DNA from: Nereocystis luetkeana
Lineage: Eukaryota; Sar; Phaeophyceae; Laminariales; Laminariaceae
NCBI GenBank assembly: GCA_031213475.1
Contig: JARUPZ010000001.1
Span: 20,738,933 to 20,802,932 of the forward strand
Length of the DNA: 64,000 bases
Direction of reading: 5' to 3'
Position numbers and translations under genes: made by a program
Shown: positions 1 through 64,000 of the stretch, piece after piece
How positions within the stretch are numbered: position 1 is the first letter of the stretch
How the letters are laid out: each line of letters opens with the position of its first letter
The notes under the pieces: model-generated
The model's database searches: none
Told to the model about the DNA's origin: nothing
Seen by the model: the letters and a program-made list of their open reading frames with translations, nothing else

Positions 1-1660
1 CATAAAACACAGAGCCCGCATTGCAGCCATTCAAAGGAGGCGTGGTCTCACCTCAATAAGGAATGTTCGGGGGCTGGGCAGGTGCTTGTATCGAGCAGGG
101 AGAGGACTCCACCCTCACTGGCGGGAGGGTCGGATTCGAATTCACTCGACGTGAGGTGTTGAAATCTCATTTTTATGCCACCCTTGTTGTGCGATGTGTT
201 CGTACAGACGTTTTTTATAGTAGCACGTAGGATTCTGTGCCGAGCTTCGAGGATGTTTCGTTTTTGCGTGCGTACTGATTCTTCCTGTTGTTGATGCCTA
301 CGTGTAACTAGTGAACGTTCATGAGGATATACATCGAGCATAGCTCACGGCGTTTGTGGAAGTCCGTTCTGAGAGACGGTACTCGTCAGTAGCCATCATG
401 GTCGTTACTCGGCAACACTTTTTTTGTCGCCTGATATTCATTGACGCATTTCTAGGTACCACAGACAGTTTCCCAGGCTGTGGGTCGTAGTTCAACAGTG
501 TACAGCAGCAGCTGTCTTTTTGCACTATCTACCGCTGTGCACTCCTTCACAGAATAGGTATCAATACAAAATATCATCGTGGGTCTACTGTAGTACGTAC
601 GTGCAGAATCTACGTCAGTACATGTAGTACGCGAGAATTGGTAAATCATAGAGAAGATATCTTCAGTATCCCTCGGGGACCGGTAGCAGAGTATTTTGAT
701 ATGATCGAAGTAACAACATAGGTCGCGAGTACGTACCCCAAGAGATATCGATCGTGGCAGTAAAACCGGGGTATCGTGTTGTTGTGGTTGGTTATTAGCT
801 GACTTCAAGAGTATTTCCCTCTTTTGATTCTAGTTTGAACGGAATGTAGGGGTCATCCTTTGAATCGAGCCTCGAGCGCACACGCGCACCGCTACCCTAT
901 GAGCTCACTCTACTTTTGCTCACCATCATCAGCTTCCGGCTGAGTAAATCAATCAACACTGTGACTTGGGGTCACCACACCACCCAATCTTCTTTTTCCT
1001 TTCTATTTGAAGCTTCACGTACAAGTCACCTGACAGTGGCTACGTGTTTGCCTCGAACATTGTGACTGGGTGTTGACCGGACATCGGCAACCGAGTGTCG
1101 ACGTACACATCAGCTCTGCGCTGGTACACACGTCAATCGCCATACCTAGTATCCGTGCCGTTAATAAATGGTCTTGTTGTCCATATGGCTACATCATATA
1201 TTATGACGCAAAGAGCGTCAGAGCCATAGTTTGTTTTGCCTCGAAGTTCGTAGACCGCCCTCACACAAGCCGTCAATGAAGCTACTGTATCTGTTAGGTG
1301 GCACGCTAAAGACTGTTCATACGGAAGGGGGGGGGGGGGTCGGGTTCATCGCATGTTGGTCTAGCCGATGAGAGCGGCTCGACCGTGCGAACACGTTGTG
1401 TCTTGGTGATCGTTTGATAGCGATATGCCCGGCGAAAGGATTGGTTGCTCCTCTGCGACAGACACCTAATGTTTGCGTTAACAATTTTATTGCGGTACAC
1501 CACCCGCCCGAACCAGGAGACTGAACACGATGGCATAGTACCCCCCCTAGCGTAGACGCGATCTTAGACGTAACCGGAAACATACCCCGGGCCCTAAGAT
1601 TCCTTGCACCACCCTCGCCTCAACTTGTATGCCACGCTTGTTACCGGCAAAAGCTCGGCC
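1..1660. other. No recognisable gene
   Basis: Only short, unconvincing open frames and a G run near 1327-1339 are visible. I recognise no exon with plausible splice borders and no family A, B or C copy here. Confidence 0.5.
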
Positions 1661-1667
1661 TCTTATT

Positions 1668-1774
1668 CTGGGGGACCATAGTTAACAGGACCAAATATTG
1701 TTAGTAAAAATGGTGAAACATAAAGGTTTTTATGTGTATCATAGGTCCTGTTAACTATGGCCCCCCGTAATAGG
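1668..1774 (-). mobile_element. Family B MITE
   Basis: Both inverted ends are present: a GGGGGACCATAGTTAACAGG start and a mirror end CCTGTTAACTATGGCCCCCC. The internal block ATATTGTTAGTAAAAATGG reads in the opposite sense to most other copies. No open frame is present. Confidence 0.85.
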
Positions 1775-2052
1775 TGAAATTCAGATATCAATATATTACT
1801 AGGACGATCGACGGGTCTCACGGTTGGGGTGGCGTCGCTTCGGCACATATTCGCTGGGGGAATGCGCCCCTCGCTTGACCAAGCATTCGAAATCGCTGGG
1901 ATCTCGTTTGTGCTGCGCAACAGTATTTGATGCATGCTTACCGCCTTGAGATTATCGAGGCTGACCGTATCAATTTCATGGCTTGAGTCCAACTTGCAGT
2001 ATTCTGTATGTTTCGTGTTGCGCGTCTCCTATAGAAGAGGCGAAGCCCTCCG

Positions 2053-2299
2053 AAGACGCTTTCTACGAGAGAGGTAGCACATTTCGGCTTTTTTGTTTCT
2101 GAATGACGGGCCTCCTTAACCCACAATCGTCCAAACGTCAATGTTGTTTCGAAAAATGACGTTTTGTATACTTGGGCCATGAGATCTTTCATTCGGAAGC
2201 AATATCATTTTTGCTGAGCTCCTTTTTCGGATGAGGTAAGTGGCTCCTCGAGTGATGAGCCTCGAAAAATTCTGGGTGAACCTCTAGCGTAGAACGTCT
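2053..2299 (-). mobile_element. Family A element
   Basis: The copy runs from a diverged TTTCTACGAGAGAGGTAGCAC end to GAACCTCTAGCGTAGAACG. The inner landmarks AATGACGGG, TACTTGGGCCATGAG and GGATGAGG are all present. It is non-coding. Orientation is arbitrary: minus means the GGAGCTCC side lies at the right. Confidence 0.85.
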
Positions 2300-2339
2300 C
2301 TGAAAGTAAAATCTTCACTGTTTCTCCAGCAGTCTAGTG

Positions 2340-2460
2340 TCCTCCCCACCCGTGAACGTCACCACGGCCAGAAACGACCACCGTCACCACCGTTTCCACC
2401 AACACCACCAACACTTTCACTCCCACTACCACCGCGAACGCCGACGCCACCAATTACACG
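2340..2460. repeat. CCA/CCG-rich simple sequence
   Basis: This is an irregular run of CCACC, CACCAACA and CCACCGT triplets. The His-rich open frame across it follows from the triplets and has no other coding sign. Confidence 0.6.
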
Positions 2461-2795
2461 GCATACCGGAGATCCCATTTGGGACGTGGCATCGGCAGAA
2501 CGCATACCATATGTCCGTGCTGCACGGTATAAAGGTTACGTTTTCGAGTGTGAGCCTTCATCGCGGACGGTTTTTCATCGAACAAACTACCCAACACGAT
2601 TGACTCCGACGAGATGATGCATCTTGTTGCTCGTCCTAATGGCGTGTAGCTCTCGAATTGTATGTCTCTGTTCTTGTCTCACCGTTTCTTAGATATCTAA
2701 CGATATGCGCGACACAATTGGTCCTCATGAGAGAGCCTCTCGTATAAGTAGGTGCTTTCTCTACGGATCTACTGTAGAGTCAGACGCCTAGGATG

Positions 2796-3050
2796 ACGCG
2801 TTCTACGATAGAGTTAGCACATCTCCGCTACAATTTTCTCATTTAATTTGATGGCGGGGCTGCTAAACCCAAAGTTGTCGGAATGTCAATCTTATTTCGA
2901 GAAATGACGTTTTTGTATACTTGGGCCACGGCACTATTCATCGGGATGCAATTTGGTTTTTGTAGAAGTCAGGTTGCGGGTGCTCGGTATGGAGCTCCCC
3001 AAGTGAGGAGCCTCAGAAAATGTAGGGTGAACCTCTATCGTAGAATGCCT
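2796..3050 (-). mobile_element. Family A element
   Basis: This is a nearly complete copy, from GCGTTCTACGATAGAG to CCTCTATCGTAGAATGCC. It is followed after about 50 bp by another copy in the same orientation. Confidence 0.92.
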
Positions 3051-3098
3051 CCAACACCAGCACTAACCCACCCGCTCACGCGACGTCTCCTATGCCCC

Positions 3099-3345
3099 CG
3101 ATGCGTTCTACGATAGAGGTAGCACATTTCTGCTAAATCGTTTTCTGAATGACGTGGTCCCTGAACCCAAATTCGTCCGAATGTCAATCTTGTTTCGGGA
3201 AAAGACGCTTGTTTGTATGCTTGGGTCATGGGATTATTCCTCGAAACGCGATTTGATGTTGCTGAAGTCAGTTCGGATGAGGTATGGAGCTCCTTAAGTG
3301 AGGGGCCTCAGAAATGTTAGAGTGAATCTCTATTGCAGAACTCCT
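3099..3345 (-). mobile_element. Family A element
   Basis: This is the second of two neighbouring same-strand copies. The left end reads GCGTTCTACGATAGAGGT. The right end has decayed to CTCTATTGCAGAACTCC. Confidence 0.92.
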
Positions 3346-3689
3346 CCCCCGTCTGACGAGATCTGCAAACAGGAAAGCCCAACACGCACATCGATCCCCG
3401 GATCGATATTTGGATGGGTAGTGAGGCATTCTACGTTAGCGGGTGCCCGTTTCGACTAAACCCGTTCTTACCTTTGGAGCTTCTCAAGCCAGCAACTACC
3501 AGTACACCAGTTCGCAGGACACCTATCTTCGATTCAGGTATCGAGGTACTCTTTCGAGGTGCTCAGAATAAATGTATGGAACACCGGCAAACGTGGCATT
3601 GCTCTAGCACCGAAACATCCACAAATTCCGGTGGCAACCGTGGAGGGCTTCAAGAGGCTGACGGTTGAGCGTTGGTCCGGAGCGCAAAC

Positions 3690-3783
3690 GGGGGGGGGGG
3701 GGTGGTGTGCTTAGATTAAAACTTTCTGTATTTTTCGGCGTTTCTCTCGACCCTCGCATACTCCCCCCCCCCCCCCCCCCTCC
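3690..3783. repeat. G tract and C tract pair
   Basis: A run of G near 3691-3702 and a longer run of C near 3765-3781 lie about 60 bp apart. Together they could form a G/C hairpin. No gene was seen around them. Confidence 0.7.
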
Positions 3784-3964
3784 CCTATTGGATGCGTACG
3801 GGCAACCCTTGATTATGCGGGGCAATAGACGTATGTCATATACCCTCGGGGCGCAGAACGTAAAGGGTGCCGCCGATCAGCCGGGTTGCTTGCACCAAGT
3901 GCGAAGCGGACGTGGTTTGGCGAGTCCCACGGAAAGTGACTTGTATATCTCTACGATTCGCCCA

Positions 3965-4227
3965 TGAGGGGTTCTACGATAGAGGCTCACGCTAAATGTT
4001 CTGAGGCTCCTCCCTTAAGGAGCCCTATACTTATAGTAAGCGACCCGAACACTGTCTTCATACAAATCAAATCGTATCCCGATCAATCATCACATAGCCC
4101 GGGTACACAATTGCGTCGTTTCTCGAGACAAGATTGGCATTCCGACGATTTCGGGCTAAGAAGCTCCGTCATTCAGTCATCCAGAAAACATTTCAGCGGA
4201 AATGTGCTACCTCTATCGTAGAACGCG
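3965..4227 (+). mobile_element. Family A element
   Basis: The copy is complete in plus orientation. It starts GGGGTTCTACGATAGAGG, carries CTTAAGGAGC internally, and ends ACCTCTATCGTAGAACGC. Confidence 0.92.
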
Positions 4228-4229
4228 TC

Positions 4230-5685
4230 CCCTGAGGCGGCCACTGCCACGCGTGGTGTGCGTTCTTGCCTGTTGGATGGCAGCGTAGAGGGGGCGGTAC
4301 TCATGCCATGCACGGCCGTTGTCTTACAAGACCCTCGCAAACCCACACCACCGTGCCGCGAGAGTCGAGGTTTCCAACGGCCAGGTAGCAATTGCTCGTA
4401 CCAAGCGCTAAGCGCCAAGAGGGGCTGGACGAGTCGTATGAGGGCTGAGCTGCACCCTGATCATAAAATGCTTGTGAGGCTTAGGTCGACACGTTTCGCG
4501 AACTTTGTTCCATTCACAACGCTGAAGGGGGAGGGGATAGACGTCATGGGGAAAACCAGGCGCGCTATGGAAGGGGGGGGGGGGTTACCGAATCTCGTTT
4601 TACACCTTGCCGCCGCAAAACATTGACTGCCCTTAAGACAAATGGGAGGGGCACCACAATCAATGAAAACAAACCGTACAAAACACGCGAAATGCTTGTT
4701 GCTAGGTGCGCTTAGAAAAACCGCCTTGGGCCAGAAATACTGTACAGTTGTTTGGCCCAGAGCTACCCCCTCTTTCCGCCGTAGGATCGCTCAAACATGT
4801 GCTATATATAAACGCTTGGAGACCCCCAACGTAGCGGTCAAAACGACGACGCTCTCGACGTGGTCAGCCGTGTACGACCAGCGTGAGGGTCCGCAAGAGC
4901 CGGTTGGGTCAGAACGCACTCACGACGTACGAATCCTTGTAAACGTAACTCGGGCACAAATCGGTACGTCCCTCCTGTTAAGAAACGACCGACGCCGCAA
5001 TCGTCACGTTTCGTCGTCAATCTTTCCCTCTGACGTCCAAAGAGAGCTAAGAAGGCGATGACCTCCAGTATCGGCATACCTAGGATGGACGTCGTAGCTC
5101 CCAGCCGGTATCACAGCCATGGCGAATAGCTGCCTCCCCCGTTCAGGCTCCCCCATCAGTCTGGGATACATCGGTCCCTAGCTGTGTGCTACTCCTCTCC
5201 TACGTCCACACGGCGAGACCAAGGCTGTAAAATAAAAACGGCGGCACCATCATGGTGGGTAGCCGACGCGTGCTACATACTGGTGGGGTAGCGGATGCAA
5301 CAGTTGCGATCGGGGTTCACCTACGGGTTTCCGCAGAGTTTCGTCTTGAGAATATCTTATCATCCCTCAGAAACGGCATAAACAAACGCGTATGCACATC
5401 TCGGTGACCACTTCCATGGCCTACGGGGGTCTACAGATCGGGATATTTATCTGACACAGCGACATTGGGTACTAGTAATAGTAGTAGTAGTTTCTGACAT
5501 TAGAAGCGCTACCAGCAAGAAACTATTTCGCTCTAAACTTTACTACCCCTACCAATGAACGCCTCAGTCACCTAATAATGATCGTGAGGGCTCCCAATCG
5601 AGAAGCCTCATGTACACCTTGCCCGATACTTAACTTCAGAAAATGTGTCGCCTTAACGCGACGAGCGATCCCACAAGAAGGGTGG
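4230..5685. other. Mostly unassigned; weak family G fragment
   Basis: Two moderately long plus open frames (4258-4626 and 4642-5061) occur without recognisable domains or splice context. At 4395-4490, ACCAAGCGCTAAGCGCC and GAGCTGCACC resemble family G. There is a G run at 4573-4583. I see no supported gene. Confidence 0.4.
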
Positions 5686-5782
5686 TTAACCCTTTTAGAA
5701 CCGCAGTCCCGTTCTGGGGACAATTCACTCAAATTTCAAGTAGTTTGTCCCCAAAACGGGACTGGGGTTCTAAAGGGGTTAA
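5686..5782. mobile_element. Family C palindromic MITE
   Basis: The copy is bounded by TTAA on both sides. The arms read AGAACCGCAGTCCCG and CGGGACTGGGGTTCT around a short AT-rich middle. It is nearly a perfect hairpin with no coding capacity. Confidence 0.93.
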
Positions 5783-6059
5783 CGAAACTTTCTGTGACAG
5801 AAATGGGGACACTCGTACCCTGCAAGCGGGAGAGCTCTGTGCCCGAACCATGGATCCGCTAAAACGTGATACGGGCTTCTATGGCAGCACGCATGAGTGT
5901 GTCAGTCGAGGATATCTGTCTGTCCGGAAGCCTTGGAGAGAAACAAAGAGCTATTTCTCGCTCTTTCGTCGAGCGCGCGTGTGAACTAAATCGTGCCAAC
6001 CGTCTTCGGTGTCAGAGCTTTGATGTCTTTGGCGCAACGCCAACCCTATAGCCAGACTT

Positions 6060-6315
6060 CCTAAATTAATCGACGAAGAGTAAAACGAATCGAAATCGTA
6101 ACAAAAGGCTAACAGAAAAAATCAACCGAACAACGGCACAACCTGGAAAAGAAAAATCAACCCTAACCACATCCCACGAAATCAGACAGAAAAAAAGGAA
6201 AAAACACCGAACCAACCTAAGCCAACCCAACCAAATACTAACGCAGTCGGAACCAAACCACATTAAACTTGGAAAAACGAAACAGTCCAAATATCAACCC
6301 AACCCAACCTAAAGG
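6060..6315. repeat. Purine-biased low-complexity tract
   Basis: The plus strand is almost free of T runs and is rich in AAACGAA, CCAACC and AAAAAA. The minus strand is therefore pyrimidine-rich. Similar tracts occur at 16340-16470 and 18900-19040. They could be intronic pyrimidine tracts, but no exon borders were found here. Confidence 0.5.
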
Positions 6316-6519
6316 ATACACTGTTCACGGCAAGGTGTCCTCGATCGGAATCTTAAATCCGAGTTCAACCATCTGACACGAAACGGGGTCGTCCCCGGAC
6401 GCGCACGCCTCTTCCACACGCCCTCGGTCGACGAGCTGTATATCGCCGGTCAGTCGAACCCTGGTGACGGGGAACTCGATCATCTCCACCTGTCATGCGT
6501 CATCGTTACAAACGGTCCT

Positions 6520-6765
6520 AGGTCTGTCACGACAAGTATCCATTCGTCACAGAGAAATGTGTTTACCCGTCACGAAGAGGTGTTGACCCGTCACGAGAGG
6601 GTATCGGTCCGTCACGAAAGGCATCAAATCGTCCAGGCAGGTGCGGATACGTCATGAGAAGGTTTTGATCCGTCAGGAACGTTGGTGATTCTCCAAATTA
6701 CGACAGATACGACAGACATCAATCCGTCGCGAAAGGTGTCGGTCCGTCCAGCAACATGCGCCTGG
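6520..6765. repeat. Degenerate 22-bp minisatellite
   Basis: CCGTCACGA or close variants recur about every 22 bp, with a spacer like AAGGTGTTGAC between. At least ten units can be followed, the last ones weak. A lone related unit occurs near 6873. Confidence 0.75.
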
Positions 6766-6971
6766 GTTGCGGAAAGCTTGAAACGAGGCGAGATAATCGG
6801 TAGCATGGTGGTCAAACGACCGAGGATCGTCAGCTCGCAACCTCTCTGCCATCCAGCGTCCCGAACTATGCTCGATTCGTCACGGAACGCGTCGGAAATT
6901 GCGAAACGTTCGTGTAGGCATGGGTTAAGTGTGGGGCGGATGGTGTGTGTAATGCTACCAGAAACCAACTT

Positions 6972-7205
6972 GGGAGGCGTTCTACAACGGAGGTTCACCC
7001 GATAAACTCTGAGGCTCTTCACTTAGCTCCATACCTCGCCCAAACATTGGCATCAGCACAAAACAAAACGTAGCTTAATGAATAATCCCATAGTCCAAAT
7101 ATACAATGACGTCATTTTTAGAGCAAGATTCGCATTCCGACGAATTTAGGCTGGGGAACCCTGTCATTCGGAAGACATTTCAGCGACCTTTATAGTAGAA
7201 CGCGT
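6972..7205 (+). mobile_element. Family A element
   Basis: The copy starts GCGTTCTACAACGGAGGTTC and ends TTTATAGTAGAACGCGTC. It has lost a few bases before the right end, where the ACCTC of ACCTCTATCG is missing. Confidence 0.88.
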
Positions 7206-7398
7206 CTCAAGCACGGAGCCTAATCGTAACGGAGTCCTTTATCACGAACGGGCGGGGCGGGGGCTTCCCCCGTGTTCACTGCGGCGCTTAGACCACTAGG
7301 GCGAGTGGCTGCGTACCTCACCCGAAACTGGACAGTGCTCATGCTTTTTGTTGGCGCAGCGTGACACTCCCTTGATGGTGGATATCTTGTAATCCGGT

Positions 7399-7637
7399 AT
7401 TCTACGAAAAAGATTCACCCTGATATTTCTGAGGCTCCTCACTTGAGGAGCTCCATACCTCACCATAAATCGGACTGCAGCAACAATCAAATTGCATCCC
7501 GATGGGCAATCCCATGTCCCGAGTCTACGAAGACGTCAGTTTTCGCAATGAGAATGGCATTCTGACGATTTCGGGTTAAGAAACCCCGTCATTCAGAAAA
7601 CAAATCAGCGAAAATGTGCCACTTCTGTCGTAGAACG
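7399..7637 (+). mobile_element. Family A element
   Basis: The copy has a diverged left end (ATTCTACGAAAAAGATTCAC). The middle is well kept (CTTGAGGAGCTCCATACC, CCCGTCATTCAG) and the right end reads CTGTCGTAGAACG. Confidence 0.9.
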
Positions 7638-7914
7638 AGTCAACCGCATGGAGTACACTAAACGGCGGGATGGCGCTGAGTGGCCGACGGGTGGAGGTGT
7701 TGTACACTAGAGATCCACCAATACTTTCATAAGACTTCTACGTCCCCGCCGGGTACAATGCGGAATTCAACAGGGACAAACCTTCCAATGCAACTGATGC
7801 TTCGGATGTGTGGGCCGCACGCCTTGAACGCGTAGATACGGATATACCCGACGATCTGTGGTCCCGTACCTTCTTCAACTGCCCCCCGGCAAGGTGTCCT
7901 TGGTGACACAGAAC

Positions 7915-8221
7915 GTTTTTCGACTCAAATGACGCTTACCACCCCATTCGAAGTAGCGCATTTCCGCAATAATGGGTTTTAGAAGGAGGGAGCCCCTTCT
8001 CCCAAGATCGCCGCAATGCCAATCTTGCTTCGAAAAATGACGGTTTTGCCTCCTTGGGCCATGGGAATATTCATCGGGACATGCGGTTTGATCTTTTCTG
8101 ACGTCAGGGTTTGGGTGACGTACGGAGCTCCTCGAGCGAGGAGCCTTAGAGAACAAAAATGGGGCACCTCTACCATAGCAGGGGTTATATATATGCTATA
8201 CCTCTATATATCGTAGAACGA
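7915..8221 (-). mobile_element. Diverged family A element
   Basis: AGTAGCGCATTTCCGC, CAATCTTGCTTCGAAAAATG and GAGCGAGGAGCCTTAG mark the copy. The right end is expanded by an AT-rich insertion (TTATATATATGC and CTATATATCG) before CGTAGAACG. Confidence 0.75.
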
Positions 8222-8970
8222 ATCAGGTGAGGACATGAAATAGACCCCCCTTCCCGTAGCACGGCTTTCCTCCCCTGCGATCCGAGTTTTCATCTATGCC
8301 ATGTGTACCGTGTAGGTCCAGCGCCGTGCTTCTACAGCAAAGGCTTTGCATTCGTTCCGCTAGAGCATGTCACTTAAAGGGGTAGGGGCTAGCCAGTGAC
8401 GCATGCTGCGGTTAGAGTCACCTAACTGTAGGGCTCGGGCATATTCGTTATTGTTTATGATAAGGACGAGTAGTTCGTCCGAATACGTACGGGTACCATG
8501 CACGTTATACTCTTATGTAGTACTCCAGGCAGGCTGCTGAAAGCAAAAACAAAAACTGGGTTGTTTTTCTATTGGCCGACAGACGCTCGGTGTTTGATTC
8601 CCTCGATTGAGTTGCTCCTATCGCAGATCGGCACGGTCGCAGCACCCTCAGCAGTCGTTGAAGAGGTCACTTTACGCTGGCTTACAAGGCCAGTATTCGC
8701 TGAGACTGAGAGCGAGGTACGACTATATTAGAGGAGCTCTTCGCCTCTTTGAGAACAATCACAAAAGCCTAGCCACTGCTGGTATGAAATCTCACGGAAT
8801 ACACGATAGGCATCGTTAGAAAATCGCATTGTCATACACATTGGGAAGCACGCTGACTATGGTCTTGTTGCACCATGTTACAGAACTTTTGCGATGCTCC
8901 TCACGTGCGCAATACCTCTCACCTACCACCGAGTCATTCCGAGACAAAACGGATGCAAGAAAAGGTGTAC
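8222..8970. other. No recognisable gene
   Basis: Short open frames at 8498-8731 and 8607-8819 overlap in different frames and match nothing I recognise. No repeat family was identified. Confidence 0.4.
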
Positions 8971-8973
8971 GGA

Positions 8974-9217
8974 GGCGTTCTACGATCGAGGTTCACCCTA
9001 CAGTTTCTGAAGCGCCTCACCTATGGAGCTCCATAACTCACCCGAAAACTGACTCCAGCAAAAAAACAAATTGCATCCGATGAATAACCCCATGTCCCAA
9101 GTATACAAAATCGTTTTTTTTTTCAACAGGATTGGCATCCCGACTAGTAGGAGGGGGTAAGGAACGCCGTCATTCAGAAAACGGTTTTGAGGAAATGTGC
9201 TACCTCTATCGTATAAC
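8974..9217 (+). mobile_element. Family A element
   Basis: The copy starts GCGTTCTACGATCGAGGTTC and ends ACCTCTATCGTATAACG. A TTTTTTTTTCAAC run replaces the usual TTTTCGAAAC block. Confidence 0.92.
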
Positions 9218-9382
9218 GTGACTACGCTTAACCCGATGAGCAGTCCCATGGTCCACGTCCTCGTTCGAAATATATTTTGAGAACCAAAAGGATTGTCGGG
9301 TGCGCTGTAGTTCGTCAGTTGAGAAGCATCCCCATTCCTGAATAGTTTGTTCAAAGAGCGCTACCCTTCCCGTTTTGGTTCC

Positions 9383-9632
9383 GAGGCTTCCTACGACAGA
9401 GGTCTACCCTGATATTGCTGAGGCTCCTCACTTTAGGAGCTCCATGCCTCACCCGAACACAGACCTCAGCAAGAACCAGATTGCATCCCGATGAATAACC
9501 CCATAAACCAGGTACACAAAAACCTCTTTTTTCGAAACGAGTTGGGCGTTCCGACGATTTTGGGTTGAGGAACCCCGTCATTTCGAAACCATTTTAGAGG
9601 GGATGCCCCACCTCTATCGTCGAAGGCACCTT
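9383..9632 (+). mobile_element. Family A element
   Basis: The copy runs from GGCTTCCTACGACAGAGG to ACCTCTATCGTCGAAGG. The CTTTAGGAGCTCCATGCC and CCCGTCATT landmarks are kept. Confidence 0.9.
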
Positions 9633-9639
9633 CTCGTCT

Positions 9640-10470
9640 TGGGATCCTACCGTGTTTGGCACGAGCTCTACTCGGATGGGTGTGCAACCCCTCTCGTAGA
9701 ACGGGTCTTTTGATGGATTTGGGCTAGCTTCATAACGCTTTCTATAAATTGACGGGGAGAGGTGGCGCGGGGAAGGGGTGTGCTGTGGTGGATCTGACCT
9801 TGATGTCGTGTTTCTTGAGGTGGAAGCCCAGTACCCACTCGGAGTCGATTTATCCGCGTATCGAACCGGCCTTCGGGTCCCTGAGAGTGAAAATACGGTT
9901 CATCACAACCTGACCGAGGAAGAACACAGAATACAGCAAAATTACGTTGACACCTCGCCCCAGTAGATATTTTTGGTACGATTGATATGCTTGCTAGATC
10001 CGACAATGTTTAGCATGAGCTATATAACGTCGATCATTCGGAGACCCTCCAAAATATTAATACCACGTGAACGAAACGAGCCCGATACGCAGCTTGTACC
10101 TCCGTTGTGTACATACCTTCGCTTTTCCAGCGCTATCTACTCCGCCGCTGTCCTCGTTTTCACGGTGTTACGTACGGTGCCCTCGCATCTTACGATTTCT
10201 TGAAGAATTGGTTGTTGGGTGAGGAATGGAGCTCCTCAAACTAGGAGTTCCATACAGCAAAGGGCGTCCTTGGTCCTGTCTCACCCCCATTGGTGGGCTC
10301 TGCATTTTACACAAACGTGCAAAGATAGCGCTGGTGTTCGCGTGACCACCACTCCCCCATGCGGATGCGTATCGCGACATCAACCAACATAGAGTAAAAC
10401 CTCGGCATTCCAAATGGATAGGGTCGTCACTTACTTGTCCGACTAGCCCCGACCGGCTGAACCACTGGAC
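9640..10470. other. No recognisable gene; family A scrap
   Basis: Open frames on both strands overlap and look random. At 10205-10255, GGTGAGGAATGGAGCTCC followed by a mirrored GGAGTTCCATAC is a small family A scrap. Confidence 0.4.
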
Positions 10471-10472
10471 CC

Positions 10473-10569
10473 TTAACCCCTTTAGAACCGCAGTCCCGGT
10501 TTGGGGACAAACCAGTCTAATTTCAAGTGAGTTGTCCCCAAAACGGGACTGGGGTCCTAAAAGGGTTAA
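10473..10569. mobile_element. Family C palindromic MITE
   Basis: TTAA bounds both sides. The arms read CCGCAGTCCCGGTTTGG and CCAAAACGGGACTGGGG. Confidence 0.93.
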
Positions 10570-10676
10570 CGTGACCTTCTTTTCTACCGTACGTAGCGGA
10601 ACCCCACCGCTGCATTTTCTCCTTGACCGATCTGAACAACCGCTACGAGGGCGAGCAAGCAAGTCTGTACTTTATG

Positions 10677-11195
10677 AGTGACGGCTCTGGAGGACCGTTC
10701 TATGTACTGAGTTATAGAGAGGGTGAAGAAGCATGCGAAGTTATTTCAGAAACACCGTTATTTGGCTCATCATGAGTTTGTTTCTGCAGACACCGGCTGG
10801 TGCAGCCCCCGAATTGAAGAGTCTAGAAAAAAACTGAACCAGTTTGTTTCTGCAGACACCGGCTGGTGCAGCCCCCGAATTGAAGAGTCTAGAAAAAAAC
10901 TGAACCCTACATACCTAAATCGTAGCGCGGGCTCTTAACGGTCCCTAGCCAACGGCTTTCCTTCAATGAGGAACTGACCGAAATCGTCGTCATTCCTAAA
11001 GATATTCGGCAGGTTACTGGGGGCTGTAGTTCAATGATGACCGCTCTGAATGACCGTTGTACAGGGGTTTTACAGGGGCTGAGGACGCAAGCGAAACTGT
11101 CTCTGAAATACCGTTTTTTGGCTCATAACTTTGGTTTTACAAACACTGGCTGATGGAGCCGCTGAAGTGAAGAGTCTGAAAAAAACTGAACCCTG
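10677..11195. repeat. Local duplication with a 66-bp tandem pair
   Basis: A 66-bp unit (AGTTTGTTTCTGCAGACACC onward) occurs twice in a row near 10779-10910 with no visible difference. Because 66 is a multiple of three, it gives two 22-residue units in one small open frame. A diverged single unit follows at 11115-11185, after a flank that itself resembles 10700-10780 (GGCTCAT and AAATACCGTT landmarks). Confidence 0.85.
10905..11020 (+). repeat. Family F 115-bp repeat, copy 1
   Basis: CCTACATACCTAAATCGTAG, GGCTCTTAACGGTCC and CCAACGGCTTTCCTTCA also occur at 14639-14755 in the same orientation. The two copies frame the AATTGTCC repeat block. Confidence 0.85.
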
Positions 11196-11271
11196 GACCA
11201 CGCCCAGGACAACTACTATTACAACAGTCGTGTCTCCAATTGATCCAGGAGATAGTGCCGTAATTGTATTT

Positions 11272-11412
11272 TTCTTGACAATTGTTTTTTGGCGACTGTC
11301 TATTAATTGAAATTGTCCATACAACTGATTTTGGCGATTGCTTCTTAATTGGAATTGGCCAGACAATTGTTTTCGGCGGTTGGTTGTCGATCGATTGGAA
11401 TAGGCCAGGCAA
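11272..11412 (+). repeat. AATTGTCC tandem array, segment 1
   Basis: Units of about 42 bp contain ATTAATTGGAATTG, CAGACAATTG and TTTTGGCG. They have drifted from a palindromic core, AATTGTCCGGACAATT. The segment is interrupted at the right by a family A copy. Confidence 0.8.
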
Positions 11413-11413
11413 T

Positions 11414-11664
11414 TGAGGCGTTCTACGACAAAGGTTCGCCCTCTTATTTCTGACGCTCCGCACTTTGGGAGCTCCACACCTAACCAGAAACCGGACTACA
11501 GCAACAATCAAATTGCCTCCCGACGAATAATCCCATGGCCCAAGTATACAAAAACGTTAGTTTTCGCAACAAGAATGGCCTTCCAACTGTTATTGTAGGG
11601 TAAAAAAACCCGTCATTCAGACAAAAAATCAGCGGAAATGTGCTACCTCTATCGTTCAACGCGT
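11414..11664 (+). mobile_element. Family A element inside the tandem array
   Basis: The copy starts GCGTTCTACGACAAAGG right after CAATTGAG and ends ACCTCTATCGTTCAACGCGTC right before AATTGATT. It therefore inserted into the AATTGTCC array. Confidence 0.92.
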
Positions 11665-11960
11665 CAATTGATTATTGATTTCGAAGACCATCTGCTAGTA
11701 GTGGGAATTGCGTGAGCAATAGGTTTCGAGTGTTGCCTATGAATTGGAATTGTCCAGACAATTGGTTGCGGACACGGCTAATTCAATGGAGTTATTCAGC
11801 AAATTGATTTCGGGTGCTGATCCAATAATTGGAATTGTTCAGACAATTGATTTCGGGTGTTGCCCACTAACTGAAGTTGGACAGACCATTGATTTCGGGA
11901 GCTGTGTATTAATTAGATTCGTCTGAGCACTACTTGATTTCGGCTGCTGCTTATTAACTG
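11665..11960 (+). repeat. AATTGTCC tandem array, segment 2
   Basis: The array continues after the family A insertion. Units such as ATTGGAATTGTCCAGACAAT and AATTGATTTCGGGTG recur at about 42 to 46 bp. Confidence 0.85.
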
Positions 11961-12239
11961 AAATTGTCCGAGCGGACTTCAGCGATTGGAAGGTAGCCAA
12001 ATGCCGCGCAAGAAATCAATTGCTCGATAAATGTCATGGCCGTGTACCTACAGTAGGTATTGTAGTATGATAGACACTCCCCATTGAATTGGTACTACTC
12101 GTAATATGGAACAGCAAAGGACCTTGCAAAAGACTTGCCTATTGAGGCAGCACTAGCATGGTGGTACTGTTGTGTACTGTCCAAATCAACTGTAGTTCTA
12201 CAACTATTTAATAGCAGCCAGCTTTCAAATAACAGAGCC

Positions 12240-12535
12240 CTCTTAAACTAGATAGTCATGACAATTCCAATTGGTAGATCGCTTCCGAAACCAATTGTCC
12301 GGGCAATTGTTTTATAAGAAACTAAAAGAGTACGTCAGCTGTGAGTTCGACCGATCGGCAGATCGATCGATACTCAACTCTGCAAGCTGCGTGAACCGAT
12401 CGCGCGTTTTCCATTATTTCCCTAGCGATTCCAATTATTGGACGGTCTCTGGAAGCAGTTGCCCCGACAAGTCCAATTCATGTAAATCTCCAAAAATCGA
12501 ATATTCAAGCAATTCCAATTAATAGGAAAGCCTGT
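12240..12535 (-). repeat. AATTGTCC array, inverted segment
   Basis: Units read CAATTCCAATT and GACAGTC-like on the plus strand, opposite to the outer segments. The segment lies next to the 630-bp repeat. Confidence 0.7.
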
Positions 12536-12542
12536 CAATGTC

Positions 12543-13185
12543 AGCATATGGACGTTGACATCCATATCTATTGTGATGTGCAGTCACTTCACACGAGCTT
12601 ACTAAGAGTATCTTATGATAGATGCGGAGAAATACGATATGCGGCGAGACTTGAGTTTGTTCTTTCTTGCCGACGCACTGTATTCAACTTATCTCTATCA
12701 TACTGATCGTAACGCAAGGTAGCTAGTCTACCACAATAGGTAGCAGGTAACGTTCCATAGAACGTTACGAGTACGCTACATAGAACGTTGCAGGGACATT
12801 GCTAGGAACGGTTCACGGAACCTTGACGGGCTGCTGTAGAATAAACCTGCCCGTAGCATGGGCATTGTCTCGTGATCAGGTGATGGCATGCCCCACCTTG
12901 CCCACTCTTCTTCCATTTCCATTTCCATTTCCATTTCCATTCCATTCCTTTCCTTTCCTCTCTTCTTCTTCCTTTCCTTTGCTCTTCTCCTCTTGATCTC
13001 TGAGATCAAGATTCCTTCTATAATGGCCAATTAAGCACCAATTTCAAACCATCTTCTTTCTTCATCACAAGTGATCTTCACAGACACTTCGGTGCCGCCT
13101 CTGCATCTCTTCTCATAGAAGACAGAGCCTCAACAACATGCATTATTCCTTCAGGTCATGACCCTCGAGGTTATGAGCCTTCCTT
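12543..13185 (-). repeat. 630-bp dispersed repeat, copy 1
   Basis: The same sequence recurs inverted at 26925-27562. Shared landmarks include ATATGGACGTTGACATCC, GATCGTAACGCA, CTGCTGTAGAATAAACCTGC and CTTGATCTCTGAGATCAAG. A pyrimidine tract at 12900-12985 (CATTTC units) differs strongly between copies. A small minus open frame beginning AIIEGILISEIKRRR is shared, but in this copy a TAA falls just upstream where copy 2 reads Gln. It may be a decayed coding exon of an unknown element. Confidence 0.85.
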
Positions 13186-13189
13186 TAGT

Positions 13190-13520
13190 CAAATCGTTTG
13201 CCAGCACGCAATTAATTTCGGTCGATAGGCAGTTTCCGAGCTCAAATGTCTGGGCAATTCCAATTATTATTGAAAAGCACCAAACACCGATTGTTCAGAC
13301 AATTCCAATTAATGGGCAGTCTCTGAAATCAATTGTCAGGGCAACTTCAATTGATAGAGTCTCCAAAATTATTTGTCCCAAGACTTCCAATTGTTAGACA
13401 GTACCCATATCAATTGTCCGAATAAATCCAATTAATAGACAATATCCAACATCAATTGTCTAAACAATTCCAATTGCTAGACAGTCCATGACATAACTTG
13501 CTCGGACACTTTCAAATAAT
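13190..13520 (-). repeat. AATTGTCC array, inverted segment
   Basis: About eight units follow the pattern CAATTGTCNNNNCAATTCCAATTAAT then AGACAGTC, inverted relative to the outer segments. Confidence 0.85.
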
Positions 13521-13814
13521 GGACACGATTTCGTTTCTCTGCTGTAGGGGCAATAGTCTATTCACACGTATTTTGTCCGTGGCATAATAAGCAGAAAAGG
13601 GCGAGACACCTCAGCTTCAGCTTTGTATTTTATGTCCGCACGTAGAAAGTATTGATACCGCCTAACCCATGTTCTCATACATGTAAATAATAAAAAAGGT
13701 TTCACGAAACAAAACAATCCGGGTGCACTGATATTTTGATATGTACGGGCAGTAGACTTAAGACACTGCCCACCAGCGGCATTGTCTAAAGTAGGTTCGG
13801 AGATTTTGTATTAT

Positions 13815-13944
13815 TCTAAATAGTCGAAATTGTCGGGAAATTTATTTTGGTGTGCCGTCTATTAATTGGAATTGCCCGCACAATTGATGTAGAAGGCAGT
13901 CTGCTAATTGAAATTGTCCGGACAAATGATTTTGGACACTGTGT
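13815..13944 (+). repeat. AATTGTCC array, plus segment
   Basis: ATTAATTGGAATTGCCCGCA and AATTGAAATTGTCCGGAC occur here in plus orientation again. The segment is cut at the right by a family A copy. Confidence 0.8.
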
Positions 13945-14199
13945 GACGCATTCTACGATGATAGAGGTATTAATAGCATATTTCCACAAAACCGTTTTCT
14001 GAATGACGCTGTTCCTCGACCAAAAACCGTCGGAACGCCAATCGTGTTTCGAAAAAAGACGTTTTTGTATACTTGGGCCTTGGAATTTTTCATCGGGATG
14101 CAATTTGATTTTGCTATAAGTCGGTTTTCGCGCGAGGTAGAGCTCCTTAAGTGAGGAGCCTCAGAAAATTCGGGGTGAACCTCTATATCGTAGAACGCC
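13945..14199 (-). mobile_element. Family A element with a TTAA footprint
   Basis: The copy starts GACGCATTCTACGATGATAG. At 13968-13975 the usual GAGGTAGCACATT site reads GAGGTA-TTAA-TAGCATATT, which is what a departed family B copy would leave. It ends CTCTATATCGTAGAACGCC and sits inside the AATTGTCC array. Confidence 0.92.
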
Positions 14200-14204
14200 T
14201 CGTT

Positions 14205-14640
14205 GTATGAATTGGAATTGTCGGGCCAATTGATCTGGGAGACTGTGTAGAAATTGGAGTTGTCGGGACAAATTATTATGGCGGCAGTCTATAAATTGGA
14301 ATTGTCCGGACAACTATTTCGGGGGGCCGACTATTTTACTGGAATTGTCGGGACAATAGATTCGGGAGACAGACTGTCAATTGGAAATGACCGGACAATT
14401 TATTTAGGAGAAGGCCCATTATTTGGAATTGCCCTGACGATTGATTACGGAGACTGCCAATAAAGTGAAATTTCCCGGACAATAGGGCCAGGTAGGGGTC
14501 ACTTGATAGAAATTGTCTGGATGATAGAGCTCGACGCCTTTCACTCAACAGGAATTAGGGACCACAATAGGCAGTCAATTGAAACAGGAAGGTATTAACA
14601 GACTATTATTGGAGAATTGTCTATTGTCCAGGGTGTGAAC
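14205..14640 (+). repeat. AATTGTCC tandem array, last segment
   Basis: About ten units of 40 to 45 bp contain GGAATTGTCGGGACAA, ATTGGAATTGTCCGGACAA and AGACTGTC. It is the best preserved stretch of the palindromic core. Confidence 0.9.
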
Positions 14641-14755
14641 CCTACATACCTGAATCGTAGCGCGGGCTCTTAACGGTCCGTAGCCAACGGCTTTCCTTCA
14701 CAGAAGAACTGACCAGAACCGTCGTAATTCCTATAGATATTCGGTAGGTTACCGG
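14639..14755 (+). repeat. Family F 115-bp repeat, copy 2
   Basis: It matches 10905-11020 closely and in the same orientation. The differences are point changes and a short indel near the CTTTCCTTCA landmark. Confidence 0.85.
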
Positions 14756-14999
14756 TATCCAAGAAAGCCAAACAACAGGCAGGGTAGTATCGGCCCCTGG
14801 AGACAATTTGATCAAACGCCAGATCTGTTTGGACGATGTTTTGATATAATCGTGGCGATTCCGGACACCAAATCAGGAGCAGCGTCCCGAGGAACAACAA
14901 CGCTGCCGGCTACAAAAGAAATGGCGTGTCGTGCTCACCCCTCCACTCAGAGCGCCTACGTAGTGACGTCGGTAAGCGCCAAAGTAGGGGCGCACCAGA

Positions 15000-15215
15000 A
15001 GTTCCTCAGCCCCTCACAGTAGGAGCATAATATCTCACCCGATGCGAAACTTGGAAGAAATTCGTTCGTCCCACCCGACCGGCACGTGTATGCGCTAGTC
15101 CTAAAACGAATCTAGGCCTAAAATTTTCATCCCAACTGGTAGTTCCCCACTTAAGGAACTCGATTGGTCAGAAACCTTTGGCCCAAAACGTGTAACCCCT
15201 GCCGTGGGGTGATTC
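15000..15215 (+). repeat. Family D repeat, copy 1
   Basis: It shares CTTGGAAGAAATTCGTTCGT, CCACCCGACCGGCAC and GGTCAGAAACCTTTGGC with 43118-43335. The left part resembles the GGAGC..CTCACCCGA segment of family A, so D may be a distant relative. Confidence 0.8.
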
Positions 15216-15288
15216 GCCCGACACGACTAAGAACGAAATACTGAATTATGCTCGCGATAAAAATGAAGGCACGAATCGTGTTGGTGAG

Positions 15289-15394
15289 GGGAGAGGCCAT
15301 AATTAATAGGACATATGGTCTACAAAAAAACTATATATTGACCTATTTTTACTCGCAAGATTTGTTCCTATTAACTATGGTCCCCCGTAATAGG
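15289..15394 (+). mobile_element. Family B MITE
   Basis: The copy has a diverged left end (GAGGCCATAATTAATAGGAC) and an intact right end (CCTATTAACTATGGTCCCCC then GTAATA). Confidence 0.88.
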
Positions 15395-15738
15395 TGGCAA
15401 CTGATCTGCCTCATGGCTGGGAGGGAGAGATGAACGAGGGCCGAAAAGAACAAAGAAAAAAAGTGGAAAGAAATATAAAAGAGGAAGAAGGTGACGAGTA
15501 TTCACTCGAGGAGGAGCTCTGTAGGTCTCCCGCAAACTGACTACCTACGATAGAAAGAGTGCTACCCAACCCCATGGCCTTTGTGTGTCGAATGATGCTG
15601 CCAGCACACACGATAGTGCTTGAACAAGAGTGTACAGTTCCTCAAGTAAGAGAGCCGATCACCCTGAAGTGAATTTGTTCTAGGAGGTGCTACCCTCGTC
15701 ATGCCGGACGAGTTACACGTGCTCTTTGCTTTCCTCAC

Positions 15739-15847
15739 CCCCATAGAGGCCATAGACCCGTAGGCAAACCGGTCGTTTTCCCTTATGTCCGTGTCCGCGT
15801 CGAAGCTCGGCAGGTAAACGAATCTCTCTGGCAAAGGGAACGTCCGT
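15739..15847 (-). CDS. GT-like exon with NDRF motif
   Basis: The acceptor is CGCTGCCAG and the donor is GTGAGG. The exon is 109 bp: one base completes the split codon, then 36 codons follow. It encodes FVYLPSFDADTD and ENDRFAYGS. The open frame continues upstream to about 16215 in the same frame, so a longer exon is a possible alternative. Confidence 0.65.
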
Positions 15848-18800
15848 CTGGCAGCGAACGATGGCGCAAGAAGAGTAGCCGCACAGGCAGCAGCAGCAGC
15901 AGAAGGAGAAGAAAAAAGGCAGGTTGTGGGCTGACTGTCACACAGCGAAAACCAGCTTACATCGGACAGCTCATCGAGAGAGCGCATCTGGATCGTCCAC
16001 ATCATCTCCCACCGTTGTGACATATTGTCAAGGATCTGCGTAGTATAGACGCATCCAACGGAACATGTCCGAATTCTTGCGGACTTTGGCGGCTCCCAAT
16101 TGTTAACGTGAGACACGTAGATCGTTCCATACACATCAGAAAGGCCTTTTCCCTCGAAGTTGCTAGCTGTCGTGAACTTGGGTTCCGGTGGCCTGTTGGG
16201 AGTCGTCGGAAACTGTCAGAGGGATAACTGGATAGCGTCAAGAGGCAGCGAAAACGTTTGCTGAAGCTCATAGCCAACAGCCTTGTCAAGAGGATTGTTC
16301 CACAGCCCAGAGCGAAAGCTCAAACGACGGTGTTGAGGAACACCTCATAAACATCGAGACAACAGACATGGCAACCGAACAACCAAACGAACAGAGATCA
16401 TGAAAAAACGAACCAACGAACAGACATCACCAGGTACAAGCAAAACGAGCACACAAACCGAACCAACCAAGACTTGACAACTGTTAACAGCAGCAGCAGC
16501 AGCAGCATCATCATCATCATCGACGAAACAAAGCCACCGAAACTGTCCGCGTCGGTCAAAAGGAGCAAAACACGGCAATGCTACTGAGCCTCCAAAAGTC
16601 CTTGCTTGCAAGAAAATTGGAAGATGTTAGCCGTTTATTCGCCACACGTCGGTAGAGAGGAGCATCGCACGGCGGAAATTAAAGCCTCAGTTTGGGTATG
16701 TAGACTGCAGCCGCTGGTTACCGTTTTTAAAAAACTACGGCCAGGGGACTGGTGAACCATACTTTCTAGGTGCGTTGTAGGCAGGACACGTGCTTTGGGA
16801 ATCGCGAATTTGATCATCCAGCTGCCCATTCGACTGCAAATTAAAACAGGGGGATATCCCCCAAGTGTGTTGTGCTCGTGTCTGACGGTCTTTCTAACGG
16901 TCATTTATGCCAAACGAAAGCAGTACACACATTGTCCGTCCTAGTTTCCAAGACGGGCTGATGTCCCTGGATATATACGGATCGTTTGCGTATCAGTATA
17001 ATTTTCAGAGATGTGCCGAAACGGGGGACCATATTAAATAGGGTCCACGATACACACCAAAACCTATATACTCCGCTATTTTGACGAACAGCACTTGGTC
17101 CTATATATTATGGTCCCCCCTAATGGGTATGCGGTCACCCAGGATACCCAGAAAAAAACAAAGTGATCGCGAATTTATCGAGCGATCCAAGAGAATTGCG
17201 AGAATATTAGGAAAAAAAGAAAAAACAACCTAAAAGCCAGTCAAGAACGTTACAAGCTAACCCTGCTGCTGAGACAGGTCGGAGAGAAGAAAGCGGAAAC
17301 GCATTCTTAGCCAGACCTAGTTTATTCGGTAGTGCCAGTGAGGGTTTATGTCACGTTGGCAGGACCAGTGTCGACGTCGAACTAGACCTGAGCATCAGCA
17401 ATGAGGCGTTCTACGATAGGGGTTCACGCTACAAATTCTGAGGCTCCTCACTTGACTTAAGGAGCTCCATACCTCAACCGAATACTGACTTCAGCAAAAA
17501 CCAAATTGCATCCTGATGAATAATCCCATGTCACAGGTATACCAAAACGAGTTTTTTCGAAACAAGGTTGGAATCCCGACGATGTTGGGTTAACGAACCA
17601 CGTCATTCAGAAAACATTTTCGCGGAAGTGTGCTACCTCTATCGTAGAACGTGACCAATAATAATAGGCAACGAAGAAAACTCAATAAATGGTAGCCTAG
17701 CAGTACCAGGGTAGCGAGGCGTTCTACGACAGAGGTTCACTCAAATTGTTTCTGAAGCCCCTCACGTAAGGAGCGTTCAATACCTCATCCGAAAACTGAC
17801 TCGAGCAAAGAGGCGTTCCACGATAGAGGTTCACCCTAAAAATTCTGAGGCTCCTCACTTAAGGAGCTCCTTACCTCTTCCGAAAACCGACTTCACAGCA
17901 AAAATCGAATTGCATCGCGGCTAATAATCCCATGGCCCAAGCCTACAAAACGTTTTTTTTTCGGAATCAAGATTGACATTCCGACGACTCTGGGTCCAGG
18001 AACCCCGTCTTTCAGAAATAAAATAGCGGAAACGTGCTACCTCTATCTTAGAAGTACTCCAAAGTTCGAACTGCATCTCGATGAATAGCTCAATGACCCA
18101 AGTGTACAAAAAAAACGCATTCTCGCGATTGACGCGTTCTACAATAGAGGTATTACGGGGGACCATAGTTAACAGGACCTATGGTACACATAAAAACCCA
18201 TGTGTTTAACCATTTTTACTAACAACATTTGCTCCTGTTAACTATGGCCCCCCGTAATAGCACATTTCCGTGTTTTTTTCTGAATGATGGAGTTCCTTAA
18301 CCCAAAATCGTCAGAATGTCAGTCTCGTTTCTAAAATTGACTTCGTTGTGTAGTTGGGCCATGGGATTACTCATCGGGATGCAATTTGGATTTTGCTGGA
18401 GTCGGGTTTCGGGGGAGCTACTATGGAGCTCCTCAAGTGAGGAACCTCAGAAACATTAGGGTGAACCTCTATCGTAGAACGCCTTGAAACAATATTGGCA
18501 TTCCGACTATTTTGTGTCAAGGGACCCCGTCATTCAGAAAACATTTTAGCGGGAATGTGCTACCTCTATCGTAGAACGCATCTAGCGTTAACGGCAGCAG
18601 CAGCAGCAGCAGTGACAGTAGCAGTGACAGCACCGATTGCAGCAGCAGCAGCAGCAGTAGCAGTAGCATAGTCGCAGTAGGTTTGGGAACTCATGTTGGC
18701 AGATCAGTGTCGACGTGGAACCAGACGTCCGGACGGGCGAGCACCACTGCGTCGTAGACGGTGTTGGTCTCCATAGAGTGCTGCAACAGCAGGCTCCACG

Positions 18801-19817
18801 CGGTCGCCATGGACCAGTAGGCTCGAAACACATTCCTATTCTCAGCGCGGGTACGCACCGAGAACGACACCACACAAAGAGTGCCTCAAAAACGGAGAAC
18901 GACATAAACAAAATATAACGAAACTCGGAAACCGAAATCGAACAAAAAACGAAAAACAGGACAACACGCGGACGAAATTGGAACTGAAAAGACCCACCGG
19001 AAACGGAACCGGGAGCCAAAACGAGCGGAAACGAAACTTAGGATTTTGATTTCACCGAGTCTGACGGGAGGCGCGGGACCCGTTTTGTCCTTGGTGGACG
19101 TTAGGAGCATCAAACTCTTCTCCTGCCAAGAAAGACGCGTTCTACGATAAAGGCAGGACATGTCCGCTAACGCGTCTTCGTAATGACGGGGTTTTGTTTT
19201 TATTAACCCAAAGTCGTCGAAATGTTAACCTTGTTTCCCAAGAATACTTTGTTGCACACTGGAGCCATGGGATTACTCATGGGCATTCGGTGTTGTTTTT
19301 GTCAGTCTTCGGGTTAGGTATGGGGCTGCGTATAAGATGAGCCCCAGAACAATCAGGGTGACCCTCTATCGTGGCACTCCTCGACGGGTACGACAATACT
19401 TTCATCACTGGAAGTCGAGATTCACAGTCAGACTGAACCATGCCGTCAGCCCAAAGGGACCCACGGGTAGAGTCAACAACCTGTCCACCCGCAAACGATA
19501 CAGGAAGCAAGAAATCTGATCTGGGCAGGACTTCGGTTTTGAGCATGAGGATTGCAAAATAAAAACTCTCCCGTTTTTGTTTCAGTATGTATCTTCCCAA
19601 GATATCAACCTGCCTTTTTTGTTGTTGCGCCTAGCCTCGTCGCTCATTTTCTTGATAGGTGCCGTGTACACTGCCTGTCTGTCCAATAAGGTACCGATCA
19701 AGAACGTAACGCAAGGACCTCGTCTATATCAAGCAGGTGCAAAGCTCCACCAGAAGCACCGGGCCATATATACCTGATGAGGTAGTCGACGTCGTGCTTC
19801 TTGTAGCCCCAGTGGTA
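15739..19817 (-). CDS. Glycosyltransferase-like gene, three exons supported
   Basis: Three exons join in phase at 19817-19774, 18835-18695 and 15847-15739. The joined part is about 98 residues and starts YHWGYKKHDVDYLIR. It continues with a helical stretch (RAYWSMATAWSLL) and then YDAVVLARPDVWF, an acidic motif typical of nucleotide-sugar transferases. It ends with LPSFDADTD..ENDRFAYGSMASMG, a loop seen in eukaryotic glycosyltransferase-like proteins. The fold assignment rests on these motifs from memory of such families, not on a search. The first donor is GTATAT and the last is GTGAGG. The middle donor reads ATGAGT instead of GTGAGT, so this copy may be a pseudogene or may use a rare border. 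Both introns hold family A copies; the second also holds family B. N-terminal and C-terminal exons are missing; an N-terminal candidate lies at 21186-21257. Confidence 0.6.
16340..16530. repeat. Low-complexity tract with CAG and CAT triplets
   Basis: An AACGAAC/AACCAAC-rich stretch is followed by about six CAG and five CAT triplets at 16490-16522. It lies in the second intron of the glycosyltransferase-like gene model. Confidence 0.7.
17019..17131 (+). mobile_element. Family B MITE
   Basis: The ends are ACGGGGGACCATATTAAATA and TATATTATGGTCCCCCCTAA. The middle is diverged (CCTATATACTCCGCTATTTT). Confidence 0.88.
17347..17396 (-). pseudogene. Duplicated scrap of the GT-like exon
   Basis: About 50 bp here resemble the 3' end of the exon at 18695-18835: CGTTGGCAGGACCAGTGTCG here against TGTTGGCAGATCAGTGTCG there. 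This scrap keeps GT at the donor position (CCAAC then GTGACA), whereas the main exon has AT. It has a stop codon in the matching frame. Confidence 0.5.
17404..17651 (+). mobile_element. Family A element
   Basis: The copy is complete, from GCGTTCTACGATAGGGG to ACCTCTATCGTAGAACG. The stem CACTT-AAGGAGC is enlarged to CACTTGACTTAAGGAGC, a 5-bp tandem gain. Confidence 0.93.
17717..17809 (+). mobile_element. Truncated family A element
   Basis: Only the first 90 bp remain (GCGTTCTACGACAGAGG to AACTGACTCGAGC). The next copy begins directly after it. Confidence 0.88.
17811..18054 (+). mobile_element. Family A element
   Basis: The copy starts GGCGTTCCACGATAGAGG and ends ACCTCTATCTTAGAAG. It abuts a truncated copy at the left, consistent with insertion into that copy. 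Confidence 0.9.
18130..18484 (-). mobile_element. Family A element carrying a family B copy
   Basis: The outer ends are GACGCGTTCTACAATAGAGG and CCTCTATCGTAGAACGCC. The A sequence GAGGTA/GCACATTTCC is split by a 105-bp B copy, with TA on both sides. Confidence 0.94.
18153..18257 (+). mobile_element. Family B MITE nested in A
   Basis: It is 105 bp, starts TTACGGGGGACCATAGTTAA and ends with the mirror GGCCCCCCGTAA. TA flanks it on each side where uninterrupted A copies have one TA, so the target duplication is TA. Confidence 0.95.
18485..18579 (+). mobile_element. Right half of a family A element
   Basis: The fragment starts at GAAACAATATTGGCATTCCG and ends ACCTCTATCGTAGAACGC. It directly abuts the preceding A/B composite. 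Confidence 0.9.
18595..18670. repeat. CAG-type triplet repeat
   Basis: Interrupted CAG and CAGTAG triplets lie just beyond the mutated donor of the GT-like exon, inside the intron model. Confidence 0.8.
18695..18835 (-). CDS. GT-like exon with YD..RPD motif
   Basis: The acceptor is GAGAATAG. The exon is 141 bp: one base completes AGG, then 46 codons and two bases. It encodes a helix with AYWSMATAWSLLLQ and then YDAVVLARPDVWFHVD. The sequence after CCAAC is ATGAGT where GTGAGT is expected. Phase fits both the exon before and the exon after. Confidence 0.65.
19135..19382 (-). mobile_element. Family A element
   Basis: The copy starts GACGCGTTCTACGATAAAGG and ends CCTCTATCGTGGCAC. It lies in the first intron of the GT-like gene model. 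Confidence 0.88.
19774..19817 (-). CDS. GT-like small exon
   Basis: This 44-bp exon follows a CT-rich tract ending GACGAAG and precedes the donor GTATAT. It encodes YHWGYKKHDVDYLI plus two bases of a split Arg codon completed by the exon at 18835. A stop codon sits just upstream of the pyrimidine tract, which supports an acceptor there. Confidence 0.5.
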
Positions 19818-20059
19818 CTTCGTCAGAGAGAGAGGGTCCGGTCAGACTCGATCAAACTCGTCCTGGTTCGTCACCGATGACCTTACGAATGCAGCAGAGA
19901 GTTACATCGGTTGGTTTTCTTATTAGGAGGGGGGGGGAGGCGGGAGGGGGGGGCGTACTCGTCTGTTGCTTGCCCTCATCACTGAAATATTGATCACGAA
20001 CATCCGTTTCGAGGCGGAGAACAGATCCTACCACCTTCGATACCAGTTGGGCGCTCATT

Positions 20060-21180
20060 TACGTCGTTTCCATATATGACATAGGAACGTTTTGCTAGTC
20101 TTCTCCTCCTCATTGTTCGCCGCCTGTGGCAACCAGTTGCTAGGGTAGCGATCCTTTCCTCGCCACCATCCAGTGTAGCAAAACTATCCGCGTCGCATTC
20201 GCCTATTTTCCTTCCTCTTTTTATCTAACGCATCTTCCGAGCGCTTTTCACGTTCTCCTACTACTGCGTGGGCTCTATTCTACGTTGCCTTTGCCACGCA
20301 TGCAAATCTGTGCGCACCTACTTCCTCCCCCTCCCGGCTATTGGTATACCTTGTTCTTCGTTTTGGCGTGACCAGGTCCCAAACACGGAGCGTTTTCGCG
20401 AAGCCCATTGGGCCGCGCATTATACTTTATCGCTCCTTTCTTATCGCGTGAACGCCAGTATATCTCGGCATGTTTCTTCTATTTCACCATAGTTCTTAGC
20501 GATGGTATTTTACTCCTTCCTGTCCATTCTTCGACCTCTGTATTTTACCTCCAAAAACTTCAAACCTTCTCTACAGACACACATGATTTGTTGTTGGTTC
20601 CCTCGTGTGTATTTCCCCGCTATTTCCCCGCCTTTTCTAGACTATAATTATCCCGCCAAGTTCCATCTCGCCCTTTCGTTACTTTCTCCCACATGACGCG
20701 TCGTTGTACGATACGGGTAGCACATTTCCTCCATACTGGTTATTGAACAACGGCTTGACCCTTGTACGGAGCTCCGGAAAAGAAGATACCTCATGAACGT
20801 CCAGGTGCGCTCCTATTGATACGTGAGTAATAGGGGGGTGTCATCGAGTGGGAGATTTCACGCGCCGCGCAAGGAGTAGCAAGCAGTCGAAGAAAACGAC
20901 ATCAAGTACGACCAAAGGGTATGCGACTCGATGCGAGGCCGTGAATCCGCGCAGGGGGAAGCGTCCCACAGCAGGTGCCGATAGAGTAGCAGGCCAGTAG
21001 GTTTCACGTTTGCGAACATTTCTGCGATTATTAGGCAAACAGCTCGACCCCCGAGAGTTTCCCACAGAATACGATGCCGGTGTCGACGGTCTCGACAGCA
21101 TGCGGCCGGCGAAACGCAACAAACAATGAGCATGGTTCGCACACGAAGCTCCCAGGCGGTGCAAGAAGCGAGGTAGGTCA
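20060..21180. other. No clear gene; family A scrap
   Basis: A family A left-end scrap lies at 20695-20760 (GTACGATACGGGTAGCACAT). Overlapping minus open frames at 20850-21230 may hold further exons of the GT-like gene, but no frame or border is convincing. Confidence 0.35.
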
Positions 21181-21185
21181 CACAC

Positions 21186-21257
21186 GTCGTATACGTAGAC
21201 TCTGAACGTTCCAGGTTCGACAAGGGTGCGTGACCAGCCGACGGTGTATTTCACCAT
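21186..21257 (-). CDS. Possible N-terminal exon of GT-like gene
   Basis: The reading MVKYTVGWSRTLVEPGTFR then VYVYD ends at GTGTGT, an acceptable donor, in phase zero. Segments like GWSRTL.EP are found near the start of some glycosyltransferase-like proteins. The link to the exons at 19.8 kb and below is not shown. Confidence 0.25.
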
Positions 21258-21344
21258 AACATCAGCCTACACAGACAACATACCATGCGTGCTCGCACTA
21301 CCAATGGAGAGCCTGGGTCCCGAAAAAAGGTGGGGCGGTGCGTC

Positions 21345-21440
21345 GGAAAATTTTGTGTGTTACACCTAATATTTGTTTGCGAGGCTCCTTCCTCACTTGC
21401 GGAGAGCTCTATATTTCTCACCAAAAATGTTCTCTTTATC
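21345..21440 (+). mobile_element. Family A fragment
   Basis: GAGGCTCCTTCCTCACTTGC, GGAGAGCTCTA and TCTCACC match the left third of family A. Both TIRs are absent. Confidence 0.55.
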
Positions 21441-22654
21441 AGGGGAAACAACGGGACGCTATGCCCGATAGCAAACCCCCCCGTGGGAGCAATGCAACCT
21501 GGATGGGGTGGCGCCTTATTAATTCCTGACCTCCGGACATGACGCGCCCTAAAAACTTGTCTCCGTCGAAGAACGTTCGTTCGCGCAACTCGAGAAGTGT
21601 TCCAATGCGCTTAGTCTCAACGCAAATTAGTGCAGAAAAATGATCATTAAAAAACGGTCCTTGCCAACATGGAGAGCTCAATCGGCCGGACGTTAGTTCG
21701 TGAGCGCTGAAGGTCGAACCGTCAGTGCTGCCGGGACGGGTTGTGGCCTACGAGATGACGTACCGAACAAGGGTGCGACACGCAATGATAAGGCATGCCT
21801 CGGTGTCGTCGTGCCCTATTGGCTACTTCTTCAGTTGAGAAGCTCCTTAAGGTCACTGATAACAATCGGCGAAAATGTTATGTGCTCCTCTATATCGTTT
21901 TCACTCGTGATATTTGTTCCCCCTGCCTACTGTGAGTGTCTCCATTTAATTATTCAGAACACCATCAGACAATGTGCGGTGTTGTTACAGTCTTACTATA
22001 CACATTTTAAAGGGTGACCACAGCAGTATTATTAATGTAAAAAAGTACTCTAAACGTGGAAGGTGCTATCAATCAGACCTGAGTCCTTGTATAGATATTC
22101 ACGCTGCAGGTTTCTCGAAGTGCTGTTGTGTTCGCGTCCCTCGTGCATGGCGCTTTTGTTCCAGCCTCCTTGAACCACCGCCAACATGCACCCGTTCCTC
22201 TTGAAGACGACGGGCGAAGTGGCCACGGAACACTCATCGCACACATCACATACACTGAGGGCGGGAATCTATTTTTGTGGCGTCTGGTCACTCCAACCAC
22301 CCTCACTCGAATCGTGTTCACGTTCTTAGAAAGTCTTTCTATCCGGACCCGAGATGTGGTGTGTGGCGTGTTCACGTTCTGTGTCGTGGGTTACTACTGT
22401 GGCTTGAAAAACCACGTGCTACGCGGGGGCTTCCCAACGACGCAGAACTACCCAAACATGGTTTCGGTCGGACAGTATTTCTCTATGTGAGAGGCCATGG
22501 GACAATCTGCTCCGTCTGGCTAACAAAGCGTGCCACGTTCTATCAAATGCGTTTTCGGGTCAATTACAAATTACCTACCCACAGTGCACCGCTCCCAGGC
22601 CTCAGAAAATTCTCAGAACGTTACAGGTACATCTCTATCGTAGAAGCACGGGTC

Positions 22655-22758
22655 TTAACCCTTTTGGAAAGAACTGCAGTCCCGTTATGGGGACAAAAGC
22701 ACTCAAGATCCAAGTTTTTTTTTTTATCGCTTAGGGGACTGCGGGCATGAAAGGGTAG
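22655..22758. mobile_element. Decayed family C MITE
   Basis: TTAACCCTTTTGG starts the copy and AACTGCAGTCCCG follows. The right arm is eroded (GGGGACTGCGGG, AAAGGGT) and a T run has replaced part of the middle. Confidence 0.75.
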
Positions 22759-22988
22759 ACGCTAAGCGGACGAACGATGTGTTGGTGCTTTGTTCGCAAA
22801 GCGGGAGAGGGGACCCTACAGTAGCGGGGAGTTTCTCGAGCGATCCCGTACCCGACCTATCGAGCACGACCCCCTCTGAAACTGATGCCACTGGAGAGGG
22901 GAAGGGCGGAAGCGGGGGGGGGGGGGGGGGGCACGTTTTTGTCCCAAGATCTCCCCTCAGGCCAGCAGCTACCGGTCGGCCCTTCTAT

Positions 22989-23072
22989 CGACAGAACCGC
23001 AGTCAGTCCGTTTCTAGGGGCACAAACCACCTAAATTTGGAGTAGTTTTGTCCCCCAAGAGAGAGGCTGCCG
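22989..23072. mobile_element. Decayed family C MITE
   Basis: AGAACCGCAGTCAGTCCG contains a small internal duplication of the CAGTCC region. GTAGTTTTGTCCCCCAAGAG marks the right arm. Confidence 0.65.
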
Positions 23073-23074
23073 TT

Positions 23075-23790
23075 GTCATTAGGGTCAGAGGGAAAATGAT
23101 AAAGTTAACGAGTGCGTTTGTTTGTAGGTCCAGCGCAGCAGCAGGGTCGTGTCGGGCTGCGCGAACCCACTTATTTCGAAGTCAGGCTTCAGGTCAGATA
23201 AACGAAAGGGCTCCCGATTACGAGGAGGCAGTGAAGGGACCACTCCTTCAAGGTGACAATAACACAGAGTTCACGTCTTTATTTAATGTAGTGAGCTCCT
23301 ATCGCGAGGAGCCCAAACCAAAAAAGCACGACCCCTAGAAGGTGGCGTTGGTCTGCCCAGCGACAAGCAAGCCCTGGCGCCAATGCCCGGTTCCGTTATC
23401 TATCTGTCGAAGTGCGAAGTACCTTGACCCTCCTCGGGTCTTCGAGGACCCACATTTTTATTTCTTTTTGTAACGGTCGTTTTGACTTTTACTTGGTACT
23501 TTCGTTCCTCTTTTCTGTTTTTGCTTATTTTTCGCTCCCTATTTACGGTTCCGACTTTGAGATTCCTTGATCAGGTAGTGAGTTCGACATGCGAGAAGCT
23601 CATACACAACATGACACAAATCCCTACTGTGGCATTGCTCTGTTGTTTCCGTAGACCCGTGCTGGGGTAGAAGTGCCATTTTTGTTCGCCCTACAAGGCC
23701 AACATTTCCGACAGCCGTAGGGACTCCTCAAGGGCGCTAAGGCCCTAAAATAGTACCCTATATTAATCATCGCAGTACAATGAATGTCAT
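23075..23790. other. No recognisable gene
   Basis: A T-rich stretch at 23460-23570 and small open frames only. I see no domain, exon border pair or known repeat. Confidence 0.4.
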
Positions 23791-23795
23791 ATTAC

Positions 23796-23899
23796 GGGGA
23801 ACCATAGTTAACAGGTCCTACGGTATACACAAAAACCAACATATTTCCCTGTTTTTACCAGGAATATTTGGTCCTACTAACTACGGTCCCCCGTGATAG
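23796..23899 (+). mobile_element. Family B MITE
   Basis: The copy starts TTACGGGGAACCATAGTTAA and ends ACTACGGTCCCCCGTGA. TA borders both sides. Confidence 0.93.
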
Positions 23900-24021
23900 T
23901 ACAACGCACGCCTTGTTTACCCGGGTTGGTCACAGCAACGAACGGTGACCGCGTGGTTGTGGGTGCTTCAAGTCGGTGTCCGGCTGACCCCGTAGGGGGT
24001 TGTACTGCCTAGTAGGCGGTG

Positions 24022-24140
24022 CGTTGTACGATAAAGGTGGCACATTTCCGCCAAACCGTTTTCATAAAGACCGGGACTTTTCAACCCACACTCGTCTGAA
24101 TGCCAATCTTGTTTCGATTTTTTTTACTCGTATACTTCGT
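24022..24140 (-). mobile_element. Truncated family A element
   Basis: GCGTTGTACGATAAAGGTGG, GCACATTTCCGCC and GCCAATCTTGTTTCG define the left half. The right half is missing. Confidence 0.8.
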
Positions 24141-24154
24141 TGGGCCATGATATC

Positions 24155-24600
24155 ATTCTGTTGTATTCTGTCTCTCTACTACCGTGGATCATGAAAGTAA
24201 GTATTGGATTGAATCAGGCCTCTTGCGCCGGGCAGGAGGTCTCGTCTGGTATTCCCCCCGGCGCTGAGTGGCCTAGTGTGTCACGTACTCTGCGCGGGGT
24301 TAGTACCTGTAAATGATCTGGGTATACAAGCATGAGAATGCTAATCCTACTGCCGGGTGGGTGGGATGGTCTCGAGAAATGTTGCGACCAACTCCACTTC
24401 CAAGGTTTCGGGAGCGAAAAGAAGACCTGATTTCGTTGCGATACAAATTTCGAGACATTTCGATATCATCGATGGTTCCATTACTTGTACCAAATTCGAG
24501 CCCATCGATTGGATCGCCATGTGACTTCTGTATTCTGTCTCTCTACCGTGGGCAATTCAATGTAAGTATTGGATTGGATGAGGCCTCCTGCGCCGGCCCG
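24155..24600 (+). repeat. Direct repeat pair about 80 bp long
   Basis: TATTCTGTCTCTCTAC..CGTGG and GTAAGTATTGGATTG..GGCCTC occur at 24155-24235 and again at 24522-24600, flanking about 290 bp. They could be ends of a small element or a local duplication. Confidence 0.65.
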
Positions 24601-25044
24601 TGATCCCGCCTCTAGAGTGTATTTGTAGTTGACCACAGGCCAAGGGCAGAGGTGTCTCACCGAAAATTTTTAAACATCGGTTCAGTCCTTTCCTGCACGT
24701 ACGCCGCAAAATCTTTTTTTTCGAACTCTGGAGACAGTGGTAGCTCGCTGGCGTCAGTCCTCCCACTCGATTGGCTCACATCGTGAAGTGGTACGGCGGC
24801 TCTGCCATCCGCGATCGCTTTGCAAGGTTTGCCGTAAAACGGCCTGCGGAGAGGGAGAGACGGCCCCGGCGCCCTTCTGCCGCGACAACGGAGAGGAGGC
24901 ACCCGGCGATTGAGTGGCCCCCAATCCGTTGTGCGGCGGAGATGTAAGCCATGACCGACCGAAAAGTGCAAATCGCCAGGCAGTCTCGGTCTGCTAACAC
25001 TACCACTGCCTTGCTACTAGGGCCCGATGGGGGATGCGACTTGA

Positions 25045-25136
25045 TTTTTGCTAAAACACAGTTTTGGGATGAGGTGTGGAGCTCCTCAAATAAGGAGCCT
25101 CGGAAAACGTACGGTCAACCCCTACCGTAGAACGCC
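25045..25136 (-). mobile_element. Right end of a family A element
   Basis: TTTTGGGATGAGGTGTGG, CCTCAAATAAGGAGCC and CCCTACCGTAGAACGCC are present. The left part is missing. Confidence 0.85.
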
Positions 25137-25240
25137 TCGGTTGTGTAGAACGCCCCGGTGGTGCTATACCCGTGCCCATGGGCGTTGTGACTCCCCCCTC
25201 GAAGACGGAGGATTCCTACCATGGAAGCTCATATCGTATT

Positions 25241-25470
25241 TGACGCATTCTACGATGGTGGTATTACGGGGGACCATAGTTAATAAGACCTATGGTATAC
25301 ATAAAAACCTATATATTTAACCATTTTTACTAACAATATTTGGTCCTATTAACTATGGTCCCCCGTAATAGCACATTTTCCTCTGTTTGTTTCTCAATGA
25401 CGGGACAAACTCGTCGGAATGCTCATATTTTTTCGAAAAGCAGAGTATTCTCGGAAGATTGAGAGAATGT
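25241..25470 (-). mobile_element. Family A fragment carrying a family B copy
   Basis: GACGCATTCTACGATGGTGG leads into TA and a B copy. The A sequence resumes as GCACATTTTCC and fades near 25470. The B copy sits at exactly the same A position as in the 18.1-kb composite. Confidence 0.9.
25264..25368 (+). mobile_element. Family B MITE nested in A
   Basis: This 105-bp copy, close to the B consensus, runs from TTACGGGGGACCATAGTTAA to GGTCCCCCGTAA with TA on both sides. Confidence 0.96.
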
Positions 25471-25789
25471 GAGTTTTTGTACGTACGTAAGAAGTTTAGC
25501 CAATCAGATGAATGCGATGTTTCACGGTAGCATGAATCGTAGCCCTTGGTAAATACACCTTGTCTGGTACGTAGCCGCAACCCACACGCAACAGCGCAGT
25601 GAAGCAGAGGCAACGCTGCAGGTTCAACGTGTGATACAGACTAGCTTGACAGCGCTACAGGCCCAAGGTGTGATACAGACTAGTTTGAGTTCGTTGCAGC
25701 CCCGGGGGATCACGCCTTCTCCAACCCCCCTTCTCCGGGCGGGGGGTTGCGCATTAATATAATACAACTCGAAAGCAAAGTACAAATAA

Positions 25790-25941
25790 ATGACGTTTGC
25801 GTATACTTAGAAAACGGGATTATTTATCGGGGAATACTGTTTAAATTATCGCTGAAGTCAGTTTTCGGGTGAGGTATGGAGCTCCTTAAGTGAGAAGCCT
25901 CCGAGAAGTTAGTTAGCGTGAACCTCTATCGCAGAACGCCT
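25790..25941 (-). mobile_element. Truncated family A element
   Basis: This right two thirds of a copy starts AAATGACGTTTGCGTATAC. GGTGAGGTATGGAGCTCC is kept and the end is CCTCTATCGCAGAACGCC. Confidence 0.87.
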
Positions 25942-26017
25942 CATCTGGGACAAAATTACTTTTGAACCACCACGTCGCTCTTACCGGGCACCAACTATAA
26001 GAGGTACGTATAGTATT

Positions 26018-26122
26018 CGTACGGGGGTTCATAGTAAATAGGACCTAAGGTCCATACACAAAAATACATGTATGCCTACTTTTACCGACAACATTTGGTC
26101 CCATATACTATGACCCCCCGTA
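26018..26122 (+). mobile_element. Family B MITE
   Basis: TACGGGGGTTCATAGTAAAT is the left end and ACTATGACCCCCCGTA the right end. The interior is diverged. Confidence 0.88.
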
Positions 26123-26307
26123 GTTCCATAATTCGTGGGTATATCTGCATCTGCGTATTTGAAGGTACGCACCCCACACATCTCAAGTTTCCGCCGTATC
26201 CACATGCTTGTCCCAGCTGGACTCCGCACTATACCTCGGGAGGGACACAAGACCTAAAATAACTGACGGTGTGAACCTATATCGTAGAGCGCCTTAGGCC
26301 ACTTCTT

Positions 26308-26368
26308 ATCCAGTCGGAAACAAGGATTGAAAAAGCCGGTTTCCGATCGGGTATTTTTCCGACTGGAT
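26308..26368. repeat. Small inverted repeat
   Basis: ATCCAGTCGGAAA at 26308-26320 is mirrored by TTTCCGACTGGAT at 26356-26368 around a 35-bp centre. It could be a tiny MITE or a stem-loop. No second copy was noticed. Confidence 0.7.
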
Positions 26369-26395
26369 TGCGAATTATTATAGCTACCCTTCATA

Positions 26396-26844
26396 TTATT
26401 ATTTATTTTGCCCTCCGACAATGTGCAGCATGATCTTCAACATGAATCACTCATAACTTTCTTTCCCGAAATAAGAAAACCTCGGAAACAAAAGGAAACT
26501 CATGCACCAAGTCTACCTCCCTTCCGTGCCAACTTTCAGCTTGTCTACTCTATTTGCTGTATTTGCTCTTTCCTTTCACCCTTCATATCGTCCGTCGATC
26601 GAGAATACAGTTTTGGTGGTTTTTCTGGACACCAGGAGACGCTTGATGTAAGTGAGTGAGTGTAGCTTGACCACTGCTGCTGTAGCACCGACAAAAAAAA
26701 GGGTAGGGTAGAGGGAAGGCGGTCCCAAACTGCTTCGCCCATGGGGTCAGAGAGGTGTTCATCCTCCAGCAGCTGCGCCCAACGACACATGCATGCATGC
26801 TGATGTCTCGCTTCTTCCTCGAGCAGCGTGTGAGCTTCACACAA
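26396..26844 (-). mobile_element. Retroposon family I copy, longest 5' part
   Basis: Read on the minus strand, the element ends GATCATGCTGCACATTGTCG then GAGGGCAAAATAAATAATAA, a TAA-type tail. Upstream lies the shared 3' region (GAGGTTTTC, GAAAGTTATGAGTGAT) and then a minus open frame at 26844-26545 with EAHTLLEEEARHQ and MGEAVWDRLP. The frame has no domain I recognise. The layout suggests a 5'-truncated non-LTR retrotransposon or its derivative. Confidence 0.6.
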
Positions 26845-26924
26845 GCGGGGCTTTCTCCTCCATCTCGTCCTGTTGATTGATCTCTAGAGGTATAGACTCA
26901 GCTGGCACGGGAACGCGTTGAAGG

Positions 26925-27562
26925 AAGGCTCATAACCTCGAGGGTCATGACCTGAAGGAATCATGCATGTTGAGGCTCTGTCTTCTATGAGAAGAGATGC
27001 AGAGGCGGCACCGAAGTGTCTGGGAAGATCACTTGTGATGAAGAAAGAAGATGGTTTGAAATTGGCGCTCAATTGGCCATTATAGAAGGAATCTTGATCT
27101 CAGAGATCAAGAGGAGAAGAGGAAAGGAGAAGAAGAGAGTAAAGGAAAGGAATGATCGAGAGAGAGTAAAGGAAAGGAGAAGAGGAGATGGAATGATCGA
27201 GGTGGGCGCTGCAATCACCTGATCACGAGACAATGACCATGCTACGGGCAGGTTTATTCTACAGCAGCCCGTCAAGGTTCCGTGAACCGTTCCTAGCAAT
27301 GTCCCTGCAACGTTCTATGTAGCGTACTCGTAACGTTCTATGGTGGAACGTTACCTGCTACCTATTGTGGTGGACTAGCTACCCTGCGTTACGATCAGTA
27401 TGATAGAGCTAAGTTGAATACAGTGCGTCGGCAAGAAAGAACGAACTCAAGTCTCGCCGCACATTGTATTTCTCGGCATCTGTCATAAGATACTCTTAGT
27501 AAGCTCGTGTGAAGTGACTGCACATCACAATAGATATGGATGTCAACGTCCATATGCTGACA
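26925..27562 (+). repeat. 630-bp dispersed repeat, copy 2
   Basis: This is the inverted partner of 12543-13185. A plus open frame at 27016-27222 reads GKITCDEERRWFEIGAQLA and then AIIEGILISEIKRRR, with no stop at the Gln codon that is TAA in copy 1. A purine tract at 27115-27195 replaces the pyrimidine tract of the other copy. Confidence 0.87.
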
Positions 27563-27649
27563 CGCGTGGTTGCACCAGACAATAACACGGAACTCATATT
27601 ATATTATTTATCCGAGCTGTCGAGCTGACTCGTTAGATGTGGCTCCATA

Positions 27650-27765
27650 TGAGGTTTCCTTTTGTTACCGAGGTTTTCTTCTTTCGGGAAAGTTATGAGT
27701 GATCCATGTTGAAGATCATGCTGCACATTGTCGGATGGCAAGAGAAATTATAATAAACAATAATA
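27650..27765 (+). mobile_element. Retroposon family I, 3' end
   Basis: GGTTTCCTTTTG, GAGGTTTTCTTCTTTCGGG, GATCATGCTGCACATTGTCG and GATGGCAAGAG are followed by AAATTATAATAAACAATAAT, an AT-rich tail. The 5' side is truncated. Confidence 0.8.
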
Positions 27766-27989
27766 CCACAGGTACTTCCTGTGAAGTCGAGGGCTTCGTC
27801 GAACCTCATATATATATCCCTCAAATGTGTGTGATAAATAGATCGTGCGTCCGAGGCTTGTTGATGAAAAAACGTTTTTTTTTTGGTAATTAATTGTCAA
27901 TGAGACCGGACGCCTTTGCAGTCTGTAAGGGCGAGAGGCAAGAGTCTAGGGGCACAGAAGCGTATGTACAAACCAACGAGTACCCCAGT

Positions 27990-28125
27990 CCTGGGGGCTT
28001 CGCATAGAACAACCAACGGGTACCCGGGTACCCGGGTGTGAAAATCCCCGCGATTCCGTGAGTTGTACCGGGACAGTTCCGGTTTCGACGGTTCCGGGTA
28101 CCCACCACCGGGTACCCGGTTTCGG
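27990..28125. repeat. GGGTACCCGG palindrome cluster
   Basis: GGTACCCGG-type palindromes occur about five times, including GGGTACCCGGGTACCCGGGT and ACCGGGTACCCGGT. No gene is associated. Confidence 0.7.
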
Positions 28126-28534
28126 TCAGACGGGGTGCAACCCTACCCCAGTAGGGATCAAGGCACGGTAGGTTCTACAGTAGAAGTTGACAGTAGATAT
28201 CGGGTGTACAGTAGCGTGGGTCATATACGCTAGATAAAGTGTGGGTACGAGTGGGGTCCAGCACCTACTTATTGATAAATGATTCCAGATTCACGAGCGA
28301 CACAAAGCGAAGTACGCATGATATTATTAATATTATCATCACGCACAACAACTTCGAAGAAAAGATATTCGACGAGGCCCCCACAGCTAGCCTATCGGGC
28401 ATGTCAATGTCGTCGTACATGCCAACTTTAGCGCAAATAGTGATACGCCTACCCAGGCGCTGAGTCGAGGATCAAAAATCGAGGAAGAGGTATCGCTCGC
28501 ATATCCACTGTAGGGGCGAGATCATATGAGGCTA

Positions 28535-28634
28535 TTGCGGGGGACCATACTAACCCTAACGCAAATATTGGTAATAAAAAAAGCGAACTACAATGGCTTT
28601 TGTGTGTACCGTAGGTCCTATTTAATATGGGCCC
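28535..28634 (-). mobile_element. Family B MITE
   Basis: The ends are TTGCGGGGGACCATACTAA and TTTAATATGGGCCCCCGTGA. The interior AATATTGGTAATAAAAA marks the reverse sense. Confidence 0.85.
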
Positions 28635-28639
28635 CCGTG

Positions 28640-29260
28640 AGAGTCGAGTACTGAATGAACCATTGGTTATAACCACAACAACTGCCTGAGAGCGAAACTC
28701 GGAGGAAAACACGCAAGATCGATTATTATTCCAGACACTGCGAAGGCGCGGGGCACTTCGAATATACGAAAAATTAACGAAAAAAAGACGGGCGGTAACG
28801 TCACGGAACGCGTATCGGCGCGACGCAGCTTACTCGAGCAGTGATCGAACGGTGTCGGAGTAGTAGAGGAAGCCGAAACCAGGGGAAAACCCGAAGCTGC
28901 CGAGCCCCGATCTCGCGGTAGGGAAAACGGAACAACTGACGTGTGGGAGATTTCGTCTACAACACTGAGCGGGCTAACTCACAAAACATACCAGGAATAC
29001 CTGCAAGACGGACATCGCCACAGCTTATTATGGTGTATTGCACGGGAGAAGACGGAATGCAGACTGTCGATGAAGAACAAAAAAAAAACATATATTTGGC
29101 CTGCTTGGATACCCTAGAACGATCCAGGGGGGGGCGCAGGGACAGCGTCGTGGCCAGACCGAGGTATCGGGGACCTCCTGCGGCAGCATTCTCGTCAGAA
29201 ATTTCACTTACTTGCTTGACCTACAGCAAGGCGGACGAATGCGAAGATGCACAAATAACT
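28640..29260. other. No recognisable gene
   Basis: There is a small plus open frame at 28943-29281 with no domain or splice context. No repeat family was recognised. Confidence 0.4.
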
Positions 29261-29267
29261 TATAGTC

Positions 29268-29513
29268 GCGTTCTACGATAGAGGTAGCACATTTCGGCTA
29301 AAATGTTTTTTGAATGACGGGGTTCCCTAACCCAAAATCGTCGGAAGACCAAATTTTGTTTGGACAACTGGCGTTTTTGGGGGCCATGGGAGTATTCATC
29401 GGGATGCAATTTAATTTGTGCTGACGTCAGTTTTTTGGGGTGAGGTATGGAGCTCCTCAAGTGAAGAGCCTCGGAAAAATTGGTGTGAGTGTGGACCTCT
29501 ATCGTAGAACGCC
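29268..29513 (-). mobile_element. Family A element
   Basis: The copy is complete: GCGTTCTACGATAGAGGTAG at the left, CCTCTATCGTAGAACGCC at the right. The site where B sits in other copies is empty (GAGGTAGCACATTTCG). Confidence 0.94.
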
Positions 29514-30583
29514 TCTAAAACTCCTCGTGCTGGCACGAAACGGGCGACCGATCTCCAGAACGGAACAAGAAATACTTAGGGGCGTTCTCTCTGCTCTCGA
29601 AGACGACGAATAAAAAAACACATGAACGCAAGCCCGGAGGGCAAGTCGGCCGGGGGTTAGCCTATAACAGTCATGCGCCCCCTAAGGCACAGGAAGGTAG
29701 CAGTCGATAGGAAGAAGAAAACTATATGTGATACGCTGTATGTACTCGATACTGGTCTGGGAACATCTGACGGTTTCATACATTTTTTTAGGGGTTTTCG
29801 TAGCTGCGGTGCGGCTCTGTGTGTGCTCGATTGTTCCCTACGCTATATCGGTCGTGCGAGCTACGCGGTTTCACGTTCACACCCCGACAGCACTGTATCC
29901 AAACAGAAACGACAGGGGAATTTGCGACGAAACGAAGGAAACATCCACCAAGAAAAAACACGTCACCACTGCCACACGAAGCACCGACACAGTGTCAGCC
30001 CCAGCCCCCTCGGCCACGGAAGAGACTCCAATCGGCTACTACTGGGGCGTGTCCAGGTCGGAAGAGTCAGCTACGTCGGCTCCCTCGGACTCCTCGACGT
30101 TGCATACGGCACCATGCATCCGACACCATGCCCTTGCAGACACCACGAGGTTTAACGCCGTGGTATACCGAGCAGAGGCAGCTCGAGCTTGAACGGTGGT
30201 CCGCGGCCATCCACAAAGCGAACTACGTAACCGATCACGGAGTTGAAGCGCCAGAGGAAGTTTTGCCGAACCACGAGAGAGGGTCGCGACCCTCGTACTG
30301 GACGCATTCCCCCGCGGGCGGGATGGTGGGCCGCTGAGCCGGCGAATCCACGCTTGGTCATTGATGTAGCTTCATCCACAGAAAGCAGGAAACAGGCGCC
30401 CTGGTCGCGGTGTTGGCGAGCCCGCAAGCAATCCGATTTTAGTTTTCGGGATGGCCACAGGAGGCCTCGCCAGTGAGGTTCGTGTAGAACGGAAATCACT
30501 CCGCGCGGGCCTCGTACGGACCGGTGGCCAGATTTCCTGTCGACCTTTAAAAAAAAACTCGACGCGCACGGAGACGACGTCTT

Positions 30584-30810
30584 GACGCGTTCTACGATAG
30601 AGGTCTAGCACATTCCGCTACCCTTACTTTATGAATGGCGTGGTTCCTTAACCCCGAAATCGTCGGAATGCCAATTTGTTTCGAAAAATGACGTCTTGGT
30701 ACACTTCGGCCACGAGATTATTATTCATCAGGATTCAATTTGATTTTTTTGCTGAGGTCAGTTTTCGGATGAGGTACGGAGCTCCGTGTGTGAGGAGCCT
30801 CAGAAACGTG
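30584..30810 (-). mobile_element. Family A element inside the gypsy relic
   Basis: The copy starts GACGCGTTCTACGATAGAGG and runs to GAGGAGCCTCAGAAACG. The far right TIR is missing. It separates the CKPCTNP segment from the chromodomain-like segment. Confidence 0.9.
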
Positions 30811-30992
30811 GGGACGCGGAAGGGAAGGTGGTTGTTCGTGAAGATCCTGAAGATACGTAAAAACGAACCGCGGTAAGCCAGCGGGAAGAAGATATCGGGG
30901 AACATCGGTGGTATCGTTCGGATTGGTGCAGGGTTTGCAGCGGGCTGCCGAGACTCGATGGTGGGCCTCAGCGCCCGGCATATCCCTTAAGG

Positions 30993-31240
30993 AGGCGTTC
31001 TATGATAGAGGTTATTCGTAATGTTCCGGAGGCTCCTCACTTTAGGAGCTTCATACCTTACCCGAAAACTGGCTTCAGCAAAAATCAAAATCGCATCCCG
31101 ATGAACAATCCCATGGTCCAACTATACACAAAAATCGTTTTTTGAAACAGCATTGACATTCCGACGAGTTTGGGCTAAGAAGCCCCGTCATTCAGAAACA
31201 AAATCAGCGGAAATGTGCTACCTCTATCGCAGAGCGCGTC
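30993..31240 (+). mobile_element. Family A element inside the gypsy relic
   Basis: The copy is complete, from GCGTTCTATGATAGAGG to ACCTCTATCGCAGAGCGCG. It separates the end of the integrase region from the CKPCTNP segment. Confidence 0.93.
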
Positions 31241-32060
31241 TAGGGGGGTCTAAGAGATGCAAGTTGTTGGCGAGGGGTCGTCCATCCGGCGAGGAGACGG
31301 AGGGCGAGAGGTCGACGACTAGTGTCTTGAAGGAACCCGTCGAGTTGAGCTATTGCTTCGCCTTGGGAACCTTGGCGTCTGTGCCAGGTTTAGCGCCCTG
31401 GCGAATGGTAGTGGCGGCGTTGTATAGCCCGTATCCAGCGACCGACGGTGCGGACACTGTGTCGCTTTGAACTCGGCGGAGAACGCTGACTCACGGCGCT
31501 CAAGACGGGAGACAATGAGGGCGTGTAGCTCGCACACATCTGCATGCGTACGCCGTTGACGATCGGCGACGAAATAGAAGTATTTCAGGGGGATTCGCGG
31601 GAAAGGGTTTGGCGGCCTCTGGCATAGTGGTGTTTGAAGATGGTAAGGGAAAGGCGCCGGGGGGGCGGCTCACTATGCTCACCGCATGGGGAGCCAATCC
31701 GGTAACGGCGCCGACGAAACTGGTGTAAAACAATGTCCACGCGCGACAAGTGAACGTCCCAATCGCCCTATCTTTCATGGACAGCCATCGCGAGCGTCTG
31801 AGTCGTGGTTGGGTTGAAGCGATCGACGCCACCGCTGCCATGGGGGTGGTAGGTGCTCGTCTCGAGTTTCCGCACCCCAAGACCCTCGTACGCAGCAAGC
31901 GACAGCTTGGATAAGAATAACAGCCCACTATCGAAGAGGTGGCTGGCCAGACACCCGCCTACAGTTACGCGCTTGTTGGCCAAATTGTCGGCGGTGCCTT
32001 CAGCTGTGAATTCCGCGCAAGATACGGCATGAATTCCTGCGCGTCGGCTGAGCCTATCAT

Positions 32061-33000
32061 TGAAGAATGAAACCTAGGTGTTTCCCCGGGGTACTCGGGG
32101 GCGGGATGAGCAATTGACGCTCGCCGCGACGACCGAGCCGGACGGTAAGGTGGGGAGAGAGAGGGTGGGCCAACGCACCGTCTGTCTGGGGGACGTTCGC
32201 GCCTGCCAGTACGGACAACGACGAAGGCACCACCGCGTGCAGATTTTCCATGACATTCCCCCATTACCTTCGTTCGAGTAGAGCGAGCGTTCGAGCGGTA
32301 CCGAGGTGTCAGACTCACACCCGCCAGTCTTGTCAGGAAACGCCGGGGCCGGGGGGCGTTCACTCCAGCAAGAGTGGGAGGAGGCCGTCGTCGTTTGTGT
32401 TGGAGCGCCAATAATTGGCTAAAGAGCGCACATCCGTTTGTGAGGCGCCAGGTGGAGGGGGACATCGTCGATGAGCACCGACAGACGCCTGAGAAGAGGA
32501 TACCCGATGGTGGCGTCACGGACCGGTTCAAGGCAATGTACACCCACCCAATCGAAGCTCAAGAGATTCGGCGAGCTCGATTTCTGCCGATGATGGCATC
32601 TCGGGGAGAGCGGATGGGGTGCTGCCTCGCCGAGGTGCGTCGCACCGAGCAAAGGCGGCGCACGTGTGGCCGCATCAATGGCTGCTGTGTCGGCACAGTA
32701 GGGCCTCGGCCGATGAAGGTCTCGGGAGCAAGCTCTGAAGGCCAGAAGCTCTGAGGCGGGCGCGGCCTTCGCGCGATGGGGGCTGGTCGTGGGTTGGTTG
32801 GTGTAGTACGACCCGAACGATCGAAACCATCGTCCACCACGGTCTGAGGCTGGCCAGCAGCGGCGGCTCGGCGACGGCAATTTCGAGACGCCCGCTCTCG
32901 CGGCCCCGCACGATCCCTAAACTGCGAGGTCTGTCGGGCATCCAGCGACCATATTGTGCCGTGTCGGGATGCGGGGATGTTTTGCTCTTTGGGCACCGGC
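32061..33000. other. GC-rich stretch upstream of the gypsy integrase
   Basis: Overlapping open frames occur on both strands (for example minus 32996-32559 and 32880-32419), none with a domain I recognise. Because it precedes the integrase on the minus strand, it may be badly decayed pol sequence. Confidence 0.35.
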
Positions 33001-36000
33001 TACGCGATGCCCTCGTGGAAGCTACACTTTCGCGTATATATCATACGATCCAGCAAAATGGCTTGAAAAAATGGTTCGGCAGTTTAGATACCTCGACTGC
33101 AGCGTCGAGGGCTTTGTCGATACTCATCGTTACTGGCTGGCTGCGTGTGACAGTTCGATCGCGCGTGCTTTTACCCGCTGTACTCCGCTGTACCTCGGGA
33201 AGGCTCCTACGACATAGGCCGGTGGGTTCCCCGGGAGACAGTATTCGGTTTGTAAGAGATCACAAGAAACGCAAGAAACGCAATAAGATGTTTTTGTTCT
33301 TCCTACACAAAGTCTACCGCAGACCAGCAAGTGGGGGGGGGAAAAAACTCCTGCAGGGATACCTACGTGTGGAAACCATATATAGGGATGTCTGTCTTTT
33401 CTTTGTCCACCTTCGTGGATCACGGTCCACCGATGACTTCGTCCGTCTCGAACCAGGTCTCCATTTTCGTGAATGTTGTGCGATATGAAGTCGTAATATC
33501 TAGTGAATCAGACCATTTCCGGCGCCGCAGCCCTCCTGCGTTCTCCCACACAGGTCGACTGCGCACCGCCACAGCCGCGTGCTCTCTATCGCCCGGCGGA
33601 AGGGTCTGCTTCGGCTAGGGCCCCGTCTCATCTTCTTCGATCCCTTTCGGGCGTCAAGCAACCCCTTGCCGGCCCCTTGGGCCCCGGGCGTATTAGTACG
33701 CATCCCTACGTGTACAAGTAAAAGACTAGTGCTGCTGTGGAGATTGCGTTGTCGCCATCATCGGTGGGTGAACGTCTAAATAGGTGCGCCCGAGCGAGAG
33801 GGGGGGGAGGGGCGTCAATGCCACACCCCCGATGGGCATTCGTATGCCTCGATACCACGAGGCGTTGCATGTGGGGAGGGGTCACATACCTTCCTATCAT
33901 GGGCACTCGTATCTCGCGCGACACGGCTAGACGCTGCACCGACAAGGGTGTGTACTCATTGTCACCCCTGCCTGTAATCGTGCGACCATAGACCCCCTGA
34001 CACTCCTACAATGCAGGGACGAAGCAAAGTCGGGTCGACACCGACCAGGCAGACACTAGCTAGCCTGCACAAAGCGCGAAGCGCCGTGAGGTATCCGCCC
34101 GGTCGCATGCAGCATCAGCGGTATCCTGCGAACACCGGCTTGTGAGGCGGACTTGGCTGCGTGTGGATGACGGCGTTCAAATAAATTAGGGCATGGGGGT
34201 AGGGCGGGGGGGGGTACGGATATCGTACATTCTTTGTGGGCCTTTTGTATTTATCGATAGTGCTAGATGTTGCGGTCGGAATAGCCCACGCGCCTACGAT
34301 ACCTGCCTACTAATGGGGGTGGTCCCTCCCTCCATATAGCCGGTACGTGTCAGGCCGATGCGCCGGCAATGTAGCGGACACCGCCATGATTCCGCAACAC
34401 CGCCACACTGATTGACCAGGTATGTACCAAGCGATATCACCGGCATCATATCGGGCACCGCCATCTTAACACCTACACCATAGAGGGGGAACTGCCGAAT
34501 TACGAAAATCTCCAGGTGGGCCAAAAACCAACACAGACTTAAACGCCGGGTAAACGATTACAGACACAGTACAAGTACTCTTACACAAGAACGCCTTTTT
34601 TTTTCAGTCCCAGAAATAAAAAATACGATTGCTGGTGCTGCTATTACTAGCTGGTCCGAGCCGGCTCGGTTACTCACAAAACAAAGGTGAGTTGTACAGT
34701 ACCGCTTACCTAAGCCTACCTGCGTCGAATTGTTCGAAATTCCTTGTCCTAAGTTCCCGCGTACACCCTTCCTTTCTCGTCCCTTTCTCCCACTCTCGGG
34801 TGCGTGGTTCCCTACAGCGTGGGCGTGCGTACCGCGGTTCGATGAGAGAGGCTATAGGTGCGGGGCCCTTGCCCCTAAAGGCAAACAAACATGTGTAAAA
34901 ACGGTAATATAAAATACTAAGCACAAGTCCAATCAATCAAACACCCAAACTCGAAGACACCGGGAGAAAAATCTTCGCAAGCCCTCCATGCGGATATCCT
35001 GCGCTATATCTCAAGTAAGTCATTTCGAAAACGTAGGCTTACTTTCAGCATCGCGCAACAAATCAGCCCCGTTATGAGCACGCATTGCGCGCCTATTCGC
35101 GTAAAGACCATCGGGGTAGCGGTTGTCGAGCACTCGCAGTGCTGGCCTCAAGATATAAAAATGGCGGTTCTACAGCATATTTTACAACTGCACTGTGTAT
35201 CGTACCATAAACTATTGTAAAACCTCCTCTCTCATCCTGCCCGCTTGATCCCCGTTGAGCCAATGGTAATGAAAGGGACAAATCGCGTGAGACGTTAGCG
35301 CAAGGACGCAGAAGCGATCCCTGTGACGGCCCCGACCCGGCGGCCCCGACAACAACAGCCACCACCCCGTCTTCCCTCCCCCCCTTCCGACGGTTGTCCT
35401 ACGAGTCTCGTGCCACGATAGAAGAGGTAAACTGGTGGGTGACTCCCGCTAAATGCATACCATCCCTTCTTAGAGACCCCGTGACAAGAGGTAGCACGTG
35501 ATGACAGGGACCCCAAATGTTCGCGCACCCGTGCTTTCTCTTTTTGAGGGGACCGGGTCCCATGCGGTGGACTCAACACTCAATAGGACGCCCAACGCCC
35601 CGTAACAGGGGCTCATGCTGTACCTACCGCTCGAAACAAGCCGGTAAGCGATTGAGCAAGACCGATGTATCGATGTGTTCCCAAGTGCCTCGTGGCGACC
35701 CGAGACCGAGCGCCGCCCTTCTGCCCCGCCCGTCGCGTCGGCCGCTTGTGAGGCAAGTGGGGTCTACCGCAACGATCGGACCCATCGCATGGGACTAGGG
35801 CCCTCACACAGGGCAAACAAACTCTGGTGAGGGGCACTGCCCCGATACGATGTACCGAAATGATTTTTTGACCCCGAAAAACTGCGTAGGGTCTCTTGAA
35901 GGGGGGGAGGGGGGGGGGGGGGGCGGGGCTGCGTGTACCTTCATTTGTTTGTGCGCTCCGGACTTGCAAGTGCGCTCCGTGCTACCGCCGTGGCACGGAT

Positions 36001-36660
36001 GGCCCCGGACGTTACTTTTACAACTTCGAGGTCACTCTGACTATAGAGGCCGCGCTACTGTAAGTATGCTTGCCCGACTAAACCTTCTCGCGGCACCGCG
36101 GCTTAGGAGCTGCTCGCCCCGTCCCAGTCTTACAGCGACTACTACTGCAGTATTGCCGTACGTGGGGCCCTACTTTTGGCGCGGACGAGATTCCTCGACT
36201 GAGGATCTAAAAAAAGTACGGACCCCTTTATAGTGCCCGTACGATATGCGCCAGCCAACAACACCGGCACTACAATGGCTCCAACCGGCACTATTTACTC
36301 CGCACATTGAAACTCTGGTTGATCCCATCTCTCTGTGCCAAGCGAACTCAAAGACACTAGACCGAGCACCTCGCAGTATTCAACTGGCTCTACGAAGCGT
36401 TCCTCGCCAACCTGTCGGCCTTCGTTGAAAACGTGTGCTCAGCTCGATCCACGGTCCGATGGGTCTGTAACTAGCAGGGTCCCAACGAGAAACAATCTTG
36501 ACGAACAATAGCGTCGGATATGAACAAAGACTCTTTTGGGTAGCTCCTGCGTTGAGGACCTTCGTCAGTGCTCAATGGTTGGACTCCCGTCCTACAACCT
36601 CTGCCGCGTTCCGGCTGCATTGATCCAGACGTGTTCGCTGCTGTTCGTGTGCTGATGAGG
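33001..36660. other. Largely unassigned region
   Basis: It holds scattered open frames without domains, a G run near 35889-35922, and a family G fragment at 33985-34190 (GCACAAAGCGCGAAGCGCCG, CTTGTGAGGCGGACTTGG). I see no family A, B or C copy and no supportable exon. Confidence 0.4.
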
Positions 36661-36662
36661 AG

Positions 36663-36900
36663 TTCTAGAGAGGTTCCCCTTGAATTTTCTGGGGCTCCCA
36701 ACTCAAGGAGCTCCATAACTCGCCCGCAAACTGACTTCAACAAAACTCAAATTGCATCCCGATGAATAATCCCATGCCCCAGGTATACAAAAAAAGGCAT
36801 TTTTCGAATCAAGATTGGCATCCCGACGATTTTAGGTTAAGGGGCCCCGTCATTCATAAACACGTTTTAGCGGAAATGTGCTTACCTCTATCGTGGAACT
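36663..36900 (+). mobile_element. Family A element
   Basis: The copy starts CTAGAGAGGTTCCCCTTG, with CTCAAGGAGCTCCATAACTC, and ends ACCTCTATCGTGGAAC. The far left TIR is eroded. Confidence 0.88.
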
Positions 36901-36965
36901 CTTCTCACCTCAGCCTTGGAGGCTCCTCCGGTAGTTTGCTACTTGCCGTTAAAACATACCCCTCA

Positions 36966-36991
36966 CCTCTACCCCCCCCCCCCCCCCCCCG
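36966..36991. repeat. C tract
   Basis: About 20 C in a row are followed by GCTACCCCCC. No gene is associated. Confidence 0.85.
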
Positions 36992-37297
36992 CTACCCCCC
37001 CTCAAAAGACGATCGTAAAACAACACAGACTCAAGCTGGCGCCATACACCCCTCTACGCCCCGCAACACGCAAGATGTATAGCGTGTCCGCTCGAACCGT
37101 TCCAGAGGAGACCCTCGAACCGCATGTACGAGGGACAGGGCGATAGGGTACTACTGCCGTGACAAATCCCCTCCCCACGATGACAAAAAACAAACCTATT
37201 CGAGACACGCCCCAAGATCAGTTACAGAAACCAACGGGTGCTACTGTAGGACGAAGGGCACCACTCCGGGCCTAAGGACCGCTTAGGTTTCATATCA

Positions 37298-37345
37298 ATA
37301 AGGCATTTTACGGTAGGGGTCCACCGTAAATTGTCTGAGGCTCCC
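37298..37345 (+). mobile_element. Family A left-end fragment
   Basis: GGCATTTTACGGTAGGGGTC, CACCGTAAATTGTC and TGAGGCTCCC match the left end. The rest is missing. A 22-C run follows at 37530-37551. Confidence 0.6.
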
Positions 37346-38072
37346 ATGCCCCCCCCCAGGCATATGGCGGAATTCACCCGGGATGAAACTGAGAATACGA
37401 CTACGGATGCTTGGGGTGGCTGGCCCTCACACCTTCAATACCTAGATACAGATATCCCCACGAACTGTGGTGGTACTATACCTTCTCGTACTGCCGCCCT
37501 GTAAAGACGCCGTAGTGGCTAAGACTACCCCCCCCCCCCCCCCCCCCCCCTTGTGTGATGCCTCTACATATCGTAGAACGCCTCCAATGTCAAAACGGTC
37601 CTCACACGCCCTCCCAGAGCGGTACAGTGTGACACACGGCACGAAAGGGGTTATTACGATTTTTGTTTTGGGCTCCTCGTTTCAAGAGCTCTCTACCTCA
37701 CTCGATCACTGCCACATGACGTTTCGAGAGCGGATGGTGGTGCAGCCCGATGGCCTACTGCGGGTCTACAACGAAACCGAGCAGAGCTCAAGGCGGACGT
37801 TGTTTTACTGTAAACGATACTACTCTGGGTGGAAATATAAGAAACGTTCACACACTAACATTAATACCAATCGATCCTTATGTTTCCGTCCATAGTGGTA
37901 ATGGGTTACAGTTACAGTTTTCTCGGTTTATGAGCCCGGAGGAAAACGCCTACCTGGTCTCCTGGGCGAAAACTGCTAACCCCGATCAAGGCATGCCTTC
38001 GTTGGATTTCCGGGGGACCAGCTGCCCCCGGGGTATTGTAGTAGCCCTGCGTACGGCGACGACGAAGCACTC

Positions 38073-39180
38073 TCAGACCGTCGAGACCTCAGCGGTACTG
38101 GCCCAGCCAGACTCGACATCCTCTCCTCTCTGCGGTGGCCCCGCGTGTACCGTTAACCTCCCTGCGCTGGCGCCACTGCTGCTGCTGCTGCTGCCCCCGA
38201 CGCCGAAGGGTGTTGCTGTCGGCGGTATGGAGCAAGGAGAGATTTCCGGGCGATTCAAGGAGTTTCCGATCGCTGTACCCTCGGGGGTGTTTCCTCTGCT
38301 ACTCTCCTTCGACGCCGTTTCGCTGAAATTAAAGATGTTTAATCTGCGGCTGTTGCTGTTTGAGTTGCCGCTGTTGTCGGTGGTGTTGTGACTGTTGCTG
38401 TTGCTGTTGCTGTTGCTGTTACTGTTGTTGGTGTTGTTGCTGAGGTGGCTGTTGCTGTTCCTATGGCTGGTGCTGTTGCTGGTGACGTTGTTGCTGTTGT
38501 TGTTGTTGTTGCTATTGTTGTTGCTGTTAAGGTCGCCGCTAGCATGGCTGTTGCTGTTGCTGTTGACGTAGCCGTGGCTGTGTCTGCTGGCGCTGCTGCT
38601 TCCGGCCGAGTCGTGCGTTCTTGCCGCGTCGGCTTGACTGTCACGGTCGCCGCCTCTTCCGCCATCGAGGCCTTCACAATCACCTTGTTCCAAAGCAGCA
38701 ACAGCGGCAGCGCTGACAGTCCTCGGGGAATCGCCATTCCCACTTATCCAGCTCGCGGCACTTTTGCTGCTTAGGCCGGCAACCCCAGCGACGAGGCGCC
38801 CGAACGCCGACCGTGGAGGCAGCGGAGAACTCGGAGCACCGTTGCCCTCCTCGTCGCCATTCCCCGCGGATACTTTCGGACTCGAAACGACCCCGCGCTA
38901 GCGGAAGACGCCGGTGATCGTATATCCCCGTTGGTGTTGCGGGTGCCCGAGGCCGTCCTTGGGAGGGAGTCGCACAGCCACGACGGGCCCGGCACAGTCA
39001 TGCGGCTGTGGTCGGAGCTGCTGGGGCCCGCGCTGGACCTGCGGACTGTTCGGCGCGGGGACCGCGACCTCGGTGGCGGCGTTGCGCTTGTCGATGGCCT
39101 GGAAGGCACTGAACAGGACAAACGTGTCGGCGATGACGTGGACGTATTTCGAGCACCATCCGATCATGACCATCTCTTTC
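38073..39180 (-). CDS. 7TM gene last exon: TM7 and long tail
   Basis: The acceptor GTGGGCAG opens the exon in phase zero with KEMVMIGWCSKYVHV. TM7 and AIDKRNAATE follow. The frame stays open for about 94 codons to TAG at 38900-38898, then, in the same frame, for another 274 codons to 38073. The second part is Ser/Asn-rich (NSNSNSN runs coded by a TTGCTG-type repeat on the plus strand, 38340-38610). The TAG may be a true stop, a recent mutation, a sequencing error, or lie in a small unrecognised intron. An alternative frame here is also Ser-rich (38771-39121), so a frame change by splicing cannot be excluded. Confidence 0.6.
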
Positions 39181-39817
39181 TGCCCACCCTAAACACCGCA
39201 AACTGTGACGGTGGTGGGTGGTGGTGGTGGTGGTGGTGGTGGTGGGGGTGGGGGTCATGGTCGTAGTGGCGATGGGGGGGGGGGGGGGAGAGGCAGTGGG
39301 GAAAAAGGTTACGTATAGTACTATTTTGCGCCAGCGGCGGAGGGAGGAGTGGAAAGGTGAACTCATGTCATGCAGGCCTGACCATAGTCGTATGACCATA
39401 CACTGGCGCATCCCTGCGATATCAGGAGCATGTCTGGTTATCACCGATCAGGAAGGCATTCAGTGCTTGCACCAAGCGCGAAGCTTTGTCAGGTTGCGCC
39501 TCCAATCACATGAAGGATGTAATGCACCCAACTACGAGGATAGAGTGAGAGACGGGTGTTCTTGCGTGTGGATGACAGCGTGGATAAACAATGTTTTGTT
39601 TTCCGGTGCGGCCACCTCCAGTGACAGCGATAGGTATACTATTACACGCATATATCTGGTATACAACAAGGTGACGCGTGGTACGATAATTCCCCTTGTG
39701 CGGAGGTAAGGGTTTCCACCCGCACAAGTAATCTAACTCGACCGTCAACCGTGATGAACGCTAAACCGAAACAACGTACACCAGATGGGCTGTGTAGCTC
39801 ACGTAGTGATGGAGTAA

Positions 39818-39858
<41 letters not shown>

Positions 39859-41192
39859 ACGACAAGCTTCTACGGCAACATCAGAGTAGGGGGAGGAGGC
39901 CTCGCAAATCACTACCAACAGTTTTCGACACTAGCAATGACTACAAAAACACAGTACATGCAATAGTGTCCACAACAAACCGCCGCTACCAACACCACCA
40001 CTACCACGACAGCCGCCGTCGCCACTCCCACTACAACCCCCACCAACAACACCAACACCAACACCAACACCACCATCACGACCATCCCCACCACCATCGC
40101 ACCCACCAGTACCACCATCACCACCACGATCACCCGAAGTGCGCCCACCACCACCAACACACCGAACCGCACCACAGCCACCAGCACCAACATCAGCACC
40201 ACCACATGTGCGATCACCACCGCCCGCCATGGCTACAATCACCACCGCCGCGATCACCACCACCACTACCTTAAGCGATAGCATACCTCATCCACGAAGA
40301 GGACGGCGCCGTTGTAGAGATAGACGCACGTGCCGAGTATGGTCAACACAAAGTCTGCCAGGCACGCGACGCGAGAGAGACGCGGAGGGGGAAGAGGGTC
40401 CCGCGGCGACGATGTAGACACACTGATGCGGGCTTTTAGCCTGCACGACCTGGGTTCGTTTCCCCTCTTGCGGTAGGCTCCAAGCCCTTTGTGTGTTTCG
40501 GTCGTCGTTTTTTTTAGGTGATGCTGTGTGAGTGATCCACGATGAAGCTCGAGTGCTGCATACTGTCGGCTGTAAAAATCGTCGACAACCAGAACCGCAG
40601 CCGAGGCTGACAGGCGAGTCTACGATATGCCAAACAGAAACGAGGCGTGTTGCGATCGAGGTACAATAGCACTTTGTGACCGGAACTCGTGTCTGCATGA
40701 CCGGGAGCGCCTTGACTCAATATCGTAGGAAGTATACCAGTATCAAGACGCATCTTACGACAAATGTAGCAAATTTCCGCTATACTGTTTTCAGAATGAC
40801 CGGGGCTCCTTCACCCAAAAAATCGCCCGAATGCCAACCTCGTTTCGAAAAACAAATGTTTTTTCTTGAATACTTGTGTCGTTGAATTATTCGTCGGTAT
40901 GAGATTTGAGTTACGCTTAAGACAGGTTCGGGATGAAGTGTGGAGCTCCTCACACGAGGAGCCTCAGAAACCTCAGGGTGACACCCCTATCCCAGAACGC
41001 CATAGAGTAGAGAAATGGTGCTCGGGTTGCTTGCGCAAGCAAACCTGCTCCGAAGGTCAAATTCCGTGTGAGATATTGAGCCCCTCGTGTGAAAATCTCA
41101 GAAAACAATAAGCCGCTACCTTTTAATTTATTAACCCTGCCATGATTCTCTGTGCCGCTCCTCGGTAGGCAGCACGCGTCTGCGGCCTGCCC

Positions 41193-41235
<43 letters not shown>

Positions 41236-44200
41236 CGGATTCGTTTGTAGCTCATAGCCCCTCACATATTTTAACTCTTTTGCTGGTGTTGCAGCACACC
41301 ATCAGGCTCGCTCGCCTCGGACCGGTGACGTTGAAGACGAGGATCAACGCCATCAGGAACCCGGCGACCGCCTGCGTGGTGAGGAAGGACAGACTTATCC
41401 ACCGCGAAAAGCCCTCCTGCAAACGGAAACCCCCCGATGTGGTGGGGCCGGAGCGGCGGAGAAGCGGGAACGGGGGGGGGGCGTGAGGGGGATGAAAGGC
41501 TAGCCCGTCCGGAAAAGCGAAAGGCAGCGTGCTTGTTAAGAGCCCACGACGCACGTATGGGGCGGTTAGAGACCGAATTGCGAACGGGGAGAAATTGTAG
41601 GCTGATCATTTCGGGAAAGCGCGAGCTCTGGTCAGAGAACCACGACGCCAGCATGGCAGGGTGCGGGATCCGAAGGGGGGGGGAGGGGGGTACTCCAGAG
41701 GAGATATGTCCTCGATATCATGCATGGCCGTGGTCGTATGATCGTAGATCCTTGCATCCTTACGATGCCGGGACGGAGCATGTACGGTTTTCACCGACCA
41801 CGCAGACATTGCTTGCACCAAGCGCGAAGCGCCGTGAGGTGTCCGGCGAGCCGCATGAAGGGTGAGCTCCACCTTACTAAGGGTCGCTTGTCAGGCGGAC
41901 TTGCATGTGGATGATGGCTTTATTGAGCTGATTTAAGTTCCGGTGTAGCCAATTCCAGAGACAGCAACGGGAGTAATATGTATCTGCCTCTTGGGTGCCA
42001 TACCATGAACACAACATGATACGATCATTCCCATCTATGAGGGGTGAAGGTTCTTTACCCCGCACAAATGACCGACTGCCAAACCCAAAACAAACAAAGC
42101 GGTACCCTGATAGTCTAGCTCACGTAGTGAGCGGAAAGTTTCACAGTGTCGTTGCCAACTGACGCCAACCCAACCCATCTTTAATAAGGGGGGGGGGGGG
42201 GGGGGGGTATACAGGGGAGGGGTGGAACTTACCGCAGGTCATTTGTTTCTAGCCCGCGCAAGGGCCGGGTCGAGTGTGGACTATCAATATATGTCTGCAA
42301 AGGCGTTCTACGATTAGAGGTTCACCCAAATGTTTCTGGGGCTCCTCACTTGAGGAGCCCGTCGGTATCTCACCCCAAAACTGACATCAGCCAAAATCTA
42401 ATTGCATTCCGATTTATACTCCCATGGCCCAAGTATAATACAGAAACACCATTTTTCGAAACACGATTGGCATTCCCACGATTCTGGGTCAAGTAGCCCC
42501 GTCATTCAAAAAATAATTTGGCGGAAACGTATTACCTCTATCGTAGAAGATGTCTGCAATCTGAACTGTCTAAGCCTTTAGTTCATGGGGCTTTGAGGAT
42601 GCGTTCTACGATAGAGGTTGCACATTTCCGCCAATTTAGTTTCTGAATAACGGGGTTCCTTTGCCAAAAAACCGTCGGAATGCCAATCTTGTTTCGAACA
42701 ATGTCGTTTGTTAAACCCTGGCCTATGGGAGTATTCATCGGGAAGCAATTTGGTTTTTGCTGGAGTCATTTTTCGGGTGGGGTATGGAGCTCCTTAAGGG
42801 AGGGGCCTCATAAAAGTTAGGGTGAACCCCTATCGTAGAACGCATGTGCGCCGCCATGGGGGGGGGTTGTTACGCTGAGCCAGACATCTCTTTTTCGTGC
42901 TTGAACACACAACCCCACCCATGCGAGTTTTATTCGAAGACATCCGCGACCCAAGCCGCGCGCCTCGGGTCATGACCCGTGGAGGACCCTGCATTTTGTT
43001 TATGTTTGACCATTGTTTCCCGTTTAAGGAAACGCCCCCACTGGGGTTTCCAAGATGCATTGTCGATGTTGGCGAATCAAAACGTGTGCACGCCTCCTTA
43101 TTCCGTGGGGTCAAGGACCCCCTCACCTTAGGAGCTCACTATCTCACCCGATACAATACTTGGAAGAAATTCGTTCGTGCCACCCGACCGGCACTTGTAT
43201 GCGCTGTAAGCGCTAGTAGCCCTAAAACAAATAGACGAGTAAAACAATCATCCTGACTGCTGGTTCCTCGCTTAGGGAACTCAATCGGTCAGAAGCCTTT
43301 GGCACAAAAAGTGAAAACCTCTGCCGTTGGGTGATTTCAAAGATAGGATGCATCGGGGGTTTTTCCTTTTCAGATAGTGTTTCGGCAGCTCGGAAGCGCT
43401 CGGCCGAGCCCGCCACGCCACGCCAACCCCTCGCTTCCTTGAGCGTTCACTCGTAAGCTTCTTGATCTCGCGATGAGCAAACCGCCAGGACATTCCTTTT
43501 TTTTTTGCTGACTGGGGCGCCAACAAGCTTTTTATTCAGAGACCCAGTGGCCTTTTATGCGGCGCAAGGACAGCGGGAGAGGATCCTGCGCCGCAGCGGC
43601 AGCGAAGCATGACACGGCCGGGGGCTCGAACGTTAGCCGCGGCTTCTTCTCCTCCTCGCTCGAGGAACTCTTTTTTTGGTATGTCACCTTCAAGAATCCT
43701 CTTGAAAAAACATGTACGACCTATATATATATATATTATATATGATATATATGATATATATATGATATATATATATATTATATCATATATATGATTTATA
43801 TATATATGTGTTTTGCAAGTGTACGCTCAACTTTTAGAGGGCCGCAGTAGTCCCATTTCGAGGACAAGCCACTCGAGTTCTGAGTAGAAAATTAGGAGCA
43901 GTTAGTTCCCAAAACGGGTGCTGCGGTGTGCTGTACACCCAAAATTGAAAAACGTCTGTCCTACGTCCTTGGTATATTTATGTGCCGAAACAGTTCGTTA
44001 AAAGCCAAAAACGATGTTGGTGGGAGGACTTCCTCGGTGGAAAAGATGAGTGGTGCTACTATATATAAGGCGCATACCCTCTGAGGCACGCTCTATTGTA
44101 GGACGTTGTGGATCCTGAAATGGGGGGGAGGCATGGCAATCAGGACCAACCATGGACCCGAACGTCAAAGTACCCCCACCTATGCTTAACCAATACCAAC

Positions 44201-47200
44201 CATGTTAAATTATACATGCTTTGCTGCCCAGTCATAGTATGTCAGTTGGCACGTGCTGCAGACATTACAGATTATCTTTGTGAGGACAGCGAGCACTTAG
44301 AGGTATTTCCCGGGTAGTGCGCGAACGGCATTGTTCGAGAACGTCATTTTTCGGGTGACATATCTATCTGTGGTTGGACGTATCGCGTGAAAACCCTTCT
44401 TCAGAGTCATGTTTCGGGTCTGATATTATTGAGCTCCTCGCGTACGGAGCTCGGCCAATAAGGCGCCTCCCCCCCTGAGGCGGCATTGCTCGCACCCTCG
44501 ACAAAAAGAGCCCCCGACAAAAGTAGTAGCTGCATCCCCTATATATAGCGACATGCGCCTTATCCATGTGTTACGTGTTTGGGTCATACCACGTTTCCTT
44601 ACGTTGCTGCTGTTGGTGACCCAGAAGTATGCCCCGGTTACCATCACGTCGTTCCAAAAGGGCGCAGAGCAGCAGGACAACGCGATCGCTAGAGCTGTGC
44701 AGCGCCAGACGGTTTGGACGGAGCCGACCACGCTGGGGACTCTTCGCAAATGGGAAAACGCCTACTGTAGCAAACGTTCATACAAACCCCCCGAGGCAGT
44801 GGATATGTGAGAGGAGAAACGGGGGGGAGGGAGGGAGGGAGGGAGGGAAGGAGGGAGGGAGGGAGGGAGGGAGGGAGGGAGGGAGGGAGGGAGGGAGGGA
44901 GGGAGGGAGGGAGGGAGGGAGGGAGGGAGGGAGGGAGGGAGGGAGGGAGGGAGGGAGGGGGGGAGGGAGGGAGGGAGGGAGGGAGGGAGGGAGGGAGGGA
45001 GGGAGGGAGGGAGGGAGGGAGGGAGGGAGGGAGGGAGGGAGGGAGGGAGGGAGAGAGCAAGAAAGGGAAGAAGCAAGAGAGGGCGAGGGAGGGTGGGAAC
45101 CAACTGTTGACTGTAAGAGGGTATACTAACACTGCGTTGTGTGATGTAGAGGTTTCGCTGAAATTTACGATAGAAGCGATTTTTTTTATGGTGTCCGATC
45201 TGGTGAGGTTTTGACGATCGAATTTACCTTGTGATCAGAGGCGTTCTACGATAGAGGTTCACCCTAAGCATTCTGAGGCTCCTCACTTAAGGAGCTCCAT
45301 ACCTCACCGGAAACTGACTGCAGCAAAAATCAAAATGCATCGCGGCGAATAATCCCGTGGCCCGAGTCTACAAAACGTTTTTATCGAAGTCAAGATTGGC
45401 ATTCCGACGACTTGGGGTTTAGGAACCCCGTCTTTCGGAAACAAAATAGCGGAAATGTGCTACCCTTTAGCGTAGAACGGGTAGACACTGGATAACTCGA
45501 TAGATAGGTCAAGGCCAACGGCGTGAACGTTGATGCTCGCGTTTCAACTTGAAAGGGACAGACGCGGTATTTGAAACTCACGCAACAAGTCCTACATGAC
45601 ATATATTGGTAGCCCCGGGTTCCATGTACTTCACCCGCTGGTCCCCAAACTCAAACACGCCGCTTACCACTCACCGCTGTGTATCATTGTGAAGAGGGTA
45701 AAATAGCACAGCAAAGCAAATACATACCCAGACCCTCGGTAAAGCCGGCACCACGCAGAGACTACTTGTGGTGACCGTCCACAACACACCAGCCAAGGTA
45801 GCACAAAGGCCGCTGACCGAGCACACACACGGTGCATGCCGCACTTGGAATCGCACCTACTGCTGTGCATCTACAAAAACAAAACTCACGCATGTTGAGC
45901 TCGACACCTCACCCAAAAGCTGACTGCTCTGAAACGGAAAATCGGACGCTTGTTACTACGAGGGGACTATCAATTCCTGGATAAAACGTGTATTTTTCGT
46001 CGGCCCGAGCTATCCAGCTGAGGAGGTACCCACACTTTCGTAGGATTTATCCACGGGATTGTGCGTCGGACGAAAGCCTATTGTTGTCTTGTTCGTCGGA
46101 ATAAAGCCTCGTGTTTGCTCCTTGACCCAGTTAGGACCGCAGTCCCGTTTTGGGGGCAAAATACTCGTAAATTTAGTGGGTTTTCCCCAAAGCGAGACCG
46201 CAGCTCGGAAAGGCTTAACCTCCAAGGGCTTCATGGGGAAAACTTAGTCTTAAAACATGACGATTACAGCTGCGGCCACCGCTTGATGGGGGAGTATTCA
46301 AATTATGTGTCCCAGTTACACTGCAGGAGTCGCGCGGCATGGGGCGCGGCATGGTCCTATCCGTGCCTGCCGGGCGGTTACGCTGATCGTAGGCGGCTGA
46401 GAACATCGAAGGTTTTACTGGCCTGGTCAGCATCTCGACGTCTCGAAGGGGTTACGGAGCGAGCCTCAGAAAAGGGTGTAGGTGCGCACCTATATCGCAG
46501 CATGCGTCATGGCCTGCGTGCGCAACGGGTACTACCGACTCAAAAACTATTGATACTGTCGCTCCAACGATATTGGGTGATAAGCTCTCAGTGCCTTCAA
46601 GGGGCCTCGTCAGTCAAAAACAATAACCTGAACGTTATGCAAGTACGTACCAGGTATTGTCTTGAGACAAGTACGGCAACGAAAACGAAAGAAACACACA
46701 GACAGGTTTGTGGAAGGCCTTGGAGGCGTCCTACGATAGAGGTTCACCCCAACTTGTTTTAGGCTGCTCACTTTAGGAGCTCCATACCTCTCCCGAAAAC
46801 TGACTTCAGCAAAAACAAAATTGCATCCCGATGAATAATCCTATGGCCCAACTATGCAAAACCAAAACTTTTTTCGAAACACGATAGGCATCCTGGCGAT
46901 TTTGGGTTAAGGAACCCCGTCATTCAGAAACAAAATAACGGAAATGTGCTACCTCTCTCGGACAACGCGACCTTGGTAACCCAGGACCCTCCAAAAACAA
47001 TGGCGGATGATCGCTCACACACAAAACCTGCCAGCGTGGCGTGCCTGCGAACGACTGACACGCCTGACGGGTTCTGCCGTAGTTACGACGAAATCGAGGG
47101 ATGGGTGCCGGATGCGCCTGAACGAGACCCCAGTGATCACGATCTCGATCGACAGGCTGGCACACACCTGGACGATCCTAGTGATGACAATCGCGATGGA

Positions 47201-48199
47201 TACGCTGGAGATGGCCCACAGGTTGACGGCCGTGAGCTCCACGAACTTGAACAAGTATATGAAAGGCCCGGCGGTCCTCCGCGAGCTCCAGCAGTTGAGC
47301 ACCATCACAGACATGATGAACTGGCTGAGTACGTAAGCTACCCCGCTATGGGTGAGTTGGAAAGGGCGACACGGGTGTACACGAAGGGGGAGAGGGGGGA
47401 GGCGGGGAGGGGAGAGAGAGAGAGACCGAAGGTTACGCATTGTGAGGCGTTTCATGATAGTGGTTCACCCTGGATTTCCTGAGGCTCCTCACTTGAGGAG
47501 CTCCTTGTAGCTCACCCGAAAATTGACTTCAGCTGGCAAACAACACATTGCATCCCGATGAGTAATCCCACGGCCCAAGTAAGTATACAAAGAAAGTCAG
47601 TTTTAGAAACGAGCTTGACATTCTGACGATTTTGGGTCAAGGAACCCCGTCATTCAGAAAACCAATTCACGGAAACGTGCTACTGTACCTCTCTCGGAGA
47701 ACGCGTCTTGTGTTAGTCTAGGTGAGAGCGGTTGCTTGTTCTAAAATTGTCAAATGGAACCGGGTTCGCCGTAAGGTTATCCGACCCCGTAGCACCGACA
47801 ACCTCACCACCGCCGCTACGGACACCACTCCGTACGTTCCAACTCGGACACCAACCTATGTACCTAACCCCCCAACCACCCCGTCACCGTCGGTGTGCTC
47901 GGAAGCCTGTTAGGACCGCAGTCCAGTTTGGAGGGGAAAACTACTTAGAACTAGAGTAGATTGTCCCTAACACGGGAGTGCAGTCCTAAAAGGGTGAAGC
48001 TACCCTCCCGCCGCCACCACCACCACCACTACCACCACCACCATCACCCCCGCGCCGCACATGCCGCATGCAGGGCACGCACCTACCTGGTATAGTGGAG
48101 AAAGAATATCCGCATGTGCTGTCTCCGAGCGGGGTTGAGCCACGGGTGGAAGACGGACAGGCTGATGCACAGCGCCACCAGCCGGAGAATGTTCACCAT
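38073..48199 (-). CDS. Seven-transmembrane GPCR-like gene, six exons
   Basis: Exons at 48199-48087, 47324-47168, 45856-45728, 41416-41266, 40354-40287 and from 39180 down all have AG/GT borders, and every join is in phase. The joined protein has seven hydrophobic segments: LRLVALCISLSVF, RIFFLHYTSQFIMSVMVL, VNLWAISSVSIAIVI followed by TRIVQ, LAGVLWTVTTSSLCVV, FLTTQAVAGFLMALILVF, YFVLTILGTCVYLY and VHVIADTFVLFSAF. Charged loops follow segments 1, 3, 5 and 7, as in G-protein-coupled receptors. The tail is Ser/Asn-rich and ends EVSTV, a possible PDZ-type end. Receptor class, ligand and N-terminal exons are unknown. One in-frame TAG at 38900-38898 interrupts the tail. Introns of about 0.76, 1.3, 4.3, 0.9 and 1.1 kb carry A, C, D and G elements and simple repeats. 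The 7TM call is my inference from hydrophobicity and phase. Confidence 0.65.
38340..38610. repeat. TTGCTG-type repeat coding an Asn/Ser tract
   Basis: Interrupted TTG and CTG triplets on the plus strand read as AAC/AGC on the minus strand. They encode the Asn/Ser-rich tail of the 7TM gene. Hydrophobic plus-strand open frames here are shadows. Confidence 0.85.
39205..39290. repeat. GGT repeat and G tract
   Basis: About twelve GGT triplets at 39210-39243 are followed by GGGGGT units and a G run at 39273-39288. The whole tract lies in the 7TM intron just upstream of the last exon acceptor; on the minus strand it is C-rich. Confidence 0.85.
39370..39820 (+). repeat. Family G repeat, copy followed by G37
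   Basis: CTTGCACCAAGCGCGAAGC, GTGTGGATGACAGCGTGG, AGTGACAGCGATAGG and TAGCTCACGTAGTGATGG match 41700-42187 in order. The element ends at GGAGTAAGGA and a run of 37 G follows at once. It lies in the 7TM intron between TM6 and TM7 exons. Confidence 0.75.
39821..39857. repeat. Poly-G tract, 37 bases
   Basis: The uninterrupted run directly follows the end of a family G copy. It is a strong G-quadruplex candidate on the plus strand. Confidence 0.95.
39975..40265. repeat. CCA/CAC-rich simple sequence
   Basis: Irregular CACCAA, CACCAC and CCACCA units cover about 290 bp inside a 7TM intron. Long His/Pro or Val/Gly open frames across it are by-products. Confidence 0.85.
40287..40354 (-). CDS. 7TM gene exon, TM6
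   Basis: The acceptor GCCTGGCAG and donor GTATGC bound 68 bp. Two bases complete a Tyr codon begun in the previous exon. Then FVLTILGTCVYLYNGAVLF and VDE end in phase zero. Exon borders, length and phase all fit. Confidence 0.65.
40748..41004 (-). mobile_element. Family A element
   Basis: The left end is GACGCATCTTACGACAAATG and the right end CCCCTATCCCAGAACGCC. The middle has CCAACCTCGTTTCGAAA and CTCACACGAGGAGCCTC. It is intronic in the 7TM gene. Confidence 0.87.
41196..41233. repeat. Poly-C tract, 38 bases
   Basis: On the minus strand this is G38 starting 32 bases after the donor of the TM5 exon. It may act as a G-rich intronic element or simply be slippage. Confidence 0.95.
41266..41416 (-). 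CDS. 7TM gene exon, TM5
   Basis: The acceptor CCGTTTGCAG and donor GTGAGG are both strong. The exon is 151 bp: EGFSRWISLSFLTTQAVAG, FLMALILVFNVTGPRRASLM and VCCNTSKRVKIC, plus one base of a Tyr codon completed by the TM6 exon. Confidence 0.75.
41700..42187 (+). repeat. Family G repeat, copy followed by G20
   Basis: It is partner of 39370-39820, with GCACCAAGCGCGAAGCGCCG, GTGGATGATGGC, AGAGACAGCAACGGG and TAGCTCACGTAGTGAGCGG. It ends TTTAATAAG and is followed by a run of 20 G. It lies in the long 7TM intron. Confidence 0.75.
42188..42207. repeat. Poly-G tract, 20 bases
   Basis: The uninterrupted run follows directly on the second family G copy. Confidence 0.93.
42302..42550 (+). mobile_element. 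Family A element
   Basis: The copy starts GCGTTCTACGATTAGAGG, with CTTGAGGAGCCC, and ends ACCTCTATCGTAGAAG. It is followed within 50 bp by an oppositely oriented copy. Confidence 0.93.
42599..42843 (-). mobile_element. Family A element
   Basis: The left end is GATGCGTTCTACGATAGAGG and the right end CCCCTATCGTAGAACGC. The B insertion site is empty (GAGGTTGCACATTTCCG). Confidence 0.94.
43118..43335 (+). repeat. Family D repeat, copy 2
   Basis: ACTTGGAAGAAATTCGTTCG, CCACCCGACCGGCACTTGTA and CAGAAGCCTTTGGC match 15000-15215 in the same order. It is in the long 7TM intron. Confidence 0.8.
43722..43808. repeat. AT-rich dinucleotide repeat
   Basis: TATATATA and GATATATA units cover about 85 bp with several self-complementary stretches. 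Confidence 0.9.
43830..43935. mobile_element. Decayed family C MITE
   Basis: CTTTTAGAGGGCCGCAGTAG, GAGGACAAGCCACTCGAG and CCCAAAACGGG are recognisable. No TTAA remains at either end. Confidence 0.65.
44821..45054. repeat. GGGA microsatellite, about 235 bp
   Basis: About 57 nearly perfect GGGA units with one early GGAA change and one all-G unit near 44960. It encodes only a by-product EGGR repeat (plus) or PPSL repeat (minus). It lies in the long 7TM intron. Confidence 0.97.
45239..45479 (+). mobile_element. Family A element
   Basis: The left end GCGTTCTACGATAGAGGTTC and the stem CTTAAGGAGCTCCATACC are near consensus. The right end is altered (CCCTTTAGCGTAGAACG). Confidence 0.94.
45728..45856 (-). 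CDS. 7TM gene exon, TM4
   Basis: An acceptor ending GCACAGCAGTAG follows a T-rich tract; the donor is GTATGT. The exon is 129 bp, 43 codons, phase zero at both ends. It encodes VRFQVRHAPCVCSVSG then LCATLAGVLWTVTTSSLCVV and PALPRVW. The basic start would be the loop after TM3. Confidence 0.6.
46126..46218. mobile_element. Family C MITE
   Basis: TTAGGACCGCAGTCCCG and TTTTGGGGGC form the left arm. The right arm is altered (CCAAAGCGAGACCGCAGC) and ends at TTAA. It is intronic in the 7TM gene. Confidence 0.85.
46290..46420 (+). repeat. Family H repeat, copy 1
   Basis: CCAGTTACACTGC, GAGTCGCGCGGC, GCATGGTCCTATCC and TGCCGGGCGGT resemble 56895-57000 in order. The function is unknown. Confidence 0.5.
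46648..46656. other. TACCAGGTA motif, leftmost copy
   Basis: This is the first TACCWGGTA found when reading from the left. At least 17 further loci follow up to 62142. It lies in a 7TM intron. Confidence 0.8.
46725..46970 (+). mobile_element. Family A element
   Basis: The left end is GCGTCCTACGATAGAGGTTC and the right end ACCTCTCTCGGACAACGCG. The interior is well kept. It is intronic in the 7TM gene. Confidence 0.92.
47168..47324 (-). CDS. 7TM gene exon, TM2 end and TM3
   Basis: The acceptor is CGTACTCAG and the donor GTGTGT. The exon is 157 bp: one base completes a Ser codon, then 52 codons. It encodes QFIMSVMVLNCWSSRRTAG, PFIYLFKFVELTAVNLWA and ISSVSIAIVITRIVQ. Confidence 0.75.
47444..47705 (+). 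mobile_element. Family A element
   Basis: The left end is GCGTTTCATGATAGTGG and the right end CCTCTCTCGGAGAACGCG. Against other copies it has a doubled AAGT at 47577-47584 and a TA-CTG-TA gain in GTGCTACTGTACC. Confidence 0.9.
47909..47998. mobile_element. Family C MITE
   Basis: TTAGGACCGCAGTCCAG and ACTACTTAGAA form the left side. GGGAGTGCAGTCCTAAAAGG is the right arm. The flanking TTAA is lost. Confidence 0.82.
48087..48199 (-). CDS. 7TM gene exon, TM1 and TM2 start
   Basis: The acceptor is GGAACAG and the donor GTAGGT. The exon is 113 bp. It encodes MVNILRLVALCISLSVF, HPWLNPARRQHMRIFF and LHYT, plus two bases completed to Ser by the next exon. The first codon is ATG directly after AG, so it could also be the true start. 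A TACCAGGTA motif (48084-48092) forms the donor itself. Confidence 0.65.
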
Positions 48200-48341
48200 C
48201 TGTTCCGAACCGAAACAAAAACGGCGCGCCATCATCACAGGCAGCGAAGGTTTCTAATATCACTATCCAAGAGGCGTGCAACGAGAGGGGACAGGGGTAG
48301 CCTGTATTGGCCAAAAATATTTATGGCTGACCGGGCTCCTT

Positions 48342-48443
48342 ATCAACCCCTTTAGTGCCGCAGTCCCGTTTCGGAGACAAACTGACTTGGAATTTGACTG
48401 GATTTCCCCCTAAACGGGACTGACTGCAGTTCTAAAGGGTTAA
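48342..48443. mobile_element. Family C MITE
   Basis: CAACCCCTTTAGTGCCGCAG starts the copy and TTAA ends it. The right arm has ACTG doubled at 48419-48426. Confidence 0.9.
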
Positions 48444-48484
48444 CCCAATACTTTGCCAAAAAGTGATTTCTAACCCATTTAAGC

Positions 48485-48580
48485 TATTACGAGGGACCAC
48501 ATTAAATAGGACCTACGGTACATGCCAAAAACTATATGCTTCGCTATTTTTACCAACGATATTTGGTTCTATTTACTGTA
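48485..48580 (+). mobile_element. Family B MITE, right end lost
   Basis: TATTACGAGGGACCACATTA is the left end. The copy can be followed to ATTTGGTTCTATTTACTG, where the terminal GGTCCCCCGTAA is missing. Confidence 0.85.
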
Positions 48581-49059
48581 ATACATGGTACGACGGTGTG
48601 TGTGTGGGATACCAGGGGCACTAAACTGCTACCTGGTATTATAGTAGAAACGACGGCATGAGAAGAAAAAACAATCTACGAGGGTACAGCCGGCAGGTCT
48701 CATGATATGCGATGCATTGAACCCCCTGTACGGCGGTGCAGTTCGTGTATCACATCATTATTATTATTATTATTATGCTTGCCATCCGACGATGTGTAGT
48801 TTTTTTTTTTTGCTCATCCCATTTATTATCTTCGCCCATCTTCTTCTCTCTCTCCTTCCAACTCGTAACTCAGATCCGGGGTCACATAACAGGCTCTTCC
48901 CGCTACGGTACGTGCCTTCATTTTTATCGCGAGAAGATTTCAGCCTTTTCTTCCCTCGTCGACTCGCATCGAATTGTGCCTACCCACGCTGCAAGGCGAT
49001 CTCAACAATTATTGAATCCTTTTTATTTATATTTTTGCAAATAAATATTGTCAAAGTCC

Positions 49060-49136
49060 GACCCACCTGGGGCTCGAACCCAGGACTCAAACCCAAGTAG
49101 AATTCGAGGTTAACAACTTGAACCACCGGGGCGACC
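49060..49136 (-). tRNA. tRNA-like pseudogene or SINE head
   Basis: On the minus strand a D-arm (GGTT CAAGTTGTT AACC), a B box (GGTTCGAGCCC) and a T stem CTGGG/CCCAG are present. An anticodon stem CTCGA/TTGGG around ATTCTAC would place TCT (Arg) as anticodon. The acceptor stem does not pair and the variable loop is long, so a working tRNA is unlikely. Confidence 0.45.
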
Positions 49137-50375
49137 GGCGTGGAATTGTAGTGTGCTAACAACAGACTAACCGTAAGTAAGTGAAGAAGTCTCCGGGACA
49201 AAAGCGCGGCAGTATCATACGACAAATCATCTTTGTCGAATGACGTACTACAAACCGACCACCCGGTGTATGATTATCTCGGTTTTGGAGACGAATTGGG
49301 CACGTTGGCTTATTTGGTTGTCTTTGAAGTATGTTACCTGCCGGAAAGCCCACGAAAAAATAGTTAGTTTGGGTAGAAAAAGCGACCAGCATTGCGTTTT
49401 TAAGATTTTTACCCGCGTTTTCTTGGGTTGGTTGGAAATGGGCTACTTTTTTCTGTGGGTTGGTTAGCAAACGGAGCGACGTCCGGTTCACCGGCTTTTT
49501 TTGGCCGATCAGCTCTTCTTCATGATCGTCGGTTTAGAAGCGAAGCATGTTTTCAACCCAACCAAATCGGATTATCGCAAACACCGTCTGTCATGAATAA
49601 TAGGCATCCAACGAATGAATAGAGGCCCTACATGAACATGTACCGTACCTGGTACTGAAATAATGGTAGGTAATGCGTAGGGAAAACAAATAAATGTACC
49701 AGGTAATACGGGCAGTCCAGGGAAGAAAAGGCTGAACTCTTCTTGCGATAAAAAGGACGCAGGCGCGCACCGCAGGCGGGGGGGGGGCGGGGGGGGGTGC
49801 CTTTAATGTGTCCCCGGATCTGTTATACGAAATGTGTAGAGGAGAAGCAGGGCAGTAGTAGACAAATATTTTGTTTTGGATCTGTGGTACTCTCTTCTTG
49901 CTACTACAGTTAGTTGCGGATGCGATGGCCTTAAAAAAAAAGCGAGCACACCTTTTTTTTATAATCACTTCACTTTCCAGCTAGACCCGAGGGGGGGGGT
50001 TATCCTCAGCGATCTTCTGGGCAAGCCGTGGTCGCAGGTAGGTGTCATCGCTTCTGCCTCCCGGTACGTGCCTTCCTTTTTCCCGCGCACACCGGTAGGG
50101 TTTAGCATCCCCACTGCTCGCCGATTTTCATCGAAGAATTGTTGACACAACTCACGATCTCGCGCTTTCCGCCAATCAATCAAATATCATGCAAGAAAAA
50201 AAAAACCCTTTAGGAGTATGCATTCGTTGAGACTCCAACCCACAAAAATGATCTTTGTAGGCACGCGGACCACCTACCAAGCCACCGGGGGACGCTTGCG
50301 AGCAGACAAGAGTACCCGCTGCTACTGTATATATATTCAACCTGGGCGGAAATGTAACGACCGTTTAGAACATAC

Positions 50376-50564
50376 TATTACGGTGGGCCATAGTTAATAC
50401 CAGGTAGGACCTATGGTTTACATAAAAACCTACTAGGCATATATTTAACCATTCCTTGTAGGACCTATGGTATACATAAAAACCTACCTGGTATGTATTT
50501 AACCATTTTTTTACCCACAGTATTTGGTCCTACCAGGTATTAACTATGGTCCCCCGTAATATTA
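50376..50564 (+). mobile_element. Family B MITE with duplication and 7-bp gains
   Basis: Both ends are recognisable (TTACGGTGGGCCATAG and ACTATGGTCCCCCGTAA). The inner segment GGACCTATGGT..CATAAAAACCTA is present twice. TACCAGGTA or TACCTGGTA sits at 50398, 50485 and 50531, exactly where other B copies have a single TA. At the equivalent site of the first duplicate, CTAGGCA looks like a mutated version. Confidence 0.9.
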
Positions 50565-51464
50565 GAAAACCCGTCACTTACTAATGGTGTTTTTGAGCTC
50601 AGACGTGTACTACCCCCCCCCGTTCCGTGCCGCGCGGCTCATATGTACCTGGTACCTGGCACACAATGGTTTGCTTTGTTAAGAAGAGAGTGGGCGCAAA
50701 AACCAACAGCAACACGAGTTGGTCCCGTGCATATCCTCCGTCTTTAGGATGTACTGGGTTCTTCTACAGGACGCGTGCTACATACATGCGAAATATTATT
50801 ATTGATGAGTTGATTGCGGTTGTTGTGGTTGCAAGTGGTTGCTATATATATATATATTTACTATATATATATACCAGGTATATAGATATATATATTTATT
50901 TGCCTTCTGACAATGTGCAGGGCGTTATTCATTCAGAATGAAAGAGCTGACATAATAATTCATCGAATACCACTAACTTCATCGAACCAATTCTCCTTCC
51001 CTGCGTGTACTCACTTGAATATGCACCCCCACCATTTACCGAGATTTTTTTCGTACTATGTATCTATACGCCGTGCTTCCTACTCCGCATCTACATTCTA
51101 CCCCCACGTCATGGGAAGTAGCCCTCCCTCCTCTTCCCATTAACAGCGTACGATATATATATGGGTGGGGGTGGTTGGCATTAACTATATAATGGGGATG
51201 GATGTATATTGATTTGTTTAGGCCATTGGTAGATGCTTCTTAGGGAGTACTCAAGAAAGTGAGTGGTCATTTTTTTTGTGGATGAGGTAGAGGGATGTTG
51301 GATGTGGTAGTATTCACGGGACCACATCGGTTTCGTTTGACGTATGATACTGCTTCAGCTAGCTGTGTTTTTGTTCTCAAGAGCTACTTACTTTCTGTTC
51401 TTTAGTCTGTCTTGGAACAACAGTACACATTGCATTGTCGGATGGATGGCAAGTATAGAGGGGT

Positions 51465-51600
51465 TTATTATTATTTCTCTTGCCATCCGACGATGTGCAA
51501 CATACTCTTCAACATGGATCACTCATAACTTTCCCGAAAGAAGAAAACCTCGGAAACAAAAGGAAACCCTACTCGTAGCACTTTCTATCAAAATAAACCA
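51465..51600 (-). mobile_element. Retroposon family I, 3' end
   Basis: ATTATTATTTCTCTTGCCAT (tail side) is followed by CACTCATAACTTTCCCG and GAAAACCTCGGAAACAAAAG. It is truncated at the right. Confidence 0.85.
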
Positions 51601-51850
51601 TCTATTATGGCTGCCAGCACGCCTGAACTCTGGAACTCCACAATATACTGCTGGATCTTGATTTATTTAGGCGGCTACTTTTTGATCATTGTCTAGAGAT
51701 CCGTGAGGTCAAGCAGGGAGCCTCAAAACAAGTACAGTTTTTTTACCGTTTTTCGTAGCGTGCACCCAAGACATTATACCTGGCATCTATCTCGGGAGTT
51801 GGTAGTGTAACATCTACCCCACCCGCGCGGACATGTATCGACCTTATTGT

Positions 51851-52187
51851 GAGGCGTTCTACGATAAACGTTCACCCTGATTTTTCTGAGGCTCCCCACT
51901 TGAGGAGCTCCATACCTAACTTGAACCAGAAACCTGACTACAGCAACAATCAAATTGCATCCGACGAATAATTCCATGGCTCAAATATACCAAAACGTCA
52001 GTTTTCGCTGTAAGAATGGCATCCCGACGATTTTGGGTTAACCCCTTCAGAACCGCAGTCCCGTTTTGGTGACAAAGTACTAGAAATTTGAGTGGTTCGT
52101 CCCCAAAACGGGGCTGCGGTTCTAAAAGGGTTAAGAAACCCCGTCATTCAGAAAAAAAAGCGGAAATGTGCTACCTCTATGGTAGCA
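51851..52187 (+). mobile_element. Family A element carrying a family C copy
   Basis: The left end is GCGTTCTACGATAAACG and the right end ACCTCTATGGTAGCAC. The A sequence TTTTGGGTTAAG is split at TTAA by a complete C copy, after which AAACCCCGTCATTCAG continues. Confidence 0.95.
52038..52134. mobile_element. Family C MITE nested in A
   Basis: TTAA occurs at both ends where uninterrupted A copies have one TTAA. The arms are AGAACCGCAGTCCCG and CGGGGCTGCGGTTCT. This fixes TTAA as target duplication. Confidence 0.96.
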
Positions 52188-52445
52188 CTGGTCTTGTGTG
52201 AACATTCACATTATGCTTAACCCTACGGCCCTTAAGGCTTCCTGAAGGTAGTGGCATGTATATTTGACAGCACAACCTTGAACGCGGAGCGAAGCACACA
52301 ATAATACGAGTATATAATGGCAAGATGCACAGAAAAGAGACTGATTTTTCGCTTGTGTTTTCTTCATTTTTTTTCATCCAGTTTCGGTTCCCCTTGTGCG
52401 GTCCTCTTCTCATTGCGAGTACTTCGGGAAATATTCATGATGAGT

Positions 52446-52536
52446 GGAACCCCAGCCCCGTTTTGGGGACAAACTGCTTGTGACTAGAGTGCTTTGTCCC
52501 CACCTACCTATGGGACTGCGGTGCTAAAAGGGTTAA
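52446..52536. mobile_element. Truncated family C MITE
   Basis: CCCCGTTTTGGGGACAAAC and GGGACTGCGGTGCTAAAAGG remain; TTAA is present at the right only. Confidence 0.8.
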
Positions 52537-52576
52537 AGCTACTCTACTAAAACAGTCGAATACTCTACTGCTGTAC

Positions 52577-52689
52577 TACGGGGGGGGCATAGTCAATAGG
52601 ACCTATGGTATATATACATGAAAACCTATATATTTAACCACTTTTACTAACAATATTTGGTCCTATTAGCTAAGGTCCCCCGTAATAAT
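52577..52689 (+). mobile_element. Family B MITE
   Basis: CTACGGGGGGGGCATAGTC is the left end and AGCTAAGGTCCCCCGTAA the right end. The interior is near consensus with a short TATA expansion. Confidence 0.92.
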
Positions 52690-52929
52690 TATTATAGTAG
52701 TCAAATACGTTTCCCTGTTTCTTGCTTTCACCTGTATTTATTTTCTTGTATTTTATTATAAGCGATCAATGTTGAAGCTTATGCCTACACATTGTCGCAC
52801 GACAAGCACGTATGCATAACGTAGGCGAAAGGTTTTCCACTCGTTTCAGGTCGTGAATAATCCCGCTCCTCCTGCTAGTCGAGCCAGAGAAGAGACACCA
52901 TGTTAAGCGGGGGGGGGGGGGGGGGTCAG

Positions 52930-53181
52930 AGGCGTTCTACGATAGAGGTTCACCCTAATTTTTCTGAGGCTCCTCACTTTAGGAGCTCCATACCTCACCC
53001 GAAAAATCACTTCAGCAAAAACAAAACTGCATCCCGATGAATAATCCCATGGCCCAAGTAAACAAATAAAACATTTTTCGAAACAATATTGACACTCCTC
53101 TGACGATCATGGGTTAAGGAACCCCGTCATTCAGGAAAAAAATAACGGAAATAGATGTGGTATCTCTATCGTGGCACGCGT
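52930..53181 (+). mobile_element. Family A element
   Basis: It is near consensus at the left (GCGTTCTACGATAGAGGTTC). The right end is expanded by AGATGTGGT before ATCTCTATCGTGGCACGCG. It follows a run of 15 G. Confidence 0.93.
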
Positions 53182-53459
53182 CGTCACGATGTATGTGCTA
53201 CCTCTATTTTGCAGTACGACACTCACTCGCAGGAAAACATCCCATCTCAAGAGCGCAGTTCTACAGAACTTAGCAGACTGATCTTCTCGACAAAACGAGG
53301 GAGAAGTGCGAACAATCAACACAACAACCGTCAGGAGAACCGTCAGGAGAACCGTCGTCGTCCTGAGTGTTACAGTGGTAAAGCAATGTCGACACGAGGC
53401 GCGTGCAAAGACGTGGAGGGTACGAATCCCCCGATTTATCTGGAGGTCCTCGTGTGGCC

Positions 53460-53556
53460 TTGATCCTTTTAGAACCTCATTTCCGTTTGGGGGGCAAACC
53501 AGTCAAAGTCTAAGTAGTTTGTCCCCAAAATGGGACTGCGGTTCTAAAACGGTTAA
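53460..53556. mobile_element. Family C MITE
   Basis: The left arm is altered (AGAACCTCATTTCCG). The right arm ATGGGACTGCGGTTCTAAAA is intact and ends at TTAA. Confidence 0.88.
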
Positions 53557-53704
53557 GGAGCAGCTCTGCACCAACCGTAAAACTCACCCACAGCCTGATC
53601 TTGATAAAAAAATCTGAGCTGAAGGAGCAACCCGAGATAAACAACTCTAAAACGTATTAACAGTAGTACGTACATCACGAACAAAACCTACCAGGTAGTT
53701 TGTT

Positions 53705-53820
53705 TGTTTTTTTCCTTTTTTTGTTTCCGAGGTTTTCTTCTTTCGGGAAAGTTATGAGTGATCAACGTTGAAGATCATGCTGCACATTGTCGGATGGCAA
53801 GGGAAATAATAATAATGTAT
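53705..53820 (+). mobile_element. Retroposon family I, 3' end
   Basis: GAGGTTTTCTTCTTTCGGG, GATCATGCTGCACATTGTCG and GATGGCAAGGG lead into AAATAATAATAATG, a TAA-type tail. Confidence 0.85.
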
Positions 53821-53880
53821 AATAGTAAAATACTACAATGCATGGTGGCATGCCGACGATATTGGGGGTTGCCAGCGACT

Positions 53881-53994
53881 TTAACCCTTTTAGAACAACT
53901 GCAGTCTCGTTTTGGGGACAATTAATTGGGGATAAATTACTTGGAATGTGAGTGCCTTGTCCCCAAAACGGGACTGGAGTTCTAAAGGGGTTAA
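53881..53994. mobile_element. Family C MITE
   Basis: TTAA stands at both ends. The middle is enlarged by a partial repeat of the TTGGGGA segment. Confidence 0.92.
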
Positions 53995-54109
53995 GGAGAC
54001 CGGCCAGCCAAAACAAAAATCCCAGGGCGTGGTCAGCGACACACGTTAAGGTGCGGAGAACAACCATCACAATTTTTATGAGTTTCCCCACAACTTGACC
54101 TTGAGGACA

Positions 54110-54379
54110 CGCGTTCTACGATAGACCTATTAATAACACATTTTCCGCTGATGATGTTTTTTTTCTGAATGACGAGGCTTCCTGACCCCAAAATCGTCGG
54201 AATGAATGCCAATCAATGCTGTTAGTTTCGAAAAAACGATTTTGTGTGTAGTTGGGCCATGGGATTATTCATCGGGATGTGATTTTATTTTTTGCTGAAG
54301 CCAGTTTTCGGGTGAGGTATGGAGCCCCTTCCGTGAGGAGCCTCGGAAACAGTACGATGAACCTCTATCGGAGAACGCC
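54110..54379 (-). mobile_element. Family A element with a TTAA footprint
   Basis: The left end is GCGTTCTACGATAGACC. At 54128-54135, TA-TTAA-TA replaces the single TA of uninterrupted copies. The right end is CCTCTATCGGAGAACGCC. AATG is doubled at 54201-54208. Confidence 0.93.
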
Positions 54380-54387
54380 TTAGTTAG

Positions 54388-54607
54388 GAGCTTTATAGCT
54401 CTATACCTCACCCCCCCCCCCCAGAAAAAAAATGTCTTTTTAGAAAAAAACGAAAGTGCAACTCTTGGGACATCCCATGACCTCCGGGTTTACAAAAATA
54501 TAGCATTGCGGAAATAGAAAATGCCCTTCAGGCGACGTTGGGTTAAGGAGCCGTCCCGTCGTTCAGAAAAAAAAAAAACAAACCAGAAAGTGCTACCCCT
54601 ACCGTAG
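54388..54607 (+). mobile_element. Diverged family A element
   Basis: TTAGGAGC, CTATACCTCACC, GGTTAAGGAGCCGTCCCGTC and GTGCTACCCCTACCGTAG are in the right order. The left TIR is missing. Confidence 0.7.
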
Positions 54608-54969
54608 TACAGAAGCAGCGCAGACACGTGCCAAGGTAGGGGTAGCGGCTGTTCTTTCCGATATTATTCCCAGCTTAACCTTGAGGAGCTCCATACCCCA
54701 CCCGAAAAAGGATTTCGAGAAACGCTAAGAGCGCTACCCGGGAAACTACGTATCTCGCGACGTATATTAATATTAGTGGGCATATCGTGAGTCATTTAGG
54801 AAAGCACTAATAATGGTATCTTGGGAATATTGGGTTGAGGATTGCGGTGAGTCAGCAAGAAAACAAAATGCGGAGGAATTTCTACCCCTTGGAACGTGGC
54901 ACGCGTCAGCACTCGACGTGCCCCCCTTGACGCGGGGGAAATCGGCGGGGAAATTGATCTCGGGGGTGG

Positions 54970-55315
54970 TGCGCTATCTTATCGCCCTAGTTTGGTATAT
55001 TATCACCCTAGTGTTATATCTTATCACCCTACTAATAATAGTGTGCTATCTTGTCACCCCATAATAATAGTGTGCTATCTTAACCCCTTTAGCACCGCAC
55101 TCCCATATGTGGGGACAAATCAGTCAAATTTCAAATAGTTTGTCCCCAAAACGGGACTGCGGTTCTAAAGGGGTTAACACCCTATTATTATAGTGTGCTA
55201 TCTCATCACCCTAGTAGTGTGCTATCTTGTAAGACCCTGGTGTGTTATCTTACCACCCTAGTGTGCTATCTTATAAGACCCTAGTGTGCTATCTTATCAC
55301 CCTAGTGTGATGCGC
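54970..55315. repeat. 21-bp minisatellite cut by family C
   Basis: GTGTGCTATCTTATCACCCTA units recur about a dozen times, some with TAAGACCC instead of ATCACCC and some with AATAATA spacers. A family C copy interrupts the array. Confidence 0.9.
55080..55177. mobile_element. Family C MITE inside a minisatellite
   Basis: TTAA stands at both ends within GCTATCTTAA. The right arm AACGGGACTGCGGTTCTAAA is intact. Confidence 0.95.
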
Positions 55316-55552
55316 TCTGGGAGGAAATATATAAGTGGATGTCTCGGTCAGTAGGAAGTAAAGTGAATGCTTCGTCACAGTTAGTTCGCTCGAATCGCGC
55401 TCAACTATCCTGAAGCCCGATGCACAGCAGCTGTTGCCGACCAAAACGCCACATACATTCTGCAACCGAACCAGGAAAACGATGTGCAGCCTCGCGCACA
55501 CACACGGCGTTGAAAATATCACCGGCCCGATGCGTCGTGGTGTTCCTTCGCT

Positions 55553-55668
55553 ATTATTGCGGGGGGCCATAGTAAATAGGACCTAATACTGGTAGTAAAA
55601 ATAGTCAAATGTATAGGTTTTTGTACACACCATAGGTCCCATTAACTATGGTCTCCCGTAATAATAGG
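55553..55668 (-). mobile_element. Family B MITE
   Basis: TTGCGGGGGGCCATAGTAAA is the left end and TTAACTATGGTCTCCCGTAA the right end. The interior is in reverse sense. Confidence 0.92.
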
Positions 55669-55861
55669 AGATGCTTGCAAAGTTAATAATAGTCGGTTGC
55701 TCAAAAAACACAACCCTCAAGACGGTCGCCAATAATAGCATTGTATAGCCCACAACAGTTTGTTACAACGTGAAGAAGGTATGAAGATCAATAGTAGGAG
55801 GTAGGTGCTTACATTCCCGATCGTGGTGATTGGTGATCCACGCGGGTAAATAATATATCTA

Positions 55862-55935
55862 TCATTGTGCTTGCCATCCGGCAGTCAGTGTACAGCATGA
55901 CATATATATGTATGTGTGGCCTTCAACGTTGATCA
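55862..55935 (-). mobile_element. Retroposon family I, diverged 3' end
   Basis: GCTTGCCATCCGGCAG, GTACAGCATGA and CTTCAACGTTGATCAC match the 3' end with an AT-rich insertion. Confidence 0.65.
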
Positions 55936-56025
55936 CACCCAAAGCATTATGCTGTTACATAGTTCGTGTCGTAATAAATGTATCAACGCTACTCGTGCAG
56001 TATACGAGGCTATGAAGGCTGCTAC

Positions 56026-56136
56026 TACGGGGAACCCTATTAAATAGGACCCACGGTACACACAAACACCTCGATCGTTCGTTATTTTTACAAACAATAC
56101 TTGGTTCTATTTACTTTGGTCCTCTATTAATACTAC
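56026..56136 (+). mobile_element. Family B MITE
   Basis: CTACGGGGAACCCTATTAAA is the left end and TTTACTTTGGTCCTCTATTA a decayed right end. Confidence 0.85.
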
Positions 56137-56310
56137 TACTACTACTTACTCTGCCAGCAAGCCTATAAGTCAGGCGGCATTTTCGAGCTGGCTCGGGATT
56201 GTAAGCCGAGACGCGGAGTAAACTCTGCACCAGAACTAAATAGAAAAGTCGCCATATCATGTACTATATATACCTTCTTCTACAGAAGAACAGAAGAAAG
56301 AAGGCCTACT

Positions 56311-56418
56311 ATTACGGGGGACCATAGCTAATAGGACCTACGGTACACACAAAGACCTATATATTTACCTTTTTTCAGTGACAATATTTGATCCTGTTTA
56401 CTAAGGTCCCCCGTAATA
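56311..56418 (+). mobile_element. Family B MITE
   Basis: TTACGGGGGACCATAGCTAA to TTACTAAGGTCCCCCGTAA, with TA on each side. A TACCAGGTA lies 20 bp further right. Confidence 0.94.
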
Positions 56419-56894
56419 TTAATAATACCAAATAAATACCAGGTAAAAAGACAGCAGTATACCTTCTTCTACAGTTTAGTACAGAAGAAGTTTTCTACCG
56501 GCAAGTAACAGGTAAAAAATGGAAATATTTTCGACAACAGACAACATGGAAGGTGAGGGAACTTAGGCCGAGAACGGTTCGCCCATCCATCCGTATGATC
56601 GCCCCGCGTCATAAAAAAAACAAAACCGCGTACCGCAGTTAGTAGTAGGGGGATGTCTTGGGTAAAAATGGCACAGCACATACATACATGCAGGCAGGCT
56701 TACTTCAGAATGAAGAAGGAAATAAAACCTAACGCGACAGCAGGAGGGGCTCAATTTTTGGCGGACGCAAAATAAAATAAAAAGTTGGATCACCTTTCAC
56801 GGGAACCGCGAGGGGACGCTTGGCAGCAAAGAGTAACGATGCCAGCACTAACTAGCCACTGACTGCCTGAATGGGGGATATCATACATACGCAT

Positions 56895-57000
56895 TGATTT
56901 TGGTGCCCAAGTTACAATGCGTGGAGTCTTGCGGCCCAGGCGCGACATGAGCCTATCCTGCCCGGTGCTGCCCGGCGCTCACACTGTCCGTGGACACAGC
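56895..57000 (+). repeat. Family H repeat, copy 2
   Basis: CCAAGTTACAATGCG, GAGTCTTGCGGC, GAGCCTATCCTGCC and TGCCCGGCGCT resemble 46290-46420. Confidence 0.5.
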
Positions 57001-57142
57001 TCATACACAGCGCCAAAATAAATGATACCAATATTTTGACCTCGATTTCCTGGTCCAAAACGGGGTAAAGATAAAACTTGCCTCAGCGGCCACCACAGCG
57101 CTGCACTAAATCCTGTGTGTAAAACATTAAAAAAAATATGAT

Positions 57143-57263
57143 ATTACGGGGGACCATAGTTAATAGGACCAAATATTGTTAGTCAAAATAAATGGTTAAA
57201 TATATAGAGGTTTTTTATGTATACCATAGGTAGGTCCTATGAACTATGACCCCCCGTAATAAT
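57143..57263 (-). mobile_element. Family B MITE
   Basis: Both ends are near consensus (TTACGGGGGACCATAGTTAA and GAACTATGACCCCCCGTAA). It has several small tandem gains, including TAGG doubled at 57227-57234. Confidence 0.95.
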
Positions 57264-57472
57264 AGTATATGCTCAAGGGTCAGCCAAGGGTGCTGTCACA
57301 ACAAGATTAATTAGAAGGCTCGGTTTCTCGGAGTGCGCACGAGTAGACGCTTCTTGTTGGCAGGGCCCGTACTGATGTACCACATACATACTACCGTGTT
57401 CCGATATCGTTTCGTACTTGGTTTGACATCCGAAAAAGTGCGTCGAGTGGTCATTCCGACAACGTTGTCTTT

Positions 57473-57584
57473 TTCGGGGAACCATAGCAAATATGACCAA
57501 ATATTGTTAGTAAAAATAGGCGAATATAAAGGGTGTTGTGTGTAGCGTAGGTCCTATTTATTTACAGTGGTCCCCCGTGATAGG
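57473..57584 (-). mobile_element. Family B MITE
   Basis: TTTCGGGGAACCATAGCAAA is the left end and TTACAGTGGTCCCCCGTGA the right end. The interior is diverged. Confidence 0.9.
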
Positions 57585-58187
57585 CACCTGGTGCCTATGG
57601 CGTATTTCCGGCGGCGTGCGGCTTAGCAATGCGACTTATGTTCAGAAGTAAGTGCACAAAGGACACGAAAAAAAACTGATCATTGTTTTGGGCAAAACAT
57701 TTCGGGAAATCCCCACCCGGAATGGGTGTTGCACTACGTACTATCAATACACCCTTTCTTGACCTCCACATGCCACGTACTCTATCCGCCCTGCGACCGA
57801 AGCTCGCCACGTGTACTGCTAGCAGGTGCAGGGGGGTGGAAGTGGCAGAATGAGCGTAGCATAAAATGACAGAGCTGTCGGGGGGGCGTAGGGGCCTGCC
57901 GGCAATTGATCATTTGATGCCACACCTACTCCTAGTTCCACTACCTCTATACAACTAACTATTCATACCACTATACTACTACTGATGCGATGAAATGCTA
58001 CTACAACTACTAGTACTGCTCCTACTACTACTCTATCTACTCTGTTACTGCTTCAATCACTACTACTTATTATGATATCTCGTCATGGTGTACTGTTAGT
58101 ATACATAATTGCACTACTACTATACTGCTACCGGGCTTACTCCAATCACGTTTCATGTCTACTAATAGATGCTACTATTTTAATAGA

Positions 58188-58442
58188 CACGTTCTACGAT
58201 AGAGGTGGCACATTTATTTCCTATAAAATATTTTCTGACTAACGGGGCTCCTTAACCCAGAATCGTCGGAATGAATGCCAATCTTGTTTCGAAGACTGAG
58301 ATTATCGTTTGCTTGGGATATATATGAGATTATTCATCGGGATGCAACTTGATGTTTGCTGAAGCCTGGTTTCGAGTGAGTTATGGAGCTCCTAACGCGA
58401 GGAGCCTCAGAAAAGTCAGGGTGAATCTGTGTCGTAGAACGC
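58188..58442 (-). mobile_element. Family A element
   Basis: The left end is GACACGTTCTACGATAGAGG and the right end TCTGTGTCGTAGAACGCC. AATG is doubled at 58270-58277, as in the 54.1-kb copy. Confidence 0.93.
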
Positions 58443-58695
58443 CTCACTATTATACTACTACTACTACCACCACCGTAACTACCACTCTACTACTGCTACT
58501 ACTACTACTGCTATCACTAACCGTAGTACTAACTATTAGACTGCAACTATTTTAAGCTACTTCTTCTGCTACTACTTCTGCCACTACTACTACTACTACT
58601 ACGACTACTATTACTACTACAGTAACTGCTACTACTACTACTACTACTATTAATACTACTTCTACTACTACTATTACTACTACTACTACTCCTAC
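58443..58695. repeat. ACT/CTA triplet repeat
   Basis: Interrupted CTACTA, TACTAC and ATTACT triplets cover about 250 bp right next to a family A copy. A less regular stretch of the same triplets is at 57940-58075. Confidence 0.9.
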
Positions 58696-59689
58696 TACCA
58701 CGAATATATTGCGTAGCAGCTGCTGTTGTTGTAGTTGCATCGTGCGACTCAGCCCGGGAAAAGCCACGATCGTTTGTATACCCACAATAACACCCTAATC
58801 TTGCTTACACTGTACATAAAAGGCCGCTGTAATTAGTGGCGGCGTGCTAACATACTATATAATAGGCGTAGAGCGTTTGGGGGCAAAACTACACCCTAAC
58901 CCTAAGTATATATATAGATAATTTATACCTGGTATATGCTTCGAAGTATATGAAAAAACAAAAAAACAGGTGTGAGATGGAAGATTTCGTTGAAACTCAT
59001 CTTCACTAGCGGTGCGCGATACTTCGATCGCGCGTACTTCTTCTGTACTACAGTGTGCGTACAGTTTTTTAAAGGCCTCATGCAGGAAACGTAGTCCTCG
59101 TATGAGGAAGCCTACACCTGAAGCTGCAGGTTGTCTGGCGGGTGGGGGTCTTCGGACGGAGGAACTGCCCAAAACTAAAGCATACCACTTTGGCCCTAAA
59201 TATAAGGTTCATTGAAACATTAATATGAATATAAAAGGATCCTTATTTTTACACCACAATCGGTACCTGGTACCTAATATTACCAATATGTACCTAAACA
59301 CAAGGGACTTTTAAACTAAAAATACAAACTTCGAAACTGCTTATTATAATTTAGGGCAGAGTGATACTCGTTTTTTTAAAAATAATTGAAAAGTCGTTTT
59401 TTTTTAGATGTAGACCTTAGGCCATGAGAGCTGCCCAGCATCGGGTCAGCGTGTAGGCGTACACGTTTTTTTTCCCCGATGATAGCTGTGTTCGGGTGAC
59501 GTGCAGAGCCTGCCTTACGCAAGTAAGTGAGGGTCCTCGAATGAATCGCCTACCCGCACCCCTCTGTCGTGACGGTGGGCATGCCTACCTAACTTCTGCC
59601 TATTATGACGGGGTTGCTCATCTAAAGAACAACAACTAACTAACTGCTTACCCAAAAGTATTATTGCTACTTAAATATCGTTATTATTA

Positions 59690-59745
59690 ATATTATTATT
59701 ATGCTTGCCATCCGGCAATGTTATGTGTAGTGTTGTTATCATAAA
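59690..59745 (-). mobile_element. Retroposon family I, short 3' end
   Basis: ATTATTATTATGCTTGCCAT, CCGGCAATGTTATGTGTAG show the tail and the first 30 bp only. Confidence 0.6.
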
Positions 59746-59905
59746 CGACTATAATAATGACAGAAAGTAAGCGAAGAACAAACGAGAACAAAAGCGCGGC
59801 AGTATCCTACGACAAATTTTAAATCAGAACTGATGTGACGCTCATGAAGACTACTACAACCAACATCCCTCCATCTCGTCCACCAAAAAACGACCACTCC
59901 CCCCC

Positions 59906-60002
59906 TTAACCCCTTTAGAACCGCTGTCCCGTTTGGTGACAAAACTACTTGAAATTTGACTGGATTGTCCCCAGAACGGGACTGCGGTTCTAAAAGGGTT
60001 AA
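59906..60002. mobile_element. Family C MITE
   Basis: TTAA stands at both ends. The arms are AGAACCGCTGTCCCG and CGGGACTGCGGTTCT. Confidence 0.95.
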
Positions 60003-60059
60003 GCACCCCCGAAGAAGCATTTATCTACCAAAAACCCGCTGTCCATCAAAATGGCTGGT

Positions 60060-60250
60060 TTATTAATATTATTATTATTTCTCTTGCCATCCGGCAATGT
60101 GCAGCATGATCTTCAACATTGATCACTCATAACTTTCCCGGAAGAAGAAAACCTTGGGAACAAAAGGAAACCCACATACATGCGCCAAGTCTACCTACCT
60201 TCTGTGCCACGACTTTTGGCTTGTCTACTCCATTCATTCGCTGCTTTGCT
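60060..60250 (-). mobile_element. Retroposon family I, 3' region
   Basis: ATTATTATTATTTCTCTTGC (tail side), CACTCATAACTTTCCCG, CCAAGTCTACCTACC and GCTTGTCTACTCC are present. Further scraps of the same end appear at 60250-60280 and near 60350. Confidence 0.85.
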
Positions 60251-60557
60251 TGCCATCCTCCGACAAAGTAAGTGTAGTCTTGTTCTAAAAAAGGACTTAC
60301 TTGCAGAAAGTGAAGAACTTTCCAGAGAAAACTGTTATTTTGTTGTGTTTGCCCTCCGACGAAGCGCAGCGTTTGTTCGCCAACCGCAAACGATGAAACA
60401 CGAGAGTCAAGGCGAGAGTGAAGGATCGGCCTTTCCCAAATAAATCGACTGACGAACAAGAGGCCTCCAAAACCAAAACCACTCTTCTTGCAGCTCGTCC
60501 ACCAAACAACAGCGACTGAACGCTGACCCCCCCCCCTTCCTCTAGCTCGTTAACCAA

Positions 60558-60626
60558 TACCAGGTATATATATATATAAATATAATATATACCAGGTACC
60601 AGGTATTAATATATATATACATACCT

Positions 60627-60660
<34 letters not shown>
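60558..60660. repeat. AT repeat with four TACCWGGTA units
   Basis: TACCAGGTA at 60558, a double TACCAGGTACCAGGTA at 60590-60605 and TACCTGGTA at 60622 lie in a TATATA tract that continues to 60660. Confidence 0.9.
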
Positions 60661-60662
<2 letters not shown>

Positions 60663-60802
60663 AACTACTATATTTTCTCGCAACGTACCTAAGGCCAGAA
60701 AGCTCGTCGGATTGACCTTTTAGTTTTTCTCTCAAGTCAGGCCAGAGCAACGCCGCCGTATAGGGCTGGTGCCTTATTATTTTCAATACCTTACCTGAAC
60801 GA

Positions 60803-60892
60803 TTTTAGGACCGCAGTCCCGTTTTGGGGGTAAACTACTTGGAAATGGAGTGGATTGTCCTCCAAAAAGGACCGCGGTTCTAAAAGGTTTAA
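60803..60892. mobile_element. Family C MITE, first of a pair
   Basis: TTTTAGGACCGCAGTCCCG is the left arm and AAGGACCGCGGTTCTAAAAG the right arm. TTAA remains at the right. Confidence 0.88.
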
Positions 60893-60989
60893 TAACCCTT
60901 TTAGAACCGCAGTCCCGTTTTGGGGGCAAACCACCCAAATTTCAAGTAGTTTGTAGTCAAAACGGGACTGCGGCCCTAAACGGGTTCAA
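60893..60989. mobile_element. Family C MITE, second of a pair
   Basis: AACCCTTTTAGAACCGCAG starts directly after the first copy. The right arm ends CCCTAAACGGGTTCAAG, so the right TTAA is lost. Confidence 0.9.
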
Positions 60990-61060
60990 GGAATGTTTTT
61001 TGGCGCAGCGCGACCAGGATTTAAATGCGCTACTACTCCTACAACCAATAAGGCACTACT

Positions 61061-61167
61061 ATTACGGGGGACCATAGTTAACAGGATCTATGGTATACAT
61101 AAAAACCCATATATTTAACCATTTTTACTAACAATATTTGGTCCTATTAACTATGGTCCCCCGTAAT
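61061..61167 (+). mobile_element. Family B MITE
   Basis: It is close to consensus: TTACGGGGGACCATAGTTAA to AACTATGGTCCCCCGTAA. The left flank TA is present. Confidence 0.96.
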
Positions 61168-61679
61168 TCACTAAAAGTGCTATTATTATACCTGGGAAGT
61201 ACTACTACTATTATATGGGAAAGCGGTGGTTGCTCAAACTTGAGGAGGAACTCACCAACCAGAAAATTGCCTCAGAAGGCAAAAAGTTCAATCACAACCA
61301 ACCGTGGGATGAGTCGACAATCGTTGGAGCAATGACCTGGTAACCTCCTCTCACTCACGTGGGGGGAACCTCAGAGTAACCCCGGTGCACCCCAACAGCA
61401 GAAATCCAAGATTGTTATTATTAACAGCGTGAGTGCATGCTAGGTACGGTACGGTTTAGCACCTCTTTTTTTTTAGACTTCTCGCGTGACTGCTGTCAGC
61501 TATGTTCTTCATCGAAATAGTGTATTTCAGGGGTGGATTATACCCCTCGGCCTACAAAACTCGACGGTGTGCGCGCTCGGGGGCAGGTTTTGTAGGAAGG
61601 CCATGCTAAGACAGACATCACTCTACTAAGAGTACTGTGCGCAAGAGATACAGATTGAAAAGGATATCGCGAATAGTAA

Positions 61680-61790
61680 TAGTATTATTTCGCTTACCAT
61701 CCGACACTGTGCAGCATGAGCTTCGATGTTGATCACTCAAAGCTTTCCTGAAAGAAGAAGAGAAATCCCCCGGAGTCAAAGGAATCTTAT
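61680..61790 (-). mobile_element. Retroposon family I, 3' end
   Basis: AGTATTATTTCGCTTACCAT, CTGTGCAGCATGAGCTTC and GTTGATCACTCAAAGC are recognisable, diverged from other copies. Confidence 0.75.
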
Positions 61791-62154
61791 GCTTTATCTA
61801 CGATACTCCATTTATTTGTTTTTTTGGCTTTGCTCCCTCCTCCATCTCACTCAGTGTGTGCTCTTTACGTCGAAAAAAATAATCCTAGGCCGCATCCAAG
61901 CTCCATCGAGTATTATTCTGTATTTTTACTGGTTTTAAATGAACCTGAAACACCAGTATACAGAGCAGTGTAGATGATGTATACGTGGTGTGTTGTGGAT
62001 TAAGTTCGTCAACAACTACTGACTTACTTGAGCTACCGAACTGCAATAATATACTGCAGTATTTGCCAAAGATGGGTATATCATATTTTGTAACACGGGT
62101 GTGTGATGCATGCAATACATGGTGATGTTTATTTACCAGGTATTATTGATAATA

Positions 62155-62345
62155 ACATTATTATTATGATTTTTCTTGCCATCCGACAACGTGCAGCGTG
62201 ATCTTCAGCATTGATCACTCATAACTTTCCCGAAAGAAGAAAACCTCGGAAACAAAAGGGAAGCCCATGCACCAAGTCTACCTCCCTCCCTTCTGTGCCA
62301 ACTTTCGGCTAGTCTACTCCGTTTGCTGTCCTTGCTCCTGCCTTC
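62155..62345 (-). mobile_element. Retroposon family I, 3' region
   Basis: TTATTATTATGATTTTTCTT (tail side), CACTCATAACTTTCCCG, CCATGCACCAAGTCTACC and GGCTAGTCTACTCCG are kept; CCTC is doubled against other copies at 62281-62290. Confidence 0.87.
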
Positions 62346-62526
62346 TCATTACGTTCTATTATTAAATCTTGAGGTATTGATATTAGTATTATAATAGCAT
62401 CCACATATATATATAAAAGGTAAATATTCATAGCGCCCGACGCCGGCTTCAACCTTGGAAAGACTTTTAAGTGCAGTCAATCATACCCGAATACTCGACA
62501 AGATTACGGCAATAATGCAGTACCCC

Positions 62527-62623
62527 CGACCCCTTCATCACCGCGCTTCCCACGGCGGGGACAAACGACTCAAATTCTAAGTAGTCCGTCCCCAAAACGG
62601 GACCGCGGTTCTAAAAGGGTTAA
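62527..62623. mobile_element. Family C MITE
   Basis: The left arm is decayed (CCCCTTCATCACCGCGC). The right arm AACGGGACCGCGGTTCTAAA is intact and ends at TTAA. Confidence 0.88.
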
Positions 62624-62734
62624 AATCACTGACTCCAGTCAGAAATAGATTATCAAATTCGAAAAAAATACATTCACCACTTCTTACTTACTAACGAAAA
62701 AAAATACGAAATATGCTACTGAAAGCAATACCAT

Positions 62735-62858
62735 CATACATTATTATTGATCTTGCCATCCGACAATGTGCAGCATGATCTTCAGCATGGATCACTCATA
62801 ACTTTCCCGAAAGAAGAAAACCTCGGAAACAAAAGGAAACCCATGCACCAATCATACA
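62735..62858 (-). mobile_element. Retroposon family I, 3' end
   Basis: ATTATTATTGATCTTGCCAT, GTGCAGCATGATCTTC and CCTCGGAAACAAAAGGAAAC are near consensus. It is cut at CATGCACCAA just before a B copy. Confidence 0.87.
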
Positions 62859-62863
62859 AACTA

Positions 62864-63217
62864 TTACGGGGGACCATAGTAAAGAGGTTCTACAGTAGAC
62901 ACGAAAACCTATACATTTATTTGCGTGTTTTTACTAATAACAATGTTTGGTCCTATTAAGGCTCATTCTTATCGGGGAGCTTTTTTTCCGAAATTTCCAA
63001 AGTTTGGAAATAATTGGAGATATGTATCGATATACGGAGGCGTTTTGCCACTATTCGTGAAATTCTCCAGAAGAAGCAAAAATATCAAGTTCGCTAACAT
63101 TCCAATATTTGGAAAAAAAAACAGGAAAATATGGAAGATTAAACAATTATTGCGCGAAAAACATGTAAAAAATTTGGAAAAAAAAACTCCCCGATAAGAA
63201 CTATGCCCCCCCGTCAT
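62864..63217 (+). mobile_element. Family B MITE split by another element
   Basis: TTACGGGGGACCATAGTAAA starts the copy. It reaches GTTTGGTCCTATTAA, then a 235-bp foreign element intervenes, and ACTATGCCCCCCCGTCA ends it. Confidence 0.9.
62966..63200. mobile_element. 235-bp TIR element nested in B
   Basis: The left end TTCTTATCGGGGAG plus a T run is mirrored by an A run plus CTCCCCGATAAGAA at the right. The interior is AT-rich with several TTCCAAA/TTTGGAA motifs and no meaningful frame. A clear target duplication is not visible. No other copy was noticed in the window. Confidence 0.8.
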
Positions 63218-63381
63218 AAACGATATATATATACTGATAGTTAGTTGCTCATTTCAAAATCTCAATCGGTCAGAAAATGTTTCAGCCGAAAAAGGTGAAA
63301 CATCATACCGTGATAATAATATGAATCGCAGAAGATGTTGTACATAAAGGCCCGAATGCAAACCGTCATCGTTTGGGCATT

Positions 63382-63478
63382 GGCCCTTTTAGGACCGCAG
63401 TCCCGTTTCGGAGACAAACTACTTGGAATCTGAGTGATTTGTTCCCAAAACGGGACTGCTACCCCTTGAAGGGGTTAA
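63382..63478. mobile_element. Family C MITE
   Basis: CCCTTTTAGGACCGCAG and TCCCGTTTCGG form the left arm. The right arm is altered after AACGGGACTGC; TTAA is at the right end. Confidence 0.9.
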
Positions 63479-63525
63479 CTCGCACAACCAAATCGTCCCT
63501 AGAGTGTTTTTTATTGACCCGTGGT

Positions 63526-63770
63526 ACGCCACAGGTAGCACATTTTGGCCAAACTATATTCCGAATGAAGGGGCGCTCCTTCACCCAAAATCGTCGGAGA
63601 TACGTTCTGGTTCGGCAAAAAGGACAGTCGTCGTGCATACCTAGATCGTGAGGTTATACATCAACCATTCATTGCGATTTATTTTGTTTTTTTTCAAGCC
63701 AGCTTTTAGGTGAGTTGTAAGAGTAACTCCATCGGGAATCCTCAGAAACAAATAAATGTTGCACCCTTAG
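63526..63770 (-). mobile_element. Diverged family A element
   Basis: GGTACGCCACAGGTAGCACA, CCGAATGAAGGGGC, CCAAAATCGTCGG and AGGTGAGTTGTAAGAG follow the A order. Both TIRs are badly eroded. Confidence 0.7.
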
Positions 63771-64000
63771 ATTTCCGGTCTGACTGATGAGCGCACACGC
63801 GAACGACGCAGAGCCCCCGACAGAAAAATATAGACAGAGGCCCGCTGAATCGGAAGTGTTTCCCGGGTCTCAGATTTATCCCGCCAGCCCCACCCCCCGC
63901 CCCCCCCTACCCCCGCCGCCACCTCCCCCCGCCGCCGCAAAAACCCACTTTTTGCCTCTTCGCCCGCACGGGAGCCAAACACCACAAAGAAGAAGCGAAG

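Follow-up and report, generated by a model that had tools for sequence, protein, structure and literature searches.

Units of the form TACCWGGTA are insertions, each of which adds CCWGG and one TA, and they are found at many separate sites of the genome from which the window, the 64,000-base stretch of DNA analysed here (C1:20738933-20802932), was taken. We put at roughly 0.55 the probability that these units are excision footprints left by a TA-targeting cut-and-paste transposon whose ends begin with CCWGG. The preliminary description, which had reported clustered seven-base gains in one part of the window, points to a real and strong phenomenon on a much larger scale than it described. It was right to read the units as insertions; its reading of them as products of excision is the best on offer, still short of proof; and the clustering has turned out to be incidental to the window.

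Abundance of the unit in the window and in the genome

A count over the whole assembly (465,085,209 bases, 1,987 contigs) has revealed 182,395 copies of TACCWGGTA, or one in about every 2.5 kb, whereas the reversed pattern used as control occurs 1,744 times in the same 465 Mb. This count had been set beforehand as the check able to refute the preliminary description, and the excess obtained was roughly 100-fold. The window itself contains 19 matches (the double unit at 60590 being counted as two), with 0.34 expected and a maximum of 3 across 100 shuffles; chance or base composition was rejected as the source on both the shuffles and the reversed control. Among the 16 words of the form TA-xyWyx-TA, the one with CCWGG was present 124 times in 264 kb and the next-ranked 19 times. 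No comparable excess was found for TACCGGTA (7 copies, with 6, 1 and 0 in the controls) or for TACCSGGTA (5 copies, with 2, 0 and 2 in the controls).

All 19 window matches lie within 46,648-62,142, every coordinate first listed for them was correct, and the reported absence of the motif before 46648 was also confirmed. Because there are 182,395 copies genome-wide, the cluster is a mere edge of a gap. Clustering is therefore local to the window and not a property of the phenomenon, and the unusual part of the window is its motif-free first 46.6 kb (1..46647), where the mean density of the genome predicts about 18 units. Local hopping as the origin of the cluster was dropped, the motif being genome-wide. 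Twenty genome samples of ten kb contained 0-13 copies each; 11 of the 20 had been picked at already listed TACCWGGTA matches, and the six that were placed arbitrarily contained 19 copies in 60 kb.

The first unit of the window is a TACCAGGTA at 46648..46656, and motif matching has also located TACCAGGTA at 49697..49705, 53689..53697, 56437..56445 (about 20 bp beyond a family B copy, as placed by family B alignment) and 62134..62142, the last unit of the window. Copies of TACCTGGTA were matched at 48084..48092, 48630..48638 (with a partial TACCAGG 20 bp upstream, at 48610), 49646..49654, 58926..58934 and 59264..59272. From the sequence, a TACCAGGTA breaks a TA microsatellite at 50872..50880, another lies in TA-rich surroundings at 60558..60566, and a TACCTGGTA is found inside a TA microsatellite at 60622..60630. 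The match at 50646..50661 is TACCTGGTACCTGGCA, an intact unit with an adjacent unit carrying one mismatch, and that at 60590..60605 is the double unit TACCAGGTACCAGGTA. The remaining units belong to a family B repeat described below.

Two repeat families of cut-and-paste-like form, A and B, are sparser per kb in window positions 1-46647. Family A is a TTAA-bounded palindromic repeat with TTAACCC ends, piggyBac-like in form, and gave 9 matches in the motif-free 46.6 kb and 20 in 15.6 kb; family B, a TA-bounded palindrome of about 109 bp, gave 14 and 15, respectively, in counts where palindromic copies can match on both strands. One family A copy is nested within a family C copy near 52038-52134. 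The window looks eukaryotic in character, with scarce and short reading frames, and the host is a photosynthetic eukaryote because a profile search counted exon by exon gave at least 68 matches to the light-harvesting domain in the assembly; it is probably an alga, and genome size and composition would suit a brown one. A tRNA search of the window run in bacterial mode found none, no Rfam family reached the gathering threshold there, and ten of its reading frames matched no Pfam family at E 0.1. The window repeat patterns had no match in a viral-contig collection or in a genome-contig collection, from which records of this same genome were possibly excluded. The double unit matched 9 viral contigs at a single place apiece, which was taken as chance.

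Insertion, target choice and re-use of TA sites

The family B copy at about 50376..50564 (plus strand), a TA-bounded palindromic repeat defined by alignment of copies, contains three units, TACCAGGTA at 50398..50406, TACCTGGTA at 50485..50493 and TACCAGGTA at 50531..50539. Alignment with paralogues has confirmed that these three gains, reported at the outset, are real, with other family B copies of the window showing a single TA at these places (GTTAATAGGACC at the first and GGTCCTATTAAC at the third). The same copy includes a tandem duplication of 54 bp, and an altered unit, TACTAGGCA (50431..50439), was recognised from the array sequence in its other half.

A strict paralogue test, in which gaps near the junction were disallowed, was carried out on 134 sites, and a clean empty copy with a single TA was found for 26 of the 49 that had a junction-spanning paralogue. 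The same comparison gave clean empty copies for 0 of 15 sites with the control motif TAGWCTA, 1 of 15 with TAGGWCCTA, 0 of 15 with ATGWCAT and 2 of 14 with TATWATA. The gain thus consists of CCWGG plus a duplicated TA, as had been proposed, and an ancestral motif lost from other copies was rejected on these figures. An earlier and looser test of 109 sites yielded 42 with a junction paralogue, of which 28 had an empty, 25 a filled and 12 both kinds of copy. At L019 5426 and 6030 the empty, one-unit and two-unit states are all present at the same site, and the double unit at L012 3771 is missing from a paralogue that is 98% identical. Where aligned paralogues are 80% identical or more, this unit, counted by rotation and strand, is the largest class of seven-base gains (10 of 19), and double units make up 2 of the 4 fourteen-base gains. 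A non-redundant set of 38 alignments with identity of 88% or more, spanning 1,296 substitutions in 28,540 aligned bases, contained 11 TA-duplicating gains, namely CCWGG three times, TTAA twice, C twice and four others once apiece. Insertion at TA with duplication of the TA is a trait of Tc1/mariner-pogo footprints, and these units display it.

Base preferences around 88 single non-duplicate sites, with both sides pooled and the average TA of the same samples as baseline, define a palindromic target that has TA at its centre and extends to 7 bp. The departures were strongest at +7 (A/T, p=3e-13) and +6 (T, p=8e-8); T was also favoured at +1 (p=7e-6), and there were weaker departures at +2 and +4. 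When 91 single sites were oriented by their centre base, the left flank showed no difference from the right one, with no p below 0.05. At one family B site the centre, in the orientation listed, was A in 24 and T in 76 of the 100 scars listed out of 824 (counted by eye), a skew that may reflect shared ancestry of the copies. Symmetry about the duplicated dinucleotide is what a dimeric transposase gives, and transposases normally duplicate TA within a symmetric target some 16 bp long. A palindromic AT-rich preference around TA, present here symmetrically to 7 bp at the 88 sites, is reported for ZB (PMC7913693). A sequencing or assembly artefact might be suspected from so uniform and short a sequence, but it is extremely improbable in view of the decay of the copies, the symmetric target and the differences between paralogues, and units are found in samples from contigs C1, C2 and C31 and, among the matches listed, on C1-C4.

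Re-use of a site, proposed originally from the double unit of the window, is evident both in the empty, single and double states of one site and in the genome-wide count of 15,917 double units, against 2 in the control and about 1,250 expected from TA frequency (about 13-fold). Gaps between neighbours of exactly 7 bp amount to 11.5% in the samples versus 0.9% under random TA choice. By orientation, 9,539 doubles are direct, 4,522 convergent and 1,856 divergent, the direct ones being about 3,161 more than a simple model predicts in which second events are independent. Given this surplus, a minority of doubles may stem from growth of the 7-bp unit by tandem duplication or as a microsatellite. 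As the main source such slippage is very improbable and was discarded for single units as well as for doubles in opposite orientation, since single units lie at TA sites whose paralogues lack a unit that could be copied and 6,378 of the 15,917 doubles are in opposite orientation, which slippage does not make. The difference between convergent (4,522) and divergent (1,856) doubles would need a 2.4-fold preference at the third base from TA, where single sites show a weak one; it weakens the interpretation of the units as footprints, and so does the re-use of scars though their own bases are not favoured by the target preference. At two loci (L011:3358 and L031:1194) TACCWGG faces CCWGGTA with 15 and 16 bases between them and no adjoining TA, which is more than we would expect by chance.

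Proposed excision, possible direct insertion and the search for a parent element

If the units are footprints, a TA-targeting cut-and-paste DNA transposon working like the Tc1/mariner-pogo (ITm) elements would enter at TA and later depart. The element ends would start with 5'-CCAGG or CCTGG, and their first five bases would stay behind on each flank as a 3' overhang produced by a staggered cut. Both overhangs would be complementary save at the centre (A:A or T:T), so that they could anneal, and conversion of the central mismatch to A or T followed by ligation would produce TA-CCWGG-TA. Support for this sequence of events comes from the clean empty paralogues (26 of 49), the three states at one site and the share of the unit among seven-base gains (10 of 19), as well as from the palindromic target, the prominence of CCWGG alone among the 16 words, the copies decayed by one mismatch and the presence of elements of the wider group (L041 and L039). 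It is weakened because no parent element was found and because reported footprints are shorter and less uniform than this core.

The search for a parent element covered about 264-305 kb of the 465 Mb, a sample that a family of about a thousand copies or fewer could escape. In 305 kb, no TA-flanked inverted pairs starting with CCWGG were found save in microsatellite, multi-unit or large-palindrome context, and neither inverted repeats at seven loci (three of them picked for already seen paired ends) nor long insertions between paralogues revealed such an element. Of the proposal that these may be Tc1/mariner excision footprints, the transposase-like choice of TA agrees with the symmetric target; a CCW-ended transposon at TA, which was to be looked for, was not found in the sampled sequence. 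TACCWGG without a following TA was counted 93 times against 65 in the control (264 kb, both strands), which was judged to be about the yield of point decay. PF13358 had no match in the genome and PF01359 had none either, nor in any control genome; DDE_1 had at least 28 genome matches, none of them linked to CCWGG ends. At the family B site with 824 scars there were 73 other CCWGG starts versus 35 in the control, and no occupied site was seen among the 8 of these 73 that were read, for about 200 bases apiece: family B sequence resumes immediately in 6, and 2 lie outside family B. The variants read at these starts were CCAGGG + TA in four family B copies, an extra CCAG in one case and an extra CCA in another. 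The eight-base CCAGGG + TA variant belongs to copies at L055, L057, L058 and L059 (contigs C4, C7, C8 and C10), which apparently form one spreading subfamily.

Large inverted duplications were observed at 4 of the 7 inverted-repeat loci tested (L015:1-3269, L017:4554-6124, L018:4573-9847 and L041:339-3499), with arms 86-99% alike and a total span of at most about 5 kb. At L020:2-2731 a single open frame encodes a NADAR domain and, after it, a reverse transcriptase domain.

Two elements show that this genome has, or once had, transposases of the wider group. A Tigger/pogo-like element at L041 3552-6163 is flanked by TA, has ends CAGTGGGGGGCCC matching at 20 of 20 bases and encodes DDE_1 and Tc5-type domains; a TACCWGGTA is situated 13 bp past its right end. 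A pogo-like element at L039 235-2422 is also flanked by TA, has ends CAGTACCGGCC and shows a DDE_1 match with one stop. Both resemble the proposed element in TA target duplication, DDE_1 transposase domain and inverted repeats, but their ends start with CAG instead of CC, for which the predicted scar is TACWGTA. This word occurs 162,074 times genome-wide against 54,742 in the control, a three-fold excess with little sign of recent insertion. A clean empty paralogue was found at 2 of the 33 TACWGTA sites having a paralogue, so the word is not claimed as a footprint class and the model is unconfirmed by it.

The scar of Sleeping Beauty, TAC(A/T)GTA, arises from self-pairing of overhangs with a central mismatch, and it resembles the present unit in a palindromic insert with an A/T centre between duplicated TA. 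Sleeping Beauty is reported to leave three-base 3' overhangs at the donor site and footprints identical to these overhangs (PMC7827188); the difference is that the insert has three bases there and five here, where no source element was found and the units are far more numerous and uniform. Reported footprints are of 2-4 bp for Tc1/mariner (PMC7913693), 0-4 bp for a pogo element (PMC9976928) and 1-4 bp for Stowaway/Osmar5, with mixed kinds at a single site (PMC1925063). Stowaway/Osmar5 also leaves short end fragments between TA duplications and can re-insert at a scarred site (PMC1925063), two points of likeness with the present units, which differ in having a single symmetric five-base core in place of several kinds of 1-4 bp. 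In rice, 8 of 94 excisions left the duplicated target alone and the rest showed deletions or filler, as reported (PMC4423477). A fixed five-base product at such a scale is beyond the reported footprint range, and with their five-base core the units are not filed as Tc1/mariner-pogo footprints but are regarded merely as working like them. In open-licence literature, TACCAGGTA or TACCTGGTA as whole words gave no match, and no comparable genome-wide scar was found in titles and abstract openings.

Because the product exceeds that range, a direct short insertion was kept as a possible, though rather unlikely, origin. In this alternative a break made at TA by a TA-specific nuclease or a domesticated transposase would be healed by fixed or templated addition of CCWGG, no resident element being involved. 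The samples without a parent element, the dominance of one product and the fact that scars are struck about 13 times more often than a random TA, though scar bases are not favoured by the target preference, all speak in its favour; but a fixed five-base addition needs a template, which nothing seen here supplies, and duplicating TA within a symmetric target some 16 bp long is typical of a transposase. We regard it as doubtful that a previously undescribed and near error-free process, involving no conventional transposon, has over a long span of evolution written a fixed seven-base unit at TA in at least 180,000 copies and favours its own products.

Age of the units and significance

When up to one mismatch was allowed, 367,383 copies of TACCWGGTA were counted genome-wide against 66,255 in the control; one-mismatch copies alone were 184,988 against 64,511, beside the 182,395 exact ones. 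These figures suggest a long activity with roughly 400,000 events. A model with a single age for all units would give a mean divergence near 7%, and one with a constant rate would extend over about 0.22 substitutions per site with about 404,000 events, both models counting every excess one-mismatch copy as a decayed unit. Units of the window are possibly younger, since it contains 6 one-mismatch copies versus 3.9 expected. The implied event rate is 0.4% of the substitution rate, of the same order as the three gains per 1,296 substitutions in the paralogue alignments, and one event per roughly 250-430 substitutions would be modest for a DNA transposon.

The scarcity of one-mismatch copies in the window, together with the palindrome and the very high copy number, could also be explained by recognition sites, for instance of a DNA-binding protein, that had many origins and are maintained by selection. 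This explanation is quite improbable, because the units arrive as exact seven-base gains at TA inside repeats and because one-mismatch copies genome-wide, before background subtraction, are about as many as the exact ones.

Together the units contribute about 1.3 Mb of inserted sequence (182,395 x 7), and standard repeat annotation would probably miss them. Should they not be footprints, a widespread mutational process has escaped notice. If they are footprints, the genome holds a countable record of hundreds of thousands of excision events, from which excision rate, target choice and repair outcome would be measurable from sequence alone, and the five-base core would imply a wider range of cut staggers than is known, together with very accurate repair.
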